From a virus, in the IMG/VR virus record IMGVR_UViG_3300026483_000720, positions 1 through 35,646 of that record: a DNA stretch of 35,646 nucleotides, one strand, 5' to 3'. The notes beneath the pieces were generated by a model. It was not told where the DNA came from. It saw nothing but the letters and a program-made list of their open reading frames with translations, and did not search any database. Both the position numbers and the translations under genes were made by a program. Below are positions 1-35,646 of this stretch, piece after piece (within the stretch, counting starts at the first letter, position 1; each line of letters begins with the position of its first letter).

Positions 1-2413
1 TGAATCTGAAGTTGATGTTATTGCAACATATACTGCATCTCTTATTCCTAACTTTACAGATTTACTTGGTAATAACCTTTTTGTAGAAAAAGTTATTAAT
101 GCTGACACTGCATCTACCGGTATATTTGTCGCTGTGAATGAAGATCTTTTTGATGGTGATACATTAATTGATGGAGTTGCCGGTGGAATTGATATGATAG
201 GACATAACTTAGAATGGACACAAGCAAATAATTTACAAAAAGATGTTAATTTCTTATCTTATAGTGGATCAATCGTATCTGACTTAAGTTATGCTGGTAC
301 AGGAACAACACCAAACTCAGTTGAACAAGTTGCTGAAATAATTAACACAGTAGAATTATCAAGTGGAAATATACAAATACAGATACAAGGTACTGTAGGC
401 GATGCTTTATTCGATGCAACTGCTGGATTTACCGCAAACTCTGATACTGTAGTAGGAACTTATATACTAGGCGCGGTTTCTGGAGAATATATTCCTGTAA
501 TAAATGTAAACGTTGTAGGTAATACTGTAACTTTAGTATTATCAGGTGCAGGAAATACAACATTAGCTGACTTCCCAGCAGCCTTTCCAATAACTTATAA
601 TTATATAAATGAATCAGACTTTGGTTTTGTTACTGATGAAGCTATATTAGCCGATCCTAATAATTCTAATATTATAGGTGGATATGGATCTACATTATAT
701 AGCCAATTCTCAAACGGTACTCTTACCGATGGTGATGAAGCGGTATATTTGAATGGTGGTAATGAGTTTTTAAGTTATTTGGTTTTTAACGCTGTTGATT
801 ATGGATATGTTCATACAGCTACACCAACTTCTGCAATCTCAACTATCGCAATATCTGATAGTGATTATTATTTGCCATCTGTTCAGGTAACACCATACCA
901 GGAAGATGCATTTACTAATACAACACCGCATGCTGAATTTACTTTAGATCCTGCTGGTGGTGGAGTTTTTATCGATACCGATTATGCAACAACTGGTGTA
1001 ACTTATCCGGTAGGAACTTTAGGAATACAAACACTAAAAGGTGCTAATAACGTTTCTATAGATATTATATCAGATTCAACTACTGAGCCTTCATTAAAAC
1101 CTAACCAAGTATTAATCGTTAGTGATAATCCTGATGCAGCCGATGTTAAAGTTGGTAATTATCTAATACATTCTGAAGGTTCTCCTTCCGTGCCACATTC
1201 AAGATTAACTAGAATTAATGTTGTTCAAGGTGGATTAACTAATGCTGAATACGGTACTATTCCGGTAGGTAAAAATGCCTTATTAGTAACATGCCAAAGT
1301 GAAATATCAACAACAACTGCCGCAGGTATTGTTAAGGTAGAGTTATATTATCCTATTGATGCATGGGTTGATTATTTAAATGTATTTACTTTAGATGGAT
1401 TTAAATTAACTCCTTCACATGTACCTAATGGAACTAATGAAAGACAAAATGAAATCTTAAACGGTACTTTAAATGGAACTAATTTATTTAAGGCATTAAC
1501 TGATAGAGATGTAATTAACTTTAGATATATTGTAGATACATTCGGAAACGGTATTGAAAGTGGATCTAAGGCGATCTATACAATATTAGCTTCTACTAGA
1601 AAGAATGCATTCGCAATATTAAATGCTCCGTCTGCTAAAGACTTTAAGAGCAATACAGATCCTTCGTTTAAAGATCTAACCGGAAGCTTATCATCTAGAT
1701 TTATTTCTACTGGTGGTGATCTTGCAAAGAATCCTACGGTAAGATACTCATTACCATCTCAAACACAAGGTGCGAGTTGGGGAGCATTCTATTATCCGTT
1801 TATTACTGTTAGGGATTTAGGTAGAAATATAAATGTTGTACCGGCTGCATACATTTCAAATAACTTTATTGCAAAATATGAAAACGCTTTACCGTGGTCA
1901 TTAGTTGCAGGGGTTCGAAGAGGTGTTGTAGGTGGAACTGGAGTTGTAGGATTAGAACTTAATCTTGGAAAAGAGGACAGAGAATACTTAGAACCATTTG
2001 GATTAAATCCAATTGTATTCCAAAGTGGAACTGGTCCAACAATCTTTGCAAATAAAACTGCACAGCAGACTACAAAATCTGCATTAAGTTCTATTAACTG
2101 TAGAGAGGTTGTAATTTACATTCAAGATGGAATTGATGCAATTCTTAGAAATTATCTATTCGAATTTAATACAGCACAAACAAGATTAGAAATTAAAACA
2201 CTTGCTGATAACTTCTTAGCAACTGTTCAAAATGATGATGGTGTTTATGATTATAAAAATGTAATGGATGAAACTAATAATACTCCAGAGGTTATCGATC
2301 AAAATGTTGGTATCTTAGATACATACATTGAACCGGTAAGAGGAATGGAAATTCTCGTACAGAGAACAACAATTTTGAAAACAGGAGCTATTAGTGCAGG
2401 AAATTTTGAATAA
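1..2413 (+). CDS. Tail sheath protein, T4 gp18-like (5' partial)
   Basis: This is the contractile sheath subunit that surrounds the tail tube and shortens to drive DNA injection. The frame is open from base 2 to the TAA at 2411-2413, so the gene begins before the window. The internal GTG at 134 is not a convincing start because the same frame continues upstream with normal coding. About 803 residues are visible, already longer than T4 gp18 (659), so an extra outer domain is likely in the Gly/Thr/Asn-rich N-terminal half. The C-terminal part is the recognisable conserved sheath core, with stretches such as RYIVDTFGNGIES, LNAPSAKDFK, PWSLVAGVRRG and EPFGLNPIVF, followed by a long helix and the terminal strand (EPVRGMEILVQRTTI) that interlocks neighbouring subunits. 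The tail tube gene follows after 42 bases, as in T4. Confidence 0.9.
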   Translation, partial: ESEVDVIATYTASLIPNFTDLLGNNLFVEKVINADTASTGIFVAVNEDLFDGDTLIDGVAGGIDMIGHNLEWTQANNLQKDVNFLSYSGSIVSDLSYAGTGTTPNSVEQVAEIINTVELSSGNIQIQIQGTVGDALFDATAGFTANSDTVVGTYILGAVSGEYIPVINVNVVGNTVTLVLSGAGNTTLADFPAAFPITYNYINESDFGFVTDEAILADPNNSNIIGGYGSTLYSQFSNGTLTDGDEAVYLNGGNEFLSYLVFNAVDYGYVHTATPTSAISTIAISDSDYYLPSVQVTPYQEDAFTNTTPHAEFTLDPAGGGVFIDTDYATTGVTYPVGTLGIQTLKGANNVSIDIISDSTTEPSLKPNQVLIVSDNPDAADVKVGNYLIHSEGSPSVPHSRLTRINVVQGGLTNAEYGTIPVGKNALLVTCQSEISTTTAAGIVKVELYYPIDAWVDYLNVFTLDGFKLTPSHVPNGTNERQNEILNGTLNGTNLFKALTDRDVINFRYIVDTFGNGIESGSKAIYTILASTRKNAFAILNAPSAKDFKSNTDPSFKDLTGSLSSRFISTGGDLAKNPTVRYSLPSQTQGASWGAFYYPFITVRDLGRNINVVPAAYISNNFIAKYENALPWSLVAGVRRGVVGGTGVVGLELNLGKEDREYLEPFGLNPIVFQSGTGPTIFANKTAQQTTKSALSSINCREVVIYIQDGIDAILRNYLFEFNTAQTRLEIKTLADNFLATVQNDDGVYDYKNVMDETNNTPEVIDQNVGILDTYIEPVRGMEILVQRTTILKTGAISAGNFE

Positions 2414-2420
2414 GAAGAAA

Positions 2421-2455
2421 CTAAATAAGAATATATAAAAAAAATAAAATAAACT
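2421..2455 (+). promoter_or_regulatory. AT-rich late-promoter-like box before tail tube gene
   Basis: The short gap between sheath and tube holds an ATATAAAAAAAATAAAATAAA run ending in the AAACTATG start context. It resembles T4-type late -10 boxes (TATAAATA) and similar boxes before other genes here. AT-richness alone could produce it, so this is tentative. Confidence 0.3.
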
Positions 2456-3010
2456 ATGCCACTACCACATTATACCCAATCAAGGGCCAGTAGCCAAAGG
2501 TACGAACCTGTTCAGCCTAACCTATTCGAGGTGACTGTATTTTCACCACTAGGGGATGATACGGGTTTAATCTTGGAGCAAGTTAAAACTATCGGAGGTT
2601 TAAATAACTTAAACCCTGCTGTAGATGCAATCGGACAGAAATATAAATTTGCTGACCGTTCATTTGCAAGTATGCCAGGTCAAACATTTATGGATCTGAC
2701 TGTTAACTTTAGTCTTAACTTAAACGAAGCTAATGAAAACTACATTTACAATACATTCCGTAATTGGTACAAATTAATCTATGATCCATTGACTGGTGAA
2801 ATGGGATTAAAGAAAGACTATGTTGGAAGTATGATCATTGTACAATATAACAGAGCAGGAGATATCTTTAGAAAGATCACCTGTAAAGATGTATTCCCTA
2901 CAGGTCAACCTGATTTTGTAGATGAATTATCTTATGAAACTCCAGACGCAGTTGATTTAACAATGACTTATCGTTGTGATCACTGGGTTGAAGAAAATGT
3001 AGGAGCATAA
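2456..3010 (+). CDS. Tail tube protein, T4 gp19-like
   Basis: A 184-residue protein that polymerises into the inner tail tube through which DNA passes. Its length (T4 gp19 is 163) and position directly after the sheath fit. Visible family features are the N-terminal region with NLFEVTVFSP, a central YKFADRSFASMPGQTFMDL stretch, the helix NYIYNTFRNWYKLIYDP and a C-terminal beta region ending in DLTMTYRCDHW. The start ATG lies in the A-rich context AAATAAACTATG without a Shine-Dalgarno, as for many genes in the window. A strong rho-independent terminator follows 24 bases after the stop, so sheath and tube probably end one transcript, in keeping with the high copy number needed. Confidence 0.9.
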   Translation: MPLPHYTQSRASSQRYEPVQPNLFEVTVFSPLGDDTGLILEQVKTIGGLNNLNPAVDAIGQKYKFADRSFASMPGQTFMDLTVNFSLNLNEANENYIYNTFRNWYKLIYDPLTGEMGLKKDYVGSMIIVQYNRAGDIFRKITCKDVFPTGQPDFVDELSYETPDAVDLTMTYRCDHWVEENVGA

Positions 3011-3033
3011 TAAACTCTTAAATATTTTTATAG

Positions 3034-3060
3034 AAAACTGGCTCTAGGGCCAGTTTTTTT
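3034..3060 (+). terminator. Rho-independent terminator after tail tube gene
   Basis: A 9-bp stem AAAACTGGC (3034-3042) pairs with GCCAGTTTT (3049-3057) around a six-base loop, and runs into a T tract to 3060. It is in the correct orientation just after the tail tube stop. Confidence 0.88.
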
Positions 3061-3103
3061 GTCTTCACTCTAATATATATTATAAATTATATAATCTAAA
3101 CAT

Positions 3104-3574
3104 ATGACAATCTTTAAAGTAATTAATGAAACAGATGGAAAAGTTTATGTAGGTTATTCAGTTAATGATAATCCTAATAATTTAGGAGCAGGTAAATATA
3201 TTAAAAGAGCAGTTAAAGATTTTGGAACAAGATCTTTTCAAAAAACTATTCTTGAAGAATTTGAATCTGAAGAATCATTAAGCCATATAATGGAAAGGCT
3301 AGAATTTTGGATAAAAAATTATAAAGCCGATAATCCTAAATATGGATATAACGAAAGCGTACAAGAATTAATTCCACAAAAAAAGAGACTTACTAAAAAA
3401 CTACAAGTACTCTTAACTCCAGAAGATGAAGACAATTTAAATGCAATTATTATCGAGAAATCAATGGAGAATAAAACAAAACCGCTGCCAGTATCCAGAT
3501 ATGTACGACAATTAATAGTTGAACATATAGTAGAGGAAACCGCACCTGAAAAACAATTAATAAAAACTAAATAA
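3104..3574 (+). CDS. GIY-YIG nuclease-like protein with C-terminal ribbon-helix-helix-like segment
   Basis: A 156-residue protein resembling freestanding phage homing endonucleases (T4 Seg type). Residues 1-85 look like a GIY-YIG fold: IFKV (3-6), GKVYVGYS (12-19), the helix KRAVKDFGTRSF, then an acidic helix with MERLEFWIKNY (63-73) and the closing YGYN (80-83). Residues 96-142 (KKLQVLLTPED, then SRYVRQLIVEHI) resemble a ribbon-helix-helix or NUMOD-like DNA-binding segment. It lies alone between a terminator and the gp26-like gene and interrupts a tail operon, the usual setting of a mobile homing endonuclease. The first GIY position is FKV rather than the consensus, so activity is uncertain. 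A DNA-binding regulator derived from such an enzyme is the alternative. Confidence 0.6.
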   Translation: MTIFKVINETDGKVYVGYSVNDNPNNLGAGKYIKRAVKDFGTRSFQKTILEEFESEESLSHIMERLEFWIKNYKADNPKYGYNESVQELIPQKKRLTKKLQVLLTPEDEDNLNAIIIEKSMENKTKPLPVSRYVRQLIVEHIVEETAPEKQLIKTK

Positions 3575-3576
3575 TT

Positions 3577-4581
3577 ATGAGTAGTCACGAAGACAACATT
3601 AAAAAAGAATTTGAGGCAGCTGAAGGTATAATAGATACTACCGCTGAAGTAAAAACAAATGCCGATGGTAAAATTACCGAGTTAGGCAAGGTAGATACCA
3701 GTAGAGGATCTGGTGTAACATCTATAGACGACCCAGAAATACAAAGAATACAATCATTAACAGGATATGTTAAATTGGATTTAGTAAACTTTCCATCTGG
3801 TGGACAATTTTATAGAGAAGATTTTGAAATTCATATTAGAGCCGCAAGGGTTGGTGAGATTAGAGAATTCTCTACATTAGATGAAGAAAATATTTTAGAT
3901 GTAGATGAAAAGCTAAACTCACTTCTAGTGAACTGTACAAAAATTATGTATGGTAACCAAAGGGGATCGTATAGAGATGTATTAGAAGAGGATAGAATAT
4001 ACTTAATCTTATCTATTAGAGAGTTAACATTTAAAGATGGTGAAAATAAACTGATGATGCCAGTTACAAAAAAGAATTGTAAAACAGGAACCTGTAAATC
4101 ACAAGAGTCAGTAGAGCTTAGAACAGGCAATCTTCAATTTAATGATAAAGATGATTTATTAGAAAAGTATTATGACCATGAAAATAAATGTTTTACTGTT
4201 ACAACTAAAAATCATGGTACATTAACAATAGCACCACCAACAATTGGAGTTATGAGATCTGTTACTGATTGGATACGAAAAAGAGAAGAAGAAAATAAAC
4301 CTTGGGATAAATCATCCTTAGGTATCTTACCTTATATTCAAAGAGAATGGAGAGGATTTAATGATAAAGAAATATTTTCAGCTATTACAAATTTTCAAGG
4401 CTGGGATTCTAGCAAATACTCAATTATTTATAGATTGGTAGAAAAAGCAAAAATAGGTGTAAAGCCGGAATTTTCATTTCCGTGTGAAAGCTGTGGTGAG
4501 GAGGTCGCAGTCCCGCTCACGTTTCCCGGCGGGATCAAAGCTCTCTTTATTATTCAAGATATCTCTTCTGAACTTTTATAA
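3577..4581 (+). CDS. T4 gp26-like baseplate hub / tail assembly protein
   Basis: A 334-residue protein of the T4 baseplate family represented by gp26 (Pfam T4_baseplate type). The diagnostic stretch is LVNFPSGGQFYREDFEIHIRA (about 67-87), followed by a region with EREST-like acidic turns and DRIYLILSIRELTF (about 141-154). A cysteine pair near the C-terminus (FPCESCGEE, about 304-312) looks like half of a zinc ribbon; KNCKTGTC (about 166-173) may supply the other half. The final codons (4498-4545) are strikingly G+C rich. Its last 98 bases overlap an ORF in the +1 frame that has no ATG start, just before the tape measure gene. This is the position where tail assembly chaperones are commonly made by frameshifting. 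The role as hub component versus tape-measure chaperone is not settled from sequence. Confidence 0.6.
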   Translation: MSSHEDNIKKEFEAAEGIIDTTAEVKTNADGKITELGKVDTSRGSGVTSIDDPEIQRIQSLTGYVKLDLVNFPSGGQFYREDFEIHIRAARVGEIREFSTLDEENILDVDEKLNSLLVNCTKIMYGNQRGSYRDVLEEDRIYLILSIRELTFKDGENKLMMPVTKKNCKTGTCKSQESVELRTGNLQFNDKDDLLEKYYDHENKCFTVTTKNHGTLTIAPPTIGVMRSVTDWIRKREEENKPWDKSSLGILPYIQREWRGFNDKEIFSAITNFQGWDSSKYSIIYRLVEKAKIGVKPEFSFPCESCGEEVAVPLTFPGGIKALFIIQDISSELL

Positions 4582-4831
4582 AGTACGAGTACTATTATTA
4601 GAAAAGTTGCATCTCCAGCCTTCAGAGCTGGATTTGCTTCCTTTCTATGAGTATGAATATACTTTAGAAATGTTTAATGAGATTCTTAAGGATCGTAACG
4701 ACGAGGATAAACAGAATACTCAATCCTATTCGGATAAATATAATACGGACAGCATGTCTAAGTCTATGAATAAACAGATGAGTTCATTTAAAGCTCCATC
4801 TATGCCAAAGATTAGTATGCCGAAGTTCTGA
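4484..4831 (+). CDS. Downstream half of overlapping pair; probable frameshift extension or separate gp51-like protein
   Basis: This frame lies +1 relative to the gp26-like gene and stays open to 4831. Convincing protein begins only around 4545-4580, with a helical stretch (YKVRVLLLEKLHLQPSELD, then LLPFYEYEYTLEMF) and a polar Met/Lys/Ser-rich tail. The first part (MKAVVRRSQSRSRFPAGSK) looks like noise. No in-frame ATG precedes the conserved part, the first being the Met of EMFNEIL. Only GTG codons at 4484, 4493 and 4496 or TTG-like starts are available. I infer that this frame is reached by ribosomal frameshifting from the upstream gene, giving a fused product as in tail assembly chaperones upstream of tape measures. 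A separate gene with an unusual start, or an indel in the assembly, are alternatives. Confidence 0.5.
   Translation: MKAVVRRSQSRSRFPAGSKLSLLFKISLLNFYKVRVLLLEKLHLQPSELDLLPFYEYEYTLEMFNEILKDRNDEDKQNTQSYSDKYNTDSMSKSMNKQMSSFKAPSMPKISMPKF
4499..4632 (+). other. Candidate translational recoding element
   Basis: Within the overlap lie, in order: a perfect Shine-Dalgarno-like AGGAGGT (4499-4505), rare in a genome that hardly uses such sites; a G+C-rich stretch (about 4498-4545) where every frame-1 codon departs from the AT-ending usage around it; a stem CCCGC (4512-4516) with GCGGG (4529-4533); a TTTCCCG run (4522-4528) on which tRNA-Phe and tRNA-Pro could re-pair in the +1 frame; the frame-1 stop at 4579-4581; and a second stem TCCAGC (4614-4619) with GCTGGA (4627-4632). 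The shift position is not determined. The CTTTTATAA just before the stop is another possible site. Confidence 0.4.
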
Positions 4832-4847
4832 TAAATAAATAGATTGA

Positions 4848-7800
4848 ATGGCTGCTGTAACTCTTAAAGATTTAATGGACCCTCTATCAAAAATAGAGGC
4901 CGCTGCACAGAGCACTAATGAAAAATTAGATGCTCTTATTGCAGTTTCTACCGGTAGTGACGGTGGCGGTAATTTTACGAAGGAGGTTGTTAATCAGTTA
5001 GAAAAACAAACTGACTTACTTAGAGTAATAGCAAACTCTGGTGGTGATTCATCCAATGCAAATCAAGTAGGTTTATTAATAGATGAAGCATTTACACAAA
5101 CTCAATTACTAACTGCCATTGAAGCAAACACCTCTAGAAATCCTTTAGGTGGAATGTTTAGTAAAAAAGGTGGTAAGGCTAAGAAAAGTAATGCTGGTGC
5201 TACATTAGAAGATTTAGGTCTTGGTGCAAAACTAACAGCCAAAGCCATGATGCTATGGTTATTAGTACCTAAGAAATCTTTAAGTAAATTTAAAGGTTTT
5301 GTAACAGATACACTTGATGCCTTTCAAGGTATAAAACCTAAAAAAGTAAAAGCAGGTGCTGATGCTCTTGCTGTTGCTTCTGGTGCTGCAATGATATCTG
5401 CAAAGGCATTAATGATTTGGGCTTTTGTACCTGAATCAGCTATTGATAAATTTACAGCTTATATAACTAAATTAGATAAAGCTTTATCTAAGACTACTCC
5501 TAAAAAGGCTAAGAAAGGTGCAGAAACTTTGGCCTTAATGGGAGATGCACTTTTAAAATTTGCAAAAGGATTAGCTTTATCTGCAATATTAGTTCCATTA
5601 GGTTTAATAGCAATACCGTTTTTATTATTAGCTGTGACTGCCGTTGGTGGTATTATGGCTCTAATAGGTGGTAAGAAATTTTCTAAAAGAATAGGTAGAG
5701 GAGCAAAGACTTTAGATAAAGTAGGAGATGCATTAAAATCTTTTGCAATAGGAATTGGTTTATTTGCACTTTCTACAATGTTTATAATAATGGCTCCTGC
5801 TATTTTAATAGGTATGGTAGCTTCGCTAGTATTAATACCTGGTGCCATTGCAATATTAGGTGGTAAGAAAACGTCTAAAAGAATTAGAAGAGGTGCATTA
5901 GGCCTAGCTCTTTTGGGTGTAGCATTAATACCTTTTGCTTTAGGTTTAGTACTCTTTTCAATGGCTACAAAAGGAAATGGTATTGGTGATGTTCTTATAC
6001 AAGGTGCTACAATACTAGCAATAGGTGGAGCTGCTGCATTAGTTGGTAAGATGGGTATGAAGAATATTTTAATGGGTGCCTTGGCTATGGCAGTAAACGG
6101 TTTAGGATTAATGGTATTTAGTTTGGGATATGTGCCATTTGCAGACTCTACAAAAGGTATGTCTTTAGGTGATGTTGGTGTTCAGGCATTGGTGCTCGTA
6201 GCTGTAGGTGGAATTATGGCACTGGCAGGATTAGCCGTTGGTGCAACTGCTGGTTTAGCTTTGGCAGGGCCTGCTTTATATGCAGCTGCTGGTTTAGCTT
6301 TACAAGAATTAGCCCCTGGTTTACAGGCAATGAAAAAGGTAGACTTTAAAGAAAAAGAAGCTAAAGATTTATCATATACATTAGGTGCTGTTGCGATGGC
6401 TTTTGCTGGCGTTGATCCAGAAGCAGGATTCTTTGCAAATATTGGTAATGTATTTACTAGAGTTGTACAGAGTGGTGCAGGTGTTGCTGCCGCTGCGATG
6501 TATGGTGCTGCTGGTATGGCATTACAAGAATTATCAGTAGGTCTTACTAAATTTAAAGCAATAGGATTTACTGAAGATGATTCACAAGAACTTGCAATTG
6601 CATTAGGTTCTGTTAGTGGAGCATTTGCTCAGGCAGGTGGAGAACCTGCAAGTCCTGGCGGATTATTTGGTGCAGTATTTGGAAATACATTTAGTCCTAA
6701 TGCTACTGAAAGAGGTATTGATTCTGTGATGGATTCAGGTGAAGCTCTTTCTTCTATAGTTAAAGGCCTTGCTGCATTTTTAGATCTTAAGAAGAAATAT
6801 AAATTAGATGCAAAAGCTTTTCAAGCTGAAGGTTTCTTAAATGTAGCAATTACAGATACTTTAGGTTTCTTAAGTAAATCATTTGCCACAATTGGCGGAA
6901 TGGAAGTTGAGGATGGTTGGGGTCCATTTAGCTGGGATGAGAATTTAGTTGAAAAAGGTATTGATGCCGTAAAAGGTTCAGGTAGAGCTTTAACAGATAT
7001 AACTACAGGGCTAAAATCATTCTTAGATTTACAAATAGAATATGGATTAACTTCCGAATCTTTTAAAGATGGTGGATATTTACAAGTAGCAGTAGAGGAT
7101 ACATTAGGTTTTGTTAGTAAAGCTTTTGCCACAATAGGTGGAATGGAAACTGAAGATTCTTGGGGTCCATTTAGCTGGGATGAAAATGCCGTAGAAAAAG
7201 GTGTGGATGCTGTTAAGGGTGCAGGTAAAGAATTAACAAACATTGCAACAGGCTTATCATCATTCCAAGAACTAGTAGAGAAAAAGATTGACTTCAGTCC
7301 TGGTGGTAAACTTGGAATGGCTGTAAGTAATTCACTATCTTTTGTATCAACCGCATTTAGTGCGATTGGAGGAATGGAAGAGGAAGATGGATGGTTTATA
7401 TTTAGTTGGGATGAGAACACTGTAGAAAAAGGTATAGATGCCGTAAAAGGAGCTGGTAAAGAACTTACTAATATAGCAACAGGGTTAAAGACATTCGCAG
7501 AAATGGGAGACATTGATTTCGGTAAAAAAGGTAAGCTTGCTACGGCAGTTAAAAATTCTCTGTCATTTGTAGGTAGTGCCTTTATGAAAATTGGTGGAAT
7601 GGAAGAGACTGATGGTAATTGGTTATTTTCTTGGGATGAGAACTTGGTTCAAAAAGGTATTGAAAATGTAGATGGTGCTGGTTCTGCACTGACTGATATT
7701 GCTGAAGGTCTTCAGGCGTTTGCAGATTTAGAAAATCCTGCAGGAATAGCAGAAGGTATTGAAACTATATTTACTTCTATAGGTGATACGTTTGCTAAGT

Positions 7801-8261
7801 ATTATAAAGACACTGCATTCCGAACTGACTTAGATCATATGCAAGGTTTTATAACGGAATTATCTACTTATGCACAGGATGGTTCATTAGCAAAAGCTGC
7901 TACTGATATTCAATCAATTTCTAATGCTGTAAATTCTATTGATTCCATGAAAGCGGAATCGTTTGCAAATCTATTTAAAGGAGCAGGGGAATTAAGTTCT
8001 AATAAAAAGGCATATGCCGCACTAGCAGATGCAGTAGAAGAGATAAGAGATATTTTAGGTAACCAAGGTTCAAGTATTGGTGATGCAGTTGGTGGAGCTA
8101 TTAATAACGCATTCAGTGGCGGTGGGGATGAAAAGAAATCAGCAAACAATAATGGTGGAATAAACAGGTCAATGAATAAAATTAATTCTACACTATCTCA
8201 ATTAAATAGTACAATGAAACAATTACCTGTATCCATATCTAATTTGATACCAGAGGATTAG
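4848..8261 (+). CDS. Tail tape measure protein
   Basis: A 1137-residue protein, the longest in the window, placed after the gp26-like pair as tape measures are placed after their chaperones. The N-terminal 110 residues are polar and helical. Residues about 120-500 alternate hydrophobic Gly/Ala/Leu-rich helices, possibly membrane-inserting on injection, with basic GGKKxSKRI(G/R)RGA linkers repeated several times. Residues about 600-970 contain about five tandem repeats of 75-82 residues, each with IGGME, an FSWDEN box (near residues 692, 773, 850 and 925) and a VEKGIDAVKGAGKELTNIATGL-like helix. The C-terminus is Asn/Ser/Gly-rich with a short coiled coil. T4 uses gp29 (590 residues) for this role. 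At roughly 1.5 angstroms per residue, 1137 residues would correspond to a tail near 170 nm. Function is inferred from size, composition and position. Confidence 0.75.
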   Translation: MAAVTLKDLMDPLSKIEAAAQSTNEKLDALIAVSTGSDGGGNFTKEVVNQLEKQTDLLRVIANSGGDSSNANQVGLLIDEAFTQTQLLTAIEANTSRNPLGGMFSKKGGKAKKSNAGATLEDLGLGAKLTAKAMMLWLLVPKKSLSKFKGFVTDTLDAFQGIKPKKVKAGADALAVASGAAMISAKALMIWAFVPESAIDKFTAYITKLDKALSKTTPKKAKKGAETLALMGDALLKFAKGLALSAILVPLGLIAIPFLLLAVTAVGGIMALIGGKKFSKRIGRGAKTLDKVGDALKSFAIGIGLFALSTMFIIMAPAILIGMVASLVLIPGAIAILGGKKTSKRIRRGALGLALLGVALIPFALGLVLFSMATKGNGIGDVLIQGATILAIGGAAALVGKMGMKNILMGALAMAVNGLGLMVFSLGYVPFADSTKGMSLGDVGVQALVLVAVGGIMALAGLAVGATAGLALAGPALYAAAGLALQELAPGLQAMKKVDFKEKEAKDLSYTLGAVAMAFAGVDPEAGFFANIGNVFTRVVQSGAGVAAAAMYGAAGMALQELSVGLTKFKAIGFTEDDSQELAIALGSVSGAFAQAGGEPASPGGLFGAVFGNTFSPNATERGIDSVMDSGEALSSIVKGLAAFLDLKKKYKLDAKAFQAEGFLNVAITDTLGFLSKSFATIGGMEVEDGWGPFSWDENLVEKGIDAVKGSGRALTDITTGLKSFLDLQIEYGLTSESFKDGGYLQVAVEDTLGFVSKAFATIGGMETEDSWGPFSWDENAVEKGVDAVKGAGKELTNIATGLSSFQELVEKKIDFSPGGKLGMAVSNSLSFVSTAFSAIGGMEEEDGWFIFSWDENTVEKGIDAVKGAGKELTNIATGLKTFAEMGDIDFGKKGKLATAVKNSLSFVGSAFMKIGGMEETDGNWLFSWDENLVQKGIENVDGAGSALTDIAEGLQAFADLENPAGIAEGIETIFTSIGDTFAKYYKDTAFRTDLDHMQGFITELSTYAQDGSLAKAATDIQSISNAVNSIDSMKAESFANLFKGAGELSSNKKAYAALADAVEEIRDILGNQGSSIGDAVGGAINNAFSGGGDEKKSANNNGGINRSMNKINSTLSQLNSTMKQLPVSISNLIPED
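6620..7740 (+). repeat. Tandem repeats within tape measure gene
   Basis: About five diverged in-frame copies with a period of 227-245 bases. The clearest shared piece reads ATTGG(C/T)GGAATGGAAG...TTTAG(C/T)TGGGATGA and recurs near 6890, 7132, 7362 and 7590. An earlier, more diverged copy starts near 6620. The conservation is mostly at protein level. Confidence 0.75.
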
Positions 8262-8287
8262 TGTTGTAATAATCATTTTACAAAATC

Positions 8288-8326
8288 TTAAAACCTTTTT
8301 ACTTTTTAGCTATATAAAATATAACA
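8288..8326 (+). promoter_or_regulatory. Promoter-like element, AAACCTTTT / ATATAAAA class
   Basis: A TTAAAACCTTTTTA box is followed about ten bases later by TATATAAAATATAA, upstream of the exonuclease gene. The same two boxes with similar spacing occur before the topoisomerase gene (10374) and before 13684. Recurrence at three gene starts supports a phage promoter class. Confidence 0.45.
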
Positions 8327-8363
8327 GAGAGATTCTGGAAATAGTATAGTTTAAAAGTATAAT

Positions 8364-9161
8364 ATGGAAAATGTAAAAAACATAGTTTGGTTTGATTTAG
8401 AAACCACAGGAGTAAACACAAGTAGCGATAGAATTATCGAGATCGCAATGATAAAAACCGATTCTGAAGGAAATGAAATAGATTCTTTTCAGTCATTAGT
8501 TAATCCCGGCCCAGATGCAGTTATGAGAGAAGAAGCTCAAGACAAGCATGGCATATCACCAGAACAGTTAAAAGATGCACCACAATTTGATTTAATAGCA
8601 AAAGAAGTTTTAGACTTTATTGATGATAGTGACTTAGGTGGATATAATGCTCTTTACTTTGATGTACCAATGCTCGTAGAGGAATTTATGAGAAGTGGTA
8701 TTGCATTCTCGCATCGCCAAAGAGCTGTAGTAGATCCTTTTTTAATTTATTCAAAATATGAACGTAGAGATTTGAGTACTGCATATAAAAAATATACAGG
8801 AAAAGATTTAGAAGGCGCTCATAGAGCCGATGTTGATATTCGTGCAACAATGGAAATATTTCAAAAGCAAAAAGAACTTTATGATATGCCTACAACAGCA
8901 AAAGAAATTGATGATGTTGTAAATGAATCAAGAAAAGATCAAGTAGACCTTAGCGGTAAATATAAATTTGCTGAAATAAACGGTAAACGAGAAATCGTAT
9001 TTAACTTTGGTAAAAATAAAGGCAAACCGTTTAAAGAAGTTTATGAAACAGATGCAAGGTATATTCAATGGATTATTGATAAGGGTGAATTCTCAAAAGA
9101 GGTAAAAATCATATCTCGTAAACTCTTAGAAAAAATGAGAGCTGAAAATCCTGTTATTTAA
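8364..9161 (+). CDS. DnaQ-like 3'-5' exonuclease (DEDDh) with ExoX-type C-terminal domain
   Basis: A 265-residue DEDDh exonuclease that would remove nucleotides from DNA 3' ends, in proofreading, repair or host DNA turnover. Exo I is WFDLETTG (D11, E13), Exo II is GGYNALYFD (D100), and Exo III is HRADVD (H153, D158) with the five-residue spacing of DnaQ. Residues about 195-260 (FNFGKNKGKPFKEV, then YIQWIIDKGEFS) match the small domain at the C-terminus of many Bacteroidota ExoX/DnaQ-type enzymes. It begins a new transcriptional unit after the tail genes, about 100 bases downstream of the tape measure and behind a promoter-like element. No polymerase is in the window, so proofreading in trans cannot be judged. 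Confidence 0.88.
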   Translation: MENVKNIVWFDLETTGVNTSSDRIIEIAMIKTDSEGNEIDSFQSLVNPGPDAVMREEAQDKHGISPEQLKDAPQFDLIAKEVLDFIDDSDLGGYNALYFDVPMLVEEFMRSGIAFSHRQRAVVDPFLIYSKYERRDLSTAYKKYTGKDLEGAHRADVDIRATMEIFQKQKELYDMPTTAKEIDDVVNESRKDQVDLSGKYKFAEINGKREIVFNFGKNKGKPFKEVYETDARYIQWIIDKGEFSKEVKIISRKLLEKMRAENPVI

Positions 9162-9175
9162 ATTGTTAATAACTT

Positions 9176-9235
9176 TTAGAAAAAAGATCTCATTTTATTT
9201 TCAATTCCCAATTAAATTGATTATATTTATAATAT
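9176..9235 (+). promoter_or_regulatory. 60-base promoter-like repeat, copy A
   Basis: The segment begins TTAGAAAAAAG just after the exonuclease stop, and continues ATTTTCAATTCCCA and TTGATTATATTTA before the 9254 gene. It aligns without gaps to 18181-18240 (48 of 60 positions identical by hand count), which lies before the metallophosphoesterase gene. Both copies stand directly after a gene end and 30-80 bases before the next start, as expected of a promoter. Confidence 0.55.
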
Positions 9236-9253
9236 AATTAAAAAACACGGAAT

Positions 9254-9550
9254 ATGTCTAAATATCAAGAACTACTACAAAATCCTCCACGGTTAATCGT
9301 AAAGAAAGAAGCAAGAGAGGTAATTATCAAGACGGTAAGTTGTATGTGTGACAATATACATTACCTAAGATTTAAGAAAAATTCAGAAGGTGATTTTAAA
9401 ATGTCAGGCAACGGTCATGCTTTATCAAATTGGCAAATGAAACATAAACCTCATGACATTGAATGGATTGCTGATGAAGGTAAGTGGAACCAAGTATTTA
9501 GAATGATCAATACCGGTACAGAAAAAATTGAATCTTTAAAAAGTAGATAA
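9254..9550 (+). CDS. Hypothetical protein, 98 aa
   Basis: I do not recognise this family. It is a mixed alpha/beta, basic soluble protein with a cysteine pair (SCMCDN, about 29-34) and several aromatic residues (NWQMKHKPHDIEWIADEGKWNQVF), and no membrane segment. The ATG follows an AAACACGGAAT context. It is the first gene behind the 60-base promoter-like repeat. Its stop TAA overlaps the next ATG by one base, so it heads a run of five small genes that are probably cotranscribed and, by position, expressed early. An early host-takeover role would be typical for such a cluster but is only a guess. Confidence 0.7.
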   Translation: MSKYQELLQNPPRLIVKKEAREVIIKTVSCMCDNIHYLRFKKNSEGDFKMSGNGHALSNWQMKHKPHDIEWIADEGKWNQVFRMINTGTEKIESLKSR

Positions 9551-9783
9551 TGGCAATAACAACAAAACCAATGCCTGGATCCGAAGAGATCCACGTAGAC
9601 TTAAGTGGGCCAGATGGTAATGCATTTGCATTAATTGGATTGGCACAAAAATTAGCAAAACAACTTCACTATCAACCGGAAGAGCGAGGAGAACTTACGG
9701 CAGAAATGATGGGTGGAGATTACGATAACCTGTTAGAAATATTCGATAAGCACTTCGGAGAATTTGTAACATTACATAAATAA
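9550..9783 (+). CDS. Hypothetical protein, 77 aa
   Basis: A small acidic soluble protein of unknown function. The stretch HVDLSGPDGNAFALIGLAQKLAKQL (about 15-39) has the look of a conserved small phage family: a short strand, a Gly-Pro-Asp-Gly-Asn turn, then an amphipathic helix. A second helix (YDNLLEIFDKHFGEFVTL) ends it. It starts at TAATGG, overlapping the preceding stop by one base, and is followed by the next ATG two bases after its stop, so translation is likely coupled along this small-gene run. Confidence 0.7.
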   Translation: MAITTKPMPGSEEIHVDLSGPDGNAFALIGLAQKLAKQLHYQPEERGELTAEMMGGDYDNLLEIFDKHFGEFVTLHK

Positions 9784-9784
9784 C

Positions 9785-9970
9785 ATGAAAGAACCGACAC
9801 CATACCGAATGATCACCGAAGAAGAACACATTGAAGAAATTCTAACAGAAGCATCTGCTTATGGCTTAAGAGCCGAGGTAAAGCAGTATGCAGAAAACCT
9901 ATTAGATGAATCTCCAGAGATGGATCCAATTGATGCCTATACTCATGGGTTTGAAGAGTGGATTAAATAA
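9785..9970 (+). CDS. Hypothetical protein, 61 aa
   Basis: A very acidic, helical small protein (ITEEEHIEEILTEASAYGL, then AENLLDESPEMDPIDAYTHGFEEWIK) with no recognised domain. It starts two bases after the previous stop and is followed three bases later by the next ATG. Tight spacing with its neighbours supports a real gene despite its size. Strong negative charge is common among early phage proteins that bind host nucleic-acid proteins, but nothing specific can be said. Confidence 0.65.
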   Translation: MKEPTPYRMITEEEHIEEILTEASAYGLRAEVKQYAENLLDESPEMDPIDAYTHGFEEWIK

Positions 9971-9973
9971 ACT

Positions 9974-10120
9974 ATGGAAAAAGATAACGAAGGCAAAAAA
10001 CTAAAAGAAGTTAAGTTAACTCAACAAGAATGGTTTGATGCTCTTCGTGTCCCAACACCTGTAAGAAATAAAAAGAAGTATAGGAGAAAGAAAAAACATA
10101 AAGGTAAAGATGATCAATAG
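9974..10120 (+). CDS. Hypothetical very basic protein, 48 aa
   Basis: A 48-codon ORF from ATG at 9974 (context TAAACTATGG, as at several firm starts here) to TAG at 10118-10120. The N-terminal half is mixed charge (LTQQEWFDALRVPTP). The C-terminal half is almost entirely Lys/Arg/His (about residues 31-45), suggesting nucleic-acid or ribosome contact. It overlaps the next start by 11 bases and begins three bases after the previous stop. Gap length and spacing support it. Function unknown. Confidence 0.6.
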   Translation: MEKDNEGKKLKEVKLTQQEWFDALRVPTPVRNKKKYRRKKKHKGKDDQ

Positions 10121-10373
10121 CGGAAAAGAATGGGATTGGATGGATAGCAATCAAAAATTAAAAAGAGCTATGAACTTTGTAGACATTAAAGATGATATGA
10201 AATGGGTAGAAAAAGCTATCTTAAATAAATCTAATACTAATTTACATTACCCAGGACTTAAGCAGTTAATCAACATATTTTATAATAAATGGAAGTCAAA
10301 GGATACTATTAAAATTTTAGACTCCTACAAACTTTATCTTAGGTCATTATTAAGAAGTGAACTTGGTAGGTAA
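10110..10373 (+). CDS. Hypothetical protein, 87 aa
   Basis: A basic, helical protein of unknown function (WDWMDSNQKLKRAMNFVD, DDMKWVEKAILNK, then INIFYNKWKSKDTIKILDSYKLYLRSLL). Its start overlaps the preceding 48-residue gene by 11 bases. It ends the small-gene run. A new promoter-like element lies directly after its stop and drives the topoisomerase genes. No membrane segment or known motif is visible. Confidence 0.65.
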   Translation: MINSGKEWDWMDSNQKLKRAMNFVDIKDDMKWVEKAILNKSNTNLHYPGLKQLINIFYNKWKSKDTIKILDSYKLYLRSLLRSELGR

Positions 10374-10408
10374 TTAAACCTTTTAATATTTTTCAATATA
10401 AAAATAAA
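10374..10408 (+). promoter_or_regulatory. Promoter-like element before topoisomerase operon
   Basis: TTAAACCTTTTAA (10374-10386) is followed nine bases later by AATATAAAAATAAA (10395-10408), eight bases before the start codon. Both boxes and their spacing are repeated exactly at 13642-13676, and a variant is at 8288. Confidence 0.5.
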
Positions 10409-10416
10409 TCTAAAGA

Positions 10417-12294
10417 ATGGCAGTAAGCATTGAAAAGAAATATCAGAAACTTACAGATACAGAACATGTATTACTTAGACCAGGTATGTACATTGGTTCT
10501 GTTAAGCCGCATACTGAGGAAGTTTATCTGTTAGATAGAAGAAGTTGGAAATTAATCCCTAAAGAGATTACCTACAATCCAGGTTTCCTTAAACTCTTTG
10601 ACGAGATTGTTTCTAATTCTGTAGATGAGCATAAGAGAAATGTTAAACTTAATCAAGTAAAGGTTAACATTGATATTAAAACAAATAAGATATCAATCTG
10701 GGATAATGGTGGTATTCCTGTAGAAATTCATAAAGAGTATAATGAGTGGGTACCTGAAATGATTTTCAGTAACCTAAAGACAGGAAGTAATTTTGATGAT
10801 ACTGAAGAAAGAACAGTTGTAGGAACTAATGGTGTAGGTAGTACATTAACAAATATATTCAGTAAAGAATTTACAATTGATACCTGTGATAAGAAGAAAA
10901 GATTTACACAAACCTTTTCAAATAATATGGCAAAGAAAACTAAACCTGCCATAAAACCACAAAAGAAAGGATTTACTGAAATTTCATACATTGCCGATTT
11001 TAAAAGATTTGGTATGAGTAAGATTGATAAAGCTTCAATTCAAATGATTGAAAAAAGGCTTTATGATATTGCTGCATGTAATCCTAAATTAAAAATCTGG
11101 TTAAACGGAGATCCTATTACATTTAAATCTTTTAAAGAATACTCTGAATTATATACCACACCAGTATTTTATGAACAATCAGAAAATTGGCAAATAGGAA
11201 TAGGTCATTCTACCTCAGGGTTTAAAGCTATCTCATTTGTAAATTCTGTTGAAACAAAAGATGGTGGTAAGCATGTAGATAACATCACTTGGCAAATTAC
11301 ACAATTTCTTAGGGATAAGATTAAAAGAAAGCATAGAGTTGATGTAAAGCCATCAGAACTAAAAAATCACTTATACCTTTTTATTAATAGTACAATTATT
11401 AACCCAGCCTTTTCGTCTCAAACAAAAGAGAAGTTAATTACCGAACCTAAAGACTTCGGTAGTATTCATGTACTTTCTGATAAGACACTAAGGCAAGTTT
11501 TAAATTCAGAAATAATTCAATCAGTATTAGATTGGATTAAACAAAAGCAAGCTGCTGATGAAAGATCCAAACTTAGAAAGTTAAATAAAGGTTTAGATAA
11601 GAAAAAGGTTGTAAAATTAATTGATGCAAAAAAGAGAGGTGATAGAAGCAACTGTACTCTTGCAATCTTTGAAGGCGATTCTGCATCATCTGCATTTAGA
11701 CAATATAGAAACCCAAATATGCAAGGTGCGTTTCCACTTAGGGGTAAATTTGTAAATGTGAGAGAATCTATTCCGTCTAAAGTTGTACAAAATAAAGAAG
11801 TGCAATCTCTTATGGCTGCATTAGGTTTAAAGATAGGTCATGAACCTAAAGACTTAAGATACGGTAAAATATTATTATACACTGATGCTGATGTAGATGG
11901 TAATTCTATTTCTGCTCTATTAATTAATTTCTTAGGTAAGTATTGGCCAGAGTTATTTGAACAAGGGAGAGTACTAAAAGTAGAAACTCCTCTTATGGTT
12001 GCTAAGAAAGGTAAAGAGACATTAAGTTTTTATTCTGATGATGATTATAAAGAATGGGAATCTAAACAAAGATCATTATCATCATGGTCAATTGAATACA
12101 AGAAAGGTCTTGCTGCCTTGGAGAATGAAGAGTACCAGGAAATTATTAGTAATCCTAAAACCTTTACTTTAACTAAAGACAAAGATTTTGATAATACATT
12201 AGATACATGGTTCTCAAAAGATTCTGAACCAAGAAAGAAAAAGATTCTAGGAGAAGAATTAATTTATAAGAAAAGTAATAAATCATTATTTTAA
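10417..12294 (+). CDS. Type II DNA topoisomerase, ATPase/Toprim subunit (T4 gp39/gp60 equivalent)
   Basis: A 625-residue GyrB/ParE-like subunit that binds ATP and captures the transported DNA segment. The N-terminal GHKL ATPase shows HVLLRPGMYIGS (about 16-27), FDEIVSNSVDEH (about 60-71), WDNGGIPV and VVGTNGVGST (ATP lid). The Toprim domain shows EGDSASSAF (E419) and TDADVDGNS (D490, D492, D494), which bind Mg2+ for cleavage. T4 splits this polypeptide between genes 39 and 60. Here it is one uninterrupted chain with no bypass region. The stop is two bases before the ATG of the cleavage subunit, so the two are cotranscribed and can be made in equal amounts. In T4 the enzyme supports DNA replication initiation and relieves supercoiling. 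Confidence 0.93.
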   Translation: MAVSIEKKYQKLTDTEHVLLRPGMYIGSVKPHTEEVYLLDRRSWKLIPKEITYNPGFLKLFDEIVSNSVDEHKRNVKLNQVKVNIDIKTNKISIWDNGGIPVEIHKEYNEWVPEMIFSNLKTGSNFDDTEERTVVGTNGVGSTLTNIFSKEFTIDTCDKKKRFTQTFSNNMAKKTKPAIKPQKKGFTEISYIADFKRFGMSKIDKASIQMIEKRLYDIAACNPKLKIWLNGDPITFKSFKEYSELYTTPVFYEQSENWQIGIGHSTSGFKAISFVNSVETKDGGKHVDNITWQITQFLRDKIKRKHRVDVKPSELKNHLYLFINSTIINPAFSSQTKEKLITEPKDFGSIHVLSDKTLRQVLNSEIIQSVLDWIKQKQAADERSKLRKLNKGLDKKKVVKLIDAKKRGDRSNCTLAIFEGDSASSAFRQYRNPNMQGAFPLRGKFVNVRESIPSKVVQNKEVQSLMAALGLKIGHEPKDLRYGKILLYTDADVDGNSISALLINFLGKYWPELFEQGRVLKVETPLMVAKKGKETLSFYSDDDYKEWESKQRSLSSWSIEYKKGLAALENEEYQEIISNPKTFTLTKDKDFDNTLDTWFSKDSEPRKKKILGEELIYKKSNKSLF

Positions 12295-12296
12295 AT

Positions 12297-13640
12297 ATGA
12301 GTAAAAGAACAGTAACAGATTTTTTTGATAAGGAATATCTTGAATATGCTAAGTATGTTGTTGAGAATAGGGCTATACCTAGTTGCATAGATGGATTAAA
12401 GCCTACACAAAGAAAGGTAGTTTATATTGCAAACAAAATTTGGAAAAGTGGTAATGAAAAACCTATGAAACTTTTTCAACTTGCAGGTAGAGTAGCGGCC
12501 GAGGCATATTACCACCACGGTAATACATCTTTGGAATCTTCTATGGTAGGTATGGCGCAAGAATTTAAAAACTCTTTACCTCTTTTAGATGGGATAGGTC
12601 AATTCGGTTCTTTAAGATCTCCATCCGCAGGTGCACCTCGATATATTAGTGGAAAGTTACATCCTAATTTTAGGTTACTTTATAAAGACTTTGAATTATT
12701 AGAAAATAAAATAGAGGAAGGTGAAAAAATTGAACCTGAATACTTCTTACCTATTATACCAACTGTAATTTTAAATGGTTCATCCGGTATTGCTGTAGGT
12801 TTTGCTACAAATATTTTAAATAGAAATCCTAAGGATGTTGTTAATGCATGCATTGCTGTTCTTAAGGGCAAAAAGATGCCAGTCTTAGCACCTTGGTTAA
12901 AAGAGTTTAGCGGCACTTTTACTAGAGATACAGTTAATCCAAAAACATGGAAGATAAGTGGGTTATATGAGGTGCTAAACACAACAACAGTTAAAGTAAC
13001 TGAAATACCTCCAGGATTTACTTATGAAAGGTATGAAGAACATTTAAATAACTTAACCGAAAAAAGAATCATATCAGGATACGATGATAATTCATCAGGA
13101 CAAGTAGAATATGTACTTAGGTTTCAGAGAGCAGTTCTTAAAGATTATGTAAGCAGAAATAAATTAGAAGCTCTATTAAAAATTAATACACAAGAAACTG
13201 AAAATCTTACAACGATAGACGAAAACGGTAAACTTAAAATTTTTAATAAGGTAGAAGAAATAGTTAGTCACTTTGTAGGAGTAAGATTAAAATGGTATGA
13301 TACTAGAAAGGCTTATCTGATTGCAAAGTTAGAGAGAGAATTACTTATTATCTCAAATAAAGCAAGATTTATAAAAGATATTATTGATGGTAAACTTACA
13401 GTAAACAATGCACCTAAGAAATCTATTATAATTTATTTAGAAGCAAATAAGTTTGATAAAATTGATGGTTCATATAACTACCTTTTAAATATGCCTATCT
13501 ATTCTTTAACGAAAGAAAGATTTGATGAGTTACTAAAACAAGAAGCTGATAAGAAAGCTGAAAAGAAAATTATAGAAGGTACTGATCCTAAAGATATGTA
13601 TCTTTCTGACTTAGAAACTTTAAAGAAAGCAATAAAATAA
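12297..13640 (+). CDS. Type II DNA topoisomerase, DNA cleavage subunit (T4 gp52 equivalent)
   Basis: A 447-residue GyrA/ParC-like subunit that cuts and rejoins the gate DNA. Visible features are the CIDGLKPTQRKVVY winged-helix region (about 30-43), AGRVAAEAYYHHGNTSLESSMVGMAQ (about 63-88), and the active-site tyrosine in SPSAGAPRYISGKL (Y116). The tower and coiled-coil regions follow. No C-terminal beta-pinwheel is present and the length matches T4 gp52 (442), so this is a topoisomerase rather than a gyrase. It is translated right after the ATPase subunit. Confidence 0.93.
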   Translation: MSKRTVTDFFDKEYLEYAKYVVENRAIPSCIDGLKPTQRKVVYIANKIWKSGNEKPMKLFQLAGRVAAEAYYHHGNTSLESSMVGMAQEFKNSLPLLDGIGQFGSLRSPSAGAPRYISGKLHPNFRLLYKDFELLENKIEEGEKIEPEYFLPIIPTVILNGSSGIAVGFATNILNRNPKDVVNACIAVLKGKKMPVLAPWLKEFSGTFTRDTVNPKTWKISGLYEVLNTTTVKVTEIPPGFTYERYEEHLNNLTEKRIISGYDDNSSGQVEYVLRFQRAVLKDYVSRNKLEALLKINTQETENLTTIDENGKLKIFNKVEEIVSHFVGVRLKWYDTRKAYLIAKLERELLIISNKARFIKDIIDGKLTVNNAPKKSIIIYLEANKFDKIDGSYNYLLNMPIYSLTKERFDELLKQEADKKAEKKIIEGTDPKDMYLSDLETLKKAIK

Positions 13641-13641
13641 C

Positions 13642-13676
13642 TTAAACCTTTTAAGAAAAAGCAATATAAAAATAAA
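13642..13676 (+). promoter_or_regulatory. Promoter-like element, AAACCTTTT / ATATAAAA class
   Basis: TTAAACCTTTTAA (13642-13654), nine bases, then AATATAAAAATAAA (13663-13676). This is the same two-box arrangement as before the topoisomerase operon and sits eight bases before the start of the 50-residue gene. Confidence 0.5.
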
Positions 13677-13683
13677 CAGTATT

Positions 13684-13836
13684 ATGGCAAGATTTAAATT
13701 CACAACAAAAGGCGGTACAAAGGTATCAGCATGTGAAACTCTTAATGAGTCCAACGCATGGAAATGGATTGCACAAACTAAAAGGCTAACTATTGAACAG
13801 GCTAAAGATCTTTATAATATTATAAAATTAAAATAA
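13684..13836 (+). CDS. Hypothetical protein, 50 aa
   Basis: A 50-codon ORF (ATG at 13684, TAA at 13834-13836) encoding a basic protein beginning MARFKFTTKGGTKVSA and ending in an amphipathic helix (IEQAKDLYNIIKLK). Its stop overlaps the next ATG by one base (TAATG). It lies eight bases downstream of a recurring promoter-like element, which makes a real gene likely. The beta-strand start followed by a helix resembles small phage proteins of unknown role. No function is assigned. Confidence 0.65.
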   Translation: MARFKFTTKGGTKVSACETLNESNAWKWIAQTKRLTIEQAKDLYNIIKLK

Positions 13837-14063
13837 TGATGATAGAACAAAATTCCTCAGTAGACTCTTCAATGATAAACAGAGTCATTTACAATTTTCC
13901 TAACAAGTCTTTAAAAATTGAATTTAATTCAGGTGCACTTTATGAATACAATAATGTAGAACCAGATGTTTATGACAATTTATGTAAAGCAGAATCTCAA
14001 GGTAAATTCTTTAACGAACAAATAAAAAATAATTACGATCACACTCAACTTTTAATAAATTAA
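13836..14063 (+). CDS. KTSC-domain protein
   Basis: A 75-residue protein matching the KTSC domain (named for a similar domain at the end of some lysyl-tRNA synthetases), common as a stand-alone protein in phages. The pattern is visible: VDSSMINRVIYN (about 9-20), LKIEFNSGALYEYNNVEPDVYDNL (about 26-49), then AESQGKFFNEQIKNNY. The function of the family is unknown, though an RNA- or nucleotide-related role has been proposed because of its fusions. The gene could start at 13836 or at the adjacent ATG 13839. It is sandwiched between two other small genes in one operon. Confidence 0.75.
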   Translation: MMIEQNSSVDSSMINRVIYNFPNKSLKIEFNSGALYEYNNVEPDVYDNLCKAESQGKFFNEQIKNNYDHTQLLIN

Positions 14064-14066
14064 ATT

Positions 14067-14312
14067 ATGGCAAATAATAACACAACTAACGTGCTTTATG
14101 AAGCATTAAAATCTCAATTTGAAGCACAAAGAACAAAAGCTTTGGCTACTATAACTGTATACCTAACAAACCCGGTAGGTATTGGTGAGCATCCTCAAAT
14201 ATTAGATGAAATAGTAGAACAAACAAAATCATTAGCTGAAGCAATCGATTGTTTAAATACTCTTAAAGACAATTTTGAACAGGGCGCGCCACAACCAGAA
14301 GTGAATGAATAA
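14067..14312 (+). CDS. Conserved hypothetical phage protein, 81 aa
   Basis: A small helical protein with the stretch YEALKSQFEAQRTKALATITVYLTNPVGIGEHPQ, which I recall as a recurring family of small hypothetical proteins in T4-like marine phages. The GIGEH motif (about 54-58) between two helices is the most characteristic part. No activity is known. Its end overlaps the guanylate-kinase-like start by eight bases, so it is translated together with the nucleotide genes. A helix-turn-helix hairpin with a coiled-coil tendency is the simplest structural reading. Confidence 0.7.
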   Translation: MANNNTTNVLYEALKSQFEAQRTKALATITVYLTNPVGIGEHPQILDEIVEQTKSLAEAIDCLNTLKDNFEQGAPQPEVNE

Positions 14313-14784
14313 AATTATCTTAGTAGGTAAGGCTGCTGCTGGAAAAGATCACATGAGAAAGATCCTTAGCGGTCGAGGTTTTCAATATGGAATTTCATAT
14401 ACTACTCGACCGCCTAGAGAAGGCGAAATTGATGGTAAAGATTATTTCTTTTTAACGGAGAGTGATTTTAAACAAAAAATTAACCAAGGATATTGGTATG
14501 AATGGATTGAATTCAACGGTTGGTATTATGGAACTAGCCAACGACAATTTACTACGAGCTGCAATCTTTTTATTATGACACCTAAAGGTATAAGTCATAT
14601 TGATCCTGTTGATAGAAAAGAATGCACTATCATATATTTGAATGTTGATGAAAAGATCCGAAGAAAGCGGTTAGAGGCTAGAGAAATGCCTGGTGATTCT
14701 ATTGACCGTAGAATGGATGCAGACAACATAGACTTTGAGAATTTTACTGATTTTGATTTAGAAATAAACAATTCCAACTTTTAA
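14305..14784 (+). CDS. Guanylate kinase-like (d)NMP kinase
   Basis: A 159-residue P-loop kinase related to guanylate kinase, which phosphorylates (d)GMP to the diphosphate. The P-loop is VGKAAAGKDH (about 5-14), with Asp in place of the usual Ser/Thr after the lysine. The nucleotide-binding segment ISYTTRPPREGEIDGKDYFFL (about 32-52) is typical of Gmk. The remainder (WYEWIEFNGWYYGTS, then a lid with RRKRLEAR) fits but the protein is shorter than cellular Gmk (about 205). T4 gp1, a dNMP kinase for hydroxymethyl-dCMP, dTMP and dGMP, also carries GKD in its P-loop. It overlaps the upstream gene by eight bases and is followed by a second kinase and the pyrimidine synthase, so it probably feeds phage dNTP synthesis. 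Confidence 0.78.
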   Translation: MNKIILVGKAAAGKDHMRKILSGRGFQYGISYTTRPPREGEIDGKDYFFLTESDFKQKINQGYWYEWIEFNGWYYGTSQRQFTTSCNLFIMTPKGISHIDPVDRKECTIIYLNVDEKIRRKRLEAREMPGDSIDRRMDADNIDFENFTDFDLEINNSNF

Positions 14785-14802
14785 CTATATAAAAATAAAA
14801 CT
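14785..14802 (+). promoter_or_regulatory. Late-promoter-like box before TMP-kinase-like gene
   Basis: The 18 bases between the two kinase genes read CTATATAAAAATAAAACT, matching the TATATAAAAATAAA box seen at 10395 and 13663. The upstream AACTTTTAA partly recalls the AAACCTTTT box. Confidence 0.35.
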
Positions 14803-15396
14803 ATGAGTAAATTTATTATCATAGAGGGTACTGATAACACAGGTAAAGACACTCAACAAAATCTTATTATTGAAAAAGTAAATAATTTAGTATTTCAAAA
14901 ATTACATTATTCTTCTTTACCGTTTAAAGAAGATAAAGAAAAACATGTTTTATATTCACAAAAGCTATATGACGATATGTTTAAGCTTATGATGGCATCT
15001 AAAGACAAGGATATTAATATTATCTTTAATAGATCTCATTTAGGTGAAAGCGTTTACTCTCCTCTTTATAGAGAATATTCTGGTGATTATGTTTTTGATA
15101 TTGAAAAAAAATATGTTAAACAATTAAGAGAGGAGCTTTATTTAATTACTTTAACAAATGATCCTCATACCATTCTAAAGAGAGATGATGGTTTATCTTT
15201 TTATGGCAATGAAGAAGAAGTAAAAGCAGAGATCGATGGTTTTAATAGAGCCCATCGTTTAAGTAAAATTAAAAACAAATTAAAAATACATCTAGGCACA
15301 ATGAGTGCTGAAGAAGTATCTAATATTATTATAGATTTTCTAAAGCATGAAAATACTATCAGCGGATCACCTAAACAATTAAATTTATTTCAATAA
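14803..15396 (+). CDS. Thymidylate kinase-like deoxynucleotide kinase
   Basis: A 197-residue P-loop kinase of the thymidylate kinase type that would convert dTMP, or another pyrimidine dNMP, to the diphosphate. The P-loop is IIEGTDNTGKDTQQ (about 6-19), with GKD as in T4 gp1 and in the preceding gene. The DR(Y/H)-type motif is NRSHLGESVYSPLY (about 74-87), and a lid region follows (TILKRDDG). It lies directly before the TS-family enzyme, from which it is separated by one small gene. Substrate choice cannot be read from the sequence. A modified dCMP is plausible given the neighbouring synthase. Confidence 0.75.
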   Translation: MSKFIIIEGTDNTGKDTQQNLIIEKVNNLVFQKLHYSSLPFKEDKEKHVLYSQKLYDDMFKLMMASKDKDINIIFNRSHLGESVYSPLYREYSGDYVFDIEKKYVKQLREELYLITLTNDPHTILKRDDGLSFYGNEEEVKAEIDGFNRAHRLSKIKNKLKIHLGTMSAEEVSNIIIDFLKHENTISGSPKQLNLFQ

Positions 15397-15569
15397 TGTC
15401 AGCAGAAGATATACTTTACCAAGCACACTATGAAGGTATTAAAGAATTAGTTTTTGCAGAATCTAAAAGACTAAGATCAGAAAATCCTAAGAAATGGAAA
15501 TATGCAGAATACGGAGACGTAGTAGAACAAGCATACAAGAACGTAAAAGAAAAACAAAAAAAGAAATGA
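15396..15569 (+). CDS. Hypothetical protein, 57 aa
   Basis: A 57-codon ORF from ATG 15396, which overlaps the kinase stop by one base, to TGA at 15567-15569, which overlaps the synthase ATG at 15566. The product is helical and basic (EDILYQAHYEGIKELVF, then KWKYAEYGDVVEQAYKNVKEKQKKK). Junction overlaps on both sides argue strongly for a translated gene. I recognise no family. Its position between a kinase and a pyrimidine synthase suggests a small accessory factor of nucleotide metabolism, without other evidence. Confidence 0.7.
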   Translation: MSAEDILYQAHYEGIKELVFAESKRLRSENPKKWKYAEYGDVVEQAYKNVKEKQKKK

Positions 15570-16474
15570 GAGTTTATAACGGAGAAACATTTGCCGATGC
15601 ATACGAGCTAGCATTAAATGATATCTTACACAACCCCCAACATATTTCCTCTCCTAGGGGTATGAAAATATTTGAAGTATCTGATGCAGCATTAGTTATC
15701 GAAGATCCTACTTATTGTCTATATGAGAATTCTCGTAGGAGTAGTCAATTTAAATATATCGCAGCAGAGTTAGTATGGTATTTTACCGGTCGTAATGATG
15801 CTGATTTTATTACTCCTTATGCAAAATTCTGGGATCAGATTAAAAACAAAGATGGCTCAGTTAATTCTGCTTACGGTAATCTTATCTTTACTGAAAATTT
15901 AAAAGACGGTAGAAATCAATACCGATGGGCATTAGATTCCTTAATTCAGGATAAAGACTCAAGACAAGCAATCATACACTTTAATAAACCTACCCATCAG
16001 TGGAATGGTAATAAAGATTTTGTATGTACACTTAATGGTATATTTCAAATAAGAGATAATAAATTAAACTTTACTTTAGATATGAGATCTAATGATCTTA
16101 TACTAGGTACACCTACTGATGTTGCATTCTTTTGTTTACTACAAATTCAAATGTTAGAGCATTTAAGAAAATATTATCCAGAATTAGAATTAGGTACTTA
16201 TACTCATATTGCACATTCATTACATTTATATGAAAGGCATTTTAACTTAGTAGGTGAAATGTTACAAAAGTCATTTAATCCTCAGTCATTTCCAGATATG
16301 ACAGAATTCTTAATTGATCCAAATGGCAAAGCATTAGATGGTTTAAATCAATTAGAAGAAGAAATGCTTCAAATGAATGATTTAGTTTTTAAAGGTAATG
16401 CAAGCTACACTGTAGATAAACATGATGATCTTTTACATCAATGGATATCTGATGCAATCTTTGGAAATATATAA
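15566..16474 (+). CDS. Thymidylate synthase-family enzyme, probably dCMP-specific (hydroxymethylase/methylase type)
   Basis: A 302-residue member of the thymidylate synthase fold. I start it at ATG 15566 (MRVYNGETFADAY), because the open frame upstream is the 57-residue gene read out of frame. Family residues visible are ELVWYF (E68), FWDQ (W89), NSAYGNLIF, DSRQAI, the catalytic cysteine in DFVCT (C154), RSND (174-177) and SLHLYERH (H220, Y222). True ThyA has Asn where GTPTDVAFF places Asp (D185). Asp at this position marks dCMP enzymes such as T4 gp42, and the same Asn-to-Asp change turns L. casei TS toward dCMP. DFVCT and MRSND also echo gp42 (DFMCT, MRSND). I infer hydroxymethylation or methylation of dCMP for modified DNA. 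A relaxed TS remains possible. Confidence 0.75.
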   Translation: MRVYNGETFADAYELALNDILHNPQHISSPRGMKIFEVSDAALVIEDPTYCLYENSRRSSQFKYIAAELVWYFTGRNDADFITPYAKFWDQIKNKDGSVNSAYGNLIFTENLKDGRNQYRWALDSLIQDKDSRQAIIHFNKPTHQWNGNKDFVCTLNGIFQIRDNKLNFTLDMRSNDLILGTPTDVAFFCLLQIQMLEHLRKYYPELELGTYTHIAHSLHLYERHFNLVGEMLQKSFNPQSFPDMTEFLIDPNGKALDGLNQLEEEMLQMNDLVFKGNASYTVDKHDDLLHQWISDAIFGNI

Positions 16475-16491
16475 ACAAAATAAAATTTGTT

Positions 16492-18180
16492 TTGAAATAC
16501 TTAAAATTATTTGAACAGTTCATAAGTGAGAAGAAACCTGCAGGTGCACCTGATTGGCATGACTCTGATGCACCTGATGCAAACGGTAGATTTAAAGATC
16601 TCTCTATAAAGGATTTAGCCGCATGGTTAATAAAAACTAGAAATAAAGATGTTAAAAAGATTAGCGGTTCTTTAACTCAGCAAGTAGTTTTTAATAGAAA
16701 GAGTGATCCTAAGTATGCTGAAAAGATGGAGAAAACCAGAAAAGAAGTTTACAAACAATTAGGTAGAGAAGATTTATTAGAATCTATATTAAATGAAGGT
16801 TATCAGTATTTCGATGGCAAAATGGCAAGAGGTATTAAAGGTGACTCTGGTGTTAAGTTTAAAAAAGGAGATAAGGTTACTTTAGAAATTCAGCCTAACT
16901 ATTATATTATTTATGGACCTAATAGAAAACAAATCAGTTTAGATAAACAAGATTTTGATCCAGAGACATTACAACAGTATGTTATATATGAATCAGCTGA
17001 TATTACCATTGGTGGTAAAGAATATAAGCTTATTCAAAAAGGAAGTAAAATTACTCTAATTAATACTAAGTTATCAGCTGATAAGTTTATATTTAGAAAT
17101 GAAAAAGAATTTAAAGCATGGGCTGATGACCAAGTAGAACCAATTGGTGGAACTCAATCATCTCATTTTGGTATTAGTGAATCAGTTAATAATGAAGACT
17201 ATCTTAAGAAGGTTAATTTTATATTAGCAGGAGAAAAGATAGAAGGTCTTACTGGTAAAAACAATAAAAGAATTTATGGTAAAATAAACGACGTATGTTT
17301 AGACAACCTATTTAATTCATTTTATGCAAAGGGTGATTATAAAAAAGACCTTGATGTTGATCCGAAGCTACCTCTTATTTATTATGGTGGAAATTCAAAA
17401 GAAGGTTTAGATTTTCTAAAGAGATACAATGTATCAGAGGATGTTATGTACAACTTACCAGAAGCAATGAAGGTTAGCGGTAATAAGAGTGATTTTTATA
17501 AAATGTTTAAAGATACTGATTTTATACCAAAGGCAGTTTATAAAAAGGAAGATGCAAAAGATTTAGAATTTCCTATTATTGCAAAACCAGATGATGGTCA
17601 TTCTGGTTTAGGTATTGAGATTTTTGATACTTATGAAGACTTAGAAAAAAGTAAAGGTAAATTTGAAAACTATTCTGAGGCAAAAGACCTAGATAGAGAA
17701 TTTAGAGTTTTACTAATGAATGAAGATCCTGTATTAGTTCATGAGAGAGTATCATTAAATGAAAATGAAATTAAAGATAAAGAAGCTGATGAACAAACTG
17801 AATTTACTTATGTAGATCAAGATATGAGTAAATTAGATTTTATGGATAAAGTAAATGACATCTGTAAAAAAGTTAGAGAAAAATTAAAACTTGGTCTTTG
17901 GTCAATAGATTTAATGATTGATAAGAGTGGAGATTGTTGGGTTGCCGAAATTAACTCAGCATCTGGTATGGCAGCAGATAAAATGGCAAGAGTATATGTT
18001 AAAGTATATGAAGATTTTTATGGAGAGAAATTGCCACAAGAGTTTAAGACTCATTTAAATGAAGAATACATTAAGCCTATTTATAAAATTAATCTTAAAG
18101 AAAACAAGGATCAAATTAAAAGATCTAAGTGCTGCGTTAATTATCAGGATATTATTGATGGAAAGGAAACTATTCTTTAA
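16492..18180 (+). CDS. ATP-grasp protein with capsid-targeting N-terminus
   Basis: A 562-residue protein starting at TTG 16492 (MKYLKLFEQFISE). The N-terminal 13 residues match the capsid-targeting sequence of T4 internal proteins (MKTYQEFIAE), after whose Glu the prohead protease cuts. A second possible L-x-E site is ILNE (99-102). Residues about 30-100 form a helical domain (LSIKDLAAWLIKTRNKDV). Residues about 117-214 are two small beta domains. Residues about 290-510 are an ATP-grasp fold: IIAKPDDGHSGLGIEIF (K365), REFRVLLMN, LWSIDLMIDKSG (D473) and WVAEINSASGM (E486, N488). ATP-grasp enzymes join a carboxylate to an amine, as RimK does. The partner is unknown. The 60-base promoter-like repeat follows the stop. 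TTG is accepted because it alone preserves the conserved leader. Confidence 0.72.
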   Translation: MKYLKLFEQFISEKKPAGAPDWHDSDAPDANGRFKDLSIKDLAAWLIKTRNKDVKKISGSLTQQVVFNRKSDPKYAEKMEKTRKEVYKQLGREDLLESILNEGYQYFDGKMARGIKGDSGVKFKKGDKVTLEIQPNYYIIYGPNRKQISLDKQDFDPETLQQYVIYESADITIGGKEYKLIQKGSKITLINTKLSADKFIFRNEKEFKAWADDQVEPIGGTQSSHFGISESVNNEDYLKKVNFILAGEKIEGLTGKNNKRIYGKINDVCLDNLFNSFYAKGDYKKDLDVDPKLPLIYYGGNSKEGLDFLKRYNVSEDVMYNLPEAMKVSGNKSDFYKMFKDTDFIPKAVYKKEDAKDLEFPIIAKPDDGHSGLGIEIFDTYEDLEKSKGKFENYSEAKDLDREFRVLLMNEDPVLVHERVSLNENEIKDKEADEQTEFTYVDQDMSKLDFMDKVNDICKKVREKLKLGLWSIDLMIDKSGDCWVAEINSASGMAADKMARVYVKVYEDFYGEKLPQEFKTHLNEEYIKPIYKINLKENKDQIKRSKCCVNYQDIIDGKETIL

Positions 18181-18240
18181 TTAGAAAAAAGTTCCTTAAT
18201 AATTTTCAGTTCCCAACTAATTTGATTATATTTAAATTAT
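18181..18240 (+). promoter_or_regulatory. 60-base promoter-like repeat, copy B
   Basis: It begins TTAGAAAAAAG at the ATP-grasp stop, then ATTTTCAGTTCCCA (18202-18215) and TTTGATTATATTTA, and aligns without gaps to 9176-9235. It precedes the metallophosphoesterase and sigma factor genes by about 27 bases. Confidence 0.55.
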
Positions 18241-18266
18241 AACAGTTAATCTGTAAACAAAAAAAT

Positions 18267-18809
18267 ATGCTTAACGATTTAGAAAACTTAAAAGACTTTT
18301 TTATTACTTCTGATACATGGTTCGGAAGGCCTCAGATTTTACAAATAGCTAATCGTCTTCAATTTAATAACATTGAGGAGATGGATAAGCAATTAGTAAA
18401 AAATTGGAATAAAAAAATAAAAAAGAATGATATTGTTTTTCACCTAGGCAATTTTGCATGGGATCCTCAAACTGCCAGAAAAATTCTCAAAAAGCTAAAC
18501 GGTCAAATTTATTTTATGATTGGTAGTAATGATGAAGCGTTATTAGACGTCCAACATGAATTTGATAATTTATCTATAATAGAAGATCAACTCGTAGAGA
18601 TTCCACAATATGATTCTATACTTTGTCATTATCCATTAGAAGTATGGAATGGCAAAGATTCCGGTACTATTCATTTTCATGGTCATACTGTATTTTCACA
18701 TAAAACTGATTTAGTAAAAATGAATCGTATTAATGCATGTACAGATTTCTGGGGATTCGAACCAATTAAATTTTCAACCATCAAAGATTTTATAAATGAC
18801 AAAAATTAA
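18267..18809 (+). CDS. Calcineurin-like metallophosphoesterase homologue with degenerate metal site
   Basis: A 180-residue protein clearly built like small phage and bacterial metallophosphoesterases (EEMDKQLVKNWNKKIKKNDIVFHLGNF, ILKKLNGQIYFMIGSND), yet most metal ligands are changed. Motif I DxH reads DTW (D16, W18). Motif II GD reads GN (N62). Motif III GNH reads GSN (86-88). Motif IV keeps His (CHYP, H121). Motif V GHxH reads HGHTV (H140 kept, last His lost). Loss of five positions makes two-metal phosphatase chemistry unlikely, so a binding or regulatory role is possible. It is first behind repeat copy B and overlaps the sigma factor start by 14 bases, so the two are made together. Confidence 0.78.
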   Translation: MLNDLENLKDFFITSDTWFGRPQILQIANRLQFNNIEEMDKQLVKNWNKKIKKNDIVFHLGNFAWDPQTARKILKKLNGQIYFMIGSNDEALLDVQHEFDNLSIIEDQLVEIPQYDSILCHYPLEVWNGKDSGTIHFHGHTVFSHKTDLVKMNRINACTDFWGFEPIKFSTIKDFINDKN

Positions 18810-19437
18810 AAAGAAGACTTACAAAGAGTTAGCAACAGAGTTTAAAAAGACTAGAAAAGAAAGTGTTTACAATGAGCTTTATCATAAAATGAGACCAGGC
18901 TTAAGATCTTATGTTTATAATATTATTAAAGATCCTTTAATTACTGATGATATTGTTTCTCATACACTAACCACAGTTTATTTGAAGATTGATCAATATA
19001 ATGAAGATTACCAAATTACTACGTGGGCTTATCGTATAGCATATAATGAATGTATAGGTTGGATTAGATTCAGAAACAAAAAGGTAAGTATGAATGTTTT
19101 TACTGATGCTGGTGTTGAGCCATCTGGTATGGACAACGTATATACAATTAATGAAGATACTGGTTTATTAAAATCAGAAAGTGATTGGCTAGAAGAATCC
19201 ACTTTATTGGATCAACAAGTCCGAATGACACATGAAGCAATTAATGCATTGCCTCCAATGTACAAGAGATATATGGTAGAAAGATTTTTAAATCATAGAT
19301 CATATCAGGATATTTTAGACATTATGATAGAGTCCGAAAAGGGCATAAATTTACAAACAGTTAAGAACAGAATATTTAGAGGAAGGAAAATAGTTAAAAA
19401 ACAGCTCGAAGGAATGAAACTATTTTCTGAAGTCTAA
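18796..19437 (+). CDS. RNA polymerase sigma factor, sigma-70 family (ECF-like)
   Basis: A 213-residue sigma factor that would redirect host RNA polymerase to phage promoters. Region 2 spans about 20-95, with DDIVSHTLTTVYLKIDQYNE (51-70) and TTWAYRIAYNECIGWIRFRNK (75-95), the part that binds the -10 element and core. Region 4 spans about 145-205 (INALPPMYKRYMVERFLNHRSYQDI, then NLQTVKNRIFRGRKIVKKQL), the helix-turn-helix for the -35 element, carrying a short insertion (MIESEKG). T4 uses gp55 for late promoters. This protein is slightly longer and more ECF-like. It overlaps the preceding phosphoesterase homologue by 14 bases. It is the best candidate to read the recurring ATATAAAA boxes in this window. 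Confidence 0.85.
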   Translation: MTKIKKKTYKELATEFKKTRKESVYNELYHKMRPGLRSYVYNIIKDPLITDDIVSHTLTTVYLKIDQYNEDYQITTWAYRIAYNECIGWIRFRNKKVSMNVFTDAGVEPSGMDNVYTINEDTGLLKSESDWLEESTLLDQQVRMTHEAINALPPMYKRYMVERFLNHRSYQDILDIMIESEKGINLQTVKNRIFRGRKIVKKQLEGMKLFSEV

Positions 19438-19458
19438 ATACATAAATAACAAACGATT

Positions 19459-19911
19459 ATGTACATAAGTAAACTTTATAAAGAACTCAAGATTTGGTGG
19501 CAAATAAGAAAGGTTGCTAAGTCTGAGGAAATTGCCTTACAAGAAAAAGGCTTTAGGGTAGATTGGATTGGAAGAATCTACACCGTGATTAATTTACCGG
19601 AAGAGGTTGCAACAGCGCCAATTTCGCAAGAAGGTTATGTCTTGATGAAACTAAGAGAACATGATAAATTTTTATTGGAATTAGGTATTGCAGATTATGT
19701 ATCACCTGAATTTGAAAAAATTAGCAATACAGATTCTTTTCTTTTAGTGCTATCAGCAGATAGAGAATATTTTAAATTATGGCCATTCTTAATATCAGTA
19801 CTTAAGACTACTGGTTTTATTTTATTACTAAGAGTCCTATATCTTCTATTTAGCCATAACCAAGAAAAAATTACTGAACTATGGAACAAACTGATGATCC
19901 TAATATTTTAA
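19459..19911 (+). CDS. Hypothetical single-pass membrane protein, 150 aa
   Basis: A protein of unknown function. The N-terminal part is basic and helical (LYKELKIWWQIRKVAKSEEIAL), followed by a beta-rich middle with GFRVDWIGRIYTVINLPEEV and YVLMKLREHDKFLLELGI, and one C-terminal membrane helix (about 115-135, FLISVLKTTGFILLLRVLYLLF). The VINLPEEV stretch looks conserved, but I cannot attach a family. The final 31 bases overlap the next gene. A membrane-anchored protein between sigma factor and DNA nuclease genes could be a host-surface or replication-site factor. No further claim is made. Confidence 0.7.
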   Translation: MYISKLYKELKIWWQIRKVAKSEEIALQEKGFRVDWIGRIYTVINLPEEVATAPISQEGYVLMKLREHDKFLLELGIADYVSPEFEKISNTDSFLLVLSADREYFKLWPFLISVLKTTGFILLLRVLYLLFSHNQEKITELWNKLMILIF

Positions 19912-20132
19912 GAAAACAGGTTGATAAAATTGATAAAGAACTTGATCAATTAGAAAAAGTAAAAGAAGAAATACAAAATGAATGCAAACACAAAGGAGAA
20001 ACGTTTGTACAATTTGATAAATCAAACTCTATGAAAAAATACTGCTCTGAATGCAAAAGAGAATTAGGTTATCCTACAAAAGCAGAGCAAGAAATATTTC
20101 TAGGCAATAAAACAAAATATGGCAACAGCTGA
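19881..20132 (+). CDS. Small coiled-coil protein with zinc-binding cysteines, 83 aa
   Basis: An 83-residue protein with an N-terminal coiled coil (about 10-33, LRKQVDKIDKELDQLEKVKEEI) followed by a probable zinc ribbon: NECKHKG (C35, H37) and KYCSECKREL (two cysteines spaced C-x2-C). Similar coiled-coil plus zinc-knuckle small proteins are common in phages. They may act as transcription or nuclease accessory factors, which remains inference. It starts at CTATGG inside the preceding gene, with a 31-base overlap, and its end overlaps the nuclease start by 14 bases, indicating coupled translation with the exonuclease. Confidence 0.7.
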   Translation: MEQTDDPNILRKQVDKIDKELDQLEKVKEEIQNECKHKGETFVQFDKSNSMKKYCSECKRELGYPTKAEQEIFLGNKTKYGNS

Positions 20133-20868
20133 ATCACTAGCAACAACAGAAACTATAAATGGTAAAAGATACTATAATATAGGAGAAGGTAAAAAATACC
20201 CATCAGTAACAACTATCTTAGGCGCAATGACTGATAAATCAGGAATTGATAAATGGAGAAAGAGAGTAGGAGATGATGAAGCAGATAGAATTTCTAAGTT
20301 CTCTGCTAACCGAGGAACCGTAATGCATCAGTTCTGCGAATACTTTTTAGGATCTGAAAAGGAAACTGTTAGAGAAAGGTTAATGGAGGCACAAACTCTC
20401 ATAGGACCTTTCGTTGAAGAAAACGGTTTTACTGAAGCTGAAACTAACGTAGGTAGAAAACTATTTTTTAATTTTTATAATAATGAATGTTTTGATAGGA
20501 TAGCTAAAGTAGTGTCCATAGAAGATACATTACATTCACCTCAGATGGGTGGTTATGCAGGTAGAGTTGATATTATTTACGAGAATAAGAAAGCTCATCT
20601 AGTCGTCTTAGATTTTAAATCTTCAAAGAAACCTAAAAGAGAAGATTGGATTGAAAATTATAAAATGCAAATTGCGGCATATTCTTTAGCTTATTGGGAA
20701 ATGAACGGAGTAAAACCAGAAGGTGGTGAAATATGGATTAGTAATGAAGCTGACGCATTTCCACAAGTATTTGAAATGACATTTGACGATATATCATTTT
20801 ATGGTAAGAAATTCCTTACATTAGTAAAGGAGTTTCATGAAAAGTATCCATTAAACGAGAATATATAA
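20119..20868 (+). CDS. PD-(D/E)XK exonuclease (Cas4/MGME1-like)
   Basis: A 249-residue nuclease of the PD-(D/E)XK fold, close in layout to phage exonucleases and mitochondrial MGME1. The N-terminal KYPSVTTILGAM (about 26-37) and DKWRKRVG are typical. ANRGTVMHQFCEYFL (63-77) supplies H70 and E74. The core is GRVDIIYENK (D151), LVVLDFKSSK (D165, K167) and the QIAAYSLAYWEM helix (Q184). Such enzymes degrade single-stranded or tailed DNA ends in recombination, repair or host DNA breakdown. No iron-sulfur cysteine cluster is evident. It overlaps the zinc-knuckle gene upstream by 14 bases. Confidence 0.85.
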   Translation: MATAESLATTETINGKRYYNIGEGKKYPSVTTILGAMTDKSGIDKWRKRVGDDEADRISKFSANRGTVMHQFCEYFLGSEKETVRERLMEAQTLIGPFVEENGFTEAETNVGRKLFFNFYNNECFDRIAKVVSIEDTLHSPQMGGYAGRVDIIYENKKAHLVVLDFKSSKKPKREDWIENYKMQIAAYSLAYWEMNGVKPEGGEIWISNEADAFPQVFEMTFDDISFYGKKFLTLVKEFHEKYPLNENI

Positions 20869-20885
20869 AAAAATAATAAATTTAA
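20869..20885 (+). promoter_or_regulatory. AT-rich late-promoter-like box
   Basis: The segment around the nuclease stop and the next start reads ATATATAAAAAAATAATAAA (about 20862-20881). It resembles boxes at 2421, 14785 and 35146 and precedes a probable capsid-targeted, late-expressed gene. Weak evidence alone. Confidence 0.3.
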
Positions 20886-21173
20886 ATGGCAATTAAATCA
20901 TTTAAGGATTTTATAACAGAGGAGCTAAATCATGTAAGACATAAGAAAGTTAAGCATGTGGAAGATCATAATCCAGAAGATGGAAAGAATAAGGAAGCTG
21001 AGGTTAAAGCTGAAGAATATTTAGAAGACGTTAAAGAAGATTGCCCTAGATGCGGTGAGCATGTAAATGATTGCCAATGTGAAAAAGATGATCCTTGGTC
21101 AACTCAAAATTATCATAGAGTACCCAAAGGAGAAGAGGAAAAAGCAAAACCAAAACAAGAATTTAAAAAATAA
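20886..21173 (+). CDS. Small capsid-targeted protein with zinc-binding cysteines
   Basis: A 95-residue highly charged protein beginning MAIKSFKDFITE. As in the ATP-grasp protein and in T4 internal proteins, the leader follows the pattern F-x-x-F-I-x-E, suggesting scaffold-core packaging and cleavage after Glu12. The middle is rich in Lys, Glu and His. A zinc-knuckle-like cluster follows (CPRCGEHVNDCQC, about 53-65), and the C-terminus is basic. Size and charge resemble T4 internal proteins injected with DNA. Function in the host is unknown. The next gene starts four bases after its stop. Confidence 0.6.
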   Translation: MAIKSFKDFITEELNHVRHKKVKHVEDHNPEDGKNKEAEVKAEEYLEDVKEDCPRCGEHVNDCQCEKDDPWSTQNYHRVPKGEEEKAKPKQEFKK

Positions 21174-21177
21174 AACA

Positions 21178-21465
21178 ATGAGTAAATTTAACAAATTTTT
21201 TGCAGATCATGGAATTAAAATAGTTTTAGCATTAATGTTGCTAACTTATTTTAAATCATGTAGTATTGATTCAGAAGTAGAAAGAATCAAAAAAGAACAA
21301 CGAATTTTAACTACGGAGATTGATACATTATCAACTCAAATAGTAAATGAGGAGGAAATGATATATCTTATCAAAACCGTTCCTGCTTGGAAAACTCTAA
21401 GAATTGAAGAAATTTCTGATAAAGAAAGAATTTCTATTAATGCCTTAGAAGAAAAAGAAGACTAA
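21178..21465 (+). CDS. Small membrane-anchored coiled-coil protein, 95 aa
   Basis: I start at ATG 21178 (MSKFNKFFADHG), just after the preceding stop. The open frame extends to 21067 but that part is the upstream gene read out of frame. There is one membrane helix at about 13-26 (IKIVLALMLLTYF), then KSCSIDSEVERIKKEQRILTTEIDTL, a coiled coil, and a short C-terminal helix. One N-terminal membrane anchor plus a coiled coil is also the plan of inner-membrane spanins, and an endolysin lies about 2 kb downstream, but no outer-membrane partner is evident. Unassigned membrane protein is the safe call. Confidence 0.65.
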   Translation: MSKFNKFFADHGIKIVLALMLLTYFKSCSIDSEVERIKKEQRILTTEIDTLSTQIVNEEEMIYLIKTVPAWKTLRIEEISDKERISINALEEKED

Positions 21466-21467
21466 AT

Positions 21468-22043
21468 GTGGCTGGTAGAGTACCTATAATCCCAGGAGTT
21501 CCTACTCCAAGTGACCCTCAATGTTCTTTAACGTATTGTGGTAGAATCATTGCTCAGGTAGACTGTATTAAGTACATAATGCAAGGAACTACCGCATGCA
21601 TAGATATTCAATTATTTGGAGCTAATGATTTACCTTTAAACTTAGACAATATTTGTGATATTCATATCCAGTTAACGAATGAACTAGAATGCGTGGTAGC
21701 TAATTTTTGGTACCCGGATATTCCTTCAGGGTCAAAAGGATTTCTTATAGATGTTTTACAATTCACAGATACTTCAGGTGTCATTCATAATGAAGGATTA
21801 ATAAGAATATGTTTATCTGCTGAATGTACTAAGGTAAGCCCTGGTAATATTTTTGCAGAAATTTTATTAACCGAATGTGCAAATGAAAATACAGGAGATC
21901 CTACTGGTTACTTACCAACAGGTACAGCCGAAGTATACGGTATACCATGTTTATGGGTAGCAACAATCCTAGAATCTAAAATTAATAAAAATGGCGGTTC
22001 TTCCGGTTGTGGTACTGGTGGATTAGTTACCGGGAGTATATAA
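21468..22043 (+). CDS. Cysteine-rich probable structural protein, 191 aa
   Basis: This protein begins at GTG 21468, two bases after the previous stop (an overlapping ATG at 21466 leads to a stop after seven codons). Predicted beta-rich, with a middle reminiscent of Ig-like or baseplate upper (BppU-like) domains (DIQLFGANDLPLNLDNICDI and HIQLTNELECVVANFW). It has 11 cysteines in 191 residues, unusual for a phage protein, and a Gly-rich end (GGSSGCGTGGLVTG). There is no signal peptide. I infer a virion appendage or baseplate-associated protein, possibly metal- or disulfide-stabilised. The family is not recognised with certainty. Confidence 0.55.
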   Translation: MAGRVPIIPGVPTPSDPQCSLTYCGRIIAQVDCIKYIMQGTTACIDIQLFGANDLPLNLDNICDIHIQLTNELECVVANFWYPDIPSGSKGFLIDVLQFTDTSGVIHNEGLIRICLSAECTKVSPGNIFAEILLTECANENTGDPTGYLPTGTAEVYGIPCLWVATILESKINKNGGSSGCGTGGLVTGSI

Positions 22044-22046
22044 ATA
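22039..22046 (+). promoter_or_regulatory. TATAAATA late promoter match
   Basis: An exact match to the T4 late promoter core TATAAATA lies across the stop of the cysteine-rich gene and 10 bases before the start at 22056. Whether this phage uses that sequence is unproven, and chance matches are expected at this AT content. Confidence 0.35.
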
Positions 22047-22055
22047 AATTGAATT

Positions 22056-22826
22056 ATGAAAGATAAATTAGTACATATAAGTATAATTAGCATTTTTGTT
22101 AGTTTATATTTTTTAGTAGCTACAATATCAATGATTAACTCTGTGGCCTTTTTTGATTTAGCACACGACGGCTTTATGAACTGGGCTTTAGCTATTGGTT
22201 TTGAATTAGGGGCAGCGGCCTCTCTTGCAGCAATAATTATTTTAGACAAAACAAACAAGACAATGGTATGGAGTTTATTTTTACTTCTTACTGCATTTCA
22301 AATGATGGCAAATTCATATCATGCATTTGTTAACTTAGAAGAATATATGGGATGGATAGAACTCTTTGGTTTAGAGGAAGAAGAGCCTATCATTCAGAAA
22401 AGAATTTTGTCTGTAGTTAGTGGAGCTATACTTCCATTAGTTGCATTAGGTTTTATAAAATCTCTTACTGATTATATAAAGCCCGAAGAATTAGAAATAG
22501 AAGATATTGCTACAGAAGAAGTTAATACAGAAGTAAAAGAAATTACCACAGAAATAGAAATAAAAAAAACTTCAGAAAATCTAACTGAAGAGATTGATAA
22601 TAAACCATCCGAAAACTTGGAAGAGGTTATTAATGAATCACAAGAAAAGGACGAAATAATACCTACGATTGATAATTCTGTTATAGATGCATCAAGAGTT
22701 AGTAAAGCCACTGTTCATCATGTGGAAAAAGTCCCAAAGGAAAAAAATGATTCAGAAATAAAAAGCCCAGGCAAACAGGAGCGAACACATGTAATCAGTA
22801 CGAGTAATTCGTATACCAACTCTTAA
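22056..22826 (+). CDS. Four-helix membrane protein with acidic tail
   Basis: A 256-residue protein with four predicted membrane helices in the first 140 residues (about 7-29, 41-63, 68-88 and 115-138), including WALAIGFELGAAASLAAIIIL and MVWSLFLLLTAFQMMANSYHAF. A long hydrophilic tail follows (about 145-256), rich in Glu, Thr, Ile and Lys (repeating EITTEIEIKKTSENLTEEI-like stretches), ending basic and Ser-rich. I recall similar hypothetical membrane proteins in Bacteroidota phages but know no function. It sits upstream of PhoH and the endolysin. A holin-like or superinfection-exclusion role is conceivable, but the tail and four helices are not typical of a holin. Confidence 0.7.
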   Translation: MKDKLVHISIISIFVSLYFLVATISMINSVAFFDLAHDGFMNWALAIGFELGAAASLAAIIILDKTNKTMVWSLFLLLTAFQMMANSYHAFVNLEEYMGWIELFGLEEEEPIIQKRILSVVSGAILPLVALGFIKSLTDYIKPEELEIEDIATEEVNTEVKEITTEIEIKKTSENLTEEIDNKPSENLEEVINESQEKDEIIPTIDNSVIDASRVSKATVHHVEKVPKEKNDSEIKSPGKQERTHVISTSNSYTNS

Positions 22827-22861
22827 GAAACTAAACTCTTAGAGTAAAAAAAATATTCGCA

Positions 22862-23563
22862 ATGCCAGCAAGAACATATGATGACGATGTCTTTCGTCAA
22901 AAAAGAGTTATCAAAAATCCAATTAAATTTAATATACAACTAAACGAGGAACAAAAAAGCGCAAAAGAACAAATACTACAAAATACAATAACAGTATTAT
23001 CAGGTAAAGCAGGGAGTGGTAAAACTCTATTAGCATGCCAAGTAGCATTAGATGGTCTTTTCAGAAGACACTATGAAAAAATCATAATAACACGACCAAC
23101 GGTATCAAAAGAAGAGATTGGATTTTTGCCTGGTGATTTACACCAAAAAATGGATCCTTGGGTTCAACCAATATATCAAAACATGTATACTTTATATGGT
23201 AAAGAACGTGTAGATCCTTTTATAAAAGATGGTAAAATAGAAATAGTACCAGTGGCTTTTATGAGAGGGAGAACATTTTTAGATAGTGTTGTTATTGTTG
23301 ATGAAGCACAAAATGTTACGATGAGCCAAATGGAAATGATTGCAACCAGAATAGGTTTAAGATCAAAAATGATTGTATGTGGAGATGACGGGCAAGTTGA
23401 TTTAAAAAATAGCAGAGATTCAGGTTTTAGATTTTTATACAAATTAGGAAAAAAGATAAAGAACTTTGTTTCTATTACATTATTTGAAAATCATAGGGAT
23501 CCTATTGTAGATGATCTTATTGAAGCATATGAAGAGTTCTATGATAAGAGAAAGAATAAATAA
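22862..23563 (+). CDS. phoH: PhoH-family ATPase
   Basis: A 233-residue PhoH-like P-loop ATPase. Walker A is LSGKAGSGKTLLA (G48 to T55), and Walker B is VVIVDEAQNVT (D147, E148). The conserved segments IITRPTVSKEEIGFLPGDLHQKMDPWVQPIYQNM are cut here for length but cover about residues 75-108 and are diagnostic. MIVCGDDGQVDL (about 170-181) and a C-terminal arginine motif (FENHRDP) follow. PhoH is an RNA-related ATPase/helicase-like family, widespread in marine and other phages, and its role in infection is unresolved. The start ATG at 22862 follows 35 bases of AT-rich DNA. The endolysin gene begins 17 bases downstream. Confidence 0.92.
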   Translation: MPARTYDDDVFRQKRVIKNPIKFNIQLNEEQKSAKEQILQNTITVLSGKAGSGKTLLACQVALDGLFRRHYEKIIITRPTVSKEEIGFLPGDLHQKMDPWVQPIYQNMYTLYGKERVDPFIKDGKIEIVPVAFMRGRTFLDSVVIVDEAQNVTMSQMEMIATRIGLRSKMIVCGDDGQVDLKNSRDSGFRFLYKLGKKIKNFVSITLFENHRDPIVDDLIEAYEEFYDKRKNK

Positions 23564-23580
23564 ATCAAATAACTATAACT

Positions 23581-24456
23581 ATGATATTAAAGCAAGGATC
23601 TACTGGACCTGAAGTTGCTGAAGTACAAACCTTCTTAAAGATTAATGCTGATGGTAAATTTGGTCCGAAAACTCATAATAAAGTATGCGAATGGCAATCT
23701 CAAAATGGACTGGTGGTTGATGGTATTGTTGGTCCTGCCACTTGGGATTGTATGGGTCTCGCTAGCACTGATAATTCGGAGCTTACTTACGAAACGAAAT
23801 GTGGATTAATAATTCATAAACATTTTTTACCACAGCACGAATATTTTACAGGTAGTAAACCAGAATATGTATTTCTTCATCATACCGCAGGTTGGAATAA
23901 TCCATTCAAAACAATTGATCATTGGGCAGGTGATACCAGAGGTAGCGTTGCAACAGAATTTGTTTTAGGTGGGCAATCAATAAAAGGTAATGATAATCAA
24001 TATGACGGTGAATTAGTACAGTGTATGCCAGCCGGTGGTTGGGGATGGCACTTAGGAACAGGAAGAAGCTATATGCACCAAAACTCTGTAGGAATTGAAG
24101 TAAATAATTTTGGATGGATTAAAGATGGTAAAACATATGCAGGTACTCGAGCCGATGCATCTCAACTTGTTACTTTAGCAAAACCTTTTAGAGGATATAA
24201 AACATGGCACAGGTATTCTGATAAACAAATAGAAGTACTAAGAGATTGGATACTTTGGATTGGTGATAGAGATAACATTGATGTTAGAGCCGGTTTACCT
24301 GCTCTTATTAAAGAAAAAGGTGCTGATGCATTTGAATTTAATCAAGAAGTATTAGAAGGAAAGCATAAAGGATTATGGACACACAGTAATGTTCGTACAA
24401 CTAAATCTGATATGTTTCCTCAACCTGAACTAATGGATATGCTAATGTCTTTATAG
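23581..24456 (+). CDS. Endolysin: peptidoglycan-binding domain plus N-acetylmuramoyl-L-alanine amidase
   Basis: A 291-residue two-domain lysin. Residues 1-60 form a PG_binding_1 domain (LKQGSTGPEVAEVQTFL, DGKFGPKTHNKVCEWQ, DGIVGPATW). Residues about 75-291 form an Amidase_2 domain that cuts the bond between N-acetylmuramic acid and L-alanine: FLHHTAGW (H100/H101), GWGWHLGTGRSYM (H157), NSVGIEVNNFG, and the last metal-site segment THSNVRTTKSD (H268, K275, D277). There is no signal peptide, so it would need a holin to reach the wall. It ends the operon and is followed by a strong terminator. Virion-associated use in entry is an alternative. Confidence 0.9.
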   Translation: MILKQGSTGPEVAEVQTFLKINADGKFGPKTHNKVCEWQSQNGLVVDGIVGPATWDCMGLASTDNSELTYETKCGLIIHKHFLPQHEYFTGSKPEYVFLHHTAGWNNPFKTIDHWAGDTRGSVATEFVLGGQSIKGNDNQYDGELVQCMPAGGWGWHLGTGRSYMHQNSVGIEVNNFGWIKDGKTYAGTRADASQLVTLAKPFRGYKTWHRYSDKQIEVLRDWILWIGDRDNIDVRAGLPALIKEKGADAFEFNQEVLEGKHKGLWTHSNVRTTKSDMFPQPELMDMLMSL

Positions 24457-24511
24457 ACATTTAACCTGACACAATGTCATAACCAAACATAGAAAGATGA
24501 CAATATTTCCG

Positions 24512-24547
24512 AAAAACCGTGCTATTTCACTTGTGGCACGGTTTTTT
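24512..24547 (+). terminator. Rho-independent terminator after endolysin gene
   Basis: An 11-bp perfect stem AAAAACCGTGC (24512-24522) pairs with GCACGGTTTTT (24536-24546) around a 13-base loop, followed by T. The rest of the 146-base gap holds no ORF. Confidence 0.88.
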
Positions 24548-24602
24548 CAGTATATTAATTAAATAAGGAATAATCCTTGTTATAACTAAAAATAATTAAA
24601 CT

Positions 24603-24962
24603 ATGTTTACATTTAAATCAAATTTTGATGAGATCCTAAAGGACCATCCGTTTTGGGGAGAATTGGATAAAATCAAAAATCCCTTTAAAGAATACCACTT
24701 CGATAAAGAAGATGGTAAATACATTTTAGAAATGCCAGTTCCTGGTTTTGATAAAGAAGATATTAAAATCAAACTTATTAAGAATGACCTAAGTGTTGTA
24801 ATTGAAAGTGAAGATAACATGTGGACTCCACCTTTAAGTAAAAGGTTTGGTCTACCTGATGATTTTGATAGAAAGAAAATCAAAGCAAAAGTAGAAAAAG
24901 GTATACTATATGTTACTATACCAACCAAAAAAGATTTAGAAAATGATATCGAAATATTATGA
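24603..24962 (+). CDS. Small heat shock protein, Hsp20 / alpha-crystallin family
   Basis: A 119-residue Hsp20-type chaperone. Family features are the N-terminal aromatic segment (FWGELDKIKNPF), the alpha-crystallin core YILEMPVPGFDKEDIKIKL (about 40-58), LSVVIESED, and the C-terminal half with FGLPDDFDRKKIKAKVEKGILYVTIPTKK (about 79-107). A short IEIL tail matches the I-x-I/L motif that docks into neighbouring subunits. Hsp20 proteins hold unfolding proteins and are a signature accessory gene of marine T4-like phages. The ATG lies in the ATTAAACTATG context. The gene stands alone behind the endolysin terminator. Confidence 0.9.
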   Translation: MFTFKSNFDEILKDHPFWGELDKIKNPFKEYHFDKEDGKYILEMPVPGFDKEDIKIKLIKNDLSVVIESEDNMWTPPLSKRFGLPDDFDRKKIKAKVEKGILYVTIPTKKDLENDIEIL

Positions 24963-24977
24963 AACTAAATTAATTTA

Positions 24978-24994
24978 AGGTATATAATAATAAA
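24978..24994 (+). promoter_or_regulatory. Late-promoter-like box before 75-aa gene
   Basis: GGTATATAATAATAAAC lies about 15 bases before the start at 25009. Similar to boxes at 2421, 14785 and 35146. Tentative. Confidence 0.3.
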
Positions 24995-25008
24995 CAAATT
25001 TATAAATT

Positions 25009-25236
25009 ATGTCAAAAGAAACTAACGAGATGAATCAAGGGCAAGCAGTTAATGTACTTATACAAGCTGCGCGCATTGCACAAGGTAAAGGCGCATTTAC
25101 ATTAGAAGACGCTGAAATGGTTGCAAAAGCTATTAAAGTTTTTGTACCACCAACAACAGAAGCTGAAGGTGAAGATGCCAACGCAGTAGTTAATGAAGAA
25201 GGGCCTACTGAGCCTGTTATTGAAAAAGTTAAGTAA
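25009..25236 (+). CDS. Small acidic hypothetical protein, 75 aa
   Basis: A 75-residue protein with a conserved-looking helical start (GQAVNVLIQAARIAQGKGAFTLEDAEMVAKAIKVFVP, about 11-47, shown here in outline) and a disordered acidic C-terminus (TTEAEGEDANAVVNEEG). I recall comparable short proteins in T4-like marine phages, without known function. It lies in its own unit between Hsp20 and a strong terminator, preceded by an AT-rich promoter-like box. High expression late in infection is plausible from that layout. Confidence 0.68.
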   Translation: MSKETNEMNQGQAVNVLIQAARIAQGKGAFTLEDAEMVAKAIKVFVPPTTEAEGEDANAVVNEEGPTEPVIEKVK

Positions 25237-25257
25237 CTTACTTCTCATAACATTTAG

Positions 25258-25285
25258 AAAAGGGAGAAGAAATTCTCCCTTTTTT
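25258..25285 (+). terminator. Rho-independent terminator with GAAA tetraloop
   Basis: An 11-bp stem AAAAGGGAGAA (25258-25268) pairs with TTCTCCCTTTT (25273-25283) around a GAAA tetraloop, followed by Ts. It separates the phage core from the glycan island. Confidence 0.92.
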
Positions 25286-25317
25286 AGTATGAATAAATAA
25301 CAAAATAACTTATCTCA

Positions 25318-26766
25318 GTGCGTAAAAGAAGAATACCTAAAATTTTAATAAACCCTAATACTGTTGACAAGGCACCACAGAATAGGAGGACGATAAGACC
25401 TTTAAGGTCTAGGGAGACTCCTAGAAGTAAAGACTTGTTATTTCCTGCTACATTAAATAAATTTTACAAGCCTTACGTAGAAAGGAATAGAGTTTTTATA
25501 ATTGGTGGCGGTCCTTCCGTTAAAGGTATGAACTTAGATTTATTAAAAGATGAGGATACTATTTGTGTTAATGCTTCCATAAATAATGTAATTAACCCTA
25601 CATATTTCATAACAATGGATTATAGTTATTTTGATCCAAGAAGAAATATTAATACAGTAAGCCAAGTAACAGAGAAAGCTAAGTATAGTTATTTTATTGT
25701 TAATACCGGTAATGCTTATATAAAAACAATTAATGGGGAAGTAATAGATACAAGAACTAACACCGTATATAGAGAGCTAAATAAATTTTCTGGGATTGTT
25801 TATTCAAATCATGAAAAAATACCTACAGGGTTTTCATTAGATGAAAATAAATTTGTGCATGGTAACAATAGTGGATTTTGCGCCATACAGCTAGCAATCT
25901 TATTAGGATATAAAGAAATATATCTAATAGGATTTGATTTAAGCGTAACTCAAAAACATCAACACTATCATACTAAATACGGTAACACATCAAACATTAA
26001 AAATCTGATAGAAAGCTATAAAGAATCTTTATTAGATGCAATAAGTAGCTATAAAAAAACATCAGCAAAATTTAAGTCTGTTTTAAGTACTTTAACCCCA
26101 TCTCCATTAGAATCATTAATAAAAAGTAGCAAACTAAATAATATTCTAAAAAAGACTGCTGTTCTAAATAATAAAAAACCTTATATTATTGTTTCTTACT
26201 ATACAGTTAATACTCCGTATGAAAAAGAAGCAGCAAAACTTAAATCATCTTTAGATAAATTAAAAATACCTTATGATATTGTTGGTGTAAAAAACTTAGG
26301 GGATTGGCAAGCTAATACTAGATTTAAGGCTAAGTTTATGGGCCAAATGTTAGATAAGCATATAGGTAAGAGTATTGTTTGGGTGGACAGTGATGCTATC
26401 ATTCATTCATATCCTAAATTATTTGACAATTATAATTACGACATTGCTGTAAGATGGCAAGATTTTAGGTGGAGAAAAAATGAGTGTTTAAGTGGTACTA
26501 TTTATATGGCAAATAATTCTCATATGAGAGATTTATGTAAAAGGTGGGAAGGGGAAAATATAGCAGAAGGGCCTAATGCAAAAACATTTGAGCAATGGAA
26601 TTTAGGAAAGTCTATTATTGAAATGAGAACTGAAGGAAAGATTAAAGATGGTAATCTTCCACCAGAATATACCATGATTTTTGATAGTATGAGGGCCATG
26701 TATCCAGATGTTAAACCTATCATAGAGCATTTTCAAGCAAGCAGAAAATTAAAAAATAAATTGTAA
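25318..26766 (+). CDS. Fusion of DUF115/MptE-like domain with GT-A glycosyltransferase
   Basis: A 482-residue two-domain protein. Residues about 55-215 resemble the DUF115/MptE-like fold found in glycan and flagellin-glycosylation loci: VFIIGGGPSVKG (58-69), TICVNASINN, YFITMDYSYFDP and EIYLIGFDLSVT. Residues about 275-480 are a GT-A-type glycosyltransferase with IIVSYYTVNTPYEKEAA, a DxD-type SIVWVDSDAIIHSYP and GTIYMANNS, the layout of nucleotide-diphospho-sugar transferases. The start is GTG 25318, chosen because the basic leader (RKRRIPKILINPN) is in frame and no ATG lies before the first domain. It is the first gene of the glycan island, right after a terminator. The TAA overlaps the next ATG by one base. 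Confidence 0.7.
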   Translation: MRKRRIPKILINPNTVDKAPQNRRTIRPLRSRETPRSKDLLFPATLNKFYKPYVERNRVFIIGGGPSVKGMNLDLLKDEDTICVNASINNVINPTYFITMDYSYFDPRRNINTVSQVTEKAKYSYFIVNTGNAYIKTINGEVIDTRTNTVYRELNKFSGIVYSNHEKIPTGFSLDENKFVHGNNSGFCAIQLAILLGYKEIYLIGFDLSVTQKHQHYHTKYGNTSNIKNLIESYKESLLDAISSYKKTSAKFKSVLSTLTPSPLESLIKSSKLNNILKKTAVLNNKKPYIIVSYYTVNTPYEKEAAKLKSSLDKLKIPYDIVGVKNLGDWQANTRFKAKFMGQMLDKHIGKSIVWVDSDAIIHSYPKLFDNYNYDIAVRWQDFRWRKNECLSGTIYMANNSHMRDLCKRWEGENIAEGPNAKTFEQWNLGKSIIEMRTEGKIKDGNLPPEYTMIFDSMRAMYPDVKPIIEHFQASRKLKNKL

Positions 26767-27422
26767 TGAGTATCCAAGATAATGATCAATTAATAATATT
26801 CACTAAAGTTTTTGATGAAGAGAAATGGTCTAATCATCAACAAGAGTCTGTGTCAGGTACTGGTTCTACTTTAAGTAATACTGAAACTCTTAGATTAGAA
26901 TTGCCTAAAATTTGCAAAAAATATGGAATTGAAAATATAGTAGATATTGCATGCGGTGATTTTAATTGGATGAAAGAGATCGTAGATCAATTTAAATTAT
27001 ACCGTGGTGTTGATATTGTAGATGATTTAATAAAGTCAAATAAAGATAAGTATGAAAAGAAAAATCATATAGAATTTATTAAAGCCGATGTTATTAATGA
27101 TTTTTCCAAATGTATAGAAGGTAGAAATTTTGATGCTATTATTCTTAAAGATGTTTTAGTACATTTTCCAAATGAATATGTATCAAAGGTTTTAGAATCT
27201 TTACATAAATCATCTATAAGATATGTTTTTATTACTCATTTTAATTCTATTGAGGTAAATATTGATATTGAAGAGTTTAATGGTTGGAGACCGCAAAATT
27301 TTATATTATCACCTTGGAGAATGGATAAACCATTAGAATGCATTGCATCCCCAACGGAAAAATATAAATGGGGAGATGATTATATTGCTGACAAAACATT
27401 ATCTCTCTGGCAACTAAAATAA
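26766..27422 (+). CDS. Class I SAM-dependent methyltransferase
   Basis: A 218-residue methyltransferase of the Rossmann type. Motif I is IVDIACGDFNWMKEI (about 58-72), motif II is YRGVDIVDDLI, then FIKADVIND (about 100-108) and FDAIILKDVLVHFP (about 119-132). The tail has PWRMDKPLE and a final LSLWQLK strand. The substrate cannot be named, but the surrounding transferases suggest a sugar or glycan. It starts at TAATG, overlapping the DUF115-GT fusion stop by one base. Confidence 0.78.
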   Translation: MSIQDNDQLIIFTKVFDEEKWSNHQQESVSGTGSTLSNTETLRLELPKICKKYGIENIVDIACGDFNWMKEIVDQFKLYRGVDIVDDLIKSNKDKYEKKNHIEFIKADVINDFSKCIEGRNFDAIILKDVLVHFPNEYVSKVLESLHKSSIRYVFITHFNSIEVNIDIEEFNGWRPQNFILSPWRMDKPLECIASPTEKYKWGDDYIADKTLSLWQLK

Positions 27423-27429
27423 TAATAAT

Positions 27430-28122
27430 ATGATAAATAATTACTTTGATAAAATAATTTGTATAAATTTAGATAAAAGAAAAGATAGGTTAGAAGAATC
27501 CTGGAAACAATGGAGTGCTAATAATCTTATCGTAGAAAGAATGTCAGCAGTAGAAGGAAATCCTATGGGATGGAAACATGTAACTGAAAGAGATGCAGGT
27601 ATTAATGCAATTAGGCGAGCTTCTTGGAACGGCGCAGCAGGGTGTATGGCAAGTCATGTAAATATTTGGAAAAGAGCAAAGGCAGAAGGCTGGAAGAATG
27701 TTTTAGTAGTTGAAGATGATTGTGATTTTGTACCAGAATTACATAATAAGTTTAGTAAATTAATAAAGGAAGTTCCTGCTGATTGGGATATGTTGTATTT
27801 TGGAGGAATTCATGAAGATCGTGGGGGAAGATTCATTCCAGAAAAAATTAGTGAAAATGTAGTAAAGTGTGCAAGAATGATTACCACTACATGTTATGCT
27901 ATTAATGAAAGTTGTTATGATTTAGCAATAAATTCTGTTCTTGCTGAAGAGCCTTGGTTTTATACTGCAGTTGATGGTTATTTAGCAGCAGTTGTTCAAC
28001 CTAAGTGTAATGCTTATGCTTTCAATCCACCTCTTGCTTGGCAGAGAGGAAGTCACAGTGACATTCAAGATGGGTTTAGAGATTATAGTACAAGAATGAA
28101 AGTAAAATATAATGCTAAATGA
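27430..28122 (+). CDS. Glycosyltransferase family 25 (LPS-type)
   Basis: A 230-residue GT25 enzyme, the family of LPS beta-galactosyltransferases such as LpsA/Lob1. It shows the opening IICINLDKRKDRLEESWKQW (about 9-28), VERMSAVEG, the conserved GAAGCMASHVNIWKRAKAEG (about 69-88) and the metal motif VLVVEDDCDFVPE (about 92-104). The C-terminal half has YFGGIHED, CYAINES and WFYTAVDGYLA. It would add a hexose to an oligosaccharide acceptor. ATGA overlap links it to the fucosyltransferase that follows. Confidence 0.88.
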   Translation: MINNYFDKIICINLDKRKDRLEESWKQWSANNLIVERMSAVEGNPMGWKHVTERDAGINAIRRASWNGAAGCMASHVNIWKRAKAEGWKNVLVVEDDCDFVPELHNKFSKLIKEVPADWDMLYFGGIHEDRGGRFIPEKISENVVKCARMITTTCYAINESCYDLAINSVLAEEPWFYTAVDGYLAAVVQPKCNAYAFNPPLAWQRGSHSDIQDGFRDYSTRMKVKYNAK

Positions 28123-28898
28123 TAACTTGTAGACTAAAAGGTGGGTTAGGTAATATGATGTTTCAAACTTCTTTTATACAATATGAAGGTTTTATGGGAA
28201 ATCTTAAAACAGGGTATTGGAATATTGATCAAAATCTACAGCACCTAAATAATGATAAAGTACATAATCCTAAATTAAATCATGCTACTGATTATTTAAA
28301 AATTTTTAAAAATTTTAATTGGCCTAAGATAGAAAAACCACCAACTAATAGAAAAGCTGTACCTTTCCACTATGAATCTTTTAAAGTTACAGATGATACT
28401 TTATATGATGGTTTTTTTCAATCAGAAAAATACTTTCCAAATAAAACTCTAATTTTAAATTTATTTGAGCCTAGTGAATTTACAAATCATCAATTAATAA
28501 AATATGATAATCTATTAAAAGGCGTAACTTGTAGCATTCATATAAGAAGAGGTGATTACTTAAATTATGGTTTACACGCAGTAAGAGACATGGATTATTA
28601 CCAAAAAGGAATGGACTGTGTAGGTGAGGTAGATAGGTATTTAATTTTTAGTGATGATTTAGATTGGTGTAAGAAAAATTTTATTGGAGATAAGTTTGTA
28701 TTTATTGATAATGAAAAAGATTATGTAGAAATGTTTTTACAATCTAAATGTACACATAATATAATTTCAAGTTCTTCATTTTCTTGGTGGGGTGCTTATT
28801 TAAATAAAAATGCAAATAAAAAAGTAATAGGCCCTGCTCAATGGTTTACTTCAGTAAGAGGCAATAATATAATACCCGAAAGATGGCAAACTATTTAG
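28119..28898 (+). CDS. Glycosyltransferase family 11, alpha-1,2-fucosyltransferase-like
   Basis: A 259-residue GT11 enzyme that transfers fucose (or a related deoxy sugar) from a GDP-sugar. It shows the N-terminal RLKGGLGNMMFQ (5-16), GFFQSEKYFPN, the GDP-binding SIHIRRGDYLNYG (about 141-153), YLIFSDDLDWCKKNF, and the terminal NIISSSSFSWWGAYLN (about 218-233), all family hallmarks. A four-base ATGA overlap couples it to the GT25 gene. With the GT10-like gene next to it, the island could build a difucosylated glycan. Confidence 0.92.
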   Translation: MITCRLKGGLGNMMFQTSFIQYEGFMGNLKTGYWNIDQNLQHLNNDKVHNPKLNHATDYLKIFKNFNWPKIEKPPTNRKAVPFHYESFKVTDDTLYDGFFQSEKYFPNKTLILNLFEPSEFTNHQLIKYDNLLKGVTCSIHIRRGDYLNYGLHAVRDMDYYQKGMDCVGEVDRYLIFSDDLDWCKKNFIGDKFVFIDNEKDYVEMFLQSKCTHNIISSSSFSWWGAYLNKNANKKVIGPAQWFTSVRGNNIIPERWQTI

Positions 28899-29764
28899 CA
28901 AAAAATTCAAGATATTGGTTAATGGTAAATTTACCTTTTCCTTCTGTTTTAGTTCGTAGGCAATATCAGCCTCAGCAAGTTCAAAATCTAAGAAACACTA
29001 ATCCTGGCGCAAAAATATTCTTTATACATTTTGAAGAACCGTTAAGAAATAGTAAACCTTCAGCAGATGTTATACGTGATGCTCATTTATTTGATCTTAT
29101 TTTTACCACTGATAGAAATATTGTTAATGCAGTTCCTCATGCACATTGGTCTCCTTTAGCAGAATGTTGGACAAATGGTAGTATGACATGCCATAGCAAA
29201 ATTGATAGAACTCATGAAGTTACAGAAAAAGAATTCAGTGTAAGTTTTAATAGTACATCTAAAATGTATCGAGGTGGCCCTTATGCTATAAGAAAGGATA
29301 TTTGGGAAGCTTCAGATAAAATTAATATTCCTATAAAATTCTTTGATAGTAATGAAAGCCCTACGTCTGCATTTGGTACAACCAAAAAATTCCCATTACT
29401 TCCACAAGGTAAACAGTTTGAAATCAGTGATAAGATTATTTTATATAAATCTATGTTTAACATATGTCCTGAAAATAATGATGATGAAAATTTTAGCCAA
29501 AGATTAATAGATTGCTTTATTAATAAAACTATACCTATTTATAAAGGTTACAAAAACATTCATGAACATTTTAATAGAGAAGGGATGATTATAGTAAAAG
29601 ATGGTGAGGATGCTATTAATAAAATTAATCAACTAACACCTGATTATTATAATAAAAGATTAGGAGCTATAGAAGATAATTATAAAAGATGTTTACTAAA
29701 CCAATATCATTTATCACCAGGGGATAGGATATCTAATAAAATTAAAAAAATATACGGAGTATGA
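28883..29764 (+). CDS. GT10-like fucosyltransferase
   Basis: A 293-residue protein whose C-terminal half fits the GT10 (alpha-1,3-fucosyltransferase) signature: YKSMFNICPENNDDENFSQR (about 190-209), a variant of the family's F-x-x-x-x-E-N-S, then LIDCFINKTIPIYKGYKNIHEHF, the equivalent of the TEKl.dal..gtvPVY.G stretch. The N-terminal half has a short Rossmann-like region (GAKIFFIHFEEPLRN, DLIFTTDRNIVNAVPHAHW). The usual TEK triplet is replaced by SQR, so donor use may differ. It overlaps the GT11 gene by 16 bases. Confidence 0.62.
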   Translation: MANYLAKNSRYWLMVNLPFPSVLVRRQYQPQQVQNLRNTNPGAKIFFIHFEEPLRNSKPSADVIRDAHLFDLIFTTDRNIVNAVPHAHWSPLAECWTNGSMTCHSKIDRTHEVTEKEFSVSFNSTSKMYRGGPYAIRKDIWEASDKINIPIKFFDSNESPTSAFGTTKKFPLLPQGKQFEISDKIILYKSMFNICPENNDDENFSQRLIDCFINKTIPIYKGYKNIHEHFNREGMIIVKDGEDAINKINQLTPDYYNKRLGAIEDNYKRCLLNQYHLSPGDRISNKIKKIYGV

Positions 29765-30369
29765 ATGAAGTAGCAAAGTTCTTAGCCGAAAAGGGCGACT
29801 ATACCCTTAGGTTAAATTATAACTTAGATAAAGATTCTATAGTTATAGATGCAGGTGGTTATAAAGGTTGGTTTGCCGAAAACATATATAACAAATATAA
29901 ATGCAATGTTTATGTATTTGAGCCTGTAAAAGAATATTATGATTTAATAGTAAATAAATTTAAAGGTAATTCAAAGATAAAAGTTTTTCATTATGGATTA
30001 GGTGGATTGACTCAATCTCTTAAAATAAACTTACAGGGTGATGGAACCTCTGTGCATACTACAAACGGTAAATTTACCGGCACAGAATTAATAAAAGTTG
30101 TAAATATTTTAGATTGTTTAAATGAATTAAAATTAGAAAAGGTAGATTTACTAAAGCTAAATATAGAAGGGGAAGAATATTCATTACTTGAAGCTGTAAT
30201 TAAAAATAATGAACTAAAAAGATTTTCTGATATTCAAATACAATTTCATAATTTTATTGATAAGGCAGAAGAAAGAAGAGATAGTATAAGAAAGACCCTT
30301 AGTAAAGATTTTACTTTAGAGTATGACTTTAAATTTGTATGGGAAGGTTGGAAAAAAATAATTAAATAA
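29761..30369 (+). CDS. FkbM-family methyltransferase
   Basis: A 202-residue FkbM-type SAM methyltransferase. Motif I is VIDAGGYKGWFAENI (about 28-42), VYVFEPVKEYYDLIVNKF (about 50-67) is the family's FEP box, and VDLLKLNIEGEEYSLLEA (about 131-148) matches the conserved D-x-x-K-x-x-x-E-G-x-E. FkbM enzymes O-methylate sugars and polyketides. Here methylation of a glycan is likely. It begins in an ATGA overlap with the GT10-like gene. The N-terminal FLAE only coincidentally resembles a capsid-targeting leader. Confidence 0.87.
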   Translation: MNEVAKFLAEKGDYTLRLNYNLDKDSIVIDAGGYKGWFAENIYNKYKCNVYVFEPVKEYYDLIVNKFKGNSKIKVFHYGLGGLTQSLKINLQGDGTSVHTTNGKFTGTELIKVVNILDCLNELKLEKVDLLKLNIEGEEYSLLEAVIKNNELKRFSDIQIQFHNFIDKAEERRDSIRKTLSKDFTLEYDFKFVWEGWKKIIK

Positions 30370-30370
30370 T

Positions 30371-30982
30371 ATGGAAAGATATGATGTCATACAAACAATA
30401 ATTAATAAAACTAAAGCCGAGTATTATTTAGAAATAGGTGCAGGTGGCGGTATTAATTTTAATGAAATTAAATGTAATAAAAAGTTTTTAGTAGAACCTT
30501 TTCCAAAGCTATTATCTGGCCTTGAAGATAAAGTAAAAATAACTCATAAGCTTACTTCTGATGATTTCTTTAAACAAAATAAAGAAACCTTTGATGTTAT
30601 CTTTCTTGATGGTTTACACACAGCAGATCAAATAAGTAAAGATATTATTAATTCTTTAGATGTATTAAATGAAGGAGGTTATATTATTTGTCATGATATG
30701 AATCCAACATCTGAATTGATGCAAAGAAATCCACCTTTAAATTTAAATATGCCGTGGACTGGAGATGTTTGGAAATCATTTGTAAAATTAAAATCTAACA
30801 GAAAAGATCTAAGCATGTTTGTGGTAGATGCATGCTTTGGTTGTGGTGTTATAAGTAAAGGAAACCAAAAATTATTAAAAATTAAAGAAGAATTAACTTA
30901 TGAACTATTAGAAAAAAATAGAAAAGAGTTATTGGATCTTCTTTCAGTAGATGAATTTCTCAGTCGCATAAATAAAAAATAA
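30371..30982 (+). CDS. Class I methyltransferase (Methyltransf_24 type)
   Basis: A 203-residue Rossmann methyltransferase. Motif I is YYLEIGAGGGINFNEI (about 17-32), then LVEPFPKL, the acidic FDVIFLDGLHTADQISKDI (about 75-93) with the DGLH signature of this family, and GGYIICHDMNP (about 104-114), where the Asp/His residues recall the metal-dependent members. The C-terminal part is WTGDVWKSFVKL. The third methyltransferase of the island. It starts one base after the FkbM stop. Sugar O-methylation is the likeliest role. Confidence 0.8.
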   Translation: MERYDVIQTIINKTKAEYYLEIGAGGGINFNEIKCNKKFLVEPFPKLLSGLEDKVKITHKLTSDDFFKQNKETFDVIFLDGLHTADQISKDIINSLDVLNEGGYIICHDMNPTSELMQRNPPLNLNMPWTGDVWKSFVKLKSNRKDLSMFVVDACFGCGVISKGNQKLLKIKEELTYELLEKNRKELLDLLSVDEFLSRINKK

Positions 30983-30985
30983 ATT

Positions 30986-31402
30986 ATGGAAAAAATATAT
31001 TCAAAAGTAGATCCTACAAAGCTATTACATATAGTACAAAGATTGGATAAAATAACAGAACCTAGAGTTGATTTAATACCAGAAGAACATTTCATTCAAT
31101 GCTCTACTTTAAAAATGGAAAATGGTAAAACATTTAAACCACATAAACATATTTGGAAAAATAGAACTAGAGATGTTATTGCACAAGAATCATGGATTGT
31201 AATAAAAGGTAAAGTTAAATGTATTTTTTATGATATTGATGATCAAATTATAGCAACTCCTATATTAAATCCAGGTGATGCTTCTTTTACCTTAGAAGGT
31301 GGTCATACATATGAAATATTAGAAGATGATACTTTAGTGTACGAATATAAAACTGGGCCTTATGAAGGGCAAAAATTAGACAAGACTTTTTTAGATGAAT
31401 AA
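30986..31402 (+). CDS. Cupin-fold protein (WbuC-like)
   Basis: A 138-residue cupin-barrel protein. The metal motif reads FKPHKHIWKNRTRDVIAQESWIV (about 45-67; H48, H50 and a later Glu), followed by the second strand set with IKGKVKCIFYDIDDQ, LNPGDASF and EGGHTYEIL (H113). Small cupins of this type (WbuC and relatives) occur in O-antigen loci with unclear function; others are sugar epimerases or isomerases such as FdtA. The last eight bases overlap the next start. Isomerase versus binding protein cannot be decided. Confidence 0.7.
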   Translation: MEKIYSKVDPTKLLHIVQRLDKITEPRVDLIPEEHFIQCSTLKMENGKTFKPHKHIWKNRTRDVIAQESWIVIKGKVKCIFYDIDDQIIATPILNPGDASFTLEGGHTYEILEDDTLVYEYKTGPYEGQKLDKTFLDE

Positions 31403-32339
31403 TTTTTATAATATATCACCAACATGTTATGGGTGGGGTTACGGATATGGATTCTTTTCAAATTATAGAATGTGTTTGGAGCAAATCATAATACATCATA
31501 AAAATAAAGAGAAGACAGTACCTTATATTGATTGGAGTAAAACAACTTTTGTTGATGGTTTTAATCCTTTTGCCGATTCTTCATATAATGGTGTTGGTAG
31601 GCATGGATCTAATGTAATTATACCTAAAGGAAATCCTTTTGATTTATGGTTTGATCAACCAATACCGCAAGATAATGATAAAATTGATTATTGGAAAGGT
31701 ACAGATATCATGTCTGTAATTGATCACGGTAAACATTATTATAATGAACCATCTAAATTAAAAGAACAACAACATATTGATGAACTTTACATAAAGCCTA
31801 AAAAACATATACTAAATAAGATTAATGAAATATATGAAAAGGAATTTAAGGATCATGTAGTACTAGGTGTAATGGCCAGAGGCTGTGAATATAATAGTAA
31901 AGATTATAAGAATAATATTGATGCAGACCATCCAGTGTTCGGGCAATTTTTAGTAAAAGATTATATAAAAGGTATAAAGAAAATCCTTAAAGAAAATCCT
32001 GATATAACTAAACTATTTTTTGCAAGTGAAGAACAAGAATATGTAAATGAATTAAGTAAAGAATTTCCTAATTCTTATTTTATGAAAGATGTATTTAGAA
32101 GAACAGATGAATCTATGGATTACATAACAAAATATATGTGTTGGCCTAATATATCAGCTAAAAGAAATAATCAATGTAAATTGTTAGGAGAAGAAACAAT
32201 TATTCAAACTAAGCTTTTAGGTATGAGTAATTATTTTTATGGTAGATTATCAGGTATATTTACAGGGACTATGTTATGGGGCAAAGAATTTAATAAAGTT
32301 TATAAAACATGTTCAACTAATGGAAGCAAAGAAATATAA
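31395..32339 (+). CDS. NodZ/GT23-like putative fucosyltransferase (1)
   Basis: A 314-residue protein resembling GT-B fucosyltransferases of the NodZ/GT23/O-FucT group. The opening PTCYGWGYGYGFFSNYRMCLEQII (about 9-32) is the glycine-rich loop. VLGVMARGCEYNSKDY (about 156-171) stands where others have H-x-R-R-G-D, here with the acidic residue changed. ITKLFFASEEQEYVNEL is the ATDD-like GDP-binding stretch, and the last helices contain QTKLLGMSNYFYG. A related but distinct pair lies downstream. Fucosyltransfer is an inference from fold and neighbourhood. It overlaps the cupin gene by eight bases. Confidence 0.58.
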   Translation: MNNFYNISPTCYGWGYGYGFFSNYRMCLEQIIIHHKNKEKTVPYIDWSKTTFVDGFNPFADSSYNGVGRHGSNVIIPKGNPFDLWFDQPIPQDNDKIDYWKGTDIMSVIDHGKHYYNEPSKLKEQQHIDELYIKPKKHILNKINEIYEKEFKDHVVLGVMARGCEYNSKDYKNNIDADHPVFGQFLVKDYIKGIKKILKENPDITKLFFASEEQEYVNELSKEFPNSYFMKDVFRRTDESMDYITKYMCWPNISAKRNNQCKLLGEETIIQTKLLGMSNYFYGRLSGIFTGTMLWGKEFNKVYKTCSTNGSKEI

Positions 32340-33159
32340 ATTAGAGTTTATTAAAATAGCACCTTCTTTTGAATTCGCAGGGGTTGGTTTTGCAGGTAAT
32401 GTGTTTATCACTCTTAATGCATTAACTTATATTAATGATTCCGATAGAATGTATGTGGATATGGAAACTAATGAATGCTGCTGTACTGAAAAGGATTCAT
32501 TTTTACATGACACTTATAATTCATGGGAATATTATTTTGATCAAATATCAATAAATGAAAAGGATGATTTAAAATATATGAATAGTAAAACCAGACCGAA
32601 CATTCATTATGACATACAAAAAGATTTTTTAAATCCTAATAATTACATAGACTTAAAAAATAAATTCTTTAATAACTTTAAAATTAAAGATTATCTAAAA
32701 TCAGAAATAGATGATTTTTATAAAACTAACATTAAAGATAAACCAACATTAGGAGTACAGATAAGACTAACTGATTACAGTGCTCTTTTAGGATCTAACC
32801 CTAAAGTTAATAAATTTGCTGATAAGATTAATTCCATTTTAAAAGAAAATTCTGATATTAAACAAGTATTTTTAGCTACAGATGATCACAGAGCGATTAA
32901 AGAATTACAATCTCTTATAAGTGTTCCTGTTATTTATTGGCCTAATATGTTTAGAGCTGATGATGAAAATTTACATTCTACTCCTTATGAAAGATTTACT
33001 GCTGACCGAGAAAATCATAGGTATAAGTTAGGAACAGAGTGTATGAAAGAAATATTTACATTAACCAAGTGTAAGTATTTTTTAAAGGCTCATAAATCAT
33101 CTGTCTCTATAGTAGCTACTATTTTATCAGAAAACATACAAAAGATTTACGGAGTATGA
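32320..33159 (+). CDS. NodZ/GT23-like putative fucosyltransferase (2)
   Basis: I start at ATG 32320 (MEAKKYKLEFIKIAPSF). The frame is open from 32239, but that part is the preceding gene read out of frame and the paralogue at 33835 begins at the same point. About 279 residues: SFEFAGVGFAGNVFITLNAL (Gly-rich loop), YVDMETNECCCTE (cysteine cluster, shared with the paralogue), TLGVQIRLTDYSALLG (the RRGD-type site), IKQVFLATDDHRAIKEL, YERFTADRENHRYKLG and KYFLKAHKSSVSIVA. It is a clear paralogue of 33835-34668, with an SGNH gene between them. It overlaps the upstream gene by 20 bases. Confidence 0.6.
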   Translation: MEAKKYKLEFIKIAPSFEFAGVGFAGNVFITLNALTYINDSDRMYVDMETNECCCTEKDSFLHDTYNSWEYYFDQISINEKDDLKYMNSKTRPNIHYDIQKDFLNPNNYIDLKNKFFNNFKIKDYLKSEIDDFYKTNIKDKPTLGVQIRLTDYSALLGSNPKVNKFADKINSILKENSDIKQVFLATDDHRAIKELQSLISVPVIYWPNMFRADDENLHSTPYERFTADRENHRYKLGTECMKEIFTLTKCKYFLKAHKSSVSIVATILSENIQKIYGV

Positions 33160-33842
33160 TATATGTAATAGGAGATAGTCATTCAAGTTTATTCAACGGT
33201 TATGATGGTAAGAAAGGTCATTTTATTCAGCCTCAGTATGGATATTGTTATAAAATACAAAACGGTAAGTTTATAATTCTTAATCAACCACATAATCCTT
33301 TTTTACAAAACGATCCTAATTTTACAGCGATAAGGACTGGTCCTAATACAGCATATAACATGATAACAAAAACTGGAATGGTGGATGAAATTATTAAAGA
33401 ATATAAGATATGCAAAGAAAAGGATTATATTTTATTTGTATATGGCGAAATTGATACGCGTATGCATATAGGTAAACAAGAAGAATTAGGAAGAAATGTT
33501 AGAGGTGTTATAAATGAAATTACAGATCGCTATTTTAATTTTGTAAAAAAATACAAGAATGAAGGATATAATGTTTTGGTATGGGGTGTACCTCCTAGTG
33601 GCATTAGTGACAATAAAGCTCATCATTTGTATAATTCACCAAAGAAAAGAAATGTATTATCTAAGCTAATGAATGAGCAGTTTAATAATAGGTGCGAAGC
33701 TTTAGACATTAACTTTATAAGTATATGGGATAATATAGTTAGTGAAGGCGATTATTATCATTATTTCCAAGATGCCATTCATTTAAGTTATGTTGCATGT
33801 AAAGACTTAATTAATCAAAAACTAAAATCTTACTATGAATAA
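33156..33842 (+). CDS. SGNH/GDSL-family hydrolase-like protein
   Basis: A 228-residue SGNH-fold esterase. Block I is MIYVIGDSHSSLF (nucleophile Ser in GDSH, about residue 8), block III is LFVYGEIDTRMH (GEID in place of GxND), and block V is FQDAIHLSYVACKDL (Asp-x-x-His). Such enzymes add or remove acyl groups on carbohydrates. In a glycan cluster it would acetylate or deacetylate a sugar. The Asn of the oxyanion hole seems changed to Ile or Glu. It is joined by ATGA overlaps to both flanking NodZ-like paralogues, so it may have been inserted between duplicates. Confidence 0.72.
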   Translation: MIYVIGDSHSSLFNGYDGKKGHFIQPQYGYCYKIQNGKFIILNQPHNPFLQNDPNFTAIRTGPNTAYNMITKTGMVDEIIKEYKICKEKDYILFVYGEIDTRMHIGKQEELGRNVRGVINEITDRYFNFVKKYKNEGYNVLVWGVPPSGISDNKAHHLYNSPKKRNVLSKLMNEQFNNRCEALDINFISIWDNIVSEGDYYHYFQDAIHLSYVACKDLINQKLKSYYE

Positions 33843-34668
33843 GATTATACAATTTCATAAGATAGGCCAGTCTCATAGATTTGCTGGAGCAGGCTTTGGT
33901 AGTAATATAACAATTGCTCTTAATATTATTAACAACTTATCAACGGATGATACTGTTTACATAGATATGGAAACTGTACCTTGTGTATGCACAGAAGAAA
34001 ATTTTAACAAATTTAATACTTCTAATTGTTGGGAATATTATTATGATCAAATATCTTTACCTAAAGGTGCCGAGATTATAAGTAGTTTAAAAACAGACTT
34101 TGATAAACCTAACTTTGATTATAGAGATGTTAACCTATCTGATTATTCTAACTTACAATACAAATTTAATAAATCATTTAAACTTAAAGATTATATTAAA
34201 GAAGAATTAGATCTTTATTATAATAATGTATTAAAAGGAAAACAAACTTTAGGTGTTCATATAAGATTAACTGATATGGCTCATCATAATAATCGCTATT
34301 ACAATAATAAAAACCCTTTGGATAGTTACATTAATAAAATTAAATCTATCTTATCAGAAAACCCTAATATAAATCAAATCTTTATTGCAACTGATGATAG
34401 CAAAGTATTACCTATAATAGAAAAAAGTTTTAATATACCAGTAGTTTATCATAACCTTTATCGTGCCACTAACGAAAGGAATCATATTGATCCTTATGAG
34501 AGATATGAAGATGATAGAAAATTTCATAAATATTATATGGGTTTAGAATGTATTAAAGAAATTTACACTTTAAGTAAATGTAATTACTTTTTAAAAGCAC
34601 CAGTATCTGCCATTTCAAATACTGCTGTTTATTTAAGTACTTCAATTAATAAGCTATACAAATTATAA
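33835..34668 (+). CDS. NodZ/GT23-like putative fucosyltransferase (3)
   Basis: A 277-residue paralogue of the gene two upstream. Shared blocks in the same order are SHRFAGAGFGSNITIALNII, TVYIDMETVPCVCTEE, NCWEYYYDQIS, TLGVHIRLTDMAHHNN, INQIFIATDDSKVLPII, YERYEDDRKFHKYYMGLEC and NYFLKAPVSAISNTAVYL. The IRLTD box replaces the HxRRGD box of canonical GT11/GT23 enzymes. It would act with its paralogue on the same glycan, with different linkage or acceptor. It starts in an eight-base overlap with the SGNH gene. Confidence 0.6.
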   Translation: MNKIIQFHKIGQSHRFAGAGFGSNITIALNIINNLSTDDTVYIDMETVPCVCTEENFNKFNTSNCWEYYYDQISLPKGAEIISSLKTDFDKPNFDYRDVNLSDYSNLQYKFNKSFKLKDYIKEELDLYYNNVLKGKQTLGVHIRLTDMAHHNNRYYNNKNPLDSYINKIKSILSENPNINQIFIATDDSKVLPIIEKSFNIPVVYHNLYRATNERNHIDPYERYEDDRKFHKYYMGLECIKEIYTLSKCNYFLKAPVSAISNTAVYLSTSINKLYKL

Positions 34669-34699
34669 ACAAAATATAGTTAGAGCCATATAATTAATA

Positions 34700-35131
34700 A
34701 TGGATAAAAAAATAATATTTAGAAAAGTTGAAAGAAAAGATTTAGATAAAGTCTTTCCTTTATTACAGCAATTAACAAAGATAGATTATTCTTCTAGGGA
34801 TAAATCAGAATGTTGGGATTCATTTATTTCTAATACTTCTTCTAACTCAATTGTAGGTATATATGATAATGAAATTGTTGCTTACGGTGCAGTTGTAATA
34901 GAAAGTAAAATTAGAGGGGAATCTGCTGGCCACATTGAAGATATAGTTGTTGATAATAAAGTAAGAGGAAAAAGAATAGGTGTTGATCTTATTAAAGAAT
35001 TGGTTAAAATTGCAAAAGAAAAACGATGTTACAGAGTAACTTTATTTTGTGATGAGTCTCTGGTTAATTTTTATGATAAGAATGGTTTTGAGGTAAGTGG
35101 TACTGCTATGAAAGTTCATTTAGTTAATTAA
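34700..35131 (+). CDS. GNAT acetyltransferase, glucosamine-phosphate N-acetyltransferase (GNA1)-like
   Basis: A 143-residue GNAT enzyme resembling GNA1, which makes N-acetylglucosamine-6-phosphate on the way to UDP-GlcNAc. Visible: IIFRKVERKDLDKVFPLLQQL (about 4-24), GESAGHIEDIVVDNKVRGKRIGV (about 73-95, with the R/Q-x-x-G-x-A/G acetyl-CoA loop) and CYRVTLFCDESLVNFYDKNGF (about 112-132), the last being the strand-helix that binds glucosamine phosphate. An N-acetylated amino sugar (UDP-GlcNAc or a relative) fits with the aminotransferase that follows. There is a 31-base gap from the NodZ-like gene and 35 bases to the next start. Confidence 0.78.
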   Translation: MDKKIIFRKVERKDLDKVFPLLQQLTKIDYSSRDKSECWDSFISNTSSNSIVGIYDNEIVAYGAVVIESKIRGESAGHIEDIVVDNKVRGKRIGVDLIKELVKIAKEKRCYRVTLFCDESLVNFYDKNGFEVSGTAMKVHLVN

Positions 35132-35145
35132 ATTTACTATAATAT

Positions 35146-35163
35146 ATAATAAAATAAAAATAG
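35146..35163 (+). promoter_or_regulatory. Late-promoter-like box before aminotransferase gene
   Basis: ATATATAATAAAATAAA lies just before the ATG at 35167. Similar to the boxes at 2421, 14785 and 24978. Weak alone. Confidence 0.3.
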
Positions 35164-35166
35164 TAT

Positions 35167-35646
35167 ATGAGTTTTGAAAATGTAACAAAATTAGAAGAAA
35201 GGCTTGCAGAATTTTTTGGAGCACCGTATGCAGTCTGCTTAGATGCATGTACACACGGAATTGAATTATGTTTAAGATTACAAAACATTGGAACAATTAC
35301 AGTACCAAAAAGAACTTATATATCTGTTCCTTTCTTGGCTAATAAATTAAATATTAATTTAGAGTGGAGAGATGAAGAGTGGCAAGATTATTATAAAGTT
35401 AATGAACATTTCAAACCTATTTATGATGCAGCAGTATTATGGAAAAAAGATAGTTACATCCCAGGATCATTTATGTGTTTAAGTTTTCAATTCCAAAAAC
35501 ATTTATCTTTAGGAAGAGGCGGTGCTATTCTTTGTGATACTAAAGAAGATGCAATTGCTTTAAAGAAAATGTCATATGATGGAAGAATTCCTAATATACC
35601 GTGGAGAGATCAAGATATAGAAACATATGGGTATCATTATTATATG
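35167..35646 (+). CDS. DegT/DnrJ/EryC1-type sugar aminotransferase (3' partial)
   Basis: 160 codons run from ATG 35167 to the window end without a stop, so the C-terminal half is missing. This is the N-terminal part of a PLP-dependent aminotransferase that converts nucleotide 4- or 3-keto sugars to amino sugars. Visible features are EERLAEFFGAPYAVCLDACTHGIEL (about 9-33, PLP phosphate loop with CTHGIEL), ITVPKRTYISVPFLA, FKPIYDAAVLW (the Asp that binds the PLP nitrogen) and FMCLSFQFQKHLSLGRGGAILCD (about 102-124), with the PLP lysine in QKHL followed by the Gly-Gly-Ala motif. Its presence points to amino-deoxy sugars such as QuiNAc or Fuc3NAc derivatives. More glycan genes probably lie beyond the window. 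Confidence 0.85.
   Translation, partial: MSFENVTKLEERLAEFFGAPYAVCLDACTHGIELCLRLQNIGTITVPKRTYISVPFLANKLNINLEWRDEEWQDYYKVNEHFKPIYDAAVLWKKDSYIPGSFMCLSFQFQKHLSLGRGGAILCDTKEDAIALKKMSYDGRIPNIPWRDQDIETYGYHYYM

Follow-up and report, generated by a model that had tools for sequence, protein, structure and literature searches.

The window, by which we mean the whole stretch of 35,646 nucleotides that was analysed (IMG/VR virus record IMGVR_UViG_3300026483_000720), carries a pair of overlapping open reading frames just upstream of a long gene. A first-pass annotation, made from the DNA letters, had described the second of the two as lying in the +1 frame, and the coordinates bear this out: ORF1 (3577-4581) and the +1-frame ORF (4484-4831) share 98 bases. 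The Shine-Dalgarno (SD)-like AGGAGGT, the TTTCCCG run and the stem after the stop, which had been named there as possible signals, were all found at the positions below.

3577..4581, plus strand: ORF1, predicted short chaperone form (gp26-type, 334 aa), zero frame; matches to phrog_36717 and phrog_150, fold match.
4491..4510, plus strand: hairpin of CTGTG (4491-4495) and CGCAG (4506-4510), its loop holding the SD-like sequence; pairs with compensatory changes in each of two clades.
4499..4505, plus strand: SD-like AGGAGGT; GGAGGTC or GGAGATC at a fixed distance in relatives.
4512..4533, plus strand: stem of CCCGC (4512-4516) and GCGGG (4529-4533) around the slip site; window clade only.
4522..4528, plus strand: putative slip site TTT_CCC_G; TTTC in 191/193 and TTTCCC in 179/193 sequences, rare CCC.
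4526..4831, plus strand: predicted +1-frame extension ("T" part); pN/pS after the ORF1 stop, alignment of 22 sequences.
4615..4631, plus strand: post-stop stem of CCAGC (4615-4619) and GCTGG (4627-4631); pair counts and covariation in clade A.
4848..8261, plus strand: long downstream gene, tape-measure-like, 1137 aa; position and length.

The predicted fused product would comprise 316 codons from 3577 and 101 from 4526, i.e., 417 aa. The 1137-aa ORF that follows the two overlapping frames has no strong family match, and its description as tape-measure-like is suggested by its position and length. Two further genes were seen around this group: a likely GIY-YIG homing endonuclease at 3104-3574, between a tail-tube-like gene and ORF1 (phrog_314, E 5.7e-10), and an exonuclease-like gene at 8364-9161, after the tape-measure-like gene (phrog_192, E 4e-50).

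The protein family of ORF1 was investigated using sequence profiles and predicted folds. ORF1 matched phrog_36717 (E 1.4e-25) and, weakly, phrog_150, "baseplate hub" (E 5.6e-4), while the +1 ORF gave weak matches to phrog_8286 (E 0.0011) and to phrog_634, baseplate hub assembly catalyst (E 0.036). The ORF1 of the window had no Pfam match at E<=1. Family PF12322 (T4_baseplate, cut-off 24.5 bits) was matched by ORF1 of PAU with 33.9 bits and by that of LR756502 with 24.6 bits, 0.1 above the cut-off, and at E<=0.01 by 4 of 10 ORF1 proteins; it was not found in the Lak-B5 and pT24 records. Both gp26 and gp51 of T4 match PF12322, the gp51 match ending at residue 201 of 249, and the profiles of the two proteins align with each other (hhalign, E 5.8e-18). 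Since gp26 and gp51 share this family and gp51 carries an extra C terminus, T4 has a short and a long paralogue. Alignment of the fused-family profile with gp26 and gp51 was weak (7.8% and 13%, hhalign). The AlphaFold2 model of ORF1 (pLDDT 79.6) was matched by Foldseek in BFVD (E 1.2e-7 to 3.0e-4, probability 1.00, query TM 0.32-0.46) to proteins named baseplate hub assembly protein, bacteriophage T4-like, and gp51-like; T4's own gp26 and gp51 were not named among the 50 fold matches listed. The model of the +1 part was helical and of lower confidence (69.3), with no fold match in BFVD at E<=0.001; ORF1 had no fold match in the PDB at the same threshold, and the best PDB sequence match of the fused protein P0001 had an E of 0.025. 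By sequence profiles and predicted fold, ORF1 is a remote relative of T4 gp26/gp51. The label "gp26-like" given by the first-pass annotation was thus correct as a statement of remote homology, although the window protein itself lacks a Pfam match. The chaperone function is assigned by this homology.

A tblastn search of phages with ORF1 returned 28 records of 168 to 735 kb, every one below 60% identity: 15 Lak (Prevotella), 6 uncultured phages, 2 pT24 (Tenacibaculum), 2 PAU, 2 MA9V (Chryseobacterium) and 1 MaF61 (Flavobacterium). The recorded hosts of large phages with this gene are mostly Bacteroidota; the host recorded for PAU is Sphingomonas. Among bacterial genome contigs, a pattern search for ORF1 relatives matched 22 stretches, none of which was a relative, so that the host of the window's phage stays inferred. 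IMG/VR was scanned with four ORF1 proteins, yielding loci L013-L194; two of these four scans comprised the best 80 of 112 and the best 80 of 189 relatives, with several contigs included repeatedly. Together with the window and L001-L012, this gave 195 sequences, of which two contigs end before the ORF1 stop, leaving 193; three extra Lak-type loci stand outside both counts. Reduction to unique regions with the site left 90, comprising 31 in clade A (sequences closest to the window's ORF1), 48 in clade B (closest to L003 or L002) and 11 others.

Across these divergent phages, the alignment of relatives proposed in the first-pass annotation revealed the same +1 layout and the same site. An in-frame TTT followed by C lies 57 to 75 nt before the stop in 191 of 193 ORF1s, including those of PAU, pT24, Lak phages and the uncultured huge phages LR756500-LR756502 and LR745206, which supports the TTTCCCG run as a place of possible +1 re-pairing. 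The site reads TTTCCC in 179 of them and otherwise TTTCAA (6), TTTCCT (4), TTTCCA (1) or TTTCGA (1); re-pairing from UUU to UUC is common to all five forms. The three extra Lak-type loci also have TTT followed by C (TTTCAA twice, TTTCTC once). In one of the 191, L011, the TTTC is by our reading placed 18 nt farther upstream than the homologous position. Two sequences fall outside the pattern: L012, with TAC CCC A and no TTTC, and the Chryseobacterium phage L007, in which CTG GAA occupies the homologous position and a TTTC follows 21 nt later, at 36 nt from the stop. L012 may be accounted for by the A-site tRNA, for which re-pairing would likewise be possible in UUU_CCC_N.

Both codons of the site are strongly conserved. 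TTT was kept in 28/28 non-redundant sequences of clade A and 48/49 of clade B, the odd one reading TAC, and no synonymous difference at this codon was counted over the sequence pairs, against 85 expected in clade A (n=28) and 326 in clade B (n=49). CCC was kept in 27/28 and 49/49, respectively. It is the rarest proline codon, amounting elsewhere in ORF1 to 1.1% of Pro codons in clade A (5/463) and 1.7% in clade B (9/545), and to 5 of 307 Pro codons over 27 ORFs of the window. The codons preceding TTT vary, and no common slip was found among them. In seven of the 90 unique regions (L001, L006, L096, L106, L116, L117 and L120), a +1-frame stop lies one to four codons before TTTC; in these, the shift would thus have to occur at or after UUU_C.

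The site was also recovered without any protein query. The DNA pattern GAGGAGGTC-N15-TTTCCC-N3-GG matched at least 120 stretches of IMG/VR, and all of the 80 that were examined overlap or adjoin an ORF1 match, i.e., belong to this gene. The full feature set was present in 78 of these 80, the other two each missing one length threshold (ORF1 in one, the +1 frame in the other).

We then compared substitution patterns in the two frames, choosing sequences in which the distance from site to stop was the commonest one, the downstream part was long enough and identity did not exceed 95%. Downstream of the ORF1 stop, the pN/pS of the +1 frame was 0.146 in clade A (21 sequences) and 0.130 in clade B (38 sequences), and the remaining frames contained 107 and 25 stops in clade A and 122 and 55 in clade B. 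The sequence comparison shows that the +1 frame is under protein selection there. Between the SD-like element and TTT, the pN/pS of the same frame was 1.24 (A) and 1.39 (B), with 1 stop among the 21 and 3 stops among the 38 sequences, respectively. Since the +1 frame looks noncoding before TTTC and protein-like after it, it would be read from about TTTC onward. Within the overlap, pN/pS was 0.56 and 0.69 for the +1 frame and 0.27 and 0.35 for frame 0 (clades A and B); the +1 values are blurred by the two overlapping constraints, and all change is reduced, strongly so in clade B. The windows of ORF1 lowest in synonymous change fall in the overlap in both clades, and clade A has a further low stretch near column 85 (ratio 0.36). 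The statement of the first-pass annotation that dual coding does not explain the odd codons of this region therefore holds upstream of TTTC, as the pN/pS of 1.24 and 1.39 indicates, but not downstream of it, where dual coding does explain them.

That the +1 ORF might instead be a separate gene, started inside ORF1 at a GTG, TTG, ATG or nonstandard codon without any frameshift, appears improbable to us. Candidate starts do recur: a +1-frame GTG at -27 or -30 is present in 30/31 clade A, 45/48 clade B and 3/11 other unique regions, 54/55 clade B sequences have an ATG at +36, the T4 annotation carries an internally started 26', and in each of the five annotated isolates the T part was assigned a start of its own. 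However, these GTGs come from the frame-0 Cys-Gly codons TGT GGT, what the +1 frame encodes from there to TTTC lacks conservation, and 7 of the 90 regions have a +1 stop that separates them from the site. Moreover, no start codon of the T frame is common to all members, and four of the 90 regions (L001, L006, L096 and L106) contain no ATG, GTG or TTG from the upstream +1 stop to the ORF1 stop, the +1 frame of L006 being free of them up to +110. Thus, separate initiation alone does not fit all members, and it would leave unaccounted for the constraint on TTT, on CCC and on the +1 frame before +36; the recurring GTG and the clade B ATG make some additional separate initiation possible. A shift of -2 would lead to the same frame as one of +1, and such shifting is known from the tail genes of phage Mu. 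UUUCCC and UUUCAA, however, offer no base run for -2 re-pairing, whereas moving from UUU to UUC is a perfect re-pairing, and we regard -2 as very improbable. Hardly any weight falls on an assembly error or a decayed gene, which has the frame break itself in its favor and nothing further: the same break is found in isolates and in many contigs (site in 191/193), and the +1 frame is under purifying selection. The assembly indel that the first-pass annotation had envisaged is thus contradicted by the relatives, which share the break. Very probably, then, ORF1 and the +1 ORF form one tail assembly chaperone gene that yields products of two lengths by programmed +1 frameshifting, as judged from sequence comparison.

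In a further step, we investigated the SD-like element and its surroundings. A spacing of exactly 15 nt between GGAGGTC and TTT was counted in 76 of the 90 unique regions, or in 82 if GGAGATC is accepted as well, so that comparison lends support to the element noted in the first-pass annotation; the eight without it at the fixed place are L004, L005, L008, L010, L011, L106, L111 and L115. The distance from GGAGG to UUU is 17 nt. For the GAG and GTC codons of the element, the synonymous differences numbered 0 and 0 in clade A, against 85 and 154 expected (n=28 non-redundant), and 0 and 5 in clade B, against 326 and 368 expected (n=49).

The flanks of the element can pair, giving 6 bp and a 9-nt loop in clade B and 5 bp and a 10-nt loop in clade A. 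Two alignments were examined, for structures that were read off the very sequences used for testing. In A2 (34 clade B regions, PAU and L006), 97.7% of cells were paired, three pairs had changed on both sides, and the covariation score was reached by 0 of 500 shuffles, slid controls pairing at 19-64%. In A3 (19 clade A regions, L001, L096, L098 and L111), 87.0% of cells were paired and the covariation score was reached by 11 of 500 shuffles, with the fourth pair failing in 9 of 23; the numbers of both-side-changed pairs and of pair types in A3 were no higher than in shuffles (471 and 496 of 500). Five of the 11 regions that belong to neither clade (L004, L005, L008, L010 and L011) fitted neither register and are in neither alignment; L005 shows two pairs and no clear hairpin. 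On trees built from the remainder of ORF1, one parsimony reconstruction placed changes of both partners of the middle pair on a single branch in two cases in clade A (4 and 3 changes over 86 branches, about 0.1 expected) and in three cases in clade B (5 and 8 changes over 108 branches, about 0.4 expected); the expected values are our own estimates. Some of the other stem changes ran via G-U, and a few gave mismatches.

Recoding with ORF1 codon usage gave folds as good in a mean of 2.6% of trials for 25 unique L003-type sequences and 5.9% for 19 clade A sequences, and recoding with equal synonymous codons in 6.8% and 15.9%, respectively; for two Lak phages and MaF61 the values were 40% and 53%. 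RNAalifold over the span from -60 to +30 scored 2.7 and 3.9 sd better than column shuffles in the two clades (30 shuffles), and the other three of the four spans per clade were within 1 sd of the shuffles or worse. The hairpin of the window was no more stable than dinucleotide shuffles (z -0.54, 47/200), and the minimum-energy fold of one of two differing stretches of L009 pairs other bases. On this comparative evidence, a hairpin with GGAGG in its loop is likely real in the two main clades, and as a putative frameshift stimulator it is moderately supported.

The first-pass annotation had pointed to the CCCGC/GCGGG stem as a signal. This stem is present at 4512-4516/4529-4533; it is, however, confined to the window's clade, where the outer pair fails in 13 of 35 unique sequences, and it is absent from the clade B consensus fold. 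We thus rejected it as a general signal, and a hairpin showing GGAGG in its loop is the better description of the upstream RNA. The post-stop stem CCAGC/GCTGG is paired in 33 to 35 of 35 clade A sequences per position, with some synonymous covariation; lying about 90 nt after the slip site, it is too far away for direct action on a ribosome at the site. A conserved 3' structure beside the site was rejected as well, since RNAalifold from +4 to +100 fell short of column shuffles in clade A and surpassed them by 0.3 sd in clade B.

According to the mechanism that we propose, most ribosomes would stop at 4579 and produce the short form. In a fraction, a pause would occur while UUU occupies the P site and the rare codon CCC the A site; re-pairing of the Phe tRNA from UUU to UUC (+1) would follow, reading would resume at CCG, and a long form of 417 residues with an extra "T" domain would result. 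The upstream hairpin, with GGAGG in its loop just behind the ribosome, would most likely stimulate the forward slip. What the sequences show is protein selection on the +1 frame, conservation of the site, limits on the shift position in some relatives and covariation in the hairpin; the occurrence and rate of shifting, the movement of the tRNA and the part played by the hairpin are what we infer.

How the upstream element would act can be read in two ways. Somewhat short of an even chance, in our view, is that the GGAGG-loop hairpin is a new kind of +1 stimulator, which would refold at the mRNA exit, bring its loop to an anti-SD that is hidden during initiation and push the ribosome forward. 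About equally tentative is a variant of the programmed-shift reading, compatible with it, in which the shift is real and GGAGG acts through pairing to the ribosomal anti-SD, the hairpin being incidental. The fixed-distance GGAGGTC or GGAGATC in 82 of 90 regions would suit this variant, as would the lack of GGAGGT at the place in the Chryseobacterium phage L007 (one lineage). As far as the accessible text of PMC8710568 goes, AGGAGGU is found at the +1 site of F. johnsoniae prfB, and Weeksellaceae, which have another anti-SD, lack the prfB shift. However, the 17 nt from GGAGG to UUU are far from the prfB spacing, and the covariation of the stem pairs speaks against an incidental hairpin. In Chryseobacterium phage MA9V-2 (L007:2190-2304), both GGAGGT and a homologous TTTC are missing; its host group is described in the same accessible text as having a different anti-SD (PMC8710568). 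No relatives of L007 were found in IMG/VR, and a large fold around its later TTTC was no better than shuffles (z -0.04).

Chaperones of two lengths have been published before, T4-like phages included, and what is new here is the UUU_C site for a +1 shift together with its hairpin. A -1 shift is used by lambda gpG/gpGT and further frameshifted chaperones, whereas the predicted shift here is +1 at UUU_C; the extension lies in the +1 frame, which does not fit a -1 heptamer site of the type X_XXY_YYZ. The present gene further differs from lambda gpG/gpGT in its T4 gp26/gp51-type protein, its rare A-site codon and its SD-bearing upstream hairpin. The available part of PMC5009743 describes two products of the tail chaperone gene as a feature conserved widely among long-tailed phages, T4 being the exception, and the chaperone frameshift of the haloarchaeal myovirus HSTV-2 as very likely +1. 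HSTV-2 has an archaeal host, and its likeness to our case is the probable +1 chaperone shift of that published description. T4 (Straboviridae) belongs to the same family by remote homology and fold, gp26 corresponding to the short form and gp51 carrying the extra C terminus; it has two separate paralogous genes, whereas here there is one shifted gene. Genes of gp51 type and gp26 type lie in tandem in Pseudotevenvirus PF-CE2 and Klebsiella phage RCIP0002.

In cyanophage Syn9 (Kyanoviridae; L336:979-1892), a gp26-type CDS is overlapped by a gp51-type T part in another frame, as here, but the frame is -1 and a -1 heptamer is present. In 81 of 81 loci (Syn9 and L337-L416, the best 80 of 597 IMG/VR relatives), TTTTTTC precedes the gp26 stop by exactly 10 nt, and Syn9-type gp26 genes are candidates for -1 frameshifting. 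Vladimirov, Gautam and Davidson are said to have proposed, in 2022, that T4-like chaperones rely on some mechanism that is not frameshifting. The accessible part of PMC12846349 cites Vladimirov et al. 2022 in connection with poly-T signals in T4-like chaperone genes; the Syn9-type -1 signal may thus already be covered there.

In Flavobacterium prfB (RF2), a P-site slip occurs with an SD-like AGGAGGU upstream, according to the accessible text of PMC8710568. The prfB slip is on CUU with a stop codon (UGA) in the A site and a close SD, whereas here the codon is UUU, the A site holds a sense codon and the distance is 17 nt; CUU before UGA with an SD a few nucleotides upstream does not occur at our site. 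Influenza A PA-X is made by a +1 slip on UUU_C, the same slip as predicted here, on a eukaryotic ribosome and with no SD element. In the literature covered, mostly without subscription papers and preprints, we found no report in which gp26/gp51-type genes of Bacteroidota phages are described as undergoing a +1 shift.

The T4-type chaperone family would thus reach two lengths via a likely +1 shift here and probably via a -1 shift in Syn9-type phages; if the hairpin does act as a new stimulator, T4-type chaperones would have come to one end by gene duplication, by a -1 slip and by a +1 slip. SD use in initiation is described as suppressed in Bacteroidota in the available text of PMC8710568, and the site offers a compact natural test of SD-like action on elongating ribosomes in this phylum. 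Annotation is affected as well, the T part being currently entered as a separate small gene in annotated isolates: in all five it stands as a gene of its own, named "hypothetical protein" in four and "gp94" in PAU. The Lak-type loci L004, L005, L198 and L199 keep TTTC and the +1 T part, and in L004, L198 and L199 a TAG lies inside the T part, consistent with an alternative code.

Follow-up and report, generated by a model that had tools for sequence, protein, structure and literature searches.

Introduction

Clusters of lipopolysaccharide (LPS) genes have been described in the T4-like cyanophages P-SSM2, S-SSM7 and S-SM2 (PMC3037559, PMC2984593), for which a role as filler DNA has been raised (PMC3037559). 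Another T4-like cyanophage, S-SCSM1, encodes an O-fucosyltransferase, an alpha-1,2-fucosyltransferase, NodZ, five glycosyltransferases, GDP-mannose 4,6-dehydratase (GMD) and GDP-fucose synthase (PMC9602691). Publications on this group already cover LPS clusters near phoH as well as a set rich in fucosyltransferases. Further afield, a dehydratase-aminotransferase-acetyltransferase trio of mimivirus yields acetylated viosamine (PMC4691112). Phage-borne clusters of the LPS type are long known, but their function has yet to be demonstrated.

Here we analyse a glycan gene island at the end of a viral contig of 35,646 nucleotides (the window). The phage is uncultured and T4-like, and its hosts are probably Flavobacteria. 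Its island is a fresh variant of the LPS-type cassettes already known in marine phages, and relatives hold different versions at the same spot. Several close relatives share one site, with flanks conserved and contents exchanged, which allows a direct comparison.

Results

A tightly packed island behind a terminator

From position 25318 to the contig end at 35646 the window is filled by 14 consecutive genes, head-to-tail on the + strand, as judged from open reading frame calls and their junctions; 13 are complete and the last is cut by the contig end. Eight of the 13 junctions overlap (ATGA or TAATG type), three leave 1-7 b between the genes, and intervals of 31 and 35 b precede the last two genes. 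Reading frames of at least 130 aa number 13 on the + strand and 0 on the other, and none arose in 100 base shuffles. The features are as follows.

25256..25287 (about), + strand: Rho-independent terminator, separating the island from the Hsp20 and 75-aa genes
25293..25299, + strand: ATAAATA, T4-late-promoter-like motif (weak evidence)
25318..26766, + strand: g1, two-domain glycosyltransferase, N-terminal part CMP-sugar (sialyl/Kdo) transferase-like, C-terminal part GT-A fold
26766..27422, + strand: g2, SAM methyltransferase (Methyltransf_25, E 1e-8; PHROG 3382, E 7e-39)
27430..28122, + strand: g3, GT25 glycosyltransferase of LPS/LOS type (Pfam, E 4e-12)
28119..28898, + strand: g4, GT11, alpha-1,2-fucosyltransferase family (Pfam, E 2.6e-23)
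28883..29764, + strand: g5, GT10-like, alpha-1,3-fucosyltransferase family (profile match)
29761..30369, + strand: g6, FkbM-family O-methyltransferase (Pfam, E 5e-11; NCBIfam above cut-off)
30371..30982, + strand: g7, Methyltransf_24 methyltransferase (Pfam, E 2e-10)
30986..31402, + strand: g8, WbuC-like cupin (TIGR04366, 40.3 bits, just under the cut-off of 42)
31395..32339, + strand: g9, NodZ/GT23-like glycosyltransferase (profile against NodZ, E 2.6e-5)
32320..33159, + strand: g10, NodZ/GT23-like glycosyltransferase (profile against NodZ/FUT8, E 7e-4)
33156..33842, + strand: g11, SGNH hydrolase-like, esterase or acyltransferase (GDSH...DxxH motifs)
33835..34668, + strand: g12, NodZ/GT23-like glycosyltransferase (Pfam NodZ, E 2e-6)
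34700..35131, + strand: g13, GNAT acetyltransferase (Pfam, E 8e-15)
35167..35646, + strand: g14, half-size DegT-type PLP sugar aminotransferase, cut by the contig end (Pfam, E 6.5e-11)

The island thus holds seven glycosyltransferases, one of them two-domain and five resembling the fucosyltransferase families GT10, GT11 and GT23, together with three methyltransferases, the cupin, the SGNH hydrolase, the GNAT acetyltransferase and the aminotransferase. A preliminary description, made from the sequence alone, had read the segment as at least fourteen consecutive glycan genes of these kinds, six or more of them transferases, with stop/start overlaps through most of it and a strong terminator in front; all of this is borne out by the family matches, the junctions and the hairpin below. 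Its gene reading is amended in two places: g1 is a two-domain transferase and the last gene is truncated.

Three genes (g5, g9 and g11) gave empty single-sequence family searches, and homologue profiles or alignments were needed. On its own g5 has no Pfam match, and its profile of seven homologues matches the H. pylori alpha-1,3-fucosyltransferase at E 6e-13. The curated Pfam NodZ cut-off of 28.3 bits is not reached by g12 (27.5) or g10 (16.3), and the NodZ/GT23 homology of g9, g10 and g12 was found by profile (E 2.6e-5 to 7e-4), with g9 related to g10/g12 at 99.8% in hhalign. The start of g10 was placed at 32320, where the alignment begins, rather than at 32239. Without a Pfam match, g11 was assigned from its GDSH and DxxH motifs, invariant in 10/10 homologues. 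The cupin was also considered as an FdtA/QdtA-type ketoisomerase; it matches no such family.

For g1, PHROG 4603 is matched at E 3.5e-19, an MptE-like Pfam family below its cut-off, the WaaZ Kdo transferase at E 3e-6 (also below cut-off) and the Cst sialyltransferase at E 0.004. The predicted structure of its C-terminal domain best matches the GT-A enzyme PBCV-1 A64R (E 6e-7), a generic GT-A fold; the model is only moderate (pLDDT 72) and this match is used lightly. The sub-threshold WaaZ match, together with the Kds genes of relatives, weakly suggests a Kdo role for g1. No membrane segments were predicted in any island protein.

The terminator reads AAAAGGGAGAA-GAAA-TTCTCCCTTTTTT and forms a hairpin of -18.3 kcal/mol with T6. 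A consensus scan for terminators did not pick it up; a hairpin of identical type lies upstream of the same gene in the relatives L002, L003, L004 and L005. ATAAATA stands at the matching position in the window, L002, L003 (as the full TATAAATA) and L005, is absent in L004, and also occurs 5' of the amidase gene and a tape-measure-like gene in several relatives. The late-promoter-like motif is not enriched across the window overall, where TATAAATA is under-represented, and a second motif, TATATAAnAATAAA, precedes structural and replication genes alike. For these reasons we dropped a late assignment of the island and claim no expression class.

Conserved flanks and exchanged contents

Upstream of the island the window carries sheath, tube, type II topoisomerase, PhoH and amidase genes. 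The nearest isolate match of the lineage is Flavobacterium phage immuto (PhoH 57% identical); a search of phage isolates at the DNA level gave no match. The order Hsp20, 75-aa gene, g1 is kept in L002-L006, L018 and L020, and other viral contigs that share the left junction have a g1 42-60% identical to that of the window. In G003, G005 and G006, where the whole island is present, the same phage genes resume on the right. Judged by this synteny, the island truly belongs to the phage, as an exchangeable set of glycan-assembly genes in a constant position, bounded by Hsp20 and the 75-aa gene on the left and by a Zn-ribbon/ClpA-like-protease gene block on the right.

The contents of the site are swapped between relatives. 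G003 retains g1, the methyltransferase and GT25, followed by different genes and KdsD and KdsB. The first gene is common to all close relatives at the site, and g3 is 55-84% identical among them. A framework of GT11-cupin-...-acetyltransferase-mini-DegT-GMD recurs, each member in 26-30 loci of a sample collected by similarity to GT11; in that sample GT11 of the g4 type occurs in 28 cassette loci, and the cupin is the most constant member (65-93% identity in 30 loci). Before the DegT gene, the GNAT family is found also in L003, whereas most other loci have an acetyltransferase of the hexapeptide type there.

In relatives GMD lies directly 3' of DegT, and it opens the missing right end in most related loci. 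It is present at GMD-level scores in 19/29 records; the nearest NCBIfam model is gmd (382.7 bits; cut-off 415). In close relatives GMD is followed by genes of the Kdo pathway toward CMP-Kdo, a KdsB above its cut-off and a KdsD-like gene. For the cut contig itself, from which GMD is absent, we infer GMD and the Kds genes from these relatives. The cupin-mini-DegT-GMD set also exists on bacterial contigs, and in Prochlorococcus L106 mini-DegT lies between a formyltransferase and GMD. The half-size DegT family is found as well in bacteria such as Neomarinimicrobia.

A half-size aminotransferase and the donor sugar

The GDP-perosamine pathway, as in the O-antigens of Caulobacter and Brucella, comprises GMD, PerA/RfbE and an N-acyltransferase. 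Full-length homologues of g14 have 195-239 aa (about 200 aa) and lack the C-terminal domain; they fall short of the usual two-domain DegT fold, which spans about 370 aa (target-normalised TM about 0.4). The PLP lysine K111 and D87 are invariant in 25 DegT homologues and align with perosamine synthase, and the best match of the family profile is GDP-perosamine synthase (E 3e-12). A model of the L018 homologue (pLDDT 90) has perosamine synthases among its best fold matches (TM 0.66-0.68). Because the C-terminal domain is missing, aminotransferase activity of this half-size protein is uncertain. The family would either show the minimal fold for a sugar aminotransferase or represent a new enzyme type.

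GDP-fucose synthase was not found in the window, and the second SDRs of L048 and L024, beside GMD, score far below the NF047922 cut-off. With neither of the two SDRs checked being that enzyme, we rejected GDP-fucose as a phage-made donor, and the label 'fucose' is unproven; the real donor for the five fucosyltransferase-like enzymes may be host GDP-fucose. The preliminary description had asked whether genes for GDP-fucose or for dTDP/UDP sugars lie beyond the window: relatives place GMD next, and Kdo-pathway genes after it in close ones, and the GDP-fucose part did not hold in the SDRs checked. Its term 'self-contained' has to be given up, since nucleotide-sugar genes of relatives lie beyond the contig end and genes for lipid carrier, export and ligation were not found. 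PF02397, PF01943 and PF04932 (initiating transferase, flippase, polymerase/ligase) occur in 0/24 records, with control genomes positive; these records are fragments, and such genes may sit elsewhere or in other families.

Discussion

We propose a model in which cytoplasmic enzymes make the activated sugars. From families and gene order, GMD would convert GDP-mannose to GDP-4-keto-6-deoxymannose, the half-size DegT would aminate this, giving a perosamine-like sugar for acylation by the GNAT or hexapeptide enzyme, while KdsD and KdsB, in close relatives, would raise CMP-Kdo. A short chain could then be assembled by g1 and GT25 together with the GDP-sugar transferases (GT10, GT11 and GT23), and decorated by the methyltransferases and the SGNH enzyme. 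Bacterium, phage particle and phage DNA are all candidates for the coated target, and host LPS core is most likely, to judge by the gene families. Kdo-type and GT25 enzymes usually act on the LPS/LOS core at the inner membrane; this, and the failure to find carrier, flippase, polymerase or ligase genes, make that core the likeliest acceptor. Export would use the host's own machinery, and the infected cell surface would be altered, for example against competing phages. The preliminary description had named virion fibres and the host surface as possible sites of action, and the sequence suits either. As a whole, the reading of a swappable phage cassette for a glycan of Kdo and a 6-deoxy-amino sugar, assembled in the cytoplasm and most likely placed on host LPS core, is the one we favour, tentatively and at somewhat short of even chances.

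A close rival is glycosylation of the virion, in which an O-linked, methylated oligosaccharide, added in the cytoplasm to capsid, tail or fibre proteins, would give the particle a changeable coat. The island enzymes are all soluble and lipid-carrier machinery was not found, a solubility that suits a virion target and a DNA target to the same degree. Mycobacteriophages are known to glycosylate their virions (Freeman et al. 2023, as cited in PMC12619734), and for their particle glycans chloroviruses and mimivirus use similar virus-encoded sets, with GMD or with a dehydratase, an aminotransferase and an acetyltransferase (PMC4691112). The A64R match of g1 points the same way, though the fold is generic, and the terminator and ATAAATA 5' of g1 hint at a unit of its own that may be expressed late. 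However, that promoter-like motif is a weak signal, and the Kdo-pathway genes, WaaZ-like domain and GT25 are all of LPS type; we consider a virion target less likely than host LPS core, but a serious contender. A more specific form, a phage 'serotype locus' in which the half-size DegT makes a new N-acylated 4-amino-6-deoxy sugar that joins Kdo in a variable, methylated virion glycan, has in our estimate a small chance; if true, related phages would differ in particle coat as bacteria do in O-antigen.

Hypermodification of DNA, in which the phage would make 5-hydroxymethylcytosine and build sugars on it against host restriction, is a weaker rival, and we rate it as improbable. A candidate route is there: the gene at 15494-16474, which Pfam labels a thymidylate synthase, matches dCMP/CMP hydroxymethylases (E 2e-21 to 3e-23) better than thymidylate synthases (3e-12), carries the diagnostic Asp and is common to relatives. 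Phage glycosyltransferases that hypermodify 5hmC are also reported (Pyle et al. 2024, as cited in PMC12619734). Yet G018 (144 kb) and G024 (205 kb), both incomplete records, have the cassette or the GT11/GMD genes belonging to it and no thymidylate-synthase-family gene; cyanomyoviruses, some with LPS clusters, give no sign of hmC (PMC2984593); and Kdo, FkbM and SGNH genes would be unusual for DNA sugars.

That the island is functionless filler for headful packaging fits the free variation of contents among relatives, but its frames are intact and tightly packed, the cupin is strongly conserved and catalytic residues are invariant across distant phages, which makes filler very improbable. Host DNA joined in assembly near 25290, the alternative named in the preliminary description, might be read from the slightly more A+T-rich island (GC 28% vs 32% in the rest of the window) and from the similar bacterial sets, but is ruled out by synteny on both flanks: the left junction recurs in other viral contigs, and beyond the right end of the island three relatives return to a shared set of phage genes.

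The island can be compared with several described systems. Immuto (MW353175, 49-60 kb), the nearest cultured relative, has a glycan cluster too, with glycosyltransferases, two WecE-type aminotransferase genes (one half-size), an epimerase and a methyltransferase. It lies in another genomic place with other genes, and among the proteins tested the half-size DegT alone is shared (32% identity). Chloroviruses and mimivirus likewise encode nucleotide-sugar synthesis, transferases and methyltransferases; these are eukaryotic viruses with demonstrated particle glycans. In relatives, a gene with GMD-level scores lies beside a perosamine-synthase-like DegT, with an N-acyltransferase-type gene nearby, which resembles the GDP-perosamine pathway, but the DegT of that pathway has 366-391 aa. 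This sugar-synthesis core (cupin, half-size DegT, GMD, acyltransferase) is common to phage loci and bacterial contigs and, with the conserved-flank comparison, yields concrete predictions of the sugar made and of which of three acceptors bears it.

Closest are the cyanophages. As with P-SSM2, to whose LPS genes the preliminary description rightly compared the island, and with S-SSM7 and S-SM2, the window belongs to a T4-like myovirus genome rich in genes for glycosyltransferases and nucleotide sugars: the window has seven transferases, GMD is seen in relatives only, amid phage genes that in relatives lie on both sides. The P-SSM2 cluster is near phoH, and here PhoH (22862-23563) is 1.8 kb upstream of g1; the lineage is another one, and the window's cupin, half-size DegT and NodZ-like proteins are unmatched in those phages. 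The wealth of fucosyltransferase-family enzymes, earlier thought notable, has a precedent in S-SCSM1 (PMC9602691), which shares GMD and a fucosyltransferase-type set with this group, the window's GMD being known from relatives alone. In S-SCSM1, GDP-fucose synthase adjoins GMD; in its place the window's group, whose two examined SDRs beside GMD are not that enzyme, has a half-size DegT and an acetyltransferase.

Results

The island (25318-35646) is filled by 14 genes on the + strand whose ends mostly overlap, a run with no counterpart on the opposite strand or in shuffled sequence, and a strong terminator lies ahead of it (about 25256-25287, -18.3 kcal/mol). Family and profile comparisons bore out every enzyme class listed in the preliminary description and added refinements. 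The N-terminal part of g1, the first gene, resembles CMP-sugar transferases (PHROG 'alpha-2,3-sialyltransferase', E 3.5e-19), with weak matches to the WaaZ Kdo transferase (E 3e-6) and a Campylobacter-type alpha-2,3-sialyltransferase (E 0.004), and its C-terminal part is a GT-A fold. The fifth gene is GT10-like (profile against H. pylori alpha-1,3-fucosyltransferase, E 6e-13); g9, g10 and g12 form one NodZ/FUT8-related family, each alone falling under the Pfam cut-off, and g11 has SGNH motifs. Membrane segments were found in none of the island proteins, and initiating transferase, flippase and polymerase/ligase families were absent from 24 records, with control genomes positive.

The island is phage DNA. 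A misjoin to host DNA near 25290, the refutation envisaged in the preliminary description, is contradicted by both the left junction and the right flank, which recur in other contigs. The order 75-aa gene, terminator, g1 is repeated in four contigs from other metagenomes (L002, L003, L004, L005), and PhoH, Hsp20, the 75-aa gene and g1 keep their order in three more (L006, L018, L020). In the three relatives whose right end can be reached the same genes then resume: first one for a Zn-ribbon protein (about 85 aa), next those for proteins of 179-235 and 82 aa and, some way beyond, one for a ClpA-like protease. Between these flanks L018 has an island of 11.4 kb (7175-18628), and that of G003 spans about 9 kb. 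G003 is among the closest relatives by Hsp20 (92%) and is the closest by GT25 (84%). The G003 island begins with g1, a methyltransferase and GT25 and continues with very different genes, including KdsD and KdsB (the latter above the NCBIfam cut-off), and has no GT11, cupin, DegT or GMD. The site is thus fixed and its contents are exchanged between relatives.

A framework of GT11, cupin, variable transferases and methyltransferases, a hexapeptide acetyltransferase, half-size DegT and GMD recurs among 29 viral loci, gathered mainly through GT11 similarity and biased accordingly. Counting the window for families it holds, cupin occurs in 30 loci, GT11 in 28, DegT and GMD in 27 each and the acetyltransferase in 26. 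GMD directly follows DegT in L003, L018 and L040, and KdsD-like and/or KdsB genes come next in close relatives. Neither of the two GMD-adjacent SDR genes checked in other relatives is a GDP-fucose synthase. Another related record, G005, carries the same KdsD-like gene and has a sulfotransferase-domain protein inside its island. It also has a second glycan locus, where a KdsA/KdsB-like pair lies with FkbM and GT10-like genes near a gene that by sequence is APS-kinase-like. The sulfotransferase and the second locus together suggest a sulfated, Kdo-containing glycan.

Sulfotransferase/second-locus entries of G005
L129 11286-12563, - strand
L128 1251-2581, - strand

Homologues of the half-size DegT are mostly 195-239 aa long, with invariant PLP-lysine and aspartate motifs, and the best solved relative of their profile is GDP-perosamine synthase (E 3e-12, in two separated blocks). 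The model of the L018 protein (pLDDT 90) matches perosamine synthases and other sugar transaminases at a query TM of 0.66-0.68 and a target TM of about 0.4; as modelled, the half-size DegT is the large domain without the C-terminal domain. Cupin, half-size DegT and GMD also lie close together on bacterial single-cell or metagenome contigs, DegT being directly 5' of GMD in 10 of 25 cupin loci, including loci of Prochlorococcus and Neomarinimicrobia. In Prochlorococcus L106 a formyltransferase gene immediately precedes DegT, as expected of an amino-sugar pathway. The bacterial set is a possible amino-sugar module, of which we found no description; a viral origin is possible for some of the contigs, L112 for example.

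Contigs with cupin, half-size DegT and GMD
Prochlorococcus: L105, L106, L116, L124
Neomarinimicrobia: L117, L119, L121

The IMG/VR record, 35,646 bases in all, is a fragment, as no ends were identified. Genes for a tail sheath (Phage_sheath_1C) and a tail-tube protein were identified, together with those for a DexA-like exonuclease, nucleotide kinases, a sigma factor and both type II topoisomerase subunits (named from sequence), and for PhoH, Hsp20 and a peptidoglycan amidase; no tRNAs were found in the window. None of 50,697 phage records gave a near DNA match. The best isolate match of PhoH is Flavobacterium phage immuto (57%), and the host is likely among the Flavobacteria. In immuto (L100, L101), the nearest cultured phage, a glycan cluster of its own sits at a different position and includes a half-size DegT annotated WecE; the phage also has a short gene annotated LptF.

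An AT motif, TATATAAnAATAAA, recurs upstream of several functional classes of genes, is kept in relatives and is possibly a promoter of this phage lineage.

Intergenic TATATAAnAATAAA motifs across the window (examples)
upstream of 2456
upstream of 10417
upstream of 14803
upstream of 35167

Many proteins of the lineage open with MKxxKxFxxFIxE (8 N-terminal matches observed against about 1 expected, among ATG-started ORFs of family contigs), a start that resembles the propeptide by which T4 internal proteins are targeted to the capsid. Those listed, among them an ATP-grasp enzyme, are candidates for packaging in the head.

Proteins with the MKxxKxFxxFIxE start
window 16492-18180, ATP-grasp enzyme, TTG start
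window 20886-21173
L130 8528-9322
L132 5021-9429

Discussion

We propose a model where a GDP-activated 6-deoxy-4-amino sugar would be synthesised in the cytoplasm, CMP-Kdo would also be used, and a short methylated chain would be assembled. The acceptor is most likely the LPS/LOS core of the host, since Kdo-type and GT25 enzymes work on that core and the host's own export would be enough; virion proteins are almost as plausible. DNA comes third: the protein of 15494-16474 resembles dCMP hydroxymethylase, but such a gene is missing from two large records that carry the cassette or its core genes. The family annotation of that protein is thymidylate synthase, but it is nearer T4 dCMP hydroxymethylase and MilA (E 2e-21 to T4 gp42), with Asp at the Asn position of thymidylate synthase, and the phage DNA may contain 5-hydroxymethylcytosine. 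Two relatives (G003, G006) additionally have a canonical thymidylate synthase.

Phage glycan clusters are already known as a kind. Cyanophages P-SSM2, S-SSM7 and S-SM2 carry LPS clusters of unknown function, that of P-SSM2 near phoH (PMC3037559, PMC2984593), and S-SCSM1 has a set rich in fucosyltransferases with GMD and GDP-fucose synthase (PMC9602691). Phage records with GT11 relatives number 101, and 83 of these bear the name of a Synechococcus phage; identity does not exceed about 34% among the matches listed. GMD relatives occur in 244. The cupin is found in a single phage record, a metagenomic huge phage, the half-size DegT in seven, including immuto and S-SCSM2R, and g9 and g12 in none. 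We found no description of the present modular variant in the open-licence literature. Set beside these systems, the island is a real, well-organised phage glycan cassette, whose swapping site, half-size DegT and Kdo genes are worth following.
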